Positions 1-64,000 of a stretch of 64,000 bases of DNA are shown here, piece by piece (position 1 is the stretch's first letter; the number at the start of each line of letters is the position of its first letter). The notes below the pieces were generated by a model that saw only the letters and a list, made by a program, of their open reading frames with translations, made no database searches and was not told the origin of the DNA. Origin of the DNA: an uncultured Clostridia bacterium (GTDB lineage: Bacteria > Bacillota > Clostridia > Oscillospirales > Oscillospiraceae). The position numbers and the translations under genes were made by a program. Location: assembly GCA_945915065.1 (NCBI GenBank), contig CAMEER010000002.1, positions 41,263 to 105,262 on the forward strand, in the 5' to 3' direction.

Positions 1-212
1 TCGCCCCGGGGCACCTTCATGGCCTCGCGGGTGCAAAAGCCCATGTCCACACAGTTGCAGCGGCCACGGGGCGCGCCGTTATAGCCGGTGGAGATGATCT
101 CGTCATTCTTGACGATGATGGCGCCGAACACACGCCGCAGGCAGGTGGCCCGCTCCAGCACAGTCTCGGCGATATTCAGATAGTAGTTCTCTTTACTGAC
201 GCGATGCTCCAT
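1..212 (-). CDS. dCMP deaminase family protein, C-terminus cut by window edge
   Basis: Reverse complement reads MEHRVSKENYYLNIAETVLERATCLRRVFGAIIVKNDEIISTGYNGAPRGRCNCVDMGFCTREAMKVPRG, resembling ComEB/dCMP deaminase N-terminus. Confidence 0.85.
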   Translation of the reverse strand, partial: MEHRVSKENYYLNIAETVLERATCLRRVFGAIIVKNDEIISTGYNGAPRGRCNCVDMGFCTREAMKVPRG

Positions 213-398
213 AGTATTTCTCCTTGCAACGGTATTCTTCACTTTATCTGATTATATCGTTTTTTTCCGGGTGGTTCAATGGTAAGGAAATGAAACGTTT
301 CCCGCGATTTTCACAAAATTTTACCGCATTTTTTGAAGGAAACGTAGAAATGCGGTGTTTTTTGTAAAAAGCCGCGGCATATGCCGCGGCTTTTCAGA

Positions 399-1544
399 TC
401 AGCTCTTATTCAGTTTATACAGATTTTTGTCGGCGGCAAAGTTGGTCAGCTCATACAGCACCAGCACGTCGGTGGCCCCATCCGCCAGCGGCTGCACGCT
501 CTCCCGGAAGTACCGCAAATCCAGCACTGTGATGGTGTCATAGTCTTTCACTAAAAAGGGCAGGAAGCTGTTGGCGAAGCTGTCCTTTACCACCAGAAGG
601 GACTTGCCGGTGGCAGCGCCGGTGTCGATGACCACCTTGGCGTAGTTGCCGCCCATGAATACCTTATAGTGATCCTTCTCCTCCAGCGCCGTCATGTCAT
701 ACAGGCTGCCGGACACAGTACCGTCGCAGTCCATGGAGCGGATGGCGGCGTCAGAGGCGATGGTCACCCGGTCATAGGGGCTATCCGGCAGCAGCACCGC
801 GGAGTACAGCGTACCACGGAAGCAAGTGCTGGCCGTTTCCAGCTGCCAGTCCTGCCGCTCATGTCCGGTGGCGGCGCACCACGCGCCGTAGGCGGTCAGC
901 GCGCCCTGTGTGGTCCAGTGGTGGTCGGTGCGGTAGTACATCTCCGCCGCGTCGGGAGTCAGGGCGGCACGCAGATCGATGGCCTCCGCCGCGAAGTCAG
1001 CCAGCAGCGTGTCAAAGCAGCTCTCCGCGTCAAACAGCGGCGCGTTGGCCGGCAGATCATCCCGCAGCAGATACGCCGGAGTGGGCACCATCATCATGCG
1101 GCAGTCCTTGTCGGCGTTGGCATCGAAAAACGTGCGCACCTGCGCCAGATTCTTCTCATACTGGGCGGTATCAAAGGTGTCAGGCGTGACCTTTGCAAAA
1201 TAGCGGCCGTCACGTCCCAGCCAGGTGTCGTTGACCTCCCGCCGTCCCGCTGCCCGCTGCACCACTGAAGCGGACTCCATCCACATGTCCCGCAGCGCGA
1301 TCTGGTCGGCGGTGTAATCCTCCGCCTTTTTGGTGAAGGTGCCGTCCATCAGCGTCGTCCACGTCAGCTCCGGCCTCTGCTGGAGATAGCGGTTTTCGTT
1401 GGGGGAAAACGCCCGGTCCGGCGTCAGAAGCGACGCGGCGGACAGCCCCACCAGCACCAGCGCAATGGCCAGCAGCGGGGCCAGCTCCCGGCGCTGGTGT
1501 TCACGTTTCATCAGGCGGGCGCCGCCCTTATCGAGTTGACTCAT
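399..1544 (-). CDS. DHHW-motif (AlgJ/AlgX-like) acetyltransferase-associated protein
   Basis: ORF with N-terminal TM and YYRTDHHWTTQGA motif, next to an MBOAT gene; ATG at 1544 preferred, upstream TTG at 1550 possible. Confidence 0.85.
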   Translation of the reverse strand: MSQLDKGGARLMKREHQRRELAPLLAIALVLVGLSAASLLTPDRAFSPNENRYLQQRPELTWTTLMDGTFTKKAEDYTADQIALRDMWMESASVVQRAAGRREVNDTWLGRDGRYFAKVTPDTFDTAQYEKNLAQVRTFFDANADKDCRMMMVPTPAYLLRDDLPANAPLFDAESCFDTLLADFAAEAIDLRAALTPDAAEMYYRTDHHWTTQGALTAYGAWCAATGHERQDWQLETASTCFRGTLYSAVLLPDSPYDRVTIASDAAIRSMDCDGTVSGSLYDMTALEEKDHYKVFMGGNYAKVVIDTGAATGKSLLVVKDSFANSFLPFLVKDYDTITVLDLRYFRESVQPLADGATDVLVLYELTNFAADKNLYKLNKS

Positions 1545-1574
1545 AGGCAAATGACCTCCCTTGCATCACGGTCA

Positions 1575-2975
1575 TCAGAAGCGGAAATACAAAAACGGAT
1601 TGTAGCTGTCGCCCACCAGAAAGGCGATGGACAGCAGCAGCAGTACCACCACGCCCACGGTGCGCAGCGTCACGGCGGCGGTATCGGACAGCCGCGCTTC
1701 CACACGGTTCCACAGCCGCAGGGGACCGGTGGTGCAGCCGATGGCGGCCAGCACCAGCAGCACGGCGTTGGACCGCAGCAGGTACAGCGCCGTCCCGTCG
1801 GCAAACGTGGCGGTAAACATGGCGGAGAGGTACTGTCCCAGCTGGCCGAAATCGGTGATGGCGAACAGCACCCAGCCCATGATAAAGCACACTATGGTGT
1901 AGAGATGGCCCACGAACCGGGGAGTCTTGTCCAGCCACCGCAGCAAAAACAGCTTTTCCAGGATCAGCAGCACCGCGTAGTACATGCCCCACAGCACGAA
2001 GTTCCAGCTGGCCCCGTGCCACAGGCCCGTCAGGAACCAGACGATGGCCAGATTCAGGATCTGCCGCGCCTTGCCATGGCGGTTGCCGCCCAGCGGGATA
2101 TAGACGTATTCCCGGAACCAGGTGGACAGGCTGATGTGCCAGCGCCGCCAGAATTCCGTCACGGTGCGGGACTCGTAGGGATGCTCAAAGTTTTCCAGAA
2201 AATGGAAACCGAACAAATGACCCAGGCCGATGGCCATATCGGAATAGCCGGAGAAATCGAAATAGATCTGGAAGGTGAAGGCGATGGCGCCCAGCCACGC
2301 CGTTGCGGCGGAGGGGGCGGACATGGCAGCGATCTCCTCCCACAGGGCGCCCACCTGATTGGCGATCAGCACCTTTTTGGCCAGGCCCACCACGAAGCGC
2401 TGCATGCCCCGGCTGGCCTCGAACACGCTCTCCCGGCGGAACATAAGCTCATGCTCCACCGTCTTGTACTGGACGATGGGGCCGGCGATCAGCTGGGGGA
2501 ACAGGGTAACGTAGGCGCCCACGTTGAGAATATTGCGCTGGGGCCTGACGATGCCGCGGTACACGTCGATGGTGTAGGACATGGTCTGGAAGGTATAGAA
2601 GCTGATGCCGATGGGCAGGGAAAGCCCCAGTGCCGGGATCCCGGCGGACAGGAGGCTGTTGATGTTGTCGATGGCGAAATCCGTGTACTTGAAGAAGCCC
2701 AGGATCCCCAGATTGCCCACAATATCCACGATCAGCACCGCCTTGGCGGCCTTTTCCCGGCCGGTGGTCCGGAAATGGCCGATGAACCGGGCGTTGGTGT
2801 AGTCAAAGACCGTGGAGAACAGCATGATGAGAACATACTTCGGCTCGCCCCAGCCGTAAAAGACAAGGCTGGCCAGAAGCAGCACGGTATTGCGGGCCCG
2901 GCGGGGACACAGGAAATAGACGGCCGCCGTCAGGGGCAGAAAGAGCAGCAAAAAGACGGTACTGCTGAAGACCAT
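1575..2975 (-). CDS. MBOAT family O-acyltransferase (AlgI/DltB-like)
   Basis: Multi-TM, FPQLIAGPIVQYK, FWRRWHISLSTWFREYVYIPLGGNR, WHGASWNFVLWG motifs; SD AAAGGAG. Confidence 0.95.
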   Translation of the reverse strand: MVFSSTVFLLLFLPLTAAVYFLCPRRARNTVLLLASLVFYGWGEPKYVLIMLFSTVFDYTNARFIGHFRTTGREKAAKAVLIVDIVGNLGILGFFKYTDFAIDNINSLLSAGIPALGLSLPIGISFYTFQTMSYTIDVYRGIVRPQRNILNVGAYVTLFPQLIAGPIVQYKTVEHELMFRRESVFEASRGMQRFVVGLAKKVLIANQVGALWEEIAAMSAPSAATAWLGAIAFTFQIYFDFSGYSDMAIGLGHLFGFHFLENFEHPYESRTVTEFWRRWHISLSTWFREYVYIPLGGNRHGKARQILNLAIVWFLTGLWHGASWNFVLWGMYYAVLLILEKLFLLRWLDKTPRFVGHLYTIVCFIMGWVLFAITDFGQLGQYLSAMFTATFADGTALYLLRSNAVLLVLAAIGCTTGPLRLWNRVEARLSDTAAVTLRTVGVVVLLLLSIAFLVGDSYNPFLYFRF

Positions 2976-3070
2976 AATGCGTTCTCCTTTGGGTCATTAA
3001 CGGTTTGTTTACGGCTCTCTTTCCGGAAAGTGGGACAGAGCGGCGCTCTGTCCCACATCGACGGATAAGC

Positions 3071-4213
3071 TCAGATCACGTTGTGCAGATAGCCCACCAG
3101 CGCGGTGGAGCGGATGGCGGAGAGATTATTGACGAACAGCACTTCCTGCACGTTGTTCTGTACGGCAAAGTCGCTGATGCTGCCCTTCCAGTACCGGTAG
3201 TCAAGGACGTAAATCGTCTGATAGTGATCCGTCAGGAAGGGAACAAAGGCGTTGCCGAAGGACTCCTTCACGACAATGCAGCGGGAGCCGTCGGTCACAT
3301 CGGGGTTGTTGATGATGGAGTAGGCGTTGTCGCCGGTGATGAACGCGCCGTATTTCAGGCTGGCCGGGGCGCTGGACTCATCGTAGATGATCTTGCCGCG
3401 GGTCAGCTGGGCGTTCTCACTGTCGCCGTAATCCAGCGTGGCCTCCGTGCTCAGGGGGTGATAGGCCACCACCGTGTCGGGATTGGCGCCCATGTCGGCA
3501 TTGTTGTTGGAATCACGGTAGAAAGTGCCCAGGAAGCCGTCGTACTCGTCGACGGTGTAACCCTCCAGCGGATTGGCGGCGATGCCCTTTGCCTTGCAGA
3601 ACTGCTCGTAGGCGTAATAGGCGCCGGTCGCCGTCCAGTGATGGTCCGTGCGGAAATAGAGATACTCGGCGCGGTGGGCCAGCAGCGCGTCATACAACGC
3701 CACGGACTTCACATTGCCGTTCATATAGCCGATGATCTTCTGCTCGGCCTCCTTCTGGTCGCCGAACACATCCTTGCCGTACAGCTCGTCCGGCAGACAG
3801 ACGCCGGAGCTGAGGGGGATGGGCAGCATATACACGTTGGCCTTGCCCGCCAGCTTGTCCGCCACAGCGTTCACGTTGTCGGCGTACTTCTTCGCGGTAC
3901 TGTCCACATAGCTGTACATCTCATAGCCGGTGTCGCCCACCCGGTATACGGCATCGTACTGCTGCTGATCGCCCTTGAGCTCGATCCGCTGATATGTGGG
4001 AGTGGGGTCCGCAGACGGGTCGGGATCGTCTGTGCTGTTGTCGCCGTTGTTGGTGCTGTCGGATGTAGGGGGAGTATCGGTATCGTCAGCCGGAGGCGTT
4101 TTGTCCTTCACCAGATTGATGACGATCAGCACCACGGCGGCGATGGCCACCACCAGCGCGATCAGCAGCATCAAAGGCGAAACGCCACGGCGGCGGCCTC
4201 TGTAACGACTCAT
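3071..4213 (-). CDS. DHHW-motif protein, second copy
   Basis: YFRTDHHWTATGAYYAYEQFC motif, N-terminal TM, KESFGNAFVPFL block shared in form with the first DHHW protein. Confidence 0.85.
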   Translation of the reverse strand: MSRYRGRRRGVSPLMLLIALVVAIAAVVLIVINLVKDKTPPADDTDTPPTSDSTNNGDNSTDDPDPSADPTPTYQRIELKGDQQQYDAVYRVGDTGYEMYSYVDSTAKKYADNVNAVADKLAGKANVYMLPIPLSSGVCLPDELYGKDVFGDQKEAEQKIIGYMNGNVKSVALYDALLAHRAEYLYFRTDHHWTATGAYYAYEQFCKAKGIAANPLEGYTVDEYDGFLGTFYRDSNNNADMGANPDTVVAYHPLSTEATLDYGDSENAQLTRGKIIYDESSAPASLKYGAFITGDNAYSIINNPDVTDGSRCIVVKESFGNAFVPFLTDHYQTIYVLDYRYWKGSISDFAVQNNVQEVLFVNNLSAIRSTALVGYLHNVI

Positions 4214-4668
4214 TTCAGGTAGCCCTCCACAATGGCGGTGGCGGCGGCGGTGTCATCGCTGACACACAGCACCACCACAGCGCCGGACTGACGCAGCAGC
4301 GCGCCGTCAAGGCGGGCTTCCTCGCCGGGCTGATAGAGATTGGCCTCCCGCTTCAGGTCATCCAGATAGGTCTGGGTGTTGGCATACAGCGTTTTGGCGT
4401 CGTCGGCGCTGGCGCACTGGGCCACCACGACCATGTCATAGGCGCTGCCGTCGGCGATATAGCCGGCGATAGTGGTTCCCTCCGGCGGATCCAGCTTATA
4501 CTCCAGATCCTCCACGGCGGAGGCGATCATACCGGTGCTGTAAGGCACGTTGTCCTTCAGGTCATCGGCCAGCTTCTGCACATCTACGGTCTTGCCGCTG
4601 TCGCCGCCGCAGGCCGCCAGCGCCAGCATCATCACAGCCGCCAGCAGGGCGGCGAAAATCTTTTTCAT
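4210..4668 (-). CDS. DUF4358-like lipoprotein
   Basis: Lipobox MMLALAACGGD; VVVAQCASADDAKTLYANTQTYLDD region; start trimmed to MKKIFAALL. Confidence 0.7.
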   Translation of the reverse strand: MKKIFAALLAAVMMLALAACGGDSGKTVDVQKLADDLKDNVPYSTGMIASAVEDLEYKLDPPEGTTIAGYIADGSAYDMVVVAQCASADDAKTLYANTQTYLDDLKREANLYQPGEEARLDGALLRQSGAVVVLCVSDDTAAATAIVEGYLK

Positions 4669-4860
4669 CCAGAATCCCTTCCTTTTGCATGCACCCCTCA
4701 GGCGGGGTGCGGTTTTTCTTTTGTCCCGGCGCATACTGCACCAGTGAACAACATCATACCACAAGTATAGACGGATTTGAAGAGCAATTTGTTGCAAGGG
4801 CAAAATTTTTTACATTCTGTTCACAGGGATAGTATGTGCCGGAAGGGCGGCGCTCTATAC

Positions 4861-4889
4861 AAAAACCGCCGCGGGAAAACCGCGGCGGT
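4861..4889 (-). terminator. Rho-independent terminator after the sortase gene
   Basis: accgccgcggttttcccgcggcggttttt on the minus strand. Confidence 0.85.
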
Positions 4890-4896
4890 CACCGGA

Positions 4897-5484
4897 TCAT
4901 TCGATTGTTTCGGCCCACCGGCAGAATACGGCCACGCGGGCCTTGCCTCCGGGCGTACAGGTATACAGCACCAGAGGATACTCGCTGCTGAACACGGAAG
5001 AAACATCCTCCGCGTCCTCCGGCTCCAGCCGGCGAATCTCTTCAACGGCATAACGGTATACCGTTCCCTCCATATCCGTGAAGATGACGGAAGCGCCGGG
5101 CGGCAGGCGGTCCAGATAGCCGAAATGGCTCTTGTAGTTGTGGGCGGCAATCACCAGGTCACCGTCTGGAGCGGCGCCGGACTGACGGCAGGGCGCCGCT
5201 TTCAGCCGGTCGTAGCTCCACTGGTCGATGACCGGCAGCTCCAGCGACAGATCGGGGATGGCGATCACACCGGCGTAGTCATAGGTGATCTCCTCAACAG
5301 GCTCCTCCTGTGGCTCCTCCAGGTCGGCGTTGGCAGATATAGCGGAACGCGCGTCCTCCAGCAGGCTCTCGGCTTCCTGCCCGGCACGGCGATCCTCACC
5401 GCGGTTATAGAGGAAAAGGAGCAGTGCTGCAAGTATCAGCACTGCTCCCAGGGAGATCAGGATAACGCCTGATTTTTTAGGCAT
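4897..5484 (-). CDS. sortase
   Basis: VIAAHNYKSHFGYLDRL (His) and LVLYTCTPGGKARVAVFCRW (TxTC...R) catalytic motifs; N-terminal TM. Confidence 0.9.
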   Translation of the reverse strand: MPKKSGVILISLGAVLILAALLLFLYNRGEDRRAGQEAESLLEDARSAISANADLEEPQEEPVEEITYDYAGVIAIPDLSLELPVIDQWSYDRLKAAPCRQSGAAPDGDLVIAAHNYKSHFGYLDRLPPGASVIFTDMEGTVYRYAVEEIRRLEPEDAEDVSSVFSSEYPLVLYTCTPGGKARVAVFCRWAETIE

Positions 5485-6199
5485 TGCCGTGTCTCTTTTT
5501 CCGGAGGATGACCCAGCCGAGAGCGATCAGAACCCCACCGGCCGCCGCCAGTACGGCGATGGGCCAGTTCAGCTGACCGGTCTGGATCAGCGTGCCGGGG
5601 GTGACGGTGGGTTTGCCGCCGCCGGAGGTGTACTCCTCGGCGGTGAACTTCCAGTCCACCTCGCCCAGACGGTTGGCGAAGTCGTTGTCCAGTTCCAGAG
5701 GAACGGTCAATTCCACCGTCAGCGTGGCGGTTTCGCCCTTGCGGAAGGTTCCCAGCAGCTTGGGCTCTGCCAGACCGTCCAGCTCATCGGGAGAGGCCTC
5801 GTAAATCAACTCTGTGCCGTTCCAGACCTTCATGGAGAGCCGGGAGAGGAACTCCGTCATGGTGGCGACGGTCTCGACGGTTTCGGCCACAGGGGGATTC
5901 TTCTTCTCGCCGTGAGCCAACGCCTGTATGTACAGCTTCACATAGCGGCTGCGGGAGGTGGCGGTCTCGTTTTTGAATGTGATGGTCTCGGTCAGCGTGT
6001 CGCCAGGCATCACACCCTTGAACTTGCCGAACAGGTCGGTGGTGGTAAATTCTTTGGTCTTGGGGGCGATGAACAGCTTATTCCTGCCCTTGTAGACGAT
6101 GTCCGCGGTGGGATCGGCGGCAAAGGCGGAGACGGACAGGCTCAGCGCCGTCACCAGCGCCAGCAGGAGGGAAAGCATCGTTTTACATGTCTTTTTCAT
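5477..6199 (-). CDS. TasA/camelysin-like surface protein with LPxTG-like (LIQTG) sorting signal
   Basis: Sec signal peptide ending AFA; C-terminal LIQTGQLNWPIAVLAAAGGVLIALGWVILRKKRHGNA; overlaps the sortase gene by 8 nt. Confidence 0.8.
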   Translation of the reverse strand: MKKTCKTMLSLLLALVTALSLSVSAFAADPTADIVYKGRNKLFIAPKTKEFTTTDLFGKFKGVMPGDTLTETITFKNETATSRSRYVKLYIQALAHGEKKNPPVAETVETVATMTEFLSRLSMKVWNGTELIYEASPDELDGLAEPKLLGTFRKGETATLTVELTVPLELDNDFANRLGEVDWKFTAEEYTSGGGKPTVTPGTLIQTGQLNWPIAVLAAAGGVLIALGWVILRKKRHGNA

Positions 6200-6213
6200 C
6201 GTTCCACCCTCCT

Positions 6214-6777
6214 TCAGTTACCGGACTGACTGGCAAGCGCACTGGGAACAACGCCCCAAGCATCTTTCACAGCCTCTTCAGGCACGCTCTGGATGGCCTC
6301 GGCGATGATCTCGATGACCTGCTTGCCGCCGTCGGCGTCTGTATAGGGGCTGCTTAGCGTAATCGTGTCAATTAAATTAGTTTCCGGCGTTTGACCGGGG
6401 GCCACAGGCCTGGTGTAGTAGTAATAGCCGTCATGCTCTACCCAGTTTGCACCGGGAGCAAATGGCGGGATCGTGGCCGTGCCGCCGATGTGCTGGCCTT
6501 GCTCGTTGACCCGGTAGGTCACCAGCTTGACACGGATGTAGGCGTCGATATCGCCGGTGTTGGTCACATTCACGCTGCGTTTGATGGTGCCGTCGAAGTC
6601 TTCCGTTACTGCACAGGAAACATGGGCGGGATCGAAGGTGTTGATGACGCCGTCCGTCTGAGCGGCGAGCCACGCCAGTGTGCCGCCGGCCACCGCCAGC
6701 AGCAGCACCAGCACGGAGGCCACCAGCACGAGGGAACGTTTCGCGCCGCTCCGGGCGTCTTTCTTTCCAAATTTCAT
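6214..6777 (-). CDS. SipW-dependent-type signal peptide exported protein
   Basis: SLVLVASVLVLLLAVAGGTLAWLAAQTDGVINTFDPAHVSC N-terminus; SD AAAGGAGG. Confidence 0.75.
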   Translation of the reverse strand: MKFGKKDARSGAKRSLVLVASVLVLLLAVAGGTLAWLAAQTDGVINTFDPAHVSCAVTEDFDGTIKRSVNVTNTGDIDAYIRVKLVTYRVNEQGQHIGGTATIPPFAPGANWVEHDGYYYYTRPVAPGQTPETNLIDTITLSSPYTDADGGKQVIEIIAEAIQSVPEEAVKDAWGVVPSALASQSGN

Positions 6778-6795
6778 GTTTCATGGCCTCCTTTC

Positions 6796-9700
6796 TCAAT
6801 GCTGAACGCCATAAACGTTCTCGACCACCGTGCTGAAGCCGTTGAGCCAGTAGGGCTTGCTCAGTCTGTTCGAGCAGGCGATCGTACCGGAAGCATTGGC
6901 CTTGCTCAGTGTCACCGCACTACCGTAACCCGGGGTAAACCTCCAGCTCCAGCCGGTATCTTCCCGAATGGTGTAGACGCCGATGGGCAGTTCGCAGATG
7001 GTCACGCTGCTGTTGCCCACGATGGTAACTTCCGTATATTTCACGCCATCTTTCAGCACATGGAATACATACGGCTCATTTACATTGCCGCCCGTCTTCT
7101 CAATGGTCAGCGTGCAGGTGCTGACATGGAGCCAGAACTTTCCATTTTCCGGAGCACCGCACTGCTTGCCGTCACAGTTCGTGTGCTTAAAGGTAGTCTT
7201 GCCGGTTACATCGGCGGTGCCGATCTTCACGGTCACGTCAACCGCCATATCCTGCTTGGTGTTGATTTTGCCGTCTGCAATCTTGGTGCTGTCCGGCGTG
7301 CAGTCAAGGGCCAGCGTGGGTTTCGCATTCAGCATTTGGACACCTTCGTCATCGTGCTTTTTGGTGCCGTCGGAGTTGACCCAGGTTTCTTCCGCAAGGT
7401 TTCCAGCAAAATCGGCCGGTGCATCGCCGCCGTACCAGACTTCGCTGTCCCGGAAGGTCAATTGCGGCCTGAACACATAGATGGTTCCCTCGCCGGTATC
7501 CGTTGCCTTCTGATCGCCGGAACTGCCCTGCGTTTTTGGGGCAACCGTCACCGTGACGGTATAGGTAATATCCTCCTGAATGTTTTCAAATGAGCCGCCG
7601 TTCCCTGTCGCGGCAGCGGAGATGGAAATGGTGACGTACTCCACCTGCCATGGCTCAAGGCCGTAGGGATGATCGGGGTCATTTGCTTTGCTGAAGTCAA
7701 TGTCGTAACCGCCGATCTTGACGGTCGCGCCCATTTTGACCGCATCCTCGGGAACTGTCTGCGAATAGTAAGCGCCAAGGTATACGTTGGCGTCGGGGAC
7801 GGTCACCGCAGGCTCAGCCAGCGGAACATCTACCACAGGCCGCTGGAAGGTCAGGACGGGCTCGGTGGCAGTGCTGTTTTCATAAACACCGGCGCTTGTG
7901 TTGGTGGCTACGCCGTTGCCGCCGAAGAAGCCGGGACGCGGCGTGACTTTGAAACGGATCACCAGCTTATTGCCGCAGTAGGATACACTCCCGTTTTCGG
8001 TGACTGTGCCCACATAGTTTTCGGCGAAGTCAAAGCCGGTGACGCTGATCTGGTTATCAGTAGTAACGGCACTGGAGGTATCTGTGCTGCCGATGGCAGC
8101 CGTTGCGCCCATGGCATCGGCGTTTTTCGTCCATTCATTCTCCGGGCCGTTGTATTTCCAAGTCTCCAGCGTAATATCGCTTGCCGTTGCGCCTTCGGGC
8201 AGGGTAAAAGCCGGGGCAACGATGTCCTTGATGACCGTCTCTTCGCTCAGCGTGGTGCCGGAACCGCCGGTCTCGATCTGGTCGCTGATCTGCTGGAAGA
8301 TGCTGTTCAGAGAATCCGCGTCGGCAGCAGAGAGGTAATAGCTATCACCACCGGCAGGATAGGTTGCAGTGCCATGTTTAGACGAATCGCTGTAGGATTG
8401 GGCGTTTTTATAGTTGGAGGAAAGCAGGTGCATAAATTTGTTGGGATCTGACACACCGTTTAAACTTACGTCAGGTGTACCATCAGCGCCGGAGAAAATG
8501 CCAACCGTATATACCGTTGCACCATAGCCATCATTTGCAGTAGATTGTTTTGCGATATATCCTTGAGATACAGCATTGTTCGCAACAGTGCTATTAACTG
8601 TCGTACCTGTACCGGGATAGCCATCCGTAAACACAATAATCACCCGGTTTCTGTTCTGTCCATTTGTAATCGGATTATTCTCAAAGATACCGTTTGCCAT
8701 CTCCATGCCTAAATTGGTGAAAGTACCACCGTAGGCATCGAGAGCACCAATAGAGCTCGTAATATTATTTTTTCCGGCCGCTGTATCCATGCTCTGCAGC
8801 GCGTTACCATACTGGCTTTGTGCTGAGGTGCCATATGTGTATTGCGTAGCGCCCACAAATACTTCTGTATTCTCATATTTATTTTGATTGTATTCGCCTC
8901 GGTTCCCGCTGGAAGCGAATCCCACGACAGCAATGCGGTGGTTGATATTATCCTCGGTGGTAGCGATTTCTCCGTCCTTACCGGCAGCCTTTTCCGCAAC
9001 AGCATTGGTAAAGCTGGTAACGGCGTTTTTCAGGGCTTGCAGGCGAGAGGAACAGGCTTCCCTCTTGTACTCGTAAAACTGAGTTCCCTCCTGGTTGTCG
9101 CTCGTTTTGGGTGTAATCTTATTCGCCGCAGTATGATTCGATGACCATTCGCTTGTATACCAACCGGCGCCGCCTTCGCATCCCCAGAAATAGCCGTGTG
9201 TGCCGCTACAATACTGAACGTCGGTATACTTATTACCGTTTTTTATATAATACGTATTATTCGTGTCGACCGAAGTTGTCGCAACATACGTATCATGATA
9301 ATCATTATAGCCATCCATCTCTTTGCCGCAGACGATACAGTAGTCCATCGAGCCGGACTGATCGAGGACGAGGATGATATCCGTGGGAATATCCGTTTTT
9401 TGCTCCGTGATGACCTTTTCGCCGGTGGCGTAGGCCTCCAGCGTGATGGTGTAGCTGCCGTCGCCGTTGGCTGTGGCGGTCTTATTGATGACCATGCCGT
9501 TGTCCGTGGCCGTATCATTGGCACGGGGAGTAGCGGAGAACGTCTTGGCCATGGCTCTGCGCTGAGGGACACCTGTCACAGGCGCAAGGAACGGCGCAAC
9601 GTTGGTGAAATTGACTGTGGGGGCGATAATCTCGCTCTCCACCGGCGCGTCGGACTGCTCAGCCGCGGGAATCGTCGTCTCATCCTCGGCCTTGGGCTCC

Positions 9701-9942
9701 TCAATCTTGGGTTCCTCAATCTTGGGCTCCTCAATCTTGGGCTCCTCAATCTTGGGCTCCTCAATCTTGGGTTCCTCAATCTTGGGCTCCTCGACCGTGG
9801 AATCCTCCGCCTTGGGTTCCGCGGGGGTTTCCACAGTCGTGCCGTTGGCGTCGTCATCCGCCGCGACACTGGCGATCAGGCTGGGGGAAAGCGTGAGAAG
9901 CATCACGCAGCACAGCAGCAGGGCAATAAACCGTTTTTTCAT
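6796..9942 (-). CDS. Large vWA-domain surface protein with EEPKI repeats and C-terminal SpaA-like domain
   Basis: Signal peptide; EEPKI tandem repeats; MIDAS DIILVLDQSGSM; RVIIVFTDGYPG; C-terminal LTIEKTGG...PIGVYTIREDTGWSWRF. Confidence 0.9.
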   Translation of the reverse strand: MKKRFIALLLCCVMLLTLSPSLIASVAADDDANGTTVETPAEPKAEDSTVEEPKIEEPKIEEPKIEEPKIEEPKIEEPKIEEPKAEDETTIPAAEQSDAPVESEIIAPTVNFTNVAPFLAPVTGVPQRRAMAKTFSATPRANDTATDNGMVINKTATANGDGSYTITLEAYATGEKVITEQKTDIPTDIILVLDQSGSMDYCIVCGKEMDGYNDYHDTYVATTSVDTNNTYYIKNGNKYTDVQYCSGTHGYFWGCEGGAGWYTSEWSSNHTAANKITPKTSDNQEGTQFYEYKREACSSRLQALKNAVTSFTNAVAEKAAGKDGEIATTEDNINHRIAVVGFASSGNRGEYNQNKYENTEVFVGATQYTYGTSAQSQYGNALQSMDTAAGKNNITSSIGALDAYGGTFTNLGMEMANGIFENNPITNGQNRNRVIIVFTDGYPGTGTTVNSTVANNAVSQGYIAKQSTANDGYGATVYTVGIFSGADGTPDVSLNGVSDPNKFMHLLSSNYKNAQSYSDSSKHGTATYPAGGDSYYLSAADADSLNSIFQQISDQIETGGSGTTLSEETVIKDIVAPAFTLPEGATASDITLETWKYNGPENEWTKNADAMGATAAIGSTDTSSAVTTDNQISVTGFDFAENYVGTVTENGSVSYCGNKLVIRFKVTPRPGFFGGNGVATNTSAGVYENSTATEPVLTFQRPVVDVPLAEPAVTVPDANVYLGAYYSQTVPEDAVKMGATVKIGGYDIDFSKANDPDHPYGLEPWQVEYVTISISAAATGNGGSFENIQEDITYTVTVTVAPKTQGSSGDQKATDTGEGTIYVFRPQLTFRDSEVWYGGDAPADFAGNLAEETWVNSDGTKKHDDEGVQMLNAKPTLALDCTPDSTKIADGKINTKQDMAVDVTVKIGTADVTGKTTFKHTNCDGKQCGAPENGKFWLHVSTCTLTIEKTGGNVNEPYVFHVLKDGVKYTEVTIVGNSSVTICELPIGVYTIREDTGWSWRFTPGYGSAVTLSKANASGTIACSNRLSKPYWLNGFSTVVENVYGVQH
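9691..9795 (-). repeat. 15-bp tandem repeat (about 7 units) encoding EEPKI
   Basis: cttgggctcctcaat-type units in uninterrupted 15-bp register. Confidence 0.95.
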
Positions 9943-9960
9943 GTGCTATTCCTCCTTTTC

Positions 9961-10563
9961 TCAGCCTGTGATGCCGGACGCCACGCCGGTTCTCGACGTG
10001 GGCCAGCCTGTGGCCGCAGTAACGGTCTTGCCATTGTTGGCCGCCTGAACGGCCTGTGCGTATACCGTCACCTTGGCGGTGGCGTTCTGGTACTCGTTGC
10101 CCATGGTTTTGTTGAAGGTCACGCTGGTGAGGGCAAAGACCGGCGTGTTGCCGGTCAGAGGCGTCTCAAAATAGTACCAGCCGTCATTGCCCTTAATCCA
10201 GCCCTCGGGCATGGTCAGCTCCACCAGATCGAGGTTGGGTGTCTTGCCCTGGGCGTGCTCGTTGCCGTCGGCAAAGGTGATCTTCTTTTCAAACTTCACC
10301 CGTACCCACGCGTCGGCGGAACCCTCGGCCAGCGCGATGCGGGCGTATTTGTCCACCGTCATGCCGGGCATGATGCCGGTCTTGTTGGTGTCGTAGTCCG
10401 TGGTACACGCTTTGTCGGCGTATTCGTGCAGTTCGATATCCACGCCGCCTGTGGTGATGACATTATGGGCGACGGCTTTGGTATTGAAAAACGCCAGCGT
10501 GCCCACGGCGGCAATGGCAACGCAAATCACCAGCACCGACAGCAATAAAAGCTTTCGCTTCAT
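9961..10563 (-). CDS. SipW-dependent-type signal peptide exported protein (TasA/camelysin-like)
   Basis: MKRKLLLLSVLVICVAIAAVGTLAFFNTKAVAHNVITTGGVDIELHEY; MPGMTVDKYARI...AWVRVKF. Confidence 0.85.
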   Translation of the reverse strand: MKRKLLLLSVLVICVAIAAVGTLAFFNTKAVAHNVITTGGVDIELHEYADKACTTDYDTNKTGIMPGMTVDKYARIALAEGSADAWVRVKFEKKITFADGNEHAQGKTPNLDLVELTMPEGWIKGNDGWYYFETPLTGNTPVFALTSVTFNKTMGNEYQNATAKVTVYAQAVQAANNGKTVTAATGWPTSRTGVASGITG

Positions 10564-10710
10564 GTTTCTGCTCCTCTCCTGTTGTTCTTCTTTGTCCCGC
10601 CGGGACGGGCCTTATGGCCGATACAGGCCACAGGAGAGCATCCGAACAGACCGGGTGCTCTCGTGCGGCCTGCACCCCCGAAGGGGTGCAAGGCCGGATA
10701 TGTGGGGGAA

Positions 10711-11499
10711 TTACTGCCAGTTGGTAGCAGTGCCGCCGAAGGGGTTGAACTGCGCGCCGAAAGCAGCGGTGATGGCATCATCAACGGTGTCGAAGCCGTC
10801 AGCCTGAACGGCAACAGCCATAACGGGGCAACTGACAGTGCCATTCAGGATGCTCAGATCGGCATTGGGGAAGCGGGTGTCAATGTAGTCGCCCTGGGCA
10901 TCCATGTCAACATGGCTGTCCAGATACACGCCGGAAACAAACTGCTCGCTGGTATCACCGGCAGCCAGAGTCTGATAGTAGTCGGCGTAGTAGACGTTAT
11001 AAGCAACGCCGCCAATGGTGGTCTCGAAGTAGTTCCACTTGCCATTGTGCTTCCAGTTCCACTGCACGCCCTCGGTGCTGACACCATTCTCATTGCCGAA
11101 GTTGAAGTGCAGGATGTTTGCACCGGCGTTGAAGGTCTCATAGCCATCGTCCAGATCGGAGGGGATGGCAAAATAGGCGCGGACATAGGCATCGGACTTG
11201 CCGGTGTTCTTGATGGTGACGATCTTGTCGATGTAGTTCTCGGCAACGGGCTGACCGAAGGCATCTTTATCGCCCTGGGCAGAGCCGACAATAGGCATCA
11301 GCACCTGCTCCTGCTCAAAATCTTCCAGTTCGGTACCGTCCTCGTTGACCTGCTGCTCGATCAGCTCGATCTTTACACCACCGGCGGTAAAAGTATTGGT
11401 GGCCTCGTCGGTATCGGTGAAGTACGCCAAGGTGGCGCCGCCGACGGCCACGACAGCCAGCGCCACGCACAGGCACAGCGCTACGATTTTCTTCTTCAT
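10711..11499 (-). CDS. SipW-dependent-type signal peptide exported protein (TasA-like)
   Basis: MKKKIVALCLCVALAVVAVGGATLAYFTDTDEATNTFTAGGVKIELIEQ; SD AAAGAGG; start trimmed to ATG. Confidence 0.9.
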   Translation of the reverse strand: MKKKIVALCLCVALAVVAVGGATLAYFTDTDEATNTFTAGGVKIELIEQQVNEDGTELEDFEQEQVLMPIVGSAQGDKDAFGQPVAENYIDKIVTIKNTGKSDAYVRAYFAIPSDLDDGYETFNAGANILHFNFGNENGVSTEGVQWNWKHNGKWNYFETTIGGVAYNVYYADYYQTLAAGDTSEQFVSGVYLDSHVDMDAQGDYIDTRFPNADLSILNGTVSCPVMAVAVQADGFDTVDDAITAAFGAQFNPFGGTATNWQ

Positions 11500-11563
11500 G
11501 TTCAATTCCTCTTTCCTGATAAAGATGTATTTATGTTACTGGGTGTCCAGTTACATACGGAAA

Positions 11564-12199
11564 TCAGTTGAAAGCCTCCCAGGCAGCATCCGCAGTGGCA
11601 AAGCCGTCCGCCTGAATGGCGTAAGCGTTGACGGTGATGGTCATGCCTTCGATAGTGGCCAACTGCGTGTTGGTGATGGTGCTGGGGACGGTGATGCTGT
11701 CAAACAGAGCGTCCAGCGCCACATCAGCGGTGGGAGCCGCAACGGTCTCCTTGTACCAGAACTCATAGGTGCGGGTATTGGCGGTGGTATCCTCGGTGTT
11801 GCCCTTGGCAATCCAGTTGGCGGCGTTATAGCCGGTGAAAATGCTGGTCAGGTCAGCGCCGTTGGGTTTAAAGATGTCGTCCAGTTCAGCGGCCTTGGAG
11901 AAGGTGACTGTCATCTTGATGTAGGAGCTTTCGCTGCCCTTCAGAACGGTGACCATGGGATCCTTGTTATAGGTATGGCCGGGGATCAGCTTGTAGCTGT
12001 TTGCCTTGACACGGTCTGCGTTCGGGACGAGCGTGCCATCAGCATTGACCTGGGCTTCGTCCAGCTTGATCTGCACGTTACCAACGGTAAACGTATTGGT
12101 AACCGTGTCGTGAGAGGTCAGGTATGCCAACGTGGTACCGGCGATGGTCAGGACGGCCAGCGCCACACACAGACATGCCACCAAAAATTTTTTCTTCAT
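11564..12199 (-). CDS. SipW-dependent-type signal peptide exported protein (TasA-like)
   Basis: MKKKFLVACLCVALAVLTIAGTTLAYLTSHDTVTNTFTVGNVQIKLDEAQV. Confidence 0.9.
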   Translation of the reverse strand: MKKKFLVACLCVALAVLTIAGTTLAYLTSHDTVTNTFTVGNVQIKLDEAQVNADGTLVPNADRVKANSYKLIPGHTYNKDPMVTVLKGSESSYIKMTVTFSKAAELDDIFKPNGADLTSIFTGYNAANWIAKGNTEDTTANTRTYEFWYKETVAAPTADVALDALFDSITVPSTITNTQLATIEGMTITVNAYAIQADGFATADAAWEAFN

Positions 12200-12315
12200 G
12201 CTTCCTTTGTCCTTTCATTTCATGTTTTTATGTCGTCGGCGGATGCCGAAGCCATACAAAATCAGGGAAACGGAACGTCACATCCAACCGGTTCCTCAGC
12301 AGAAACGGAGATGGC

Positions 12316-12885
12316 TCACTGCCGGTTTTCGGAGGGTTCCGCAGGGGCCGCCCGCTCGCCCTCCCCGCCGGACTTGCCCTTTTTCTCCGATGCGAAGATG
12401 TCGGGCAGGAACACCAGCAGCAACAGCACCGCCGCCGCGGAAATGGCCACATAAGTGCCGGGGGGATGCTGGATGTAATTGGCCACATAGCCCAGACCGG
12501 GAATGGTGAACACCGGCGTGCCGATGACGTTCTTATAATGGACCAGACTGCCGTCCTCGGCGGTGTTAGCGTCGCCCTTGGTGCGGAAGCGGATCACGGC
12601 GGGGTCTTCCTCGTCCGGGACGATCCCCACAACCCGGTGGGTGGCCACCGTGTCTTCATCCAGCATAAAAGTTATGACGGTGCCGGGGTGAATATCCATG
12701 GTGTCGATCTTCTTCACATAGATCAGGGAACCGGTATGGTAGGCGGGCTCCATGGAGCCGGAGAGTACGGTGAACACCTGCAGCCCCACCAGCCGCGCGC
12801 CGGCCAGCAGCAGCGCCAGCACCACCACCAGCGCCACCAGCACGGTGCTGACGATATTCCATACTTTTTTTAAGGTCGGATTCAT
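12316..12885 (-). CDS. sipW: Signal peptidase I, ER-type (SipW family)
   Basis: VLSGSMEPAYHTGSLIYVKK, VATHRVVGIV (His rather than Lys), RTKGDANTAED; two TM segments. Confidence 0.92.
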   Translation of the reverse strand: MNPTLKKVWNIVSTVLVALVVVLALLLAGARLVGLQVFTVLSGSMEPAYHTGSLIYVKKIDTMDIHPGTVITFMLDEDTVATHRVVGIVPDEEDPAVIRFRTKGDANTAEDGSLVHYKNVIGTPVFTIPGLGYVANYIQHPPGTYVAISAAAVLLLLVFLPDIFASEKKGKSGGEGERAAPAEPSENRQ

Positions 12886-13082
12886 CTTTCTTCTCTCTTT
12901 CCTCGCTGTTCGGGCCGGATATGGGGCTCGATAAAGCTGTCGATCTGCTGCAGGTGATCCCTTGTCAAATTTTGTAAGTGTTCACTACATACAGGCGTAA
13001 TAATAAGCGCTTTCCCCGAAAAAAGCTTACTTTTGTTGAGAGAGATACAAAATGAACCATCGTCTCTATCATGGTTTGCCAT
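12882..13082 (-). CDS. Small ~66-aa ORF, hypothetical, start overlapping sipW by ATGA
   Basis: MANHDRDDGSFCISLNKSKLFSGKALIITPVCSEHLQNLTRDHLQQIDSFIEPHIRPEQRGKREER; preceded by a promoter (13107-13135); SD weak. Confidence 0.5.
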   Translation of the reverse strand: MANHDRDDGSFCISLNKSKLFSGKALIITPVCSEHLQNLTRDHLQQIDSFIEPHIRPEQRGKREER

Positions 13083-13106
13083 TCCGTCCGCTCTCTTATT
13101 GCTCGT

Positions 13107-13135
13107 ATCATAGCATATTTCAAACGATATTGCAA
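13107..13135 (-). promoter_or_regulatory. SigmaA-like promoter of the sipW operon
   Basis: TTGCAA, 17-nt spacer, TATGAT on the minus strand. Confidence 0.7.
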
Positions 13136-13154
13136 TAACTTTCATATAAAATTT

Positions 13155-13196
13155 GCGACACTTCCACAATATCCCAGTTTTGTCGGAAAGTGTCGC
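13155..13196. promoter_or_regulatory. Inverted repeat upstream of the sipW operon promoter
   Basis: GCGACACTT ... AAGTGTCGC (9-bp perfect arms). Confidence 0.5.
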
Positions 13197-13242
13197 ATAT
13201 CGTCGTATTTCTTTATGAAGTTTTATAAATATAAGCAATTGC

Positions 13243-14166
13243 TTAGTATATTTGCTTTTTCAAGGCGCAGCACAAGGGGTGGAAGGTCATGGGCCACACG
13301 GCGCCGGCAAACAGTACCATCACGGCATAGCGCACGGCACCGCCCACCTCCGCGCCCAGCAGCGCGATCAACGGCGCTTTCAGTCCGGCCTTGATGGCTA
13401 CGGTCAGGGCAAGGCCGCCCACCAGCTTAATGGCCTGCACATACCAGACGGCCCGGGTGTCAAAGTGGATGAACGTCACGTCCAGCCACCATGCTGCCAG
13501 CAGCCCCAGCGTCGCGCCCAGCAGCTTCCACGCGTTTTCCACGCCGAAGGCCAGATTTTCCGCGTCCACATCCGCTGGGAAGCGATACAGTGACACGAAC
13601 AGCAGATATCCCACGGACAGGGCGATCATCACCGCAATGACTGCGGCCATCAGGCCGGGCCGGCTGTCGCTGCGCTCCATGACGGGATAGAGGGTCAGCA
13701 GCAAAATTACGGCGGTGACGGCGGCCACACCCACGTCCAGCGGCGTGTGGACGCCCAGATACATGCGGGAAAAGGGCACCAGCACCGCAATGACAATGGC
13801 GGTCACCCGCACCCATTTGCGTCGGGTGAACCGGGCAATGCCGCCGAAGGTGCCCACAGCGTTCTGGGCGTGTCCGCTGGGGAAAGAGTAGCCGGCGGCC
13901 TGGGCGCGGGCACTTTCCACAATGGTAAAATTGCTGTCCAGCAACCACGGGCGGGGGATGCGGCACAGCAGCTTCAGAAACTGATTCAGTACTGTACCGG
14001 CAAAGCCCACCGCCAGCAGATAGTAGCCGTGACGCTTGCTGACACACCAGAATACAAACAGAGCCACCACCATAAAGACGGTCTCCTCCCCCAGCCGGGT
14101 GATGACAGACATAACAGTATCGAAAAACGGTGTACGAACGGACTCCAGAGCGTATAAGACCTGCAT
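13243..14166 (-). CDS. PAP2 superfamily phosphatase
   Basis: KLLCRIPRPWLLD, YSFPSGHAQNAVG, RMYLGVHTPLDV motifs; SD GGGAGG upstream of MQVLYALE. Confidence 0.9.
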   Translation of the reverse strand: MQVLYALESVRTPFFDTVMSVITRLGEETVFMVVALFVFWCVSKRHGYYLLAVGFAGTVLNQFLKLLCRIPRPWLLDSNFTIVESARAQAAGYSFPSGHAQNAVGTFGGIARFTRRKWVRVTAIVIAVLVPFSRMYLGVHTPLDVGVAAVTAVILLLTLYPVMERSDSRPGLMAAVIAVMIALSVGYLLFVSLYRFPADVDAENLAFGVENAWKLLGATLGLLAAWWLDVTFIHFDTRAVWYVQAIKLVGGLALTVAIKAGLKAPLIALLGAEVGGAVRYAVMVLFAGAVWPMTFHPLCCALKKQIY

Positions 14167-14231
14167 AGGCATACCTCCCATATTGTTTTTCTCCAGTATA
14201 GCCATTTTCCGGCGCCATTGCAACGCGCCGC

Positions 14232-14269
14232 AAAAAAAGTGCCTCCGGCCTGATGCCGGAGGCACTTTT
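14232..14269 (-). terminator. Terminator downstream of ridA-like gene
   Basis: aaaagtgcctccggc atcag gccggaggcacttttttt on minus. Confidence 0.85.
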
Positions 14270-14279
14270 GGAAAAGGCG

Positions 14280-14660
14280 TTACTTGACGCAGATGGTCTC
14301 GATCTCCACCAGCGCGCCCTTGGGCAGAGCACCGACTTCCACGGCGGAGCGGGCGGGATACTGGCCCTCGGTGAAGAACTCCGCATACACGGCGTTCATG
14401 GCGGCGAAATCACCCATGTTCTGCAAAAATACGGTGGTCTTGACCACATTGTCCATGGTCAGGCCGGCCTCGGTCAGAATGGCCTTGATATTGGTCAGCA
14501 CCTGGCGGGTCTGCTCGGTGATACCGCCGGGGACAAATTCGCCGGTAGCGGGATCAAAGGGTACCTGACCGGAGGTGACGACAAAGGCGCCGCAGTCAAT
14601 AGCCTGGGAATAGGGACCGATGGCGGCAGGGGCCTTGGCGGTGGAAATGATCTTTTTCAT
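14280..14660 (-). CDS. RidA family protein (YjgF/YER057c/UK114)
   Basis: KAPAAIGPYSQAIDCG, SGQVPFDPATGEFVPGGI, ARSAVEVGALPKGALVEIE. Confidence 0.95.
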   Translation of the reverse strand: MKKIISTAKAPAAIGPYSQAIDCGAFVVTSGQVPFDPATGEFVPGGITEQTRQVLTNIKAILTEAGLTMDNVVKTTVFLQNMGDFAAMNAVYAEFFTEGQYPARSAVEVGALPKGALVEIETICVK

Positions 14661-14809
14661 GGGAACATCCTCCTTCTTCGTTCTGTGCTTTTATGGTACA
14701 CCACTGACAGCAAAAAGTCAACGAGGAACCAATCCCGACCCGGCACAGTATACTGATGCAGGGAGAGTGTTTCTCCCCCGCGGGGTTTTATGAAAGAAAT
14801 GAGGCGTAT

Positions 14810-15574
14810 ATGAACAATATCATCTCGATCCGCGATGCCGCCCTGACATATCAGGCCCGCAACGGCGAGGTGGAGGCGCTGCGGAGCGTATCCTTTGATG
14901 TGGCAGAGGGGGAATTTGTCAGCATCGTGGGCCCCTCCGGCTGCGGAAAATCCACACTGCTGGGCGTTCTTGCAGGTCTGGAAACGCTGGACGGCGGCAC
15001 GGTGGCACTTTGCGGTACGCCGGTCTCCGGCGCCAGCGGACGGATGGGCTTTATGCCCCAGCGGGATCAGCTGTTTGAATGGCGGACCATCCGGGACAAC
15101 GTGATGCTGGGGCTTCAGATCCGCCGTGACCGGGACGACACCCACCGCAAACATGCGGAGACGCTGCTGGAGCGCTACGGGCTTGCGGAATTTGCCGAAA
15201 AACGGCCGGAGCAGCTGTCCGGCGGTATGCGCCAGCGGTGCGCCCTGATCCGGACACTGGCCACCGATCCAGATATCCTGCTGCTGGATGAACCGTTCTC
15301 CGCACTGGACTATCAAACGCGGCTGGCAGTATCCGGCGACATCTGGCGCATTATCCGCAGCGAGGGAAAAACGGCGCTGCTGGTCACCCACGATATCTCC
15401 GAAGCGGTCAGTATGTCAGACAGGGTGGTGGTGCTGTCGCGGCGGCCCGCCGTGGTCAAGGCGGTGTTTGACATGGGGGAACTGCGGCAGCTTGATCCCA
15501 TGCAGCGGCGGGAAAGCCCGGCCTTCCCCCGTTTTTTTGACGCCATATGGAAGGAGCTGGAGCTGCATGAATAG
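14810..15574 (+). CDS. ABC transporter ATP-binding protein (nitrate/sulfonate/taurine type)
   Basis: Walker A GPSGCGKST, signature LSGGMRQR, Walker B ILLLDEPFSALD. Confidence 0.95.
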   Translation: MNNIISIRDAALTYQARNGEVEALRSVSFDVAEGEFVSIVGPSGCGKSTLLGVLAGLETLDGGTVALCGTPVSGASGRMGFMPQRDQLFEWRTIRDNVMLGLQIRRDRDDTHRKHAETLLERYGLAEFAEKRPEQLSGGMRQRCALIRTLATDPDILLLDEPFSALDYQTRLAVSGDIWRIIRSEGKTALLVTHDISEAVSMSDRVVVLSRRPAVVKAVFDMGELRQLDPMQRRESPAFPRFFDAIWKELELHE

Positions 15575-16382
15575 ACCGGCCGTATCACCCAAGCGGGAGC
15601 GCTATCTGCTCCTGCTGCGGCGGCAGAACCGCCGGGTACGGGTCTGGCAGATCGCCATACTGGTGGGCTTTTTTGCCCTTTGGGAGCTGAACTGTCAGAT
15701 CGGGCTCAGCGACGGATTTCTGGTCAGCTGCCCCAGCCGTATCGCGGCAACGTTCGTGCGTCTGTGCCGCAGCGGTGATGTTCTGGTGCATGTAGGCACC
15801 TCCTGCTGGGAGACAGCGGTGGGGTTCCTGCTGGGGACCGCCATCGGTACGCTGGTTGCCGTGGCCATGTGGTGGTGGCCTACCCTCAGCCGTGTGCTGG
15901 ATCCGTACCTTGTGGTGCTCAACGCCCTGCCGAAAACGGCGTTGGGACCCATTTTCATCGTGTGGATGGGCGCAGGGACCGGGGCCATTATCGTTATGAC
16001 GCTGGCCATCTCTCTGATCGTCACCATTCTGAATATGTATGAGGGCTTCCGTGCCACGGACGCCCAGAAAATGCGGCTTATGGCCGCCATGGGGGCCAGC
16101 CGGTGGCAGACGCTGCGGATGCTGGTGTTTCCCGCCAACTATGCCACGCTGCTCAACACCCTGAAGGTCAACGTGGGCCTTTCGTGGGTGGGCGTCATCA
16201 TGGGAGAGTTTCTTGTCTCACGGGCCGGTCTGGGTTACCTGATCGTCTACGGCTCCCAGGTATTCAACATGGATCTGGTGATGACCAGTGTGCTGCTGCT
16301 GCTGGTGGCCGCGGTGGTCATGTACCGGCTGGTGCTGTGGGTGGAAAGAATACTGTATCATTTATTGGGGGTAAAAGCATGA
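15567..16382 (+). CDS. ABC transporter permease
   Basis: Multi-TM; EGFRATDAQKMRLMAAMGASRWQTLRMLVFPA EAA-like loop; overlaps the ATPase stop. Confidence 0.93.
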   Translation: MNRPAVSPKRERYLLLLRRQNRRVRVWQIAILVGFFALWELNCQIGLSDGFLVSCPSRIAATFVRLCRSGDVLVHVGTSCWETAVGFLLGTAIGTLVAVAMWWWPTLSRVLDPYLVVLNALPKTALGPIFIVWMGAGTGAIIVMTLAISLIVTILNMYEGFRATDAQKMRLMAAMGASRWQTLRMLVFPANYATLLNTLKVNVGLSWVGVIMGEFLVSRAGLGYLIVYGSQVFNMDLVMTSVLLLLVAAVVMYRLVLWVERILYHLLGVKA

Positions 16383-17377
16383 AAAAGATCATCGCACCGG
16401 TGCTTGCCGCTCTGACGCTGCTGCCGCTGCTGTGCGGCTGCGGCGCCGGAGATGGCGGCAAAGATCTGATCACGGTCCGGCTCAACGAAGTGACCCATTC
16501 CGTGTTTTACGCGCCGCAGTATGTGGCCATGGAGCTTGGCTTTTTTGAGGAGGAAGGCCTTGCGGTGGAGCTGACCAACGGCGGCGGAGCCGACAAGGTG
16601 ATGACCGCCGTGGTGTCAGGCCAGAGCGACATCGGCCTTGCCGGGCCGGAAAGCTGCATCTACATTTATAATCAGGGCAAGGACGACTATCCCGTGGTAT
16701 TCGGCCAGCTGACATGCCGGGACGGCGCCTTCCTCATGGGCCGCACCGACCAGCCCTTTGACTGGGAGGATCTGCGGGGCAAGACCATCATCGGCGGCCG
16801 CAAGGGCGGCGTGCCGGAGATGACGCTGGAGTACGTGCTGCGCCGGCACGGGCTGGAGCCGCAGGTGGACGTGATCGTGGACACCAGCGTGCAGTTCAAC
16901 ATGATGGCCGGCGCCTTTACCGGCGGACAGGGCGACTATGTGACGCTGTTTGAGCCGGCGGCCACTGAAGTGGCTTCCTCCGGGCAGGGTTACATCCTCT
17001 GCTCCATCGGCACGGAGAGCGGCGACATCCCCTATACCGCGTATTTCGCCTCCCAAAGCTACACCGAGGCCCATTCCGATGTGATCGCCGCCTTCTGTCG
17101 GGCCATTGCCCGGGCGCTGGACTGGGTGGACGCCCATACGGACCGTGAGGTGGCGCAGGCCATCATCGGCCAGTTCCCGGACACCGACCTTGCTGTGCTG
17201 GAGACCGTCACGGCCCGCCATCGGGAGATCGGCGCTTGGAATATCCCGCTGACCATGGAGAAAGAGGCACTGGAACGGCTGGAAACGGTCATGACCCAGG
17301 CCGGTGAGCTGACGGAAGATCAATGGGTGGATTTCCACAAGCTGGTGGATAATCACTGGGCGCAGGCAGCGCGATAA
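16379..17377 (+). CDS. ABC transporter substrate-binding lipoprotein (NMT1/SsuA-like)
   Basis: Lipobox LLCGCG; YAPQYVAMELGFFEEEGLAVEL; ATGA overlap with permease. Confidence 0.92.
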   Translation: MKKIIAPVLAALTLLPLLCGCGAGDGGKDLITVRLNEVTHSVFYAPQYVAMELGFFEEEGLAVELTNGGGADKVMTAVVSGQSDIGLAGPESCIYIYNQGKDDYPVVFGQLTCRDGAFLMGRTDQPFDWEDLRGKTIIGGRKGGVPEMTLEYVLRRHGLEPQVDVIVDTSVQFNMMAGAFTGGQGDYVTLFEPAATEVASSGQGYILCSIGTESGDIPYTAYFASQSYTEAHSDVIAAFCRAIARALDWVDAHTDREVAQAIIGQFPDTDLAVLETVTARHREIGAWNIPLTMEKEALERLETVMTQAGELTEDQWVDFHKLVDNHWAQAAR

Positions 17378-17398
17378 CTGCGGTCCAATTACACACCA

Positions 17399-17445
17399 AA
17401 AAGGAAGGGAGCCTGTCTGCGGACGGTCTCCCTTCCCTTTTGGTT
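17399..17445 (+). terminator. Terminator after ABC transporter operon
   Basis: aaaaggaagggag ... ctcccttcccttttggttt. Confidence 0.8.
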
Positions 17446-17569
17446 TACATAATATTGCAAAAATGTCTATTCATGCGGGAAAAACGGGTATACAGGCCGG
17501 ATCGGTGTCCAAGATATTGTGTTGGCGCGACATTTTTCTCCGTTTTTTTGTGTTTTTTTACTTTTTTTG

Positions 17570-17598
17570 TAGACAAGTCTGTTTCCGGATGCTATACT
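17570..17598 (+). promoter_or_regulatory. SigmaA-like promoter for dockerin/cohesin pair
   Basis: TAGACA, 17-nt spacer, TATACT. Confidence 0.6.
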
Positions 17599-17710
17599 TT
17601 CTATAAGTATAATTATGTAAATCGGTGGAAAAGCGAAACGCCGCTCCGCAGATTTGCATTGTCCGCGCACGGCGCATTGTGTAATTCTGATGATGAGCGA
17701 GGAAAACGGT

Positions 17711-20128
17711 ATGAAGGTTTTACGAAAGGGCACCGCCCTTCTATTAAGCGCCGCGATGATTTTGGGGCTTGTGGCGGGAGGATTGCTGATCCGCTCCATT
17801 GCCGATACCGCTATGCAGTGGCAGAATGCCGATCTGGACGATCTGAGCCGCTTTTATGAGACCGGTAACGCCCGCAGCCCCGGCATGATCTCCACTGTGG
17901 CCGGCGACGCAGGCGGAAAGTCCTACGGCATGTACATGTTCGCCAGCAAGGCCGGTACGCCCCACGCCTTTGCCGAGTGGTGCAAGAACAACTTCCCCAG
18001 CGGCAACGCCTATCATGACATCGGTGTGACGCTGGACAATGCCTATCACAATATCTCCGACGGTTACGGCGCGTATTTCGACAGTGCGTGGGAGAATATG
18101 GCGAAAATCTACGGAGACACCTTCGCCAGCGCCCAGTATGACTATACCAAGGAAACCATCTATGACAATGTGGTGACACGGGTGGAAAAGGCGGTGCCTG
18201 CCTTTGATATCAACGACTACTCCGTGGCGCTGAAAAACGTATTCTGGAGTCGGGCCGTGCAGCACGGCGCATCCGATGCCAGCTCGCTGATCCAGAAGGC
18301 GTTCACCGCATTGGGCGGCTTTGCCAACCAGCCGGAGGCTCAGCTGATCCAGGCCATCTACGCCGAGTGCAGCCGTCTGGTAACGCCTGACGGTCTGCGG
18401 CAGGAAAACGGCAAAACAGGCCCCACCATGTCCGGCAATACCGCCAACAAGTATGGTACGGCCGGGCTGATCCTGCGCTATTTCTACGGCTGCTCCGGTG
18501 ATGTGCAGATGAGTGTTTACCGGCGGCTGGCGGTGAACGAGCCGGCCGACGCGCTGGTGATGCTGATGAATAACGGCTATTATGACGCAGCCGTGGCCGA
18601 CGGCAACTATCGTCTGCTGTACAATACCAACCAGAATCTGGCGCTGGACGGTACCAACGGCACCGTGACACTTAACGCCACGGGCGCCGAGGGCAGCAGT
18701 CAGGTTTTCAGCGCGGCTTACTATGCCGGCGGTTTCTATACCTTCAGTATGAAAGTGGACGGCAAGACACTGCGGCTCAGCGCCGACGGCGGCAGAGTGA
18801 AGCTGACGGCTCCCTCCGCTTCCGCTGCACAGATGTGGGAGCTGACACAGGGCGGCAGCGGCTGGCTGCTGAAAAACAAGAACACCGGTACATATCTCAG
18901 CGTGAAGGACAATACGCTGGTGATGGTGTCGGAGGACGCCTCTGCGTGGCAGCTGATGGCGCAGGCGGCCTCCGCCTCTGATTGGACCCTTTCCGGCGTT
19001 ATTTATCCCAATGAGAATTCCGGTCTGATGGAGAAGGCATCCTCCTTCCCTGTGCGGGGCGTGATCTCCTGCTCCGCGCAGATCACCTCTGTCAATATTA
19101 CCATCCTGACCGGCAGCGGCAGCACCGCCATTACCCAGACGGCGTCGCCCAAGGCCAATTCCTACGACCTGAAACGGCTGGATGATCTTATCAAGTACAG
19201 TACACTGACCGCAGGAGACTACACCTTCGTACTGACTGCCGCAGCCGATGGAAAGGCCACGGAGCTGGTGCGTTCTGCTTTTACCGTCAAACCCTACGAC
19301 GGCTCCACCACGGTTGACGAAACCTTCCTGATCACTTTCGATCCTCAGGGCGGCAAGGTCAACGGCAGCATCACCAAGCGCGTTTCTCTGGACGACATCG
19401 TGTACGGCGAGCTGCCCACGGCCACCCGCGACGGCGCCCGGTTCCTGGGCTGGTTTACCGAGGACGGCGAACAGATCCTGGAATCCACGCCGGTGCGCGC
19501 CGCCAACCTGACGCTGTACGCCCACTATGCCGGCGTGCATACCTACACGTTCCTCAATGCCAACGGCAGCCGCTATACCAGCAGCACCGCCGCCGCCGGA
19601 GAACTGATCTCCGCGCCCTCCGTGCCGCCGGTCAAGTCGCCTGACGCCAACTATTCCTACACCTTCAAGGGTTGGGAGAACTATACCGCCGGTGTGACCG
19701 TCATGGGCGATGAGGACATGACCTTCAAGCCCCTGTATAACGCCGTGCCGCTGAGCGATGTGACCAATCCCGACGACCCGGATGTGGATTACTGGATGAT
19801 CCTGACGCCGGGCAGTACCGTGGACCAGCTGGACAGCGGCGATGCCGTGTACCGTAACGGAAAGCGCGTCACCAGCGGACTGCTGGGTACCGGCATGACC
19901 ATCGTTTCTGAGGGAAAGACCTTTGCGCTGATCGTCGTGGGCGACGCCAACGGCGACGGAAAGATCACCATCACCGACGTGGTGGCCATGCAGTCCCATG
20001 TGGTGGGCAAAAAATCCCTGGAAGATGTTTATGCGCTGGCGGTGGATCTGAACGGCGACGGAAAGGTCACCGTTACCGATGTGGTCAAGGTCGCCCGCAT
20101 CGTGGTGGGCAAGGATACCATCGGGTGA
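17711..20128 (+). CDS. Secreted putative peptidoglycan hydrolase (VgrG3-C/lysozyme-like) with InlB_B-like repeat and C-terminal type I dockerin
   Basis: RFYETGNARSPGMISTVAGDAGGKSYGMYMF; ITFDPQGG...LGWFTEDGEQI; GDANGDGKITITDVVAMQSHV...DLNGDGKVTVTDVVKVARIV. Confidence 0.8.
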   Translation: MKVLRKGTALLLSAAMILGLVAGGLLIRSIADTAMQWQNADLDDLSRFYETGNARSPGMISTVAGDAGGKSYGMYMFASKAGTPHAFAEWCKNNFPSGNAYHDIGVTLDNAYHNISDGYGAYFDSAWENMAKIYGDTFASAQYDYTKETIYDNVVTRVEKAVPAFDINDYSVALKNVFWSRAVQHGASDASSLIQKAFTALGGFANQPEAQLIQAIYAECSRLVTPDGLRQENGKTGPTMSGNTANKYGTAGLILRYFYGCSGDVQMSVYRRLAVNEPADALVMLMNNGYYDAAVADGNYRLLYNTNQNLALDGTNGTVTLNATGAEGSSQVFSAAYYAGGFYTFSMKVDGKTLRLSADGGRVKLTAPSASAAQMWELTQGGSGWLLKNKNTGTYLSVKDNTLVMVSEDASAWQLMAQAASASDWTLSGVIYPNENSGLMEKASSFPVRGVISCSAQITSVNITILTGSGSTAITQTASPKANSYDLKRLDDLIKYSTLTAGDYTFVLTAAADGKATELVRSAFTVKPYDGSTTVDETFLITFDPQGGKVNGSITKRVSLDDIVYGELPTATRDGARFLGWFTEDGEQILESTPVRAANLTLYAHYAGVHTYTFLNANGSRYTSSTAAAGELISAPSVPPVKSPDANYSYTFKGWENYTAGVTVMGDEDMTFKPLYNAVPLSDVTNPDDPDVDYWMILTPGSTVDQLDSGDAVYRNGKRVTSGLLGTGMTIVSEGKTFALIVVGDANGDGKITITDVVAMQSHVVGKKSLEDVYALAVDLNGDGKVTVTDVVKVARIVVGKDTIG

Positions 20129-20140
20129 TAGGAGGAGACC

Positions 20141-21751
20141 ATGAAACACTATCGTACTTCGTTCAAAACACTGGTGCTGGTGCTGGCACTGCTGCTGGCG
20201 CTGCTGCCCCAGCGGGCGGAAGCGGCGTCGGCCGCTCTCAGCGGAAACAGCGCCATACAGGCCGGCAGCACCGTTACGCTGAAGCTCAGCATTTCCGGCA
20301 GCAACATCATGGGTGTGGAGGCCACGCTGGATTATGACAGCAGTGTGCTGGAGTATACCAACTACGACCAGCAGATTAACGGCTGGACCATGGACAGCAG
20401 CGGGCTCAAGTTCATCCTGTACGGCGTCAGCAATCCCATCAATTCCAGCACCAACGTGCTGTCCGTGACTTTCCGGGTCAAGAGCGGGCTGGAAAGCGGC
20501 ACGGCGCTGAGCGCCAGCTTCAGGGATATCGTTGTCACCGACGGCGACAACGAAACCAACGTTGGCACCGCCTCCTGGAGCGGCAAGGTGGACGCGCCGC
20601 TGAGCAGCAACTGTAATCTCAGCTCCCTCTCCTGCTCCAACGCCACCCTCAGCCCGGCTTTCAGCAGCGGCACCACCTATTACACCGCCACGGTGCCTTA
20701 TGCGGTGGAATCCCTGAACCTGAGCTATAAGACCGCCGATGCTGCGGCCCGGGCCACGGTCAGCGGCAATTCGCTGGTGGTGGGCGCCAACACCGTGACC
20801 GTTACCTGTACCGCCGCCACCGGCGCCAAAAAAACCTATACCATTTCCGTCACCCGGCAGCAGGACCCCAACTACAAGCCCAGCACTGACGCCATGCTCA
20901 AGGAGCTGACGCTGGATGTGGGCAGTCTCAGTCCCAAGTTCTCCGGCGCGGTCACGGAGTATGTGGCCTATGTGCCCTATGAAACCGCCTCGGCTACCCT
21001 CTCCGGTGTGGCACGGGACGAAAAGGCGCTGAATGTCACGGAATCCACCATGCGCCTGACCAAAGAGGGCGACAACGTGATGACCGTCACCTGCACCGCA
21101 GAGGACGGCACCACGGCCAAGACCTACACGGTTCACGTGTACCGGATGCCCAAGTATGAGGGGATCATCCCCACCATGGAGATCATCGACCCCGATACGC
21201 CGCCGGAGCCGCCCACCTACTCCATCCCCATGACGCTGACCCTGCCGCTGGTGGGAGAGATGGCCACCACTACCGTTGCCATAATCGGCGCCGCGCTGCT
21301 GGTGATCATTCTGCTGCTGATAGGCTTTCTGCTGGGCCGCATCGGCAGCGGCGGCGGGCATGATGACGACGATGATGACGATGGGAATGATGATAACGGC
21401 AGAGACGATGATCCGCCGCCTCAGCCGCCCCGTCCCGGTCACAGTACGCCGCAGGAGAAGCATACAGACGCCCCGCAGCAGCATCAGCCGGTCAGGACCG
21501 CACCTCAGCAGCACACCGCCCCTGTACCGCCCGCGCAAAAGGCGGCTGTCCCCGCCGCTCAGCAGGAAAAGGTGTCTGACGATACGCTGACCAGCCCCTT
21601 TGTGGAGGATCTGTCCGAAAAGATGCAGCAGGAGCTGGCCCAGCGCCAGGCGGCGGAAGCCGCTGCTTCGGCTGCGGACAAGCCGGAGCCCGACACTCCC
21701 TTGGACTCCATGTCTCTGGACGAGCTGCTGAACGATATCCATAATATGTGA
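20141..21751 (+). CDS. Cohesin-domain membrane protein with cadherin-like domains, C-terminal TM and acidic/Pro-Gln cytoplasmic tail
   Basis: SGSNIMGVEATLDYDSSVLEY...VLSVTFRVKSG cohesin-like; two YTATVPY/YVAYVPY cadherin-like domains; TM IIGAALLVIILLLIGFLLG then DDDDDDDGNDDNGRDDD. Confidence 0.8.
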   Translation: MKHYRTSFKTLVLVLALLLALLPQRAEAASAALSGNSAIQAGSTVTLKLSISGSNIMGVEATLDYDSSVLEYTNYDQQINGWTMDSSGLKFILYGVSNPINSSTNVLSVTFRVKSGLESGTALSASFRDIVVTDGDNETNVGTASWSGKVDAPLSSNCNLSSLSCSNATLSPAFSSGTTYYTATVPYAVESLNLSYKTADAAARATVSGNSLVVGANTVTVTCTAATGAKKTYTISVTRQQDPNYKPSTDAMLKELTLDVGSLSPKFSGAVTEYVAYVPYETASATLSGVARDEKALNVTESTMRLTKEGDNVMTVTCTAEDGTTAKTYTVHVYRMPKYEGIIPTMEIIDPDTPPEPPTYSIPMTLTLPLVGEMATTTVAIIGAALLVIILLLIGFLLGRIGSGGGHDDDDDDDGNDDNGRDDDPPPQPPRPGHSTPQEKHTDAPQQHQPVRTAPQQHTAPVPPAQKAAVPAAQQEKVSDDTLTSPFVEDLSEKMQQELAQRQAAEAAASAADKPEPDTPLDSMSLDELLNDIHNM

Positions 21752-21769
21752 AATCCCATGCTGACAGGC

Positions 21770-21806
21770 AGAAAGGGCGCTGATAGTTTCTATCAGTGCC
21801 CTTTCT
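21770..21806 (+). terminator. Terminator after cohesin gene
   Basis: agaaagggcgctgatag ttt ctatcagtgccctttct. Confidence 0.8.
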
Positions 21807-21926
21807 CTGTATCTTATTCCGTACAGCCATCAGCTATTTGGGGCGGTTCGTGTGCCCATATTTCCGCTTCTGACATGATTTTGAACGAAGCGGACATACT
21901 ACCGGAAACGGAGGTGCAAACAAGAA

Positions 21927-23228
21927 ATGGAATTTTTATGGACAAAGGAGGCCTCGCCGCCCAGCTTTCCCGCGCTGGAGGGAGACCGGGACACCGGCGT
22001 GCTGATCATTGGCGGAGGAATGGCGGGTGTGCTGTGCGCATTGCGGCTGCAGGAGGCGGGCGCGGATTATCTGCTGGTGGAGGGTGCAAAAATCGGCGGC
22101 GGCATGACCAGAGGCACCACCGCCGTGCTCACGGCCCAGCATGACACCCTGTACCAAGACATGATCAAAAAATTCGGTGAGGAGAAGGCGGAGCTTTACC
22201 TGAAAGCCAATCTCCGCGCCGTGGAGCAATTCCGATGCCGCAGCAGAGATATTCCCTGTGAGTTTGAAGAACGGCCCTCTATCATGTACTCCCTGCACGA
22301 CCGGGCACTGATGCAGCGGGAAGCTGCGGCAGTCCGCAGCCTTGGCTTTGCGGCGGACTTTATCACAGAAACGCCCATGCCCTTTCCCGTGGCGGGAGCG
22401 GTACGCTTCAACGGCATGGCACAGTTCCATCCCCTGCGTTTTCTGTATGGCGCGGCGCGGGGTCTGCATATTTACGAAAATACCTTTGTGACCAAGCTGG
22501 AAGGCACCACGGCCATCACGAAGCGGGGGCGTATTCACGCGGAAAAGGTTATTGTGGCCACCCACTTTCCCTTTATCAACAGCCACGGGCTCTATTTTGC
22601 CAAGCTCTATCAAAAGCGATCCTTTGTGATCGCCCTGGAAAACGGGCCGGAGCTGGACTGCACCATCGAAGATGCGGCGGCCGGCGGCGTGTATCTGCGA
22701 AACTACAAAAATCTTCTGCTGGTGGGACAGGGAGACCGCCGCACAGGCGGGCGGGGCGGCGGCTTTGACGTACCGCGGGCCTTTGCCAAAAGGCATTTTC
22801 CCAAGGCCAGGGAGAAGTTCGCCTGGGCCAACCAGGACTGCGTCAGTCTGGACGGCGTACCCTATATCGGGGCATACAGCCCGGCCCTGCCGCAGGTTTA
22901 CGTTGCCTCCGGCTTCAATCTGTGGGGTATGAGCACCTCCATGGTCGCTTCTGAGATTCTGACAGACCTGGCGTTGGGGCGGAAAAACCGCTTTGCCCCG
23001 GCCTTTGCTCCCGACAGAAGCATCCTCACGGCGCAGCTGTTTTCCAATCTGGGCCATTCCCTGCTGGGGTTGGTGACGCCCACCCCGAAGCGCTGTCCCC
23101 ACATGGGCTGCGCACTGAAGTGGAACGCAGCGGAGCGCAGCTGGGACTGTCCCTGTCACGGCTCCCGCTTTGATGCCCACGGACGGCTGCTCAACAACCC
23201 CGCCATGAGGGACAGTCATGTGGAATAG
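21927..23228 (+). CDS. FAD-dependent oxidoreductase with C-terminal Rieske [2Fe-2S] domain
   Basis: VLIIGGGMAGVLCALRLQEAGADYLLVE; CPHMGCALKWNAAERSWDCPCHGSRFD. Confidence 0.92.
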   Translation: MEFLWTKEASPPSFPALEGDRDTGVLIIGGGMAGVLCALRLQEAGADYLLVEGAKIGGGMTRGTTAVLTAQHDTLYQDMIKKFGEEKAELYLKANLRAVEQFRCRSRDIPCEFEERPSIMYSLHDRALMQREAAAVRSLGFAADFITETPMPFPVAGAVRFNGMAQFHPLRFLYGAARGLHIYENTFVTKLEGTTAITKRGRIHAEKVIVATHFPFINSHGLYFAKLYQKRSFVIALENGPELDCTIEDAAAGGVYLRNYKNLLLVGQGDRRTGGRGGGFDVPRAFAKRHFPKAREKFAWANQDCVSLDGVPYIGAYSPALPQVYVASGFNLWGMSTSMVASEILTDLALGRKNRFAPAFAPDRSILTAQLFSNLGHSLLGLVTPTPKRCPHMGCALKWNAAERSWDCPCHGSRFDAHGRLLNNPAMRDSHVE

Positions 23229-24069
23229 GGGCTTTGCGGGCTGGTACTATAAGCACCAGCGTCAGGATGACATGATCGCCTTCATTCCCGGTCGGGCCGA
23301 AAGCGGCGCATTTGTGCAGATGCTGACGCCGGAGGGATCCCGGCAGTTTTTGCTGCCGGAGCTGTCGATCACCGGAGACAGCGTCCGCGCCGGCGGCTGC
23401 CTGTTTTCCCCTGACGGCTGTCAGGTCGACCTGCCCGGTGTCCGAGGGGAGATCGTTTACGGGAAGCTGACGCCGCTGCGGCACGATATCATGGGGCCTT
23501 TCCGCTATCTGCCCATGGAGTGCCGCCACGGTGTGATCAGCATGGCGCATACCCTCAGCGGCAGCCTGATTGTAGACGGCGTGCGCCATTGCTTTGACGG
23601 CGGCATGGGATACGCGGAAAAGGACAGCGGCACCTCGTTTCCCTCAGCCTACCAGTGGCTGCAGTGCAATGATTTCCCGCAGCCCTGCGCCCTGATGGCG
23701 GCGCTTGCCCGCATTCCGCTGGGGAAAGGCGGTTTTACCGGCTGCATCTGCAGTGTTCTGTACCGGGGGCGTGAATACCGCTTTGCCACGTATGGCGGTG
23801 TGCGGATCCTGAAAGCGGACGCGGAGCAGATCCGACTGGCCCAGGGCAGATACCTGCTGGCCGTGGAGATCCGCCCGACGTATAGCGGCCATCCGCTGTA
23901 CGCGCCGCGGAAAGGACGTATGACAGGCGTTATCCGGGAAAGCACCAACGCCGCGATCCGTATGCGCCTGTGGGAGAACGGGCGGCAGGTGTTTGATCTG
24001 CACAGCCCCCACGCGGCCTATGAGTACGTTCCGCCGGCAGCACGGCAGGCAAATCTGAACCGGCCGTAA
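23218..24069 (+). CDS. Tocopherol cyclase family-like protein
   Basis: GWYYKHQ...IAFIPG, MGYAEKDSGTSFPSAYQWLQCNDF; overlaps upstream gene by 11 nt. Confidence 0.75.
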   Translation: MWNRGFAGWYYKHQRQDDMIAFIPGRAESGAFVQMLTPEGSRQFLLPELSITGDSVRAGGCLFSPDGCQVDLPGVRGEIVYGKLTPLRHDIMGPFRYLPMECRHGVISMAHTLSGSLIVDGVRHCFDGGMGYAEKDSGTSFPSAYQWLQCNDFPQPCALMAALARIPLGKGGFTGCICSVLYRGREYRFATYGGVRILKADAEQIRLAQGRYLLAVEIRPTYSGHPLYAPRKGRMTGVIRESTNAAIRMRLWENGRQVFDLHSPHAAYEYVPPAARQANLNRP

Positions 24070-24146
24070 CGAAAAGACGACACCGCTGCCGGCAGAATGG
24101 GGCGGGAGCCGGGCTTCAGGTGGTGCTTTCAGGATATGACAGAAAG

Positions 24147-24191
24147 CGGCGGAGGAACACAGGAGCTTCCCTTTGTTCCTCCGCCGTTTTT
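24147..24191 (+). terminator. Terminator
   Basis: cggcggaggaaca ... tgttcctccgccgttttt. Confidence 0.8.
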
Positions 24192-24245
24192 CGTATGCTC
24201 TTGTGATCCTTCCGTGAATCCGACTGTGTATTTCCGCCGATCTTC

Positions 24246-24980
24246 TCAATAGTCCACCTTCATCAGGCACAGGCCTTCCGGCGGCGCGGTGGGGCCGGCC
24301 TGCTTGCGGTCACGGCTGTCCAGAATGGACTGTACCTGCTCCGGTTCCCAGAATCCGCGGCCCACCTCCAGCAGCGTGCCCACCAGGATACGCACCATGT
24401 TCTGCAAAAAGCCGTTGCCGTGGAAGGTGAAAGTAATGCGGTCCTTCCGCTGCTGAATGTCGATGGTGTCTACCGTCCGCACGGTGGACTTTTTCATGCG
24501 GGGATTGCCGCAGAAGGCGGCAAAATCGTGCTCACCCACCAGATACGCGGCAGCCTGCCGCATCCGCTCCACATCCGGCACATAGGACAGCATGGTAACG
24601 TATTTCCGGTCAAATACCGGCTTGACCTCTCCCACGAACACCGTATAGCGGTAGGTCTTTCCCAGGGCGTTATAGCGAGCATGGAACCGGGGCGCGCAGG
24701 GCTTTACCTCCCGCACGGCAATGGCGTCCGGCAGATAGCGGTTGCAGTAGTCCCGGATCTCCTCCGGCGATTCCTTTACGTCCAATGCGGCGTTGGCCAC
24801 CATGGCCCGGGCGTGAACGCCCGCGTCGGTGCGCCCCGCGCCGATGATCTCCACCGGTCCTCCCGCCAGATGGCTCAGCACGGATTCCAGCTTTCCCTGT
24901 ATGGTGTCCCGGTTGGGCTGACGCTCCCAGCCGAAGAAACGGGTGCCGTCATAGGCGATGGTAAATTTATAGTTCTGCAT
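24246..24980 (-). CDS. truA: tRNA pseudouridine(38-40) synthase
   Basis: YDGTRFFGWERQPNRDTIQGKLE, AGRTDAGVHARAMVAN, FLQNMVRILVGTLLEVG. Confidence 0.96.
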   Translation of the reverse strand: MQNYKFTIAYDGTRFFGWERQPNRDTIQGKLESVLSHLAGGPVEIIGAGRTDAGVHARAMVANAALDVKESPEEIRDYCNRYLPDAIAVREVKPCAPRFHARYNALGKTYRYTVFVGEVKPVFDRKYVTMLSYVPDVERMRQAAAYLVGEHDFAAFCGNPRMKKSTVRTVDTIDIQQRKDRITFTFHGNGFLQNMVRILVGTLLEVGRGFWEPEQVQSILDSRDRKQAGPTAPPEGLCLMKVDY

Positions 24981-24981
24981 A

Positions 24982-26109
24982 TCAGCTCAATTTCTTCACG
25001 AAGCAGCGGCGGCGCTTATGCTGCTCGATGTCAAAGTCTTTCCACTGGGCCTGTACCTTTTCGTTGGTCTCCAGCATGGGGCCGGTTTCCGCCTCCTTGA
25101 TGCCCATCTTGAAGCAGCCCTGCATGGCGTGATAGATGATCATGGCGTTGACGCCCTTTTTCTGATAATCCGGCCGCACGGCGATCAGCAGCAGGTCGAT
25201 GGTATCGTTTTTGTGGAACGCCTTCAGAATATCGATCCAGCCGGTGGGGAGATACTTGCCCCGGCTCTTTTGCAGCGCGCTGGCAATGGAGGGGGCCGCC
25301 ACGCCCATGGCCACCATCTCCTCCCGCTCATTCATAATGAAAAAGGCCAGATTGGGGTTGATAAGCGGGGCAAATTTGGCGCTGTAGCGCTTGATCTGCT
25401 GATCCGTCAGCTCCACGGCGCCGTACAGCGGCGCGTAGCAGGTGTTCACCAGCTGGAAAAACCGGGGGATCAGGCCGAGGTAATCCAGCCGGGTTTTCGG
25501 CTTGAACACATGCAGGTTGCAGCGTTTGGCCACAAACTCCGACAGCCGCTGCCAGCGCTGGATGATCTTTTCGTCGGTGGGTACCTGGATCAGATTCTCC
25601 ACCCAGTCCACGTCCTTCACATACCCCAGTCGGGTCAAGTGATCGATGTAATAGGGGTGGTTGTAATAGGTGAAGAAGCAGCTGCGGCGGTCGAAGCCCT
25701 CCACCAGCATGCCCTCCCGATCCAGATCGGTAAAGCCCAGCGGGCCGTGGACCTCATCGCAGCCCTTTTCCCTGGCCCAGCGCTCCACCGTGGCAAACAG
25801 GGCGTTGGCCACCTGCTGGTCGTCAATGAAGTCCACCTGCGTGAACCGCATCCGGTTGGTGTGCCATTTCTCATTGGCCTTGTGGCTGAGGATGGCGCCG
25901 ATGCGGCCGACTATCTCGCCGTTGCGCATGGCCAGCCAGCAGCGGGCCTCGCAATACGCAAAAGCGGGATTCTTCTTTTTGTTCCAGTCGCTCATATCGT
26001 CGTCAAAAGTGGCGGGCACAAACTGGGGCACGTCTTTATATAAAATGTTGGGATAGTCCACAAACTGGCGCAGCTGCGCCCGGGTAGTCACTTCAATAAT
26101 GGAGACCAT
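24982..26109 (-). CDS. GNAT-fold N-acetyltransferase-like protein
   Basis: IVGRIGAILSHKANEKWH..., HGPLGFTDLDREGMLVEGFD; SD GGGGAGGAG upstream of MVSIIEV. Confidence 0.65.
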   Translation of the reverse strand: MVSIIEVTTRAQLRQFVDYPNILYKDVPQFVPATFDDDMSDWNKKKNPAFAYCEARCWLAMRNGEIVGRIGAILSHKANEKWHTNRMRFTQVDFIDDQQVANALFATVERWAREKGCDEVHGPLGFTDLDREGMLVEGFDRRSCFFTYYNHPYYIDHLTRLGYVKDVDWVENLIQVPTDEKIIQRWQRLSEFVAKRCNLHVFKPKTRLDYLGLIPRFFQLVNTCYAPLYGAVELTDQQIKRYSAKFAPLINPNLAFFIMNEREEMVAMGVAAPSIASALQKSRGKYLPTGWIDILKAFHKNDTIDLLLIAVRPDYQKKGVNAMIIYHAMQGCFKMGIKEAETGPMLETNEKVQAQWKDFDIEQHKRRRCFVKKLS

Positions 26110-26248
26110 AACTGCTCCTCCCCTCATAAACACAGCATCAGTGTATCGCAAATCTCGACAAAAAGCAACAGAAAAACAGTGGAAACCATGCGGTAGGTAT
26201 GCTATACTTATGATTCAGAACAGTATGATTTTTGTCGGAGGTTGTGAT

Positions 26249-26818
26249 ATGAAGCTTTTCTGGTATAATATCAAGGGGATGGACGCTGCGGCATACGACG
26301 CCGCCCTATCCCTGATGGACGCGGAGCGCCAGAGCCGTGTGAAGGACTTTCCCAACGAGGACGACCGCAAGCGCAGCGCCGCCGGTGAATGGCTGCTGCG
26401 TCAGGCGGCGGCCGGCAGGCTGGGCGGCACGCCGGAAACTGTGCCCCTGCGCTGGGACGAAAACGGCAAGCCCTATGTGGAGGGCGCTCCCTTTCACGTC
26501 AGCGTCAGCCACAGCGGCCCCTATGTGGTGTGCGTCGTGGATGAGCATGTGCTGGGTGTGGACGTAGAGGTGATCCGGGGCGCTGAGGAGAAATTCATGC
26601 GCCGGTCCTGCTCCGACGCGGAGATGGCCTATATCCGCTATGGCGACGCCGGGTGCTACCAGCGGTTTTGGGAGTGCTGGACCGCCAAGGAGGCGCTGTT
26701 CAAGCTGACCGGCAAAGGCCCGCTGCTATCCCTGAGCCGTCTGGCTTTGCCGCAGGGCGTGGCGCTGGATCATATCATGCAAAACGGCTGCGCCGTCACC
26801 GTGGCCATGATGTTGTAA
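26249..26818 (+). CDS. 4'-phosphopantetheinyl transferase superfamily (Sfp/AcpT-like)
   Basis: FHVSVSHSGPYVVCVV, LGVDVEVI, RFWECWTAKEALFKLTGKG. Confidence 0.93.
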   Translation: MKLFWYNIKGMDAAAYDAALSLMDAERQSRVKDFPNEDDRKRSAAGEWLLRQAAAGRLGGTPETVPLRWDENGKPYVEGAPFHVSVSHSGPYVVCVVDEHVLGVDVEVIRGAEEKFMRRSCSDAEMAYIRYGDAGCYQRFWECWTAKEALFKLTGKGPLLSLSRLALPQGVALDHIMQNGCAVTVAMML

Positions 26819-26834
26819 GCAGGAGAGGAAAACC

Positions 26835-27761
26835 ATGTATCGTATCGGGATTGACTTGGGCGGCACCAACATTGCCGTGGGCGTGGTGGACGACCGGCAC
26901 AGGATCGTCGCGGAGGCCAGTGTTCCCACGGGCGCCTTCCGCCCGGCGGAGGAAATGCTGGCGGATATATGCCGCGCCGTGGAGATGGCGCTGGACAAGG
27001 CGGGCCTGATGGCCGCCGATTGCGTCAGCATCGGCATCGGCTCCCCTGGCACCTGCGACAGCGAGGCCGGCGTGGTGGTGCGGGCTTATAATCTGGGATG
27101 GTTCAACGTACCGGTCTGCCAGATGCTCCATGAGCATTTCGGGATCCCCGTCCGCCTCAGCAACGACGCCAACTGCGCGGCGCTGGCGGAGATCGTGGCG
27201 GGCGCCGCTGTGGGGTATCAGGACATGGTGCTCATCACGCTGGGCACCGGCGTGGGCGGCGGTATCATCATCGACGGTAAGATCTACGCCGGTATGCGCT
27301 CCATGGGGGCGGAGCTGGGCCATACCCTGCTGGTACTGGAGGGCGAGCACTGCACCTGCGGCCGTGACGGCTGTTGGGAGGCCTACGCCTCGGCGACAGC
27401 CCTGATCCGTCAGGCCAAGCGGGCCGGTGAGCAGCATCCCGATTCGGCGCTGCATGGCCGGGAGGAACTGACGGCCCGGGATGTGTTCGAAGCGGCCGAC
27501 GGCGGCGACACCGCGGCGCAGGCGGTCATCGACCGCTGGTGCGTCTATGTGGCCGCAGGGTTGACGGATCTGGTCAACAGTCTGGCGCCGGAGATGATCC
27601 TCATCGGCGGCGGCGTCAGCCGTCAGGGAGAGCGTATTTTGGCTCCCATCCGGGAGTATGTGGCAGAGCATTGCTTCGGCCAGCGGCAGGGCGCCATCCC
27701 CGTCATCGCGGCGGCAAAGCTGGGCAACGAAGCCGGTATCATCGGCGCGGCCGCGCTGTAA
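26835..27761 (+). CDS. ROK family glucokinase/sugar kinase
   Basis: IGIDLGGTNIAVGVVD, LGTGVGGGIIIDGKIYAG, CTCGRDGCWEAYAS. Confidence 0.94.
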   Translation: MYRIGIDLGGTNIAVGVVDDRHRIVAEASVPTGAFRPAEEMLADICRAVEMALDKAGLMAADCVSIGIGSPGTCDSEAGVVVRAYNLGWFNVPVCQMLHEHFGIPVRLSNDANCAALAEIVAGAAVGYQDMVLITLGTGVGGGIIIDGKIYAGMRSMGAELGHTLLVLEGEHCTCGRDGCWEAYASATALIRQAKRAGEQHPDSALHGREELTARDVFEAADGGDTAAQAVIDRWCVYVAAGLTDLVNSLAPEMILIGGGVSRQGERILAPIREYVAEHCFGQRQGAIPVIAAAKLGNEAGIIGAAAL

Positions 27762-27771
27762 GTGAGAAGAG

Positions 27772-27816
27772 AAGCCCCGGCAAAAGTGCTGTACAGGCGC
27801 TTTTACCGGGGCTTTT
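27772..27816 (+). terminator. Terminator after ROK kinase
   Basis: agccccggcaaaagtgc ... gcgcttttaccggggcttttt. Confidence 0.88.
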
Positions 27817-27929
27817 TCCGTATTTCTTTTGCCAGAACGGCTGAAAATTCACAATTTTTACTTTCCTTTTTCCCGTTTCTCTGGTATACTAAAGTGTTGT
27901 AATGCATTTTACCCCAGAGGAGGAAACCC

Positions 27930-28850
27930 ATGAAACGAACGATTTTACTGATCCTGTCACTGGTGCTGGTGCTGGCCCTTATGGGCTGCGGCGGCGAGAA
28001 AGAGGACGCCGCGGCGGAGGTGGCAGACAACAATATGCTTGCCAGCAATACCCAGACGGCTGTTACCGACGCCGGCTATCTGGAGTATGACAACAGCCAG
28101 GTCACCTGCCGCTTCCGGAAGGAAGAGGAGACATGGAAATGGGTGGATAATGAGAAATTCCCGCTGGATGCCGCATATATCGAGGAAATATTAGCGGCGC
28201 TGGAGGCACTGGACACTACGCTGACGCCGGTGGATCCGGCGGTAGATCCGGCGGACTGCGGTTTGGACGAGTCTGAGCGGTATTTGACCGTTACGGTGGG
28301 CGAGGAGACCACCACGCTGCGCTTCGGTAACCAAAGTACCTCCGGCGAATGGTATATGTCTGTTGACGGCAGCAGTGACGTCTATCTGGCGGCAGATGAT
28401 TTTGTCAGGCTGATGGACCGCCGCATCTATGACATGGCGGTACTGCCCACACTGCCGGAGCTGACAGAGGATAATCTGACGGTCATTACCGTCAGGAGCA
28501 GCGAAAACAACAAAAATGTCCGTCTGACCAAGACTGACGAGGGCTGGGTTCTGGAAAACCGTTTGGCCCCCGAAAAGGCGGAAGCTGTGGAAACAGCGCT
28601 GGCGGAGTTTTCCTTTGACAGCTGCTTCAACTTCGATCCCTCCCCGGACGCGGCCCCGCTGTGCGGGCTGGACGTCCCCAGCGCGGTGATCTCCGTGGCC
28701 TACATCAACACCGTAGGCACCGAGACTACTATGACCCTGTCGCTGGGTACGCTGCGCCAGGATGGTTTCTACTATGTAACGCTCAACGACGACACCACCG
28801 TCTATCTGGTGTCCCAGGACAAAGTGGCGCCGTTCCTGGCGCTGCTGTAA
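27930..28850 (+). CDS. DUF4340-like lipoprotein
   Basis: Lipobox ALMGCGG; two repeated FRKEEETWKW/LTKTDEGWVLENR-type modules. Confidence 0.75.
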   Translation: MKRTILLILSLVLVLALMGCGGEKEDAAAEVADNNMLASNTQTAVTDAGYLEYDNSQVTCRFRKEEETWKWVDNEKFPLDAAYIEEILAALEALDTTLTPVDPAVDPADCGLDESERYLTVTVGEETTTLRFGNQSTSGEWYMSVDGSSDVYLAADDFVRLMDRRIYDMAVLPTLPELTEDNLTVITVRSSENNKNVRLTKTDEGWVLENRLAPEKAEAVETALAEFSFDSCFNFDPSPDAAPLCGLDVPSAVISVAYINTVGTETTMTLSLGTLRQDGFYYVTLNDDTTVYLVSQDKVAPFLALL

Positions 28851-28864
28851 CAGGAGGGTGCGCC

Positions 28865-29551
28865 ATGCGCCTTTTGATCGTGGAGGATGAGGTCCGGTTG
28901 GCGGACACCCTGCGCCAGCTGCTGAACCGGCAGGGATACACCGCAGACGTGTACTATGATGGTGTCAGTGGGCTGGACAATGCCATGACCGGCATCTATG
29001 ATCTGATGGTGCTGGACGTGATGCTGCCCGGTATGAACGGCTTTCAGGTGGTGAAGAAGCTGCGGGAGGCCGGTGTCACCACGCCGGTGCTGATGCTGAC
29101 CGCCAAAAGCGACGTGAGCGACCGCATCCATGGGCTGGACTGCGGCGCGGACTACTATCTTACCAAGCCCTTTGAGCCGGAGGAGCTGCTGGCCTGCGTC
29201 CGCACGCTGCTGCGGCGCAGCGGCGGACAACTGCAGGAGAGCGACACGCTCACCTGGGGCGACCTGTCGCTGGAACGCGCCACCTTCTCGCTATCCTGCG
29301 CCGAGCGTGCGGTGCGGCTCAGCCGCCGGGAGTACGACCTGATGGAGCTGCTGATGCGCAACGGAAATCAGGTGGTCACCAAGGAGCAGATCCTGGTAAA
29401 GGTCTGGGGCTATGACTCACAGGCGGAGGACAACAATGTGGAAGTGTATATCTCCTTCCTCCGCCGGAAGCTGAATCACCTTCACTCCACAGTGAAGATC
29501 AAGACGCTGCGGATGCTGGGTTATTGTCTGACGCAGGAGGTGGAAGCATGA
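28865..29551 (+). CDS. OmpR-family response regulator
   Basis: LLIVEDEVRLADTL, LMVLDVMLPGMNG, YYLTKPFEPEELLA, C-terminal winged helix. Confidence 0.95.
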   Translation: MRLLIVEDEVRLADTLRQLLNRQGYTADVYYDGVSGLDNAMTGIYDLMVLDVMLPGMNGFQVVKKLREAGVTTPVLMLTAKSDVSDRIHGLDCGADYYLTKPFEPEELLACVRTLLRRSGGQLQESDTLTWGDLSLERATFSLSCAERAVRLSRREYDLMELLMRNGNQVVTKEQILVKVWGYDSQAEDNNVEVYISFLRRKLNHLHSTVKIKTLRMLGYCLTQEVEA

Positions 29552-30720
29552 TCCGCAAGCTGCGCTGGAAGATCACCGGTGTCACGCTGCTGGTGGCGTC
29601 CGTGATACTGCTGGCGGTGTTCGCCGGTGTATATTACTTCTCTCAGGCCAATATTGCCGAAAGCTATACCCATCAGCTGCGGCAGGCGGTACAGACCGGT
29701 ACCGCCGATGTCCGGCTGCCCTGCTTTGTGGCGGAGGTACTGCCCAGCGGCACTGTCCGTATCTCTGGCAGTAATTACTACGATCTGGAGGATGGGGATG
29801 CCCTGACACAGCTGGTGGCCGAGGCGCTGTCCGCCCGTGCTGACAGCGGCGTGCTGTCCAAGCAGCATATGCGCTACTACCGGCAGCAGGGACTACTGAG
29901 TGTCCGCATCGCCTTTATGGACAGTACCTTTGAGCAGGCTACGCTGCGGGCGCTGGTGCGCATTTGCCTGCTGATCGGCGGCGGCGCGCTGCTGGTGCTG
30001 CTGGGATTGAGTTGGCTGTTGAGCGGGTTTGTCACCCGTCCCGTGGCCCGAACATGGCAGAATCAGCAGCAGTTCCTCTCCGATGCCAGCCATGAACTGA
30101 AAACGCCCCTGACGGTGATCCTGTCCTCCGCCGATCTGCTAAAGGAAACCGCCCGGGAGGAACAACGGCAGTATGTGGACAATATCTCGGTTGAGTCACG
30201 CCGGATGCGGGCGCTGGTGGAGGATATGCTGACGCTTTCCCGGGCAGAGAGCGGCCGGGCTGTCTCCTTCGTCCCGGTGGATCTCAGTGATCTGGTCACC
30301 GATGCCGCCCTGCGGTTCGAGCCGGTGGCCTTTGAAGCGGGACATCCCCTGCAGTATGACATCCAAAACGATGTGTCCTTGTCCGGCGACCGGCAGCAGC
30401 TGGATCAGCTGCTGGATATCCTGCTGGACAACGCGGTGAAGTATGCCGCCGCCGGCGCACCCATTCGGCTGACACTGGATATTTCCGGTAAAAATGCGGT
30501 GCTGGCGGTGGAAAACCCCGGCGAGCCCATTCCGGCGGACAAGCTGCCCCATCTGTTTGAGCGGTTCTACCGTGTGGATGACGCCCGCTCCGGTACGGAC
30601 GGCTTTGGATTAGGGCTGTCCATCGCCCAGCAGATCGTACAGCGGCACCGCGGGACCATTGCCGCCGCCAGCGATAACGGTGTTACCCGCTTCACCGTAA
30701 CGCTTCCGCTGCGCCATTGA
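29548..30720 (+). CDS. Sensor histidine kinase (HisKA/HATPase_c)
   Basis: DASHELKTPLTVILSSADLL, LLDNAVKYAA, FGLGLSIAQQIVQRH; two TM. Confidence 0.95.
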   Translation: MIRKLRWKITGVTLLVASVILLAVFAGVYYFSQANIAESYTHQLRQAVQTGTADVRLPCFVAEVLPSGTVRISGSNYYDLEDGDALTQLVAEALSARADSGVLSKQHMRYYRQQGLLSVRIAFMDSTFEQATLRALVRICLLIGGGALLVLLGLSWLLSGFVTRPVARTWQNQQQFLSDASHELKTPLTVILSSADLLKETAREEQRQYVDNISVESRRMRALVEDMLTLSRAESGRAVSFVPVDLSDLVTDAALRFEPVAFEAGHPLQYDIQNDVSLSGDRQQLDQLLDILLDNAVKYAAAGAPIRLTLDISGKNAVLAVENPGEPIPADKLPHLFERFYRVDDARSGTDGFGLGLSIAQQIVQRHRGTIAAASDNGVTRFTVTLPLRH

Positions 30721-30747
30721 CACATCTGTAAAATCGAGGTCTTTCTT

Positions 30748-32334
30748 ATGTTTGATATTCTTCTGCGGGGCGGTACCGTCATCGACGGTACCGGCCGCGC
30801 CGCCTTTCCGGCGGACGTCGCCATCGAAAAGGGCCGCATTGCCGCCGTGGGGCATCTGCCTGACGCCGCAGCCCGTCAAACGGTGGACTGCACCGGTTTG
30901 ACGGTAACGCCCGGTTTTATCGACATCCACCGCCACGCCGACGGCGCGGCGTTCCGCCCCGGCTTCGGCGCGTGGGAGCTGTGTCAGGGCCTGACCACCA
31001 TCGTCAACGGCAACTGCGGCCTGTCGGCGGCCCCCTTCGGCCCGACCAACGCCGCCTCCATCCGGGCCTATCTCCAGCCCATCACCGGCACGCTGCCGGC
31101 GGCGCTGGACAGCGGTTCACTGGCGGGCTATTTCCGCTCCCTGCCGCCGCTTCCGGTGAATGTGGGGATGCTGGTGGGGGCAGGTACTCTCCGGGCCGAC
31201 GCGGCAGGCTATGAGCTGACGGAGCTGACGGACGGTCACTTTTCCGCCATCCACCGTGCCATGGAGCAGGCACTGGCCGACGGCGCGCTGGGCGTCAGCC
31301 TTGGTCTGGGCTACGCGCCGGAGTGCTTTTATTCTACATCCGATCTCATTCGCGCCTTACAGCCGGTGGCCGGGACAAAGATCCCTGTCACTGTCCACAT
31401 GCGGCAGGAGGGCGGCGGCGTGGTGGCGTCCGTACAGGAGATGATCACAGTAGCCCGGGCGCTGGGCTGTCCCGTTCACATCAGCCACCTGAAGGCCATG
31501 GGCCGGGACAACTGGGGCAGCAAAATCCCGCAGGTGCTGTCGCTTTTGGAGCAGGCACGAAGCGAGGGCCTTGCGGTGGACTGCGACGTATACCCCTACA
31601 CCGCCGGCTCCACCCAACTGCTGCACATTCTGCCGCCGGATTTTCTCACCGGCGGCATGGAGGCGGTGGTGGCGCGCCTGCGTGACAAGGAGGCCCGAAA
31701 GGAACTGGCGGCGCGCATCGAAAGTGGCTCCGGTTTCGATGATATCGCCAAGCTGGCCGGGTGGGACGGCATCTATCTTACCTCCCTCCACTGCCCGGAG
31801 GATCATCCCTATCAGGGCAAGAATCTGATGGAGATCGCCGCGCTGATGGGACAGGATCCCCTGACCGTCTGCTGTGAACTGCTGGTCCGGGAGCACGGCC
31901 AGATCACCATGATCGACTTCATGGCGTCGGAGGAGGATATCTGCGCTATCCTCCGCTCACCCCTGTCCTGCGTCATCTCCGACGCGACATATCCCACGGA
32001 GGGGCAGCTGCACCCCCGGGTCTGCGGCAATGTGACCCACCTGCTGGAGCATTTTGTCCGAGAAAAGGGCGCGCTGTCGTGGGAGAACGCCGTCCACAAG
32101 CTGACGGAAAAACCGGCAGAGGTGCTGGGCCTGAAAGGAAAAGGACGGCTTGCCGCCGGATACGACGCGGATGTGTGCGTATTTGCGCCGGAGGCTCTCC
32201 ACGAACGGGCCGGCTATACCGACCCCCGGGAGCTGTCGGCCGGCATGACCCATGTGCTGGTCAATGGTGTATTTGCCATCCGTGACGGCGCGCTGACCGG
32301 CGAAACGGGCGGAAAAGTCATAAAAGCGTCATAA
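30748..32334 (+). CDS. N-acyl-D-amino-acid deacylase / D-aminoacylase-like amidohydrolase
   Basis: TVTPGFIDIHRHADGA, GNCGLSAAPFGP, HISHLKAMGRDNWG, ALSWENAVHKLTEKPAEVLGL. Confidence 0.88.
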   Translation: MFDILLRGGTVIDGTGRAAFPADVAIEKGRIAAVGHLPDAAARQTVDCTGLTVTPGFIDIHRHADGAAFRPGFGAWELCQGLTTIVNGNCGLSAAPFGPTNAASIRAYLQPITGTLPAALDSGSLAGYFRSLPPLPVNVGMLVGAGTLRADAAGYELTELTDGHFSAIHRAMEQALADGALGVSLGLGYAPECFYSTSDLIRALQPVAGTKIPVTVHMRQEGGGVVASVQEMITVARALGCPVHISHLKAMGRDNWGSKIPQVLSLLEQARSEGLAVDCDVYPYTAGSTQLLHILPPDFLTGGMEAVVARLRDKEARKELAARIESGSGFDDIAKLAGWDGIYLTSLHCPEDHPYQGKNLMEIAALMGQDPLTVCCELLVREHGQITMIDFMASEEDICAILRSPLSCVISDATYPTEGQLHPRVCGNVTHLLEHFVREKGALSWENAVHKLTEKPAEVLGLKGKGRLAAGYDADVCVFAPEALHERAGYTDPRELSAGMTHVLVNGVFAIRDGALTGETGGKVIKAS

Positions 32335-32361
32335 AAAACCGGCCACATGGCCGGTTTTTTT
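32334..32361. terminator. Bidirectional terminator
   Basis: aaaaaaccggccacatggccggttttttt between convergent genes. Confidence 0.88.
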
Positions 32362-32369
32362 ATGACGCT

Positions 32370-33302
32370 TTACGCTGCTTTCTTCGGCGTCGTGTTGGCG
32401 GCGTAGACGCAAACCAGAATCACCATCACACCGATGATCTGCCAGATCCCGAAGGGCTCCCGCAGCAGTACCACGCCGGCCAGCACGCTGACCACAGTGG
32501 TCACATTGCTGAACAGCGACGTTTCCGACACCGTCAGATGGGCGTTGGCGAAGTTCAGAAGGAAGTAGGCCACCACCGAGGACACCAGCCCCAGATAGAT
32601 CACCGCGCCCCAGAAGCTGCCGCTTTGCATGGCCGGCAGGAAGGTCTCCGCCATGTGTCCCGCCCCCTGAATCAGCGCTGAGGGAATAAAGAACACCATG
32701 CCCACGGTGAACATCACATATGTCACCTCGAAGGGGGTAAACCTCTCTGCCGCCTTGTGGCTGAGGGTGTAGTACACGGCGTCGCAGCCTACCGTCATCA
32801 GCAAAAACACCAGTCCCAGCACGGAGATGCGGGTCTCGCCGCCCATGTAGATAAAGGCCACGCCGATGATGCACAGTACCGCGCACACCACCTGACGGCG
32901 TGTGACCTTTTCGTGCAGCACCAGCACATCCATCAGGATACAGGCAATGGGTACCACCGCGATGATGGTACCGGCCACGGCGGAGGAGGTGTACAAAATA
33001 CCGTAATTCTCGCAGAAGAAGTACAGCACCGGCTGGATCAGACCCAGCAGCACCAAAGATCCGATGGGCTTCCCCTTCAGGGAAAAAGCAAACAGCGGGC
33101 GGCCCCGCAATTTTCCCACCAGCGCGTTGACGCCGATGACCAGTGACATGGCGACAAAGGCCGTGATAAATCGAAACGCCAGCAGCACCGTAGGCTTGGC
33201 CACCTCCAGCGCCAGCTTGGAAAACATGAAGCTCATGCCGAAGATGACCGCGGCCAGCAGCGCGAACACCAGCGACAGGGTACGTTTTTTCTTCTCCTGC
33301 AT
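32370..33302 (-). CDS. DMT superfamily (EamA) transporter
   Basis: Ten TM segments with EamA-type duplicated halves. Confidence 0.92.
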   Translation of the reverse strand: MQEKKKRTLSLVFALLAAVIFGMSFMFSKLALEVAKPTVLLAFRFITAFVAMSLVIGVNALVGKLRGRPLFAFSLKGKPIGSLVLLGLIQPVLYFFCENYGILYTSSAVAGTIIAVVPIACILMDVLVLHEKVTRRQVVCAVLCIIGVAFIYMGGETRISVLGLVFLLMTVGCDAVYYTLSHKAAERFTPFEVTYVMFTVGMVFFIPSALIQGAGHMAETFLPAMQSGSFWGAVIYLGLVSSVVAYFLLNFANAHLTVSETSLFSNVTTVVSVLAGVVLLREPFGIWQIIGVMVILVCVYAANTTPKKAA

Positions 33303-33372
33303 TGTCTTACCTTCTTTCGTTGTGCGGTTTTATGATATCATATTCTGCGCTCGTTGGCAACAGGGCAAAACA

Positions 33373-33396
33373 AAAGCCGGACCAACGGCCGGCTTT
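33373..33396 (-). terminator. Terminator downstream of micro-ORF
   Basis: aaagccgg ccgttggt ccggcttttgtttt on minus. Confidence 0.7.
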
Positions 33397-33467
33397 CGTT
33401 ATATCTGCCATAAATTGGAAACAGAAACAGCCCATATTTTGTCTCGGCGCATGTGTTCTCATGCGTG

Positions 33468-33545
33468 TTACTTGGCGACCCGACTGGCGATACCCACGAT
33501 CAGCAGTACGACGCCAATACCGGCCAGCAGCAGATTCAGTGCCAT
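33468..33545 (-). CDS. Micro-ORF: 25-aa predicted single-TM membrane peptide
   Basis: MALNLLLAGIGVVLLIVGIASRVAK; SD AAAGGAG; promoter TTTACA-17-TATGAT (33586-33614); terminator downstream. Confidence 0.7.
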   Translation of the reverse strand: MALNLLLAGIGVVLLIVGIASRVAK

Positions 33546-33585
33546 ATACCGTCGCTCCTTTCTTCTATGTTCCCGGGTTGACTAT

Positions 33586-33614
33586 ATCATAGCACAGCGG
33601 GTTCCATTTGTAAA
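33586..33614 (-). promoter_or_regulatory. SigmaA-like promoter of the micro-ORF
   Basis: TTTACA, 17-nt spacer, TATGAT. Confidence 0.65.
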
Positions 33615-33697
33615 ACGCACCATTTTCATCAATCTCATGAAAAAATGTTTGAACCCCGCCGCGATTTTTGCTACAATACAGAAACAGGGGGGATAGC

Positions 33698-34591
33698 ATG
33701 AGTCTGGCCAAATATGAGATCCTGCTGAAGGTGGCGGAGTGCGGCAGCTTTACCCGCGCCGCCCAACAGCTGAACTTTACCCAATCCGGCATCAGTCACG
33801 CCGTCAGTTCGCTGGAAACGGAGCTGGGTACCACGCTGGTGGTGCGCAGTCACGGCGGCGTATCCTTGACGGCGGACGGGCGGGCGCTGCTGCCCTATTT
33901 CCGGGAGATGTGTGCCCTGCAGCACCAATTGGAGCAGAAGGCCGCCGACCTGCGGGGGTTGGACACCGGTCTTGTGCGGGTGGCCACATTCACCAGTGTG
34001 TCGGAAAAGTGGATGCCCTATATCCTGAAAAGCTTTCAGGATATGTACCCCAAGATCGAATTTGAGCTGCTGCCCTCCAATTTCAACAGTGAGATCACCG
34101 AGTGGGTCGCCCACGGACAGGCGGACTGCGGTTTTGTCAGCCTGCCTGTGGAAAGCCATCTGGACAGCTGGCTGTTACAGCGGGATCAGTGGAAGGTCAT
34201 TGTCCCCTGCAATCATCCGCTGGCGGGGCGGGATCCCTTCCCGCCGGAGGCGCTGGAGAAGTACCCGGTGATCTTACTGAACGAGGGCGATGACTATGAG
34301 ATCCAAGAGGTGTTCGACACGCTGAACATCCGGCCCAACATTCAGTATACGGTGCAGCAGGATCAGACCATTCTGGCCATGGTGTCCAGCGGCCTCGGCA
34401 TCAGCATCATAGAGGAGCTGATGCTCCAGCGCTGTGTGTATCCGCTGGTGTCCTGCCGGCTGCCCCGGCCCTTTTACCGCAATATCGGCATCTGCGTCAA
34501 AGACAAGAACGCGCTGTCCCTTTCCACCCAACGGTTCATCGATCATGTGCGCCACTGGGTACTGATCAACGGTGGACTGGACAGCCAGTGA
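33698..34591 (+). CDS. LysR family transcriptional regulator
   Basis: ILLKVAECGSFTRAAQQLNFTQSGISHAVSSLETELG HTH. Confidence 0.95.
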   Translation: MSLAKYEILLKVAECGSFTRAAQQLNFTQSGISHAVSSLETELGTTLVVRSHGGVSLTADGRALLPYFREMCALQHQLEQKAADLRGLDTGLVRVATFTSVSEKWMPYILKSFQDMYPKIEFELLPSNFNSEITEWVAHGQADCGFVSLPVESHLDSWLLQRDQWKVIVPCNHPLAGRDPFPPEALEKYPVILLNEGDDYEIQEVFDTLNIRPNIQYTVQQDQTILAMVSSGLGISIIEELMLQRCVYPLVSCRLPRPFYRNIGICVKDKNALSLSTQRFIDHVRHWVLINGGLDSQ

Positions 34592-34593
34592 AC

Positions 34594-34625
34594 AAACGGC
34601 AGCGGCCATCAGGCCGCTGCCGTTT
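34594..34625. terminator. Bidirectional terminator
   Basis: aaacggcagcggcc atca ggccgctgccgtttccctt. Confidence 0.85.
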
Positions 34626-34628
34626 CCC

Positions 34629-35693
34629 TTATTCTATCGTGCCGCCGCCCAGCACTGTCTCTCCGTCATAAAGTACTGCCGCCTGTCCTGCGGTAATGGC
34701 CCGCTGGGGCTCGTCAAAGATCAGATGCAGCCGTCCGTCCGGCAGCGGCTTCGCCAGTGCCGGGGCCTCCGTCTGGCTGTAGCGCGTTTTGGCGGTACAG
34801 CGGAAAGGCGCGTCCGGCGTCTGTCCGGCGATCCAGTTGACGCGCCCGGCGGTCAGTTCCCGGCGAAACAGCTTGTCGTTATCCCCCAGCACCACGGTGT
34901 TGTCCGCCTCGTTCTTGGCCAGCACATACACGTGCCTGCCCAGCGCGATGCCAAGGCCCTTGCCCTGCCCGATGGTGTAGCAGGGAAGCCCCCGGTGCCG
35001 GCCCAGCACATGGCCTTCCTCATCCACAAAATTGCCCGGCTCCAGCGAGACTCCCTGAGAGCGCAGGAAGGACACATAGTCGCCGTCAGGGATAAAGCAG
35101 ATATCCTGACTGTCGGATTTATCGGCGTTCAGCAGACCCGCTTCCCGGGCGCTGCTGCGAATGAAGGGCTTGTCGTGATCCCCCACCGGCAGCAGCAGAT
35201 GGGAGAGCTGATACTGGGTCAGCTGATACAGCACATAGCTCTGGTCCTTGCGCCGGTCACGACCCCGCAGCAGCCGGTACAGGCCTGTTTCCTCGTCATA
35301 TACCACCCGGGCGTAGTGCCCTGTGGCAATATAGTCATAGCCCAGTGTCACCGCCCGGTCCAGCAGCGCGCCGAACTTCAGGCAGCGGTTGCAGTCGATG
35401 CAGGGGTTGGGCGTGCGTCCGGCACAGTACTCCGCCGTGAAATGCTCCATCACGTCCCGACGGAAAGCGTCGGTCTCGTTGAACACATAAAACTTCATGC
35501 CCAGCCGGTAGGCCACGGCACGGGCATCCTCTGCGTCGTCGGCGCTGCAGCAGCGGCTGTCGCTGTTGGGGATCAGCTTCAGCATGGCGCCGTCACAGTC
35601 ATAGCCCTGCTGCCGCAGCAGCAGCGCCGCGGCGGAGCTGTCCACGCCGCCGGACATGGCCACCAATACCCGCTTGCCTTTTGTTTGTTCCAT
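34629..35693 (-). CDS. mnmA: tRNA-specific 2-thiouridylase
   Basis: RVLVAMSGGVDSSAAALLL, GRTPNPCIDCNRCLKFG, KDQSYVLYQL. Confidence 0.96.
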   Translation of the reverse strand: MEQTKGKRVLVAMSGGVDSSAAALLLRQQGYDCDGAMLKLIPNSDSRCCSADDAEDARAVAYRLGMKFYVFNETDAFRRDVMEHFTAEYCAGRTPNPCIDCNRCLKFGALLDRAVTLGYDYIATGHYARVVYDEETGLYRLLRGRDRRKDQSYVLYQLTQYQLSHLLLPVGDHDKPFIRSSAREAGLLNADKSDSQDICFIPDGDYVSFLRSQGVSLEPGNFVDEEGHVLGRHRGLPCYTIGQGKGLGIALGRHVYVLAKNEADNTVVLGDNDKLFRRELTAGRVNWIAGQTPDAPFRCTAKTRYSQTEAPALAKPLPDGRLHLIFDEPQRAITAGQAAVLYDGETVLGGGTIE

Positions 35694-35750
35694 AGGTTTA
35701 CCTCGCTGTGTTTCGGGATAAAATACCGGATACGTCGAAATAAAGTGTAA

Positions 35751-35772
35751 CCCCGGCAAAAGCCGGGGTCAA
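35751..35772 (-). terminator. Terminator hairpin
   Basis: ccccggcttttgccggggtt on minus. Confidence 0.65.
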
Positions 35773-35785
35773 GCAAAATTTGCAG

Positions 35786-36592
35786 TTAATCCAAATGGAC
35801 CTCGGTAAATGCCCGGTAGGGAAGCGCGTCACTGAGTTCCATCATCACATGGGAGAAGCCGCCGGCATAATCCATCCGCACATCCCGCACTTCGCCGCTC
35901 CGCCGGACATGAGGCAGCGCCACCGTCACCAGTGTGCCCTCCCCCTCGCGGCTCTCCAGCAGCAGCCGGCCGCCGTGTCCTTCCGCCACCCGGCGGCAGA
36001 TCGGCAGGCCCAGTCCGATGCCCCGGGACAGATCATCCAGCCGCCGGCTCTGCGCCCACCGGCCAAAAACCGTCTCCAAATACTCCGGCGGAATACCGGG
36101 GCCTGTGTCTTTCACGCTCAACAGCACCTGCTTGCCTTTGACCTCCAGCATAACGGAGATGCATCCGGGCGCGGGCGTGAACTTCAGCGCATTGCTCAGC
36201 AGGTTCCACACCAGCCGCTCCAGATATGTCCGGTGTACGGCGGTGACGATATATCGCTCCCGACAGATAAATTCCACCTTGACGCCCGTCTCATGCGCAA
36301 TGGAGGCCGCCTGACGGCACAGCTCATCCAGCCATACCACCAGCTCCAGGTTCTGCGTCTCAAAAGGAGCCTCCGACAGCAGCTCCGGCCCCATAGCCAG
36401 ATTGCTCACCAGCCGCAGCATCCGGTAATAGCTCTGCTGCAGGATAGCGCTTTCCGCGGTGTCCTGCGTTTCCGGCACCGCCAACCGCTGTGCCGCCATG
36501 TGCAGATTGTTCAGCGGCGAACGCAGCGCCTCCGCAATATTAGGCAGCACACTGCCAAGGATCCGTTTTTCCTCCAAACTGAACTCCGCCAT
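35786..36592 (-). CDS. Cytosolic HATPase_c histidine kinase-like protein with degenerate H-box
   Basis: NIAEALRSPLNNL in place of HELRTPL; LLSNALKFTP, DTGPGIPPEY, GIGLGLPICRRVAEGHGG; SD GAGGTG. Confidence 0.85.
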   Translation of the reverse strand: MAEFSLEEKRILGSVLPNIAEALRSPLNNLHMAAQRLAVPETQDTAESAILQQSYYRMLRLVSNLAMGPELLSEAPFETQNLELVVWLDELCRQAASIAHETGVKVEFICRERYIVTAVHRTYLERLVWNLLSNALKFTPAPGCISVMLEVKGKQVLLSVKDTGPGIPPEYLETVFGRWAQSRRLDDLSRGIGLGLPICRRVAEGHGGRLLLESREGEGTLVTVALPHVRRSGEVRDVRMDYAGGFSHVMMELSDALPYRAFTEVHLD

Positions 36593-36704
36593 AGCGTACA
36601 CCTCGTTTCTCTGTCAACCTTTCCCCGTCCCGGCGTCGCTATCCGCAGCAAATTGCGGGGAATTTCCCACATAATACCAAATGAACAAAAGAAAAACAAG
36701 ATAA

Positions 36705-37841
<1,137 letters not shown>

Positions 37842-37893
37842 TTTGCCCATACCAAACTTTCAAGTTTTCCTTCTTTTTTGTTCCAGGAAAAAT

Positions 37894-37917
37894 GCCGCCA
37901 TTCCGGCGGCTTTTTTC
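37894..37917 (+). terminator. Terminator after gap
   Basis: gccgccattccggcggctttttt. Confidence 0.85.
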
Positions 37918-38071
37918 CTATGTCGCTGAATAAAAAAAACAAATTGCTTCCTGTTTTTGTACCAAACAGCGAAAAAGCGGTTTTTCCCGGAAAAACCCTC
38001 TTTCTTTTTCATGGAATGTATGGTACAATAGGTACAAGCGCTATATGCGCGTAGGAAAGGAAACATCCGTC

Positions 38072-38848
38072 ATGGAAAGCAACGCACTTTTGAATGCGAA
38101 TCTGTCGCTGGACAGTGACATTTCTCTGTATGCTCAACTGGTGGGCATCATTAAGCGCAACATCTCCACAGGCGTACTGGCCGTGGGCGACCTGCTGCCC
38201 AGCGAAGCGGAGCTTTGCCGCGCGCTGAACATCAGCCGCAACACCGTCCGCCAGGCCATCGGCGAGCTGGAGGATGAGGGGCTGGTGGTGCGTAAGCGGG
38301 GCCGCGGCACCTTCGTGGCCGACCCCTCCACCAACCGGCGCGGCGTGCGGTATTCCTTCACCACCGAGGTGTCCTCCATGGGCAAGGAACCAAGCAGCAC
38401 GCTGGTGGATTTTGAGATTACCACGCCGCCGGCGATCGTCTGTGAAAAGATGGAGCTGCGGGAGGGAACGCCGGTCTACTGCTTTACCCGTATCCGCAAT
38501 GTGGACGGCGAGCCGCTGATCCTTGAGACCAGCTACTATCCTCAGTATATTTACCCCAATCTGACCCGCGAAATGGTGCAGACCCACAGCTTTTATTCCC
38601 TGCTGTATCATGTGGGCATCACGCCGTTTACCGCCGAGGAAAGCTACGAGGCGGTGACGCTGGACAGCCACAGTGCCGAGCTGCTGGGCGTGGAGCCGGA
38701 CAGCTGTGCCTTCTATCACCAGCGCCGTACCCGCACGGAGGACGGCCGGGTGTATGAGTATACCCGCAGCTATATCCGGGGCGACCGGGTCCGTCTGGAC
38801 GTACATATGCAGAAATCCGGCATCCATTTTACCCGCAGCATCGACTGA
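38072..38848 (+). CDS. GntR family (HutC/UTRA) transcriptional regulator
   Basis: LPSEAELCRALNISRNTVRQAIGELEDEGLVVRKRGRGTFV; UTRA-like C-terminus. Confidence 0.94.
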   Translation: MESNALLNANLSLDSDISLYAQLVGIIKRNISTGVLAVGDLLPSEAELCRALNISRNTVRQAIGELEDEGLVVRKRGRGTFVADPSTNRRGVRYSFTTEVSSMGKEPSSTLVDFEITTPPAIVCEKMELREGTPVYCFTRIRNVDGEPLILETSYYPQYIYPNLTREMVQTHSFYSLLYHVGITPFTAEESYEAVTLDSHSAELLGVEPDSCAFYHQRRTRTEDGRVYEYTRSYIRGDRVRLDVHMQKSGIHFTRSID

Positions 38849-38875
38849 GGGCAGGACATCTGAGCGACATCGAAG

Positions 38876-38902
38876 AAGAGCGGCATGTGCCGCTCTTTTT
38901 TT
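38876..38902 (+). terminator. Terminator after GntR gene
   Basis: agagcggcatgtgccgctcttttttt. Confidence 0.88.
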
Positions 38903-39007
38903 GTGGGAACGTTCTCCCGGCTCGTGCCTGCGGTCAGGCCGCGGCCCGGCAGCGCGGAAAGAGGAATTTCGCGCCATTTGTTCACAAATAATTCAACTCT
39001 GGAACTC

Positions 39008-39036
39008 TTGACATTCTCTTCCTGTGGTGGTACACT
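39008..39036 (+). promoter_or_regulatory. SigmaA promoter of the hrcA operon
   Basis: TTGACA, 17-nt spacer, TACACT, directly upstream of CIRCE. Confidence 0.85.
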
Positions 39037-39039
39037 GAT

Positions 39040-39066
39040 TTAGCACTCAAAGGAATGGAGTGCTAA
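39040..39066 (+). promoter_or_regulatory. CIRCE operator (HrcA binding site)
   Basis: TTAGCACTC-N9-GAGTGCTAA perfect match. Confidence 0.97.
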
Positions 39067-39079
39067 ACGGAGACGTGCT

Positions 39080-40129
39080 ATGGAATTGACAGCGCGAAAA
39101 AAGCAAATATTGAAGATCGTGGTGGAAAGCTATATCGACACCGCCGAGCCTCTTGGTTCCAAGGCCATCGCCCAGCGGATGCCGGAAAAGGTCAGCTCCG
39201 CCACCGTCCGCAACGAACTGGCGGAACTGAGCGACATGGGCTATCTGGAGCAGCCCCATACCAGTGCCGGCCGTATCCCGTCGGCCAAAGGCTACCGGCT
39301 GTACGTCAATGAGCTGATGGAGCGCAAGCCCCTTTCCGACGAGGAGGCCGCCCAGATCAACGACGCCCTGCGGCAGGAGCTGAAAGGCACCGATCAGGTG
39401 ATCGCCAAAACCGGCCAGATGGTGTCCTCCTTTGTGGACTATCCCACCTATGCCGTGGCGGATCATACCGCCGCCGCCACCGTGCGCCGGTTTGAGCTGA
39501 TCGCCGTGGACAGTGGGTCCGTCATCGCCGTGGTGATGCTGTCGGACAGCCGGGTGAAAAGCCAGCTGATGCATCTGAGCCTGCCGCTGGAGGCGGAGAC
39601 GCTTCCGGAGCTCAGCCATTTGCTGAACACCCATTTCACCGGCATCGGTGTCGAGGAGATGAACGTTCATCTGATGAATCTGTCGGATCAGGTCAGCGGA
39701 CAGTGGTTTTTGCTGCTCAATCAGGTGGTGGAGTACGCCGCCGGGCTTTTGAAGGACAGTCAGCAGCATGAGGTGTTCACCAACGGCGCCAGCCAGCTGC
39801 TGAAATTTCCGGAGTTCCGGGATGTCGACAAGGCCCACGACCTGATGCACTTTATGGTGGACAGCAAGGAGCAGCTCCCCGTGCCGGCCGGCGACCAGTC
39901 CATGCAGATCCTCATCGGCCCGGAAAATGTCAACGAGGCCCTGAAAGAAAGCAGCGTGGTGGTGGCCAGCTATGACATCGGCGACGGGATGCGGGGTCTT
40001 GTGGGCGTGGTCGGTCCTACCCGTATGGATTATGCCGCTGTGGCGGCCCGGCTCAGCTACTTTGCCGAGAGTCTGACCCGTATGTTCGGAAAGCACCAGC
40101 TTCCCCCAAAGGAGAATGAGATACCATGA
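39080..40129 (+). CDS. hrcA: Heat-inducible transcriptional repressor HrcA
   Basis: MELTARKKQILKIVVESYIDTAEPLGSKAI; downstream of CIRCE. Confidence 0.97.
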   Translation: MELTARKKQILKIVVESYIDTAEPLGSKAIAQRMPEKVSSATVRNELAELSDMGYLEQPHTSAGRIPSAKGYRLYVNELMERKPLSDEEAAQINDALRQELKGTDQVIAKTGQMVSSFVDYPTYAVADHTAAATVRRFELIAVDSGSVIAVVMLSDSRVKSQLMHLSLPLEAETLPELSHLLNTHFTGIGVEEMNVHLMNLSDQVSGQWFLLLNQVVEYAAGLLKDSQQHEVFTNGASQLLKFPEFRDVDKAHDLMHFMVDSKEQLPVPAGDQSMQILIGPENVNEALKESSVVVASYDIGDGMRGLVGVVGPTRMDYAAVAARLSYFAESLTRMFGKHQLPPKENEIP

Positions 40130-40722
40130 GCGATAAGAAGAAAAAGGATATCCCCGGGCAGGAACCGGAAGCGGAAACCTCCGTCCCTGCCGCGGAGACT
40201 ACGGAGAATCCCGCTGCGGAGAACGCGGCGAATCCTGCCGAGGAAACGATCCCCGAGACCTTTACCGTCACAAGAGAGCAGATGGAGAAGATGGAGGGCC
40301 TGGCCAAACTGGTGGCCGACGTCAACGATAAATATCTGCGTCTGGCGGCAGAGTACGACAACTACCGCAAGCGTACCGCCAAGGAAAAGGAAAACACCTA
40401 CGGTGACGCCAGGGCCGACACCATCAAGCCGTTTCTGGCGGTGTATGACAATCTGGAGCGGGGCATTGCCCAGTACGACGAAAGCGACGTCCACCGGCAG
40501 GGGCTGGAGCTGATCCTCCGCCAGTTCGGCGAGGTGCTGAATAAGCTGGGCGTGACGGAGATCGAGGCCCAGGGTCAGCCCTTTGATCCGGCCCGTCACA
40601 ACGCCGTGATGCATGTGGAAGACGAAGCCGCCGGAGAAAACACGGTGGTGGAGGTTTTCCAAAAGGGCTTTATGCTGGGCGACAAGGTGCTGCGCTTCGC
40701 CATGGTGAAGGTGGCAAACTGA
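40126..40722 (+). CDS. grpE: Nucleotide exchange factor GrpE
   Basis: LRLAAEYDNYRKRTAKEKE; HNAVMHVEDEAAGENTVVEVFQKGFMLGDKVLRFAMVKVA. Confidence 0.97.
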   Translation: MSDKKKKDIPGQEPEAETSVPAAETTENPAAENAANPAEETIPETFTVTREQMEKMEGLAKLVADVNDKYLRLAAEYDNYRKRTAKEKENTYGDARADTIKPFLAVYDNLERGIAQYDESDVHRQGLELILRQFGEVLNKLGVTEIEAQGQPFDPARHNAVMHVEDEAAGENTVVEVFQKGFMLGDKVLRFAMVKVAN

Positions 40723-40802
40723 CAGAGTATTTTCCGGAACAGTATTCCGAAGCAATAACAGAAAATAATAATGATATGTGAAATATACAGGAGGCAACTA
40801 TT

Positions 40803-42644
40803 ATGTCTAAAGTTATCGGTATCGACCTTGGCACCACCAATTCCTGCGTAGCCGTTATGGAAGGCGGCGAGGCAGTCGTTATTCCCAACGCGGAAGGAAA
40901 CCGCACCACCCCGTCCGTAGTGGCATTTTCCAAGACCGGCGAGCGTATGGTAGGTCAGGTGGCAAAGCGCCAGGCCATCACCAACCCCGACCGCACCATC
41001 TCCTCCATCAAGCGTGAGATGGGCAGCGACCACCGGGTTACCATCGACGGCAAGAGCTACACGCCCCAGGAGATCAGCGCCATGATCCTGCAGAAGCTGA
41101 AGGCGGACGCCGAGGCCTATCTGGGCACCACCATTACCGAGGCCGTCATCACCGTCCCGGCTTACTTTACCGACTCCCAGCGTCAGGCCACCAAGGACGC
41201 CGGCAAGATCGCGGGCCTTGACGTGAAGCGTATCATCAACGAGCCTACCGCCGCCGCGCTGGCCTACGGCGTGGATAAGGAGCAGGCCCAGAAGATCATG
41301 GTCTACGACCTGGGCGGCGGTACCTTCGATGTGTCCATTCTGGAAATCGACGACGGTGTGATCGAAGTACTGGCCACCGCCGGCAACAACCGTCTGGGCG
41401 GCGACGATTTCGACCAGTGCATCATGAAGTATCTGGTCAGCGAGTTCAAGCGCACCGACGGTATCGACCTGAGCGGCGACAAGGTGGCCATGCAGCGTCT
41501 GAAGGAAGCTGCCGAGAAAGCCAAGATCGAGCTGAGCGGCGTTACCAGCTCCAACATTAACCTGCCCTATATTACCGCCGACGCCACCGGCCCCAAGCAT
41601 CTGGACGTGACCCTGACCCGTGCCAAGTTCAACGAGCTGACCGGTCATCTGGTGGACGCCACCATGGGCCCCGTGCGCCAGGCCATGTCCGACGCCGGCC
41701 TGCGTCCCTCTGACCTCTCCAAGGTCCTGCTGGTGGGCGGCTCCAGCCGTATCCCCGCCGTGCAGGAGGCCGTGAAGAACTTCACCGGCTCCGAGCCCTT
41801 CAAGGGCATCAACCCCGATGAGTGCGTGGCCATGGGCGCCGCCCTCCAGGCCGGCGTGCTGACCGGCGACGTGAAGGGCCTGCTGCTGCTGGACGTCACC
41901 CCCCTGTCCCTGGGCATTGAGACCATGGGCGGCGTGTGCACCCGTCTGATCGAGCGCAACACCACCATCCCCGTCAAGAAGAGCCAGATCTTCTCCACCG
42001 CCGCCGACAACCAGACCTCCGTGGAGGTCAACGTGCTGCAGGGCGAGCGTGAGATGGCGGCCGCCAACAAGAGTCTGGGCCGCTTCCATCTGGACGGCAT
42101 CGCGCCGGCCCGCCGCGGCGTGCCTCAGATCGAGGTCACCTTCGATATCGACGCCAACGGTATCGTCAACGTGTCTGCCAAGGATCTGGGCACCGGCAAC
42201 GCCCAGCATATCACCATCACCTCTTCCTCCAACATGAGCAAGGAGGATATTGAGAAGGCCGTCAAGGAAGCGGAGCAGTATGCCGCCGAGGACGCCAAAA
42301 TCAAGGAAAAGGTGGAAGTCCGCAACCAGGCCGATCAGATGGTCTATCAGGCAGAAAAGACCCTGTCCGAAGTGGGCGACAAGGTCCCCGAGAGCGAGAA
42401 GGAGCCCATCAAGGCCGGCATTGAAAAGCTGAAGGAGACCCTGAAGGGCGAGGACACCGACGCCATCAAGGCGGCCACCGAGGAGCTGACCCAGCTGTTC
42501 TACAAGATGAGCGAGAAACTGTACCAGCAGGCTCCCCAGGGTGATCCCAATATGGGCGGTCAGCCCGGCGGCGACCCCAACGGCGGCCAGCAGTATTACG
42601 ACGCCGACTATAAGGTCGTGGATGACGACGACCAGAACAAGTAA
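40803..42644 (+). CDS. dnaK: Molecular chaperone DnaK
   Basis: [33 protein letters not shown]. Confidence 0.99.
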
Positions 42645-42652
42645 TCATTTTC

Positions 42653-42690
42653 CCACAAAAAGGGGCAGGGCCACCTGTCCCTTCTTGTGG
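42653..42690 (+). other. Intercistronic hairpin between dnaK and dnaJ
   Basis: ccacaaaaaggggcagg gcca cctgtcccttcttgtgg, no strong T tract. Confidence 0.5.
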
Positions 42691-42709
42691 TGTCTGGGAG
42701 ATAATATTC

Positions 42710-43840
42710 ATGGCACAGGAAAAACGCGATTATTACGAAGTCCTCGGCGTCAGTAAAGGCGCATCGGAGGACGAGATCAAAAAAGCATATAAAAAGCTGG
42801 CCCGCAAATACCACCCGGATATGAACCCCGGCGACAAGGAGGCCGAGGAGAAGTTCAAGGAGGTCAACGAGGCCAACGAGGTGCTGTCCGATCCGGAGAA
42901 GAAGGCGCGGTACGACCAGTTTGGCTTCGCCGGCGTGGATCCCAGCTACGGCGCAGGCGGCCCCGGTTGGGGTGATGGCGCGGCGGGCTTCGATTTCGGT
43001 GATCTGGGCGATATCTTCGGCAGCTTTTTCGGCGGCGGCTTCGGCGGTCAGCAGCGGCGCAACGGCCCCCAGCGGGGCGAGAGCATCCGCGCCAGCGTGT
43101 CCATCTCCTTTACCGAGGCGGCCTTCGGCTGCGAGAAGGAGATCACCGTGGAGCGCAGCGAGCAGTGTCCCACCTGTAAGGGCAACGGCTGCGCTGCGGG
43201 TACCACGCCGGAGGTGTGTCCCACCTGTCACGGCACCGGCAATGTGCAGGTACGGCGGCAGACGCCCATGGGCGTGTTCGCCTCCACATCCCCCTGCTCC
43301 AAGTGCGGCGGCACCGGCAAGATCATCCATCAGCCCTGCCCCGACTGCCATGGTCAGGGCCGCGTCCGCAAGCGGCGTGCCATCAAGGTCAACATCCCCG
43401 CCGGCATCGACGACGGGCAGACCATCTCCCTGCGGGGACAGGGCCATGCCGGCAAGAACGGCGGCCCCAACGGCGATCTGCTGATCACCATTATGGTGCA
43501 GCCCCATGAGATCTTCCGCCGTGAGGGTACCTCTGTGTTCTGCGAAGCGCCCATCACCTTCGCGCAGGCGGTGTTGGGCGGCACGCTGGAGATCCCCACC
43601 ATCGACGGCAAGGTGAAGTACGACATCCCCGAGGGTACCCAGACCGGCAGCGTGTTCCGCCTGCGGGGCAAGGGCATTCCCTCCCTCAACGGACGGGGCC
43701 GGGGCGACCAGTATGTGACCGTCAATATTGAGACGCCGAAAAATCTGAATAAGGAGCAAAAGGAAGCGCTGAAAAAGTTCAGCGAACTGCTGGGCGAGGG
43801 CAACTATGAAAAACGTAAGAGCTTCTTTAAGAAACGCTGA
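42710..43840 (+). CDS. dnaJ: Molecular chaperone DnaJ
   Basis: J domain with HPD; four CxxCxGxG zinc-finger repeats. Confidence 0.98.
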
Positions 43841-44658
43841 TGTATCTGGCTGATTATCATGTACACTCCTCCTGCTCGCCGGACGGCCATCTGACCATGG
43901 CGGAAATGGCCCGGGAGGGCATTGCCCGCGGTCTCGACGAGCTGTGCTTCACCGACCATGTGGATACCATCCAGTGGGGGACCAACCGACCCCGGGAGGC
44001 ATACGACTGGGCGGCGCTGCAGGCACAGTACGATGAAGCCCGGCGGCAGTATGGCAGCCGCATCAGGCTGAAGCTGGGCGCGGAACTGGGCGAGGCCTAT
44101 CTGAGCTTCGACCGGGCCGACCACCTGCTGGATACGGCACCGGAGCTGGATTTCATCATCGGCTCCGCCCATATGTCCCGGGATGACCGGGGGTACTTTG
44201 ATCTGTTTTACATTGACGGCGACCGGGACGACGCCTATTACCACGCCGTGATCGATGCCTATCTGAAGGAGCTGCTTGCGTTGGCGGAATGGGGTCGGTT
44301 CAGTGTGCTGGGCCATTTGACACTGCCCGTCCGCTGCATCAATGAGATGCGGCATAAGAACATCTCCTTCCGACCCCATATGACCCAGGTGGAGGAGATC
44401 CTCCGCACCATCATCCCCAAGGGCATCGGCATCGAGTGCAACACCAACCGGGGCAACACGCCCCTGCCCGACGCGGAGATCCTGACCCTGTACCGCCATT
44501 TGGGCGGTGAGATCATCACCTTAGGCTCTGACGCCCACAAAGCGGGAAATCTGGGCTGCGTTATTGCAGAGCGGCAGGAATTGCTGCGGCAGTGCGGCTT
44601 CCGCTTTTTCACCACGTTTGACCGCATGAAGCCTGATTTTCAGGCACTTTCACACTGA
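43840..44658 (+). CDS. PHP-domain histidinol-phosphatase family
   Basis: YHVHSSCSPDGHLTMAEMAREGIARGLDELCFTDHVD; LGSDAHKAGNLG. Confidence 0.9.
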   Translation: MYLADYHVHSSCSPDGHLTMAEMAREGIARGLDELCFTDHVDTIQWGTNRPREAYDWAALQAQYDEARRQYGSRIRLKLGAELGEAYLSFDRADHLLDTAPELDFIIGSAHMSRDDRGYFDLFYIDGDRDDAYYHAVIDAYLKELLALAEWGRFSVLGHLTLPVRCINEMRHKNISFRPHMTQVEEILRTIIPKGIGIECNTNRGNTPLPDAEILTLYRHLGGEIITLGSDAHKAGNLGCVIAERQELLRQCGFRFFTTFDRMKPDFQALSH

Positions 44659-44683
44659 CAAACAAAACGAGGAGGAACATCAC

Positions 44684-45121
44684 ATGAAAATTGCCATCGG
44701 CTGCGACCACGGCGGCTACCTGCTGAAGCAGGATATCCTGATCTGGCTGGAGGAGAACGACTACGAGTTTGAGGACTTCGGCTGCTACAACACCGAGAGC
44801 GTGGACTATCCCGTTTACGCGGAAAAGGTGGCCCGGGCGGTGGCCAGCGGCGAGTGCGAAAAGGGCATCGTCATCTGCACCACCGGCATCGGTGTATCCA
44901 TGGCGGCCAACAAGGTCAAGGGCATTCGCTGCGCCCTGTGCGGCGACAGCTACAGCGCCGAGATGACCCGCCGCCATAATGACGCCAACGTGCTGGCCAT
45001 GGGCGCAGGCATCATCGGCCCCAACATGGCCAAGAAGATCACTGAGGTGTTCCTGACCACCGCGTTTGAGGGCGGCCGTCACGCCCGCCGCGTGGGTCTG
45101 CTGGATAACATCCAGCCCTGA
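44684..45121 (+). CDS. rpiB: Ribose-5-phosphate isomerase B
   Basis: IAIGCDHGGYLLKQ, GIVICTTGIGVSMAANKVKGIRCALC, RHNDANVLAMGAGIIGP. Confidence 0.97.
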   Translation: MKIAIGCDHGGYLLKQDILIWLEENDYEFEDFGCYNTESVDYPVYAEKVARAVASGECEKGIVICTTGIGVSMAANKVKGIRCALCGDSYSAEMTRRHNDANVLAMGAGIIGPNMAKKITEVFLTTAFEGGRHARRVGLLDNIQP

Positions 45122-45123
45122 CT

Positions 45124-46137
45124 ATGACCAAGGGATATCATAACTACCGCGGCAGAGGGCGTAAGCGCCGTCAGAAGATCGCGCTGGCCGCGGCGCTAAT
45201 GGTGGTGATCCTGGCGGCAGCGGCTTTTCTGGTGCTGCAGAATTATATCGTCTATGACGACGCAGGAAAAGCCCATGTGGAGTGGCCCTTTGGCAAAAAA
45301 GATCCCCAGACGGACACACAGAACTCTGCCGTACCTGACGGCGATGTGAACATTGACTATGTGGACAACGGCTACGCGCCGCATCTGGAGCCGCTGCACG
45401 CCCGAATGCTGCCCGGCAACGTGCTGCGGCAGAACCCCGCCACGGTGCTGGAGGGCGTGACGGAGGACGCTGTCGTCATCGAGGTCAAGCGTGTCAACGG
45501 CTCCATTCCCTATACCACAGAGGTGGAGGTGCCCCAGCAGGTCGCAGTGGAACAGTACGATACCATGGTCAATCTGAAGGCGCTGCTGGCAGGGGAAAAA
45601 TACACCGTGGCCCGCATGTCCGTGTTTTGCGACAGTTACTTTGTCCGGGCCTACCCGGACGCGGCGCTGCATGTGGAAAACGGCGGCTACTGGTATGATG
45701 CCGCCAGCATGGCATGGCTGGACCCCAGCCATCCCCAGACGCTGGTATATATCACTACCCTGTGTCAGGAGTACGCCCAGCTGGGCTTTGACGAGATCAT
45801 GCTGGACTATTTCAGCTATCCCTACGCCGGCCGCCTGTCATCCATCTTCGGCCTGGAGGACACGGACAAAGTGCAGGTGCTGACGGACTTTATCAAAAGC
45901 CTGCGAGCCAACCTGCCGGAGGACATCAAGGTCAGCATCGTGCTGCACAGCCAGCCGGATGCGGAATACGGACTGTCGCCGGAGCTGCTCTCAGAGAACT
46001 TTGACCGCATCTATCTGGAGGCCGGCATAGACGCCGAAGCTCTCATACAGCAGCTGCCGGAGAAATTCGACGCCCAAACCCGTCTGGTTCCCATCGTCTA
46101 CGCTCCGGCGGAGGAAGGCAGCTATCTTCTGAAATAA
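45124..46137 (+). CDS. Membrane-anchored putative glycoside hydrolase-like TIM-barrel protein
   Basis: N-terminal TM; YITTLCQEYAQLGFDEIMLDYFSYPYAGRL typical of this class. Confidence 0.65.
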   Translation: MTKGYHNYRGRGRKRRQKIALAAALMVVILAAAAFLVLQNYIVYDDAGKAHVEWPFGKKDPQTDTQNSAVPDGDVNIDYVDNGYAPHLEPLHARMLPGNVLRQNPATVLEGVTEDAVVIEVKRVNGSIPYTTEVEVPQQVAVEQYDTMVNLKALLAGEKYTVARMSVFCDSYFVRAYPDAALHVENGGYWYDAASMAWLDPSHPQTLVYITTLCQEYAQLGFDEIMLDYFSYPYAGRLSSIFGLEDTDKVQVLTDFIKSLRANLPEDIKVSIVLHSQPDAEYGLSPELLSENFDRIYLEAGIDAEALIQQLPEKFDAQTRLVPIVYAPAEEGSYLLK

Positions 46138-46186
46138 GCAAAAAATAAGAACGCCTTTCGGCGTTCTTATTTTTTGCTTATTTCAG
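46129..46186. terminator. Bidirectional terminator: 27-bp perfect palindrome, 4-nt loop
   Basis: ctgaaataagcaaaaaataagaacgcc tttc ggcgttcttattttttgcttatttcag. Confidence 0.9.
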
Positions 46187-47473
46187 CGGTTCGAATTTCT
46201 CCGCTCCTGCATGGCACACCGGACAGGCAAAGCCCTCCGGCAGTGTCTCGCCCTCATACACGTAGCCGCAGAGGCCGCAGACCCAGCCTTTTTTGGCGGC
46301 CTCCTCCTGACTTTTGCCGCCGTGCAGCAGTTCTTCCGCCAGAGCGTCCAACTGGGGCAGGGTGGCAAAGGTCATGGCGGAACGGAGAGTCACGGTGCTG
46401 CCCAGCGTCAGGTTCTTGCAGCCCTCCAGCATCTGGCGCATCTCCTTGCCGGCAGTGGGCGCCCAGGAGCCGTTCTCAATGAAAGCCACTGTCCGGTTCT
46501 GATAGTTCCGCTCGGTCAGATGGTCGATAAATTCCTTCATAGCGGGGAAGATATGGCCGTTATAGGTGGTGGTGGCCAGCACCAGCTTACCGTAGCGGAA
46601 GGCATCCTCCACCGCCTCGGCCCAGTCCTCCTGCTGCAGGCAGGTGACCACGACCTTGGGGCAGCCCTTGGCCCGCAGCTGCTGCGCCAGCGATTCCACA
46701 GCCTTCTCCGTATTGCCGTAAACGGAGGTGTAGGCGATCATGACGCCCTCGCTCTCCACACCGTAGGACGACCAGATATTGTACAGGCGCATGGCCTCCG
46801 TCAGTGCATCGCCATTTAGTACCGGGCCATGGAGGGGACATACGGTCTGGATCTCCACTGCCGCCGCTTTTTTCAGCAGCGCCTGCACCTGCGCGCCAAA
46901 CTTGCCCACAATGCCGAAATAGTAGCGCCGTGCTTCGCAGGCCCAGTCCTCCTCCGTGTCCAACGCGCCGAATTTACCGAAAGCGTCAGCAGAGAACAGC
47001 ACCTTGTCCAGACTGTCGTAGGTGACGGTCACCTCCGGCCAGTGGACCATGGGCGCTGTCAGGAACGTCAGCGTGTGGCGGCCCAGAGCCAGCGTGTCGC
47101 CATCACCCACCACAATACGGCGATTGGCATAATCGCTGCCGTAAAACTGCTGCATCATGCGGAATGCCGCCTGCGAGGCCACCACTGTCGCGTTGGGGAA
47201 CTTACTCATGAACTGGGCGATGTTGGCAGAATGATCCGGCTCCATATGCTGCACCACCAGATAGTCCGGGGTGCGGCCCGCCAACGCCGCCGACAGATTG
47301 TTCAGCCATTCCGTGCCGAAATGCGTCTCTACGGTGTCCATCACCGCGATCTTTTCGTCCAGAATCACATAGGAATTGTAGGCCATGCCATTGGGAACCT
47401 CGAACTGTCCCTCAAAATGTGTGATCTGATGGTCATTGACACCGATGTAATGGATATCTTTGGTGATCTGCAT
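46178..47473 (-). CDS. FprA-type flavo-diiron protein with C-terminal rubredoxin domain
   Basis: HMEPDHS, YTSVYGNTEKAVESLA (flavodoxin), WVCGLCGYVYEGETLPEGFACPVCHAG (rubredoxin). Confidence 0.95.
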   Translation of the reverse strand: MQITKDIHYIGVNDHQITHFEGQFEVPNGMAYNSYVILDEKIAVMDTVETHFGTEWLNNLSAALAGRTPDYLVVQHMEPDHSANIAQFMSKFPNATVVASQAAFRMMQQFYGSDYANRRIVVGDGDTLALGRHTLTFLTAPMVHWPEVTVTYDSLDKVLFSADAFGKFGALDTEEDWACEARRYYFGIVGKFGAQVQALLKKAAAVEIQTVCPLHGPVLNGDALTEAMRLYNIWSSYGVESEGVMIAYTSVYGNTEKAVESLAQQLRAKGCPKVVVTCLQQEDWAEAVEDAFRYGKLVLATTTYNGHIFPAMKEFIDHLTERNYQNRTVAFIENGSWAPTAGKEMRQMLEGCKNLTLGSTVTLRSAMTFATLPQLDALAEELLHGGKSQEEAAKKGWVCGLCGYVYEGETLPEGFACPVCHAGAEKFEPLK

Positions 47474-47557
47474 AGTTCATTCTCCTTATCTGAGAAAGTC
47501 CCGATTGCTTCCGCAGTCGGGACTTTCTCCTTGGCTGTATCGCGTGTTTATGTATTT

Positions 47558-48625
47558 TTAATAGGTTCTGGCGGCTTCTTCGCCCTTCAGCACCCGCAGC
47601 GCGCCCTGGGCCAGCGCCAGCAGCTCGTCCTCGCCGGGATAGACGGTGACGGGAGCGATCCATGCGACCATTTCCTTCAGGGCGTCCACGGTTTCCTTGC
47701 CGTAAGCGATGCCGCCGGTGAGGATGATCTGATCCACCTTGCCGTGCATAGCGGCGGCCATGGCGCCGATCTCCTTGCCGATCTGGTAGTGGAACGCGTC
47801 AATGACCTCGGCCACCTTTTCATCGCCCGCCTGGGCCTCCTTCAACAGGTCGCGCATATCGGTGGAGCCGGTGTAGGCCACCAGACCGCCGCGGCCGGTG
47901 ATCATCTTCTTGATCTCCGCCTTGGTATATTCGCCGCTGAAGCACAGATCCACCAGCGCATTGTCGGGCAGTGTGCCGGCGCGCTCGGGAGAGAAGGGGC
48001 CCTCGCCCTCCAGTGCGTTCTCGGTATCAATGACGTTGCCCTTGACATGGGCGCCCACGCTGACGCCGCCGCCCATATGGCACACGATCAGATTCAGCTC
48101 CTCATAGGCCTTGCCCACTTCCTTGGCGTAGCGCTTGGCCACGGCTTTCTGGTTCAAGGCGTGGAACACGCTCTTGCGGGCGATCAGAGGATGACCGGAA
48201 TAGCGTGCCACATTGCACAGCTCATCCACCACAGGCGGATCCACAATGAAAGAGGGAACGCCGATCTCGTCGCCGATCTCCCGGGCAATCAGGCCGCCCA
48301 GATTGCAGGCATGCTGTCCGGAAACGCCTTTGACACAGTCTTCCAACAGCGCATCGGAGGTGGCATAAGTACCACCGTGGATGGGCTTGACCAAACCGCC
48401 GCGGCCGCAGATGGCGTTGATGGATTTCAGGTCGATCTCATGCTTTTTCAGTGCGTCCATGACCAGCTGCTTGCGCCATTCCTGCTGATCGGGAATTGAG
48501 GCGAATTTCGCGATCTCCTCGGCAGGATGACGGAGCGTTTCGTCAAAGAGCATCTTTTCATCGTCGAAAAGGCCAATTTTGGTGGAAGTGGAACCGGGGT
48601 TGATGACAAGGATTCGGTAAGCCAT
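47558..48625 (-). CDS. buk: Butyrate kinase
   Basis: RILVINPGSTSTKIGLFDDE; VCHMGGGVSVGAHVKGNVIDT; MITGRGGLVAYTGSTDMRDL. Confidence 0.95.
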   Translation of the reverse strand: MAYRILVINPGSTSTKIGLFDDEKMLFDETLRHPAEEIAKFASIPDQQEWRKQLVMDALKKHEIDLKSINAICGRGGLVKPIHGGTYATSDALLEDCVKGVSGQHACNLGGLIAREIGDEIGVPSFIVDPPVVDELCNVARYSGHPLIARKSVFHALNQKAVAKRYAKEVGKAYEELNLIVCHMGGGVSVGAHVKGNVIDTENALEGEGPFSPERAGTLPDNALVDLCFSGEYTKAEIKKMITGRGGLVAYTGSTDMRDLLKEAQAGDEKVAEVIDAFHYQIGKEIGAMAAAMHGKVDQIILTGGIAYGKETVDALKEMVAWIAPVTVYPGEDELLALAQGALRVLKGEEAARTY

Positions 48626-48746
48626 TTTTTGTTCCTCCTATTATATGGTAATTCACCACAATATATACCGTGACTATTATACAGGACTTTTTATTTCCTG
48701 TAAAGCACCTTTTCATCCATCTACACAGAAAAAACGGCCGGAACTG

Positions 48747-48775
48747 TTGACAAAGCCGCTGTTTTAGGGTATGCT
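48747..48775 (+). promoter_or_regulatory. SigmaA promoter of metG leader
   Basis: TTGACA, 17-nt spacer, TATGCT. Confidence 0.85.
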
Positions 48776-48781
48776 GTGCCA

Positions 48782-49060
48782 GAAGAATCAAATCAAAGGC
48801 AATGAACGAGAGAGTAGCCGGCAGGTCGCCGCCAAAGAGAGTCCGGAAAGGTGAGAGCGGGCGCGGAGGGCACCGGTGAACATGGCTCGGGAGCCGTCCG
48901 GCCAAGCGTGAATGCGTCAGGCCGGAACGGGGAGCGCCCGTCACAGCGCGGGAGTGTGAAGGCACTCCGTAAGGCCGCAGGCCGTGAGGCGGCGGTGAAG
49001 CAAGGTGGTAACGCGGTCCGTTCAGGTCGCCCTTGGCAGGAAGCCGGGGGCGCTTTTTAC
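48782..49060 (+). ncRNA. T-box leader riboswitch upstream of metG
   Basis: T-box core aaggtggtaacgcgg (49002-49016); candidate AUG specifier at 48882-48884; terminator hairpin gcccttggc/gccgggggc + T tract. Confidence 0.9.
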
Positions 49061-49156
49061 TACCCATCCCCACGCATAAAAACCGCCGGCAGGCAGAAAC
49101 TGACATTATTTTAAGCCGTCCTTTCATTCGGGACGGCGGAAAAGGAGAGAAACCCC

Positions 49157-51121
49157 ATGGAGAAGAAGACGTTCTATATCACCACACCCATCTACTACCC
49201 CAGCGATAAGCTGCACATCGGCCACACCTACTGCACCGTGGCCACCGACGCCATCGCCCGCTATAAGCGGCTGCAGGGTTACGATGTGATGTTCCTGACC
49301 GGCACCGACGAGCACGGCCAGAAGATCGAGACCAAGGCACAGGAGGCCGGCTGCTCTCCCCAGGAGTTTGTGGACCATATCGTAGACGGCGAACACGGCG
49401 TGCGGGACCTGTGGAAGCTGATGAACATCTCCAACGACCGCTTTATCCGCACCACTGATGATTACCACTGCGAGTCGGTACAGAAGATCTTTAAGAAAAT
49501 GTACGAAAACGGCGATATCTACAAGGGCGCCTATAAGGGCAAGTACTGTACCCCCTGCGAGTCCTTCTGGACGGAGAGCCAGCTGGTGGACGGCAAGTGC
49601 CCCGACTGCGGCCGCGAAGTCCATGACGCCGAGGAGGAGGCCTACTTCTTCAAGCTCAGCAAGTACGCCGACCGTGTGCAGCACCTGCTGGAGAATACCG
49701 ACTTCCTGCAGCCCCGCACCCGTGTCAACGAGATGGTCAACAACTTTATCAAGCCGGGTCTGGAGGATCTGTGCGTCAGCCGCACCAGCTTCAGCTGGGG
49801 CATCCCCGTGGACTTTGATCCCGGCCATGTGGTCTATGTATGGGTGGATGCTCTGAGCAACTATATCACCGCCCTGGGCTATGACAATGACCGCTACAAC
49901 GATTACGACAGGTACTGGCCTGCCGATTACCACATTGTAGGCAAGGAGATCGTCCGGTTCCACTCCATTATCTGGCCCGCCATGCTGATGAGCCTTGGCA
50001 TTCCCCTGCCCAAGCATGTATACGGCCACGGCTGGCTGGTGATCGACGGCGGCAAGATGTCAAAGTCCAAGGGCAACGTGGTGGATCCCTATGTGCTGGC
50101 GGGAATGTTCGGCGTGGACGCCCTGCGCTTCTTCCTGCTGCGCACGTTCCCCTTCGGCTCCGACGGCAACTTCTCCAATGAGCTGCTCATCAGCACCATC
50201 AACACCGACCTTGCCAACAAGCTGGGCAATCTGGTCAGCCGCACCACCGGCATGGTGGAGAAGTATTTCGGCGGCAAGCTGCCTGCTGACCGTGAGGACG
50301 CATCGGAGGACTGCGAGCTGAAAAAGACTGTCTGCGCCCTGCGTGACCGCTATGAGGCGGAGATGGAGAAGCTGCAGCTGCAGAACGGTCTGGACGAGGT
50401 GTTCAAGGTCATCGACCGCGCCAACAAGTATATCGACGAGACCGCTCCCTGGGTACTGGGCAAGGACGAGACGAAGCGTGTCCGGCTGGCCACGGTGCTG
50501 TATAACCTGCTGGAGACCGTCCGCGTTTGCACCACGCTGCTGACACCGGTGATGCCCGATACCTGCGATAAGATCTTTGAAAAGATCGGCGCGGCCGCGG
50601 AGGATCGTACCTGGGATAAGGCCAATGTCTGGGGTACCCTGTGCGCCGAGGCGCAGGTCAGCAAGGGTGAGAACCTGTTCCCCCGGGTGGATACCGAGAA
50701 GGCTCTGGAGCAGCTGAACGCCATGCAGGAGGCCCAGAAAAAGGCCGCCCTGCCCGCCATCGAGCTGGAACCCTATGTGGAGGAGGAGGTGGACTTCGAT
50801 ACCTTCCTCAAATCCGATTACCGTGCCGTGAAGATCAAGAACTGCGAGCCGGTGAAAAAGAGCGACAAGCTGCTGAAGTTCACGCTGGACGACGGCAGCG
50901 GCACCGACCGTATCATCCTCTCCGGCATCCATCAGTACTATGAGCCGGAGGATCTGATCGGCAAGACCGCCATCGCCATTCTGAACCTGCCGCCCCGCAA
51001 AATGATGGGTATTCCCAGCTGCGGCATGCTGATCTCCGCCGTCCACAAGGAGAAGGGCGAGGAGAAGCTGCACCTGATGCTCATTGACGATTCGGTTCCC
51101 GCCGGTGCCAAGCTGTGCTGA
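49157..51121 (+). CDS. metG: Methionyl-tRNA synthetase
   Basis: YYPSDKLHIGHTYCTVATDAIARYKR, GKMSKSKGNVVDP; C-terminal tRNA-binding domain. Confidence 0.98.
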   Translation: MEKKTFYITTPIYYPSDKLHIGHTYCTVATDAIARYKRLQGYDVMFLTGTDEHGQKIETKAQEAGCSPQEFVDHIVDGEHGVRDLWKLMNISNDRFIRTTDDYHCESVQKIFKKMYENGDIYKGAYKGKYCTPCESFWTESQLVDGKCPDCGREVHDAEEEAYFFKLSKYADRVQHLLENTDFLQPRTRVNEMVNNFIKPGLEDLCVSRTSFSWGIPVDFDPGHVVYVWVDALSNYITALGYDNDRYNDYDRYWPADYHIVGKEIVRFHSIIWPAMLMSLGIPLPKHVYGHGWLVIDGGKMSKSKGNVVDPYVLAGMFGVDALRFFLLRTFPFGSDGNFSNELLISTINTDLANKLGNLVSRTTGMVEKYFGGKLPADREDASEDCELKKTVCALRDRYEAEMEKLQLQNGLDEVFKVIDRANKYIDETAPWVLGKDETKRVRLATVLYNLLETVRVCTTLLTPVMPDTCDKIFEKIGAAAEDRTWDKANVWGTLCAEAQVSKGENLFPRVDTEKALEQLNAMQEAQKKAALPAIELEPYVEEEVDFDTFLKSDYRAVKIKNCEPVKKSDKLLKFTLDDGSGTDRIILSGIHQYYEPEDLIGKTAIAILNLPPRKMMGIPSCGMLISAVHKEKGEEKLHLMLIDDSVPAGAKLC

Positions 51122-51153
51122 GACTGTTTCCCCTGCTGAAAAACAATAGAAAC

Positions 51154-51182
51154 TGGACAATCACGCTCCTTTGGGGTACAAT
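51154..51182 (+). promoter_or_regulatory. SigmaA-like promoter whose spacer is an inverted-repeat arm
   Basis: TGGACA, 17-nt spacer, TACAAT. Confidence 0.55.
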
Positions 51183-51201
51183 GACCCCAAAGGAGCGTGA
51201 T
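51160..51201. repeat. 17-bp perfect inverted repeat with 8-nt centre
   Basis: ATCACGCTCCTTTGGGG tacaatga CCCCAAAGGAGCGTGAT. Confidence 0.97.
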
Positions 51202-51205
51202 CGCT

Positions 51206-51502
51206 ATGTTGACATTATATGTGAAATACACCGCCAAGCCCGGCTGTCGGGAAAGCTATGTCCGCAGCATCGTGGAGGAGGGGATCCTCACGGCTATCCG
51301 GGCGGAGGAGGGCTGTTTGTGCTATGACTACTACTTCTCCGCGCAGGACGAGAACGTGGTGCTGCTGATCGAGCAGTGGGAGAGCGAGGCTCACCAGCGC
51401 GTCCACATGCAGCAGCCCCACATGACCCGTCTGCGGGAGCTGAAGGCCCGGTATATCGACAGTACCACTATGGGAAAGGCAGAGCTGCATGATGCTGTTT
51501 GA
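51206..51502 (+). CDS. Antibiotic biosynthesis monooxygenase (ABM)-domain protein / putative quinol monooxygenase
   Basis: GILTAIRAEEGCLCYDYYFSAQDENVVLLIEQWESEAHQRVHMQQPHM. Confidence 0.85.
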   Translation: MLTLYVKYTAKPGCRESYVRSIVEEGILTAIRAEEGCLCYDYYFSAQDENVVLLIEQWESEAHQRVHMQQPHMTRLRELKARYIDSTTMGKAELHDAV

Positions 51503-52244
51503 CACCCATGCCCACTATGATGACGAGGCCTTTGACGCCGACCGTGACGCCGTGCTTGCCGCCTTTGACGGTCTGATCATCGACCCCGGCTGCACGCTGG
51601 ACTCCTCCCGGGCGGCTGTTACGTTGGCGGCCCGGCACCCCCATGTGTACGCCGCCGTAGGCATCCACCCGGAGAACTGCGGCGATTTCGTACCGCAGCA
51701 CATGGACGAACTGCGCCAATTGGCCTGCCAACCCAAGGTGGTGGCCATCGGCGAGATCGGGCTGGACTACTACTGGGCGGAAAATCCACCGCGGGAGTTT
51801 CAGCAGCAGGTGTTCCGCGCCCAGCTGGAGCTGGCGCTGGAGTTGGATTTGCCGGTGATCATCCACGATCGTGAGGCCCATGGCGACACGCTGGCTATCG
51901 TCAGGGAGTTCCCTGCCCTGCGGGGTGTATTCCACTGCTACTCCGGCAGCGTAGAGATGGCCCGGGAGCTGCTGGACAAGGGCTGGTATCTGGGCTTTGA
52001 CGGCCCGGTGACCTATAAAAACGCCCGCAAGACGGTGGAGGTGGCGGAAATGGTGCCCCTTGACCGCATCCTTATCGAAACGGACGCCCCCTATCTGTCG
52101 CCTGTCCCCATGCGGGGCAAGCGCAACGACTCCCGCAATGTGGCCTACATCGCGGAGAAGCTGGCCCAGATCAAGGGAACGACCCCGGAGGAGATGGCCG
52201 ATCTGACCCTGGCCAACGGCAGAAAGCTGTTCGGCATCCAATAG
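51489..52244 (+). CDS. TatD family hydrolase
   Basis: LFDTHAHYDDEAFD, GIHPENC, GEIGLDYYW, HCYSGS, ETDAPYLSP. Confidence 0.96.
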   Translation: MMLFDTHAHYDDEAFDADRDAVLAAFDGLIIDPGCTLDSSRAAVTLAARHPHVYAAVGIHPENCGDFVPQHMDELRQLACQPKVVAIGEIGLDYYWAENPPREFQQQVFRAQLELALELDLPVIIHDREAHGDTLAIVREFPALRGVFHCYSGSVEMARELLDKGWYLGFDGPVTYKNARKTVEVAEMVPLDRILIETDAPYLSPVPMRGKRNDSRNVAYIAEKLAQIKGTTPEEMADLTLANGRKLFGIQ

Positions 52245-52248
52245 CGCA

Positions 52249-52278
52249 AAAACGGACGCCTTTGCAGGCGTCCGTTTT
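52249..52278. terminator. Bidirectional terminator
   Basis: aaaacggacgcc tttgca ggcgtccgtttt. Confidence 0.85.
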
Positions 52279-52285
52279 CGATTCT

Positions 52286-52900
52286 TTACCGCAGCTCCTG
52301 CAGGTATTTATACAGTGTTGGCTGCGCAATGTGCAGCAGCTCGCACACAGTACCCACCGCGCCGCGGGCGCCGAAAATGCCCTTTTCGTTCAGCCGGGCG
52401 ATCAGCCGCAGCTTGTCCTCCTTGCTCTCCAGATCCGAGGGCTTCAGCCGGGCGATCTCGCCCAGGATCATCTTCATCACCACATCGTCCAGCGAGTCAT
52501 TGTCCGGCTGCACCTGCTGCACCTCCGGCCGTTCGCCGATAAAGGCGCCGAGCATCTCCTGCAGGTTCACATAGGCGCTGATGTCCTGATTCACACACAG
52601 CACATAGTCCAGCGCACCCTTTTCGTCCCGGAAAAACAGTGACGAGGAACGCAGCGGCGTCCCCTTCCGGCTGAAGCTCTTATAGCCGGTGCAGAAGTCA
52701 GAGCCCTCCGCTGCCTGCTGCCGGGCGATCATCTCCATGGCGGACGGCTGCTCCTGCTGCCCCGCAGCCCGCCCGGTGATTTCTCCTCCGGTGATCCAGA
52801 GGATCTTTCCCGTCCGGTCATGGAGCACCACCTCCGTCTGCGGTCCCATCAGATGAGAGATAAAGTCACAGAATTTGATCAAAATTTTCTCCGTTTCCAT
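52286..52900 (-). CDS. YheO-like PAS plus C-terminal HTH transcriptional regulator
   Basis: FISHLMGPQTEVVLHDRTGKILWITGGEITGR; C-terminal LNEKGIFGARGAVGTVCELLHIAQPTLYKYL. Confidence 0.85.
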   Translation of the reverse strand: METEKILIKFCDFISHLMGPQTEVVLHDRTGKILWITGGEITGRAAGQQEQPSAMEMIARQQAAEGSDFCTGYKSFSRKGTPLRSSSLFFRDEKGALDYVLCVNQDISAYVNLQEMLGAFIGERPEVQQVQPDNDSLDDVVMKMILGEIARLKPSDLESKEDKLRLIARLNEKGIFGARGAVGTVCELLHIAQPTLYKYLQELR

Positions 52901-53035
52901 GACACGTTCCCTCCTTTCGGATAACTTTTTATCTAAATTTTACACGCCATTGACAAGGAAAGCAAGACGTGATACACTTCAAATCGTAGAAAATTTTTAT
53001 ATCTGTAGATATTTTTTACATAGCGAGGTGATCAT

Positions 53036-53740
53036 TTGGCCTGGGAAACATTGTGCCGGAAGCCCAATACCGTTTTTCTGGGAGAAGCCGGCTGCGGAAA
53101 ATCAGAGCTGGCGGTACATCTGGCGCTGGAACTGGCGGCACAGGGGCGTGAGGTCCATTTCTTCGACCTTGACCAGACCAAACCCCTGATGCGTTCCCGG
53201 GATGCGGAGACGCTGCTGACCGGGGCGGGCGTCACCGTCCATTTTGAGCGACAGTGCGCCGATGCGCCCACGCAGGTGGGCGGTCTTGTGCCGCTGCTGC
53301 TGGATGCGCGCAAGGCCGTCATTCTGGATGTGGGCGGCAACGACACCGGCGCCCGGCTCATCGGCGGCTACGCGCATCTTTTGAAAGACGCCGACGTGTG
53401 GTTCGTGGTGAATCCCTACCGCCCGTGGTCGTCCACCACGGAGCATATCGACGGCACGCTGTCAGCGATTCTGCGGGCCTCCCGCCTGAAAATGCCCCGG
53501 TTCCTGCTCAACCCCAATCTGGGAGCGGATACCACGCCGGAGGAGTTTCTGGCAGGCGTGGCGCAGGGTCTTGCCATGCTGTCGCCCTACGTTACAGTGG
53601 AAGCCGCCGCCGTACCGGCCGCGCTTTATGAGCAGGTCCGCCACCGGACGGCCCTGCCGCTGATCCCCATCACATCCCATATATCCGTTCCGGAAACGGA
53701 ACTTGATGAAAGCAAGGAGGAAAACCAATGCCGCAAGTGA
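53036..53740 (+). CDS. P-loop NTPase (SIMIBI/MinD-like) preceding 2-oxoacid oxidoreductase genes
   Basis: TTG start after AGCGAGGTGAT; Walker A FLGEAGCGKSELAVHLALELAAQGREVHFFDLDQTKPL. Confidence 0.75.
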   Translation: MAWETLCRKPNTVFLGEAGCGKSELAVHLALELAAQGREVHFFDLDQTKPLMRSRDAETLLTGAGVTVHFERQCADAPTQVGGLVPLLLDARKAVILDVGGNDTGARLIGGYAHLLKDADVWFVVNPYRPWSSTTEHIDGTLSAILRASRLKMPRFLLNPNLGADTTPEEFLAGVAQGLAMLSPYVTVEAAAVPAALYEQVRHRTALPLIPITSHISVPETELDESKEENQCRK

Positions 53741-53931
53741 CCATCCGCGCGGAGAGCTGCAAAAGCTGCGGCTACTGCGTGAAGTTCTGTCCCAAAGGCG
53801 TGCTGGCCGTGGGACATGAAGTGAACTCCAAGGGCTACCCCTATGTGGTGGCCGCCAAACCCGAGGACTGCATCGGCTGCGCCATCTGCGGCCGCATGTG
53901 TCCCGATGCCGCCATCGAAGTCTATAAGTAA
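53728..53931 (+). CDS. 4Fe-4S ferredoxin subunit of 2-oxoacid:acceptor oxidoreductase (delta)
   Basis: CKSCGYCVKFCPKGVL; CIGCAICGRMCPDAAIEV. Confidence 0.93.
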   Translation: MPQVTIRAESCKSCGYCVKFCPKGVLAVGHEVNSKGYPYVVAAKPEDCIGCAICGRMCPDAAIEVYK

Positions 53932-53943
53932 GGAGGGAAGAAC

Positions 53944-55020
53944 GTGGCAAGAGTATTTATGAAAGGCTGCGAGGCCATCGCCGAGGCGGCGGTACGCAGC
54001 GGCTGCCGGTTCTTCGCCGGCTATCCCATCACCCCGCAAAATGAGATCCCCGAATATCTGGCCCGGCGTCTGCCGGAGGTAGGCGGCAGCTTCGTACAGG
54101 GGGAAAGCGAGGTCGCCTCCATCAATATGGTCTACGGCGCCGCCCAGACCGGCACCCGCGCCATGACCAGCTCCAGCTCCTGCGGCATCAGCCTGATGAG
54201 CGAGGGTGTCAGCTTTATGGCCAGTGCCCGTATCCCCATGGTCTACGTCAACGTGCAGCGGGGCGGCCCCGGCATCGGCGCCATTCAGCCCGCCCAGCAG
54301 GACTATGCGCAGGCCACCCGTGCCAGCGGCAACGGCGGCTTTCGCATGATGGTCTTTGCCCCTGCCACCGTGCAGGAGGCGGTGGACATGACCTACGCTG
54401 CCTTTGATTACGCCCAGCGTGACCGCAATCCCGTCCTTATTCTGGCCGACGGCGTGCTGGGTACCATCATGGAGCCGGTGACGCTGCCGGAGACGCGCTC
54501 TCCGGAGGACGTGGCACAGCTGAAAGCCCAGTGCCGCCCCTGGGCGCTGGTGGGCCATGACCCGGAAAAGGAGGCCCGCTCCTTTATCGCGCCGGGCAAC
54601 TGGGACACCAAAAAGCAGCAGCAAAAGTGCATTGACAACGCTGCCCTTTACGAGAGCTGGAAAGCCGACGTACAGGTGGAGGAGCTGTATCTGGACGATG
54701 CCGAGGTGGTCATCACCGCTTATGGCGTGTCCGGCCGCATCGCCCGCAGCGCCGTGCAGAATCTGCGCCGTGAGGGCTTGAAGGTGGGTTTGATCCGTCC
54801 TAAGACGGTTTCGCCCTTCCCCTATGAGAGCTATGAAAAACTGGATTTTAACCGCGTAAAGGCGATCCTGGATGTGGAGATGTCCATCCCCGCCCAGATG
54901 GTAACCGATGTGGAGCTGGCAGTGAAGGGCCGCTGCGCCATTGAGACCTGTCTCCATTCCGGCGGTGAGATCATGGGCCGCGCCGAGATCATGGACGCCG
55001 TGCGGAAGCTGTGCCGATAA
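53944..55020 (+). CDS. 2-oxoacid:acceptor oxidoreductase subunit alpha
   Basis: GCRFFAGYPITPQNEIPEYLARRLPEVGGSFVQGESEVASINMV. Confidence 0.95.
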   Translation: MARVFMKGCEAIAEAAVRSGCRFFAGYPITPQNEIPEYLARRLPEVGGSFVQGESEVASINMVYGAAQTGTRAMTSSSSCGISLMSEGVSFMASARIPMVYVNVQRGGPGIGAIQPAQQDYAQATRASGNGGFRMMVFAPATVQEAVDMTYAAFDYAQRDRNPVLILADGVLGTIMEPVTLPETRSPEDVAQLKAQCRPWALVGHDPEKEARSFIAPGNWDTKKQQQKCIDNAALYESWKADVQVEELYLDDAEVVITAYGVSGRIARSAVQNLRREGLKVGLIRPKTVSPFPYESYEKLDFNRVKAILDVEMSIPAQMVTDVELAVKGRCAIETCLHSGGEIMGRAEIMDAVRKLCR

Positions 55021-55032
55021 GGAGGGAGCCAT

Positions 55033-55785
55033 ATGGAAAAAGTATATGCCAGAACAAAAACTTTCCAGAAAGAGATGGTCTCCGGCTTTTGCCCGGGCTG
55101 CATGCACGGCACCGTCTTTAAGCTGATCGGTGAGGTCATGGAGGAGCTTGGCATCGTTGACAAAACCACCTGCGTACTGGGTGTGGGCTGCTGCGGCCTC
55201 GCCATGGAATACATCACCTACGATAACACCACCAGTCCCCACGGCCGGGCCTGTGCCGTGGCCACCGGCATTAAGCGCTCCACGCCCGAGGCTGTCGTCT
55301 ACACCTATCAGGGCGACGGCGATCTGGCCTCCATCGGTCTGGCCGAGACCATGTCCGCCGCTAACCGGGGCGAGAATATCACCGTGATTTTCGTCAACAA
55401 CGGCATCTACGGCATGACCGGCGGCCAGATGGCCCCCACCACGCTTGTGGGTATGAAGGCCACCACCGCTCCCCAGGGCCGTGACCCCAAGGAGCATGGC
55501 TACCCCATGCATATGTGCGAGATCCTCAACCAGCTGACGGCCCCCTACTATCTGGAGCGCACCAGCTGCAATAACCCCGCCAATGTGAACAAAACCAAGG
55601 CCGCCATTAAGAAAGCATTCCGGAATCAGCTGGACGGCAAGGGCTTTTCCATGGTGGAGATCGTCACCAGCTGCCCCACCAACTGGGGTCTCGATCCCAT
55701 CGAGGCTCTGGATTTTCTGGAGAACAATATGCTCAAGGAGTTCCCTCTGGGCGTGGTGCGTGACAAGAGCAAGGAGGGTGCGTAA
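55033..55785 (+). CDS. 2-oxoacid:acceptor oxidoreductase subunit beta (TPP-binding)
   Basis: FCPGCMHGT; TYQGDGDLASIGLAETMSAANRGENITVIFVNNGIYGMTGGQ. Confidence 0.95.
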   Translation: MEKVYARTKTFQKEMVSGFCPGCMHGTVFKLIGEVMEELGIVDKTTCVLGVGCCGLAMEYITYDNTTSPHGRACAVATGIKRSTPEAVVYTYQGDGDLASIGLAETMSAANRGENITVIFVNNGIYGMTGGQMAPTTLVGMKATTAPQGRDPKEHGYPMHMCEILNQLTAPYYLERTSCNNPANVNKTKAAIKKAFRNQLDGKGFSMVEIVTSCPTNWGLDPIEALDFLENNMLKEFPLGVVRDKSKEGA

Positions 55786-56337
55786 ATGGAACGGAATCTT
55801 ATGGTAGCCGGCTTCGGCGGTCAGGGCGTCATGACGCTGGGCAAGTTCCTGGCGGAAGCCACCTGTGACAGCACCGATATGAATGTCACCTTTTTCCCCT
55901 CCTACGGCGCGGAGCAGCGGGGCGGTACCGCCAACTGCTATGTGGTCATCTCCGACGAGGGCATCGGCGCGCCTCTGGGTGACAGCATGGACGATCTCAT
56001 CGTCATGAACGACCCCAGTCTCAATAAATTCCTGTATAAGCTGGTGCCCGGCGGTACGCTGTTCATCAACAGCTCCATTGTCAAGAGCGAGATCGCCCGT
56101 GACGATATCCAAGTGGTAAAGGTCCCGGTCACGGAGATGGCTCTGGAAATGGGCAATCCCAAGGTGCTGAACATCATCATGCTGGGCGCCTATGTGGGCT
56201 ACACGCAGGTGGTCCCCGAGGATGTGGTGTGGGACACCATCCAGCACAAGCTGGGCAAAAAACCCAAGCTGCTGCCCCTGAACAAGCAGGCCTTTGAAGC
56301 TGGCCTGAAAATCGGGAAAGAGGCGCAAACTCGGTAA
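55786..56337 (+). CDS. 2-oxoacid:acceptor oxidoreductase subunit gamma
   Basis: NLMVAGFGGQGVMTLGKFLAEA; FFPSYGAEQRGGTANCYVVIS. Confidence 0.95.
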   Translation: MERNLMVAGFGGQGVMTLGKFLAEATCDSTDMNVTFFPSYGAEQRGGTANCYVVISDEGIGAPLGDSMDDLIVMNDPSLNKFLYKLVPGGTLFINSSIVKSEIARDDIQVVKVPVTEMALEMGNPKVLNIIMLGAYVGYTQVVPEDVVWDTIQHKLGKKPKLLPLNKQAFEAGLKIGKEAQTR

Positions 56338-56358
56338 TAATTTTCCTCAGAGTAAACA

Positions 56359-56395
56359 GAGCCTCGTGGATGTTTCCCACGAGGCTCTTGTATTT
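56359..56395 (+). terminator. Terminator after 2-oxoacid oxidoreductase operon
   Basis: agagcctcgtggatgtttcccacgaggctcttgtattt. Confidence 0.8.
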
Positions 56396-56469
56396 CATTG
56401 AATGATTTGGTAAACTGGATAAAAGAGTGAGAGATCCATACATTTTATACAATACTGGAGGGCTTCCCT

Positions 56470-57693
56470 ATGAAACATCTCAACCGCTGGGTCTACGCCA
56501 TCGTGGGCGTGATCGTGCTGCTGTTTGCCGGTCTCGTGTACGCGTGGAGCGTACTGAGCACCCCCATCGCCGCTGAGTTCGCGGATTGGAGCAAGGCGCA
56601 GCTTAGCATGACTTTCACCATTGTGATGATCATGTTCTGCATCGGCTCACTGCTGTGCGGCCTGCTCACCGGTAAGCTCAGCGCCAAAATGGCTGTCCGC
56701 ATCGGCGCGGTGCTGTTTCTGCTGGGCTTCTTCCTGGCCAGCCGCACCCAGTCGCTGGCCATGCTGTATATCGGCTTTGGCGTGCTGTGCGGTCTCAGCT
56801 CCGGCCTCTGCTACAACGCTGTCATGAGCACCATGGTCCGCTGGTTCCCCGACCGTCCGGGCCTGATCTCCGGCGTACTGCTGATGGGCTTCGGCGGTGG
56901 CAGCTTTATTATCGGCAAGCTCTATCAGGCGTGGACGCCCGTGGAAATCGGCGGCTGGCGCGCCAGCTTCCTGGTGATGGGCATTATCATTTTTGTGGTG
57001 CTGGCCATCTGCTCGTTCTTCTTCGTGGCGCCCGGCGCCGATTTCGTAGCGCCTGCCGCCAAAAACAACAAGGCTGCCGTCAAGATCGCAGGTAAGGAGT
57101 ATAAGCCTCTGGAAATGGTGAAAAAGCCTTCCTTCTGGCTGTACTACGTCTGGGCCATCGCCCTGAGCGCCGCAGGTCTGGCCCTGATCTCTCAGGCCAG
57201 CGGTGTGGTATGGGAGGCCAGCGCCAGCCAGACAGCCGGCGCTGTGGCCACCATCGTGGGCCTGATCTCCATTTGCAACGCGTTGGGTCGCGTGCTGTTC
57301 GGCGGCATGTACGACAAGTACGGCCGCAGCCTGTCCATGCAGCTGGTGAATATTCTGTTCATCATTACCTCCGGCGTGCTGATCCTGGCGCTGGCCGCCA
57401 AGAGCGTCGTGGTGGTCATTATCGGCTTTATTCTGGGCGGTCTTGCCTATTCCGGTATCACGCCCACCAACTCCGCCTTCTGCCGCGCTTACTTCGGCCC
57501 CGCCAACTATCCCGTCAATTTCTCCCTCATCAACAGCAATCTGATTTTCGCCAGCTTCGGCAGCACCGTTTCCGGTGCGCTGTTTGACGCCAGCGGTTCC
57601 TATAATGTCACCTTCTTCCTGATTATCGGTCTGGCTGTGGTAGGCATCCTCTGCTCACTGGCCATCTCCGCTCTGGACAAAAGGGAAAAATGA
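56470..57693 (+). CDS. MFS transporter, OFA (oxalate/formate antiporter-like) family
   Basis: 12 TM; WVYAIVGVIVLLFAGLVYAWSVLSTPIAAEF; GLSSGLCYNAVMSTMVRWFPDRPGLISGVLLMGFGGGSF. Confidence 0.92.
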   Translation: MKHLNRWVYAIVGVIVLLFAGLVYAWSVLSTPIAAEFADWSKAQLSMTFTIVMIMFCIGSLLCGLLTGKLSAKMAVRIGAVLFLLGFFLASRTQSLAMLYIGFGVLCGLSSGLCYNAVMSTMVRWFPDRPGLISGVLLMGFGGGSFIIGKLYQAWTPVEIGGWRASFLVMGIIIFVVLAICSFFFVAPGADFVAPAAKNNKAAVKIAGKEYKPLEMVKKPSFWLYYVWAIALSAAGLALISQASGVVWEASASQTAGAVATIVGLISICNALGRVLFGGMYDKYGRSLSMQLVNILFIITSGVLILALAAKSVVVVIIGFILGGLAYSGITPTNSAFCRAYFGPANYPVNFSLINSNLIFASFGSTVSGALFDASGSYNVTFFLIIGLAVVGILCSLAISALDKREK

Positions 57694-57709
57694 TATTGCC
57701 TGAAACTGT

Positions 57710-57747
57710 GGGGCCATGCGCAAAACAGCGCATGGCCCCACTTTTTT
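57710..57747 (+). terminator. Terminator after MFS gene
   Basis: ggggccatgcgcaaaacagcgcatggccccactttttt. Confidence 0.85.
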
Positions 57748-57836
57748 GCGCTTACCCTCTTTACAAGCCGTATAACAACATGTATAATTTACCCATTGTA
57801 TTCAAAAAGAGAGATGAGATAGGGTGAAAGAGTATC

Positions 57837-58490
57837 ATGGCAACTGATTTTTCCCGCACGCTGTCCCTGCTGCGGCAGGAGGCGGGCATTTCCCAGCGGA
57901 AGGCGGCCGCCGCGCTGGGCATTTCACAGGCGCTGCTGAGCCACTATGAAAACGGCATCCGGGAACCGGGTCTTGCCTTTGTGGCAAAGGCCTGCGATTT
58001 TTACCATGTGTCAGCGGATTTCCTGCTGGGGCGCACCAACAGCCGGGACGGCAGCATCATCGAGGCGGCGGAGCTGTACGACGCCAGTGATGAAAAAGGC
58101 TCGCTGAAAGGCAGCATCCTGGCCACGCTGCAGAAAAAATTGGTGGTCAACACCACCGGCGTACTGTTTGACCTGCTGGGCAAATGCGGCGACCGGACAG
58201 CCATCACGGCCGCCGGTAACTATCTCAGCACGGCACTGTATACGCTGCTGCGTCACCTCTACCGCCGCAGCGGCGGCAACGAGGACTTTTTTGCCACCGA
58301 CCCCGTGGACTTTGACGCCGGCACGGTGGACGCCGCCATGCTGCGTAGCCGGGCGGCCTATCTGCGGGCGCTGTCGTCGGCGGAGCGACTGCCGGAGCTG
58401 AGTTCCGATGCTCTGACCGCCGCGCCCGGCACCGGCCAAAGCACGGCGCAGGTGGTCCACAATGTGGACGAGCTGGCCGCCGGACAGTAA
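57837..58490 (+). CDS. XRE-family helix-turn-helix regulator
   Basis: LLRQEAGISQRKAAAALGISQALLSHYENGIREPGLAFVAKACDFYHVSADFLLGRT. Confidence 0.93.
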   Translation: MATDFSRTLSLLRQEAGISQRKAAAALGISQALLSHYENGIREPGLAFVAKACDFYHVSADFLLGRTNSRDGSIIEAAELYDASDEKGSLKGSILATLQKKLVVNTTGVLFDLLGKCGDRTAITAAGNYLSTALYTLLRHLYRRSGGNEDFFATDPVDFDAGTVDAAMLRSRAAYLRALSSAERLPELSSDALTAAPGTGQSTAQVVHNVDELAAGQ

Positions 58491-58511
58491 GACCCAAGGA
58501 GGTTACATTTT

Positions 58512-60320
58512 ATGTTCGACCAATCCCATATCCGCAATTTCTCCATTATTGCTCACATCGACCACGGTAAATCCACGCTGGCGGACCGCCTGCTGGAGAA
58601 GTGCAACGCCGTACCCGAGCGCGAGATGGAGAACCAGTTACTGGACAACATGGATCTGGAGCGGGAGCGGGGCATCACCATCAAGTCCCGTGCCGTGCAG
58701 ATCTTTTACAAGGCGCAAAACGGCGAGACCTACGCCCTGAACCTTATCGATACACCGGGCCATGTGGACTTCAATTATGAGGTGTCCCGCTCGCTGGCGG
58801 CCTGCGAGGGCGCGCTGCTGGTGGTGGACACCACCCAGGGCGTGGAGGCCCAGACGCTGGCCAACACCTATCTGGCCATGGATCACGATCTGGAGATCCT
58901 GCCGGTGTTCAACAAGATCGACCTGCCTGCCGCCGACCCCATGAAGGCCAAGCAGGAGGTGGAGGATATCATCGGCCTGCCGGCGCTGGAGGCTCCGGAG
59001 ATCTCCGCCAAGCTGGGCATCAACATCGACGCCGTGCTGGAGGATATCGTGCAGAACGTCCCCGCCCCCAAGGGTGATCCCAAGGCTCCCCTGCGGGCGC
59101 TGGTGTTCGACAGCCAGTACGATCCCTATGTGGGGGTGGTGGTGCTGTTCCGCATCATGGAGGGCACCATCCGCAAGGGCCAGACCATCCGCCTGATGGC
59201 CAGCGGCGCGGAGTACACCATTCTGGAGTGCGGCTATCTGAAACCTCTGGGCAACGAGCCTACGGACTGTCTGCAGGCCGGCGAAGTGGGCTATTTCACC
59301 GCCAGCATCAAGAACGTGAAGGACACCCGGGTGGGCGACACCATCACCGACGCCGCGTCGCCCACTGCCGAGCCGCTGCCCGGCTATCGCCCCGCCCAGT
59401 CCATGGTTTACTGCGGTATCTATACTGAGGACGGCAGCAAGTACCCCGACCTCCGTGACGCACTGGAAAAGCTGCAGCTGAACGACGCCTCCCTGACCTT
59501 CGAGCCGGAATCCTCCGTGGCGCTGGGCTTCGGCTTCCGCTGCGGCTTTCTGGGGATGCTCCACATGGAGATCATTCAGGAGCGGCTGGAGCGGGAGTTC
59601 AATCTGGACCTGGTCACCACCCTGCCCAGCGTCATCTACCACGTCTATAAGGCGGACGGCACTTTGGTCAAGGTGGACAACCCCCACAATTACCCGGATC
59701 CCGGCAGCATCGAACACGCCGAGGAACCCTACGTCAAGGTATCCATCATCACGCCCCAGGACTTTGTGGGCAACATCATGCCCATGTGTCAGGACCGCCG
59801 CGGCGAGTTCAAAGACATGCAGTATCTGGATACCCATCTGGTGGAACTGCACTATCAGATGCCCCTCAATGAGATCATCTACGACTTTTTCGATACGCTG
59901 AAAGCCAACACCAAGGGCTACGCCAGTCTGGACTATGAGCTGTCCGGCTACCGCACCAGCGATCTGGTAAAGGTGGACCTGCTGCTCAACGGCGACGGCG
60001 TGGACGCGCTGAGTTTTATTGCCCATCGGGATAAGGCGTATCCCCGTGCCCGCCGCCTGTGCGAAAAGCTGAAGGAGAATATCCCCCGCCAGCTGTTTGA
60101 AGTGCCCATTCAGGCGGCTATCGGCGGCCGGATCATCGCCCGTGAGACGGTGAAGGCCATGCGCAAGGATGTGCTGGCCAAATGCTACGGCGGCGACATC
60201 ACCCGCAAAAAGAAGCTGCTGGAAAAGCAGAAAGAGGGCAAGAAGAAGATGCGGAATCTGGGCACGGTACAGGTGCCCACCGAGGCCTTCATGGCCGTTC
60301 TCAAGCTGGACAGCGATTGA
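58512..60320 (+). CDS. lepA: Elongation factor 4
   Basis: [51 protein letters not shown]-terminal [26 protein letters not shown]. Confidence 0.98.
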
Positions 60321-60741
60321 GCGAGAAGAGATATGTGTTTCTCAACCCGAGATCGCGTATGTCAAACTTGCCGCAATCATTCCCGCTCGTATCATCGACT
60401 TCACCCGCAGAGGTTTCCCTTTTTCTCCGGGACTCCATGCACATAATAGCAGAAATCACCCTGCAAGGCTTTGGTCTGCCCTGCAGGGTGTGCTCATTTC
60501 TTAAGGCAATACCGGGCCTTTTCAAAGGGAGTTTCGCACAAAAATCAGGGATTTAATCCCTGCATGAATCACTAAAGTGCCACTGCCCTTTTCTATGTGC
60601 CTTTAAAATCGTTTTTCCCTTTGGGCAACGACGCTGCGCATCATCTGCACCACCTCCGAAAAACAGACCCTGTCTTGTGCCGCATCCTGTTTCCGGGGAG
60701 TAATCGCATTATGAGGCTCCCCTACCTGCTGCGGCACCCGT

Positions 60742-61000
60742 GACCGTGCCCCTCACGGTTCGATGCAGGCAGGCCGTCCCGCACGGCGCCCTCGCCGGCA
60801 TACGGATTTTTGATCTCAATATAGAGTTTTTCAATCGAATACCGCAATAAAGCTCTACCCATTAGAACGTTCTTCAGGTATACTAACAGCAAGAAACGCG
60901 TTTCCCAGTCCGTTGGACAGCACCAGGCAAAGCGCGGCATCATAGACGGATAGTACCTGCGGCAGCCTGCCTTCCCTCTGACATTTCAGGTCGTAAAACC
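60742..61000 (-). pseudogene. Frameshifted C-terminal remnant of a GHKL (AgrC-like) histidine kinase
   Basis: Minus strand reads ...YDAALCLVLSNGLGNAFLAVSIPEERSNG* then, in a shifted frame, LYIEIKNPYAGEGAVRDGLPASNREGHGHGCRSR*, matching the GHKL N-box and NP...GLP..REGHG.G.RS blocks. Confidence 0.75.
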
Positions 61001-61012
61001 ATACATTTCAGG
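60981..61012 (+). promoter_or_regulatory. LytTR-type direct-repeat site
   Basis: ACATTTCAGG-N12-ACATTTCAGG (22-nt period), -10-like TATTAT at 61044. Confidence 0.6.
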
Positions 61013-61120
61013 CCGACAGAGTCCGCAGCTTCTGAAAAACCGGTATTATGGAATGATGACTATATGGGCAATTGGCATATCCGCGTTTTATTCAACAGGA
61101 AATCAGGAGGTATAACCCAC

Positions 61121-61855
61121 ATGATCAGAATAGGCTTTTGTGATGATGATCTCTCCGTTCTGAATGAGCTTCAGGTACTCCTTGACCGGTACCGTGTGGA
61201 GCGCAATCAAGAGATCGACTATACATCTTTCCATAGCCCCCTGGACCTGTTGGCCGCCATTGAGGGAGGCGCCCGGTTCGATGTTCTGCTGCTGGATGTC
61301 CTGATGCCCGGCGAGAACGGGATCGATGCGGCGGCGGAGATCCGAAATTACGACCGTGATGTCAAGATCATCTTTCTGACCTCATCGCCTGAGTATGCCG
61401 TACAGTCCTATTCAGTCGACGCCTACTTTTATCAGCTCAAACCCATTTGGGCGGAGAGCTTCTACCGTCTGATGGACTCGGTTCTCGCCACATGTGAAAA
61501 GGAACAGGCCGACAGTCTGATCCTGCGGTGCAAAAGCGGTATTACCCGGATCGAACTGAAGCAGCTGGAATACTGTGAGGTCATTCACCGAACACTGTTC
61601 CTTCACTTGACCAGCGGAAAAGTTTTGGAGAGCATCGGCAGTCTGGATGAGCTGTGCGGCCATCTGGAACCCTATGGGAACTTCCTGCGGCCCCATCGCT
61701 CCTATCTGATCAATCTGGACTATGTGCAGAACCTCTCTGCCCGCGCCATCACCATGTCCTGCCTGACAGAGATCCCTATTCCCCGCGGGAAGTACAATGA
61801 GATCAAAAACGTGTTTTTGGAGTATGCGTTTCAGAACAGGCAGGTGATGATATGA
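61121..61855 (+). CDS. LytTR-family (AgrA-like) response regulator
   Basis: IRIGFCDDDLSVLNELQ, VLLLDVLMPGENGIDAA, C-terminal LytTR block FLRPHRSYLINLDYVQNL; SD AGGAGGT. Confidence 0.94.
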   Translation: MIRIGFCDDDLSVLNELQVLLDRYRVERNQEIDYTSFHSPLDLLAAIEGGARFDVLLLDVLMPGENGIDAAAEIRNYDRDVKIIFLTSSPEYAVQSYSVDAYFYQLKPIWAESFYRLMDSVLATCEKEQADSLILRCKSGITRIELKQLEYCEVIHRTLFLHLTSGKVLESIGSLDELCGHLEPYGNFLRPHRSYLINLDYVQNLSARAITMSCLTEIPIPRGKYNEIKNVFLEYAFQNRQVMI

Positions 61856-63123
61856 GCTTCTGGCTTTCGCTGCTGAACGACATCGCGGTCAGTCTCTTCG
61901 GAAGCGTTCTGTCCGCATCCTTCTGTGATGCTTTGGCGACCCGGCGGAACCGCCGGCTCTTCTGGTGCTGCATGGCGCTGATCACCATTCTGCAGGGGGG
62001 CGTGTACAGCATTTGGAGTGCTGATTTTCTGCGATATATCTATCCTCTCATTATGCATCTTCCTCTGCTTCTTGTGCTGTGGCTTCTGACCGGAAAACTG
62101 CTGTGGCCGCTCATATCCATTCTGTCTGCCTATTTTTTCTGTGAGCTGCGGCGCTGGATCGCGCTGTTGGTCGTGGCTCTGTTTCGCGGCGGAGATATGA
62201 TGCAGGATCTTGCGGAGCTGATCATCACGTTGCCGCTGCTGCTGCTCCTGCTGCATTTTTTCACGCCGGTGATTCGTCAGCTGTCTGGGCAGTCACCCAA
62301 GCAGCAATGGATATTTGGCCTGATTCCGGCGGTGTATTATCTCTTTAGCTATGGCACCCGCGTCTACACCGATCTTCTTTACAGCGGCGGCCCGGCGGCA
62401 GTGGAATTCATGCCCTTTGTATGCTGTTTGGTCTATATGGCATTTTTGCTGTATCACTCCGCCAAAGAACAGACGGAGATCCAGCTCCAGCAGGTGCAAA
62501 AGAGCCTCAATCTCCAATTGACACAGGCCGTCCGGGAGATCAACGCCCTGCGGGAGTCCCAGACTATGGCCAGCCAGTACCGCCACGACCTGCGGCACCA
62601 TCTGCAATACCTGTCTTCCTGCATCGGAAGCGGACAAGCGGAGCAGGCCCAGGCCTACATTTCCGATATTTGTGAGGAGATCGAGGCACAGAAGGTGCAG
62701 CGCTACTGCGAAAACGAGGCCTCCAATCTGATCCTCTCGTCCTTTGCCGGGCGGGCGCAAAAGAATGGCGTTTCCATGCATATACAGGGAGCGCTCCCCG
62801 CCTTTATGCTGGTATCGGACAGCGACCTGTGTGTCCTGCTCTCCAACGCACTGGAAAACGCCCTTCACGCCTGCTGCTCCCTTGTCGCGGAAGGCAAAGC
62901 TTGCGAAATTGATGTACAGTTCTATGAACGGGGCGGCAAGCTCTTTTTGCAGGTGACAAACCCCTGCAGAAACACAGTTCACTTTGAAAGGGGGCTCCCG
63001 GTTTCCGATCGACCGGGTCACGGCATCGGTGTGCAGAGCATCTGCGCCATCGTCCGACGATACGGCGGCGTTTACGCCTTTTTGGTGCAGGACGGACAAT
63101 TTATCCTGCGGCTGTCTCTTTGA
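61852..63123 (+). CDS. GHKL-domain (AgrC-like) sensor histidine kinase
   Basis: N-terminal TM segments; YRHDLRHHLQYLSS; LCVLLSNALENALHAC; DRPGHGIGVQSICAIVRRYGG. Confidence 0.94.
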   Translation: MSFWLSLLNDIAVSLFGSVLSASFCDALATRRNRRLFWCCMALITILQGGVYSIWSADFLRYIYPLIMHLPLLLVLWLLTGKLLWPLISILSAYFFCELRRWIALLVVALFRGGDMMQDLAELIITLPLLLLLLHFFTPVIRQLSGQSPKQQWIFGLIPAVYYLFSYGTRVYTDLLYSGGPAAVEFMPFVCCLVYMAFLLYHSAKEQTEIQLQQVQKSLNLQLTQAVREINALRESQTMASQYRHDLRHHLQYLSSCIGSGQAEQAQAYISDICEEIEAQKVQRYCENEASNLILSSFAGRAQKNGVSMHIQGALPAFMLVSDSDLCVLLSNALENALHACCSLVAEGKACEIDVQFYERGGKLFLQVTNPCRNTVHFERGLPVSDRPGHGIGVQSICAIVRRYGGVYAFLVQDGQFILRLSL

Positions 63124-63131
63124 GTAAATGG

Positions 63132-63162
63132 TCGATTCAGTACGTTTTCGGTACGTTTCAGT
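63132..63162 (+). promoter_or_regulatory. Second LytTR-type direct-repeat site upstream of lemA-like gene
   Basis: TCGATTCAGT ... ACGTTTCAGT (21-nt period), -10-like TATATT at 63194. Confidence 0.45.
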
Positions 63163-63340
63163 CGAAAGCTCCCCTTTCTGTCTGTCGGTATTTTATATTG
63201 AAAACAGCAACCGGAAATCCGGCAAAACAACTGAAAAAGTTTCCTGCACTGCCGCCTGCTGAACGAAGGTGCTGCGTTCGTCCGCCTGCGGCGGTTCCGG
63301 CAAGCTGCCGCCTTTTTATCAATCTCAGGAGGGATTTCCG

Positions 63341-63895
63341 ATGACAATCGGTATCATCATCGCAGTCGTTCTTGCCCTGCTGGCCGTATGGGTGGTGAAC
63401 ACCCGGCGGTCCCTGGCGGCAATGGACGAAAACATCGACAATACCATGAATCAGATCGGCGTACAGCTCTCCTCCTGCTTTGACGCGCTGATCACGCTGC
63501 TGGGCCTGACGAAGGGCTATGCCGCCAATGAATCTCAGACCCTGATCGAAACCGTCAAGTCCCGCCGCAGCGTCATTGCCGCCGACTCCACACCGGAGGA
63601 TGTGCTGAAGCAGGAGGGCGTCATCTCCGAGGTTCTGGTCCGCATTTCCGTGGTGGCCGGGGAGTTTCCCGAATTGAAGGCCAATGAAAACTACCGCAAA
63701 TGCATGAACGCAGTGGACAGGTATGAGAAAATGGTGTGCACCAGCCGCCTGATCTACAACGATTCCGTCACCAAGCTGAACCGCTCCCTCCGCATGTTCC
63801 CCGCCAGTCTGATCGCGGGAATACTGGGCTTCCATCAGCGGGACTATCTGGAGACTGTGGAGAGCAAGGCGGATATGCCCGCAAGTCTTTTTTAA
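63341..63895 (+). CDS. LemA family protein
   Basis: TM then RRSLAAMDENIDNTMNQIGVQLSSCFDALITLLGLTKGY; VAGEFPELKANENYRKCMNAVDRYEKMVCTSRLIYNDSVTKLN. Confidence 0.9.
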   Translation: MTIGIIIAVVLALLAVWVVNTRRSLAAMDENIDNTMNQIGVQLSSCFDALITLLGLTKGYAANESQTLIETVKSRRSVIAADSTPEDVLKQEGVISEVLVRISVVAGEFPELKANENYRKCMNAVDRYEKMVCTSRLIYNDSVTKLNRSLRMFPASLIAGILGFHQRDYLETVESKADMPASLF

Positions 63896-63927
63896 CGAAA
63901 AACGGAAAAACAGAAAGGAGAAACAAC

Positions 63928-63960
63928 GTGAAAAAAAGAATTTTACGCAAATTGCAATAA
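63928..63960 (+). CDS. Mini-ORF MKKRILRKLQ*, possible interrupted AgrD-like peptide gene at window edge
   Basis: SD AAAGGAG, GTG start, TAA at codon 11, same frame continues open QVGHAVVKTLVTD to window end. Confidence 0.3.
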   Translation: MKKRILRKLQ

Positions 63961-64000
63961 CAAGTTGGACACGCCGTGGTAAAAACCTTGGTCACGGATG

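Follow-up and report, generated by a model that had tools for sequence, protein, structure and literature searches.

A TasA-type subunit operon with a probable vWA tip protein and a sortase-signal base in an Oscillospiraceae genome

Introduction

Fibres of the TasA type belong to the biofilm matrix, and sortase pili are adhesive organelles anchored to the wall. An operon from an uncultured Clostridia bacterium brings together genes of both kinds and raises the question of what they build: free matrix filaments, a sortase-polymerised pilus, or a TasA-type fibre rooted in the cell wall. To our knowledge, such organelles have been little studied across Bacillota. We analysed the 64,000-nucleotide stretch that carries the operon (hereafter the window) and favour the third answer, with a probability of about 0.68: a TasA-type fibre, probably held together by donor-strand exchange, with an adhesin at its tip and a covalent wall anchor. 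Its assembly is inferred from computation and has not been demonstrated.

An eight-gene operon on the minus strand

The genes lie between positions ~13100 and 4864 of the window and form a single operon, its co-transcription being inferred without transcript data. A sequence-only reading had proposed, in this order, a SipW peptidase, three SipW-type proteins, a von Willebrand factor A (vWA) protein, a fourth SipW-type protein, an LIQTG protein and a sortase, and all are found where it placed them. We refer to the SipW-type proteins as S1 to S4, to the 1048-aa vWA protein as HEAD and to the LIQTG protein as BASE.

13107-13135, minus strand: promoter-like site, TTGCAA-17-TATGAT with TG before the -10 (extended -10); consensus match only
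12886-13100, minus strand: AT-rich leader, probably untranslated, holding most of a 66-aa ORF
12316-12885, minus strand: sipW, ER-type signal peptidase, 189 aa
11564-12199, minus strand: S1, SipW-type camelysin/TasA homologue, probable shaft subunit, 211 aa
10711-11505, minus strand: S2, SipW-type camelysin/TasA homologue, probable shaft subunit, 264 aa
10564-10710, minus strand: S2-S3 gap with a tandem hairpin (10621-10692), candidate RNA processing or stability element
9961-10563, minus strand: S3, SipW-type camelysin/TasA homologue, probable tip-side adaptor, 200 aa
6796-9942, minus strand: HEAD, vWA protein, probable tip adhesin, 1048 aa
6214-6777, minus strand: S4, SipW-type, probable base-side adaptor between HEAD and BASE, 187 aa
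5477-6199, minus strand: BASE, camelysin-type domain with LIQTG sorting signal, wall anchor, 240 aa
4897-5484, minus strand: sortase, 195 aa, overlapping BASE by 8 bp
4864-4890, minus strand: terminator hairpin with T-run

In all eight genes the coding frame scores 0.23 to 0.68 bits/codon and the other frames -0.7 to -1.2, and downstream of S3 the intergenic gaps measure 14-18 nt, each with ribosome sites. The strong terminator noted at the operon end corresponds to the terminator-like hairpin (z -5.5). The 66-aa ORF (13082-12882), previously counted as the first gene, is not supported, given its codon score of -0.52 bits/codon, which is at the non-coding level, and the lack of a homologue in every relative locus. 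Its GC content is 0.43, compared with 0.54-0.61 in the operon genes, and from sequence alone the region is probably a leader. An inverted repeat further upstream (13155-13196) was also set aside, being present in one copy only in the genome. For S2, the likelier start is an ATG two codons inside the annotated ORF.

A SipW peptidase and four related subunits

The sipW product scores 101.7 bits against TIGR02228 (cut-off 51.85) and conserves SGSMEP, THR and KGD, in agreement with its reading as an ER-type SipW peptidase; it stays under the cut-off of the Bacillus SipW equivalog NF046067 (110.8, cut-off 190). The SipW-type signal model TIGR04088 (cut-off 19) is exceeded by S1 (31.9 bits) and S2 (40.5 bits) and missed by S3 (15.1) and S4 (13.8), which have the same Ala-aromatic junction. 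S1 and S2 also match Pfam M73 (23.0 and 30.6 bits, cut-off 22.5). The 60-bit cut-off of the BsaA family TIGR04090 is not reached (S2 33.1, S3 26.8, S4 38.5 bits), and the S4 match, with an E-value of 1e-9, is nevertheless under this curated limit.

We compared profiles of the mature parts only, with signal peptides removed, using hhalign and column-shuffled controls. Mature S1/S2, S3, S4 and BASE are homologous to one another, well over these controls, with a probability of 98.8 for the match between S4 and S3. Matches to camelysin/TasA reach probabilities of 77.7 for S1/S2, 91.4 for S3 and 92.5 for BASE, all above the shuffled maxima. S4 matches camelysins directly at 12.4% only, its link running indirectly through S1-S3, which counts against the fibre model. 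The proposal that the SipW-type proteins are TasA-like is thus borne out directly for S1-S3 and by way of them for S4.

The AlphaFold2 model of S3, searched with Foldseek, ranks the TasA fibre chain 8aur_A third among all PDB chains (probability 0.97, TM 0.41), with a non-significant E-value of 0.016, and the same match list contains the type-1 pilus protein FimA; this ranking speaks for the fibre model. The full-length S1 model is a generic beta-sandwich and uninformative, TasA being absent from its top 50. For both models all Foldseek matches fall short of E 0.001, and these two results count against the fibre model. Searching PDB sequences with HEAD, S3 or S4 gave nothing useful. A match to the BasC bindosome (E 0.019) is at chance level, and a camelysin M73 metallopeptidase activity was discarded because no protein of the window has an HExxH zinc motif. 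Scans of viral contigs turned up only SipW relatives.

A variable head and an exchangeable anchor

HEAD had been described as "vWA/SpaA-like". The vWA part holds (Pfam VWA_2, E 6.3e-7; MIDAS residues D194-S196-S198 and TDG at 439), while no SpaA-like domain is detected by Pfam in this protein. Two of its distant relatives (loci L166 and L168) carry a GBS104-like tip-pilin Ig domain beside the vWA domain; Pfam finds no such match in the window HEAD, and profile alignment of window-type HEADs with these two runs past the vWA domain. Judged on such alignments, HEAD may be related to sortase-pilus tip pilins. Head domains differ among loci, including vWA, InlB-B type repeats with MucBP, and PMP repeats, whereas the C-terminal domain and tail remain constant. 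HEAD has an ordinary signal peptide and is probably a tip adhesin, a location that is inferred.

BASE is itself of the camelysin type, also with an ordinary signal peptide. The anchoring claimed for it is supported by a complete C-terminal sorting signal (LIQTG...RKKR, residues 204-236), with motif, transmembrane stretch and positive tail. Its TIGR01167 (LPXTG_anchor) score of 16.0 bits is just over the cut-off of 15.9; this borderline score and the deviation of LIQTG from LPXTG at position 2 count against the fibre model. Across relatives the domain is constant and the anchor changes, from PxTGD to LIxTGQ with a sortase and, in two relatives, SLH domains. The pattern identifies BASE as the putative exchangeable anchor of the assembly.

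The sortase assignment is confirmed by its PF04203 match (E 1.9e-15) and the catalytic residues H115, C176 and R183. The window enzyme groups with those of L164 and L165 (support 99/98), and this clade is nested in a 100/100 clade with pilus-base sortases; the remaining sortases of SipW operons are placed elsewhere in the tree. With the root and the direction of transfer unsettled, this means that SipW operons acquired a sortase on two or more occasions, or that one sortase took the place of another. Other loci of the window genome hold class C-type sortases with their own pilus genes.

Conservation in other genomes

The order SipW-S1-(S1/S2)-S3-HEAD-S4-BASE is kept in 12 loci from 8 genera and 2 families, so the genes are conserved together, as the initial proposal required; a thirteenth locus (L165), cut before sipW, is not counted. 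S3 and S4 are single-copy and flank HEAD, and BASE directly follows S4. Searching the phylum with the BASE domain alone gave 17 loci outside the window, with SipW-type subunit genes near 15 and an adjacent sortase in 10. The operon is not confined to the window genome, and related parts with a sortase occur across the phylum. The idea that sortase and sorting signal are a one-off graft was dropped, because a genome of another family (G571) has two loci arranged alike.

A proposed wall-attached fibre and its alternatives

In the fibre that we propose, SipW would cut the signal peptides of S1-S4 between Ala and an aromatic residue and so release a strand at the N-terminus. The thin shaft would be a polymer of mature S1 and S2, for which donor-strand exchange, the mode known from TasA, is the most likely way of assembly (PMC9674648, PMC10151520). 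S3 and S4 may act as adaptors at opposite ends, next to HEAD and BASE; the constant C-terminal domain and tail of HEAD would dock on the fibre, and BASE would nucleate or end it, its LIQTG signal being linked to peptidoglycan by the operon sortase. Polymerisation, its donor-strand mode and all positions in the fibre are inferred.

S1-S4 might instead form free secreted matrix filaments of the BsaA/TasA kind, with BASE and the sortase a separate wall protein that merely shares the operon. In Clostridium perfringens, most BsaA polymer is found outside the cell and forms without the srtB beside sipW (PMC7395162), which counts against the fibre model, as does the lack of an adjacent sortase in most same-family loci. 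This alternative remains possible but unlikely: BASE is itself camelysin-type, the core order places it right behind S4, and the constancy of its domain over three attachment modes points to the wall-attached end of the same assembly. Somewhat less likely still are co-regulated but separate surface proteins, namely camelysin-like proteins and a vWA adhesin that are secreted, plus one anchored protein, without a common assembly. Heads and anchors do differ between genomes and we have no complex model to set against this, but the gene order is fixed, S3 and S4 stand as single copies on either side of HEAD, and HEAD lacks an anchor of its own yet conserves its tail, all of which fits this reading poorly.

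We give very little credence to the view that the operon encodes a classical SpaA-type pilus, polymerised by sortase, with pilin motifs that escaped notice. The tip-pilin domain in HEAD relatives speaks for it, and so do the sortase and BASE sorting signal, which the operon has in common with classical pilus base modules in same-family genomes. However, no sorting signal was found in S1-S4 or HEAD, nor any YPK-type motif in S1-S4 or BASE, consistent with the earlier remark that the subunits lack a pilin motif. The window sortase falls outside the class C clade and scores 33.4 bits against a class C cut-off of 160, while the genome's class C-type sortases sit beside their own pilus genes. The wall-attached fibre of TasA-type subunits, vWA tip and sortase-attached base, as first proposed, is therefore retained on camelysin/TasA homology, joint conservation and the absence of sorting signals from subunits and tip.

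Relation to known systems

We found no description in the literature of TasA-like subunits combined with a pilus-type tip and a sortase-fixed base, and the closest systems are without such wall anchoring. The Bacillus subtilis tapA-sipW-tasA operon likewise has SipW, SipW-type signals, camelysin/TasA subunits and a partner protein (PMC9674648, PMC10151520); what sets the window apart is its number of subunits, four, together with a vWA tip protein, a sortase of its own and a BASE that unites a camelysin-type domain and a wall sorting signal. Neither Pfam nor NCBIfam names a TapA in our operon, although no direct comparison with TapA was made. Bacillus cereus also combines SipW, two TasA-type subunits in mixed filaments and an accessory surface protein, CapP, but its TasA/CalY/CapP system is described as sortase-independent, and CapP consists of DUF4047 and a repeat tail rather than a camelysin domain with a sorting signal (PMC13082335). 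The sipW-bsaABCRSD operon of the anaerobe C. perfringens shares SipW-dependent BsaA-type proteins and a nearby srtB, and its short transcript with read-through may be a further likeness, in the absence of window transcript data; it differs in its two-component genes, and no vWA tip or anchored base is described in it (PMC7395162). With classical SpaA-type pili, which have a vWA tip and a separate base pilin, the window shares the tip-base-sortase logic, but its shaft subunits have SipW signals and neither sorting signals nor a class C sortase.

The operon joins the TasA-type fibre and sortase-pilus worlds: it has a defined tip and base along with candidate adaptors. It supplies a set of components with which to test how filaments of the TasA type might be capped at one end and rooted covalently at the other. 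Related part lists occur across Bacillota, and we see an even chance that they represent a phylum-wide, separate class of Gram-positive pili: a non-covalent TasA-type donor-strand shaft, a cap related to tip pilins, a camelysin-type base that swaps sortase signals, dedicated sortases and SLH domains, and a conserved RNA hairpin that governs the proportion of shaft to tip.

A covarying hairpin between S2 and S3

An RNA model of the tandem hairpin run over 201 genomes also picks up unrelated strong hairpins, and the outside matches that we opened adjoin no SipW-type genes; the model is therefore not specific. Among relatives the element covaries: 93.7% of alignment cells are paired, falling to 40-51% when the alignment is slid, and 12 of 27 pairs show two-sided changes. 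The hairpin is a candidate stoichiometry element acting in RNA processing or stability, a function inferred from structure and covariation. Once formed, it would protect the upstream transcript, and shaft subunits are therefore proposed to be in excess over tip, base and sortase. Although our hairpin lacks the RNA data available for the Clostridium cellulolyticum cip-cel operon, where stem-loops control stoichiometry, it resembles them in being a strong stem-loop between genes that closes, on the 3' side, what would be the most abundantly made portion of an operon for several subunits (PMC4423207).

Operon structure

The operon that the sequence-only reading had interpreted as encoding a wall-attached fibre is present where it was placed, as eight minus-strand genes that all carry an in-frame codon signal. 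SipW, the SipW-type signals, the vWA domain, the sortase and the LPXTG-type anchor are each named by curated models (NCBIfam, Pfam).

13135-13107, promoter-like site upstream of the operon
12885-4897, minus strand, in gene order: sipW, S1, S2, S3, HEAD (vWA protein), S4, BASE (LIQTG protein), sortase; S1 to S4 are SipW-type proteins
10564-10710, tandem hairpin in the S2-S3 gap, without a T-run, covarying across genera
4890-4864, strong terminator at the operon end

A 66-aa ORF (13082-12882), previously counted as a first gene, lacks codon signal and has no counterpart in any relative, and we therefore treat it as a putative leader. The operon is flanked by a PAP2-like protein upstream (read from the sequence) and by DUF4358 and DHHW proteins downstream, none of which was seen beside it in the mapped relatives. 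Just upstream of the promoter lies a near-perfect inverted repeat (GCGACACTTTCC...GGAAGTGTCGC, 13155-13196), single-copy in the genome, which is possibly an operator or the end of the upstream gene.

Conservation

At the thresholds used, 6 of the 32 genomes from the genus and 16 of the 301 from the family carry HEAD relatives; 27 of the 301 family genomes have a BASE match, which in about half of them rests largely on the sorting signal. Among complete contigs, 12 loci, drawn from 8 genera and 2 families, preserve the order SipW-S1-(usually one or two more S1/S2)-S3-HEAD-S4-BASE; one further locus is cut before sipW and three are truncated but consistent. The HMMs behind the locus table were partly built from these same loci, and the independent evidence lies in the gene order and in the searches that used only HEAD or only BASE. 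A phylum-wide search of 399 genomes, with the BASE domain alone as query and the sorting signal removed, matched 16 genomes including the window's own. Outside the window, SipW-type subunit genes lie beside BASE in 15 of 17 loci and a sortase adjoins it in 10. Two loci of a single genome from another family (L164 and L165) have the window's full arrangement, including a LIDxGQxNWP signal and sortase, and two others (L166 and L168) carry a compact set, HEAD-SipW-S-BASE-sortase.

Subunits and proposed tip protein

Because NCBIfam and Pfam detect mainly the signal region of the subunits, signal peptides were removed and mature profiles compared with one TasA of the tapA-sipW-tasA type, one sipW-linked camelysin and two more from the phylum. 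Scores against TasA/camelysin were 39.7 for S1/S2 (shuffled-column maximum 13.2), 47.3 for S3 (14.5) and 47.8 for BASE (17.4), the last over 120 columns that include the PGD and N-x-(Y/F)-Q motifs. The direct match of S4 is weak (26.3 versus 15.3); its profile is strong against S3 and S1/S2. We take homology to TasA/camelysin as shown by these sequence profiles, for S4 by way of S1-S3. A TasA-like fold is supported but not proven by modelling: for mature S3 (pLDDT 66.8) the TasA fibre 8aur_A ranked third among all PDB chains, FimA pilins were also among the matches, all with non-significant E-values, and the full-length S1 model was uninformative.

HEAD carries an ordinary signal peptide and lacks a sorting signal; it contains a vWA MIDAS (D194, S196, S198) and, close to its N-terminus, an EEPKI repeat stalk. 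Its front part varies among relatives (vWA, InlB-B type and MucBP repeats, PMP repeats), and the last ~110 residues are constant; they end in a tail that in most starts with W-L/F-x-G. The L166 and L168 HEADs combine vWA with a GBS104-like tip-pilin domain (Pfam), and the alignment of window-type HEADs with these two extends further than the vWA domain. S3 and S4 flank HEAD and are single-copy in each core locus; since a HEAD without an anchor needs holding, we propose, by inference, that they are adaptors. A long cysteine-containing insertion was also observed at residues 195-385 of HEAD (gene at window 9942-6796), within its vWA domain, between the first MIDAS motif and the rest; it contains CIVCGK and CSGTHGYFWGC and is partly common to one relative, L082.

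The S2-S3 hairpin

Genes after S3 overlap or are separated by 14-18 nt, and the S2-S3 gap measures 147 nt. A very stable hairpin was found in this gap in 10 of 10 loci tested, judged against few shuffles that preserve base composition only. Covariation is shown by the alignment: across the six loci that could be aligned, 93.7% of cells are paired, 12 of 27 pairs carry two-sided changes, and pairing falls to 40-51% when the partner is shifted by 1-3 columns. Similar elements lie 3' of both long SipW-type genes in a second locus of the window's genome (38.8 and 34.6 bits); across whole genomes the RNA model lacks specificity. In the C. cellulolyticum cellulosome operon, subunit ratios are set by stem-loops of the same kind (PMC4423207), and C. 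perfringens sipW-bsaA produces a short transcript plus read-through (PMC7395162). The function of the hairpin, and with it an excess of S1/S2 over the remaining components, is inferred.

Probable wall attachment and relation to known systems

Among relatives the camelysin-type domain of BASE is constant and its anchor has been exchanged. Most carry PxTGD signals, the window, L164 and L165 have a LIxxGQ signal with an adjoining sortase, and two loci have SLH domains instead of a sorting signal (Pfam E-values 3.8e-35 and 1.3e-31, respectively):

L058:8813-10147, SLH-type BASE protein
L059:8762-10150, SLH-type BASE protein

At ~20 loci of the same family, classical sortase-pilus clusters end in two genes that match the window's sorting signal and sortase: an LPQTGQ(L/W)WP-type base pilin followed by a sortase of roughly 200 aa. 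The window sortase reaches no class-specific cut-off of the curated models. In the sortase tree it groups with those of L164 and L165 (support 99/98), inside a clade with the pilus-base sortases (100/100) and separate from class C sortases and from those of the compact SipW operons. Tree and signal match together make the wall-attachment step look like a module that the operon shares with classical pili.

We file the operon with the TasA/camelysin systems, as a variant that we have not found described, rather than among the classical sortase pili. Searches of the open-access literature on SipW, TasA, camelysin and sortase, a scope that leaves out most subscription papers and preprints, yielded no account of TasA-type subunits in combination with a vWA tip and a sortase-anchored base. 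The B. cereus system is explicitly sortase-independent (PMC13082335), and in C. perfringens srtB is dispensable (PMC7395162). In the mechanism that we infer, SipW would free the N-terminal strand of S1-S4, and S1/S2 would polymerise, probably by the donor-strand exchange demonstrated for TasA (PMC9674648, PMC10151520). HEAD would form the cap and BASE the root, with the sortase fixing the fibre; both the assembly and these positions remain inferences, and what the computation shows is the gene content, its conservation, the homologies, the exchange of anchors and the hairpin covariation.

The window's genome, which is incomplete, yielded no other sortase of this type. Its second SipW locus (L022/L141, G000:C8 about 28950-34400) has genes for a 259-aa homologue of SipW, a pair of long SipW-type proteins, one S3-like protein and one BASE-like protein that bears an SPKTGD signal. 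Classical sortase-pilus genes lie beside it (about 37391-47353), encoding LPxTG-type proteins of 2193 and 536 aa and class C-like sortases; no LPQTGQ base protein with a terminal sortase was seen among them. Judging by eye from the sequences, a signal peptidase I-like gene is regularly found ahead of the family's classical pilus clusters (L121-L140).
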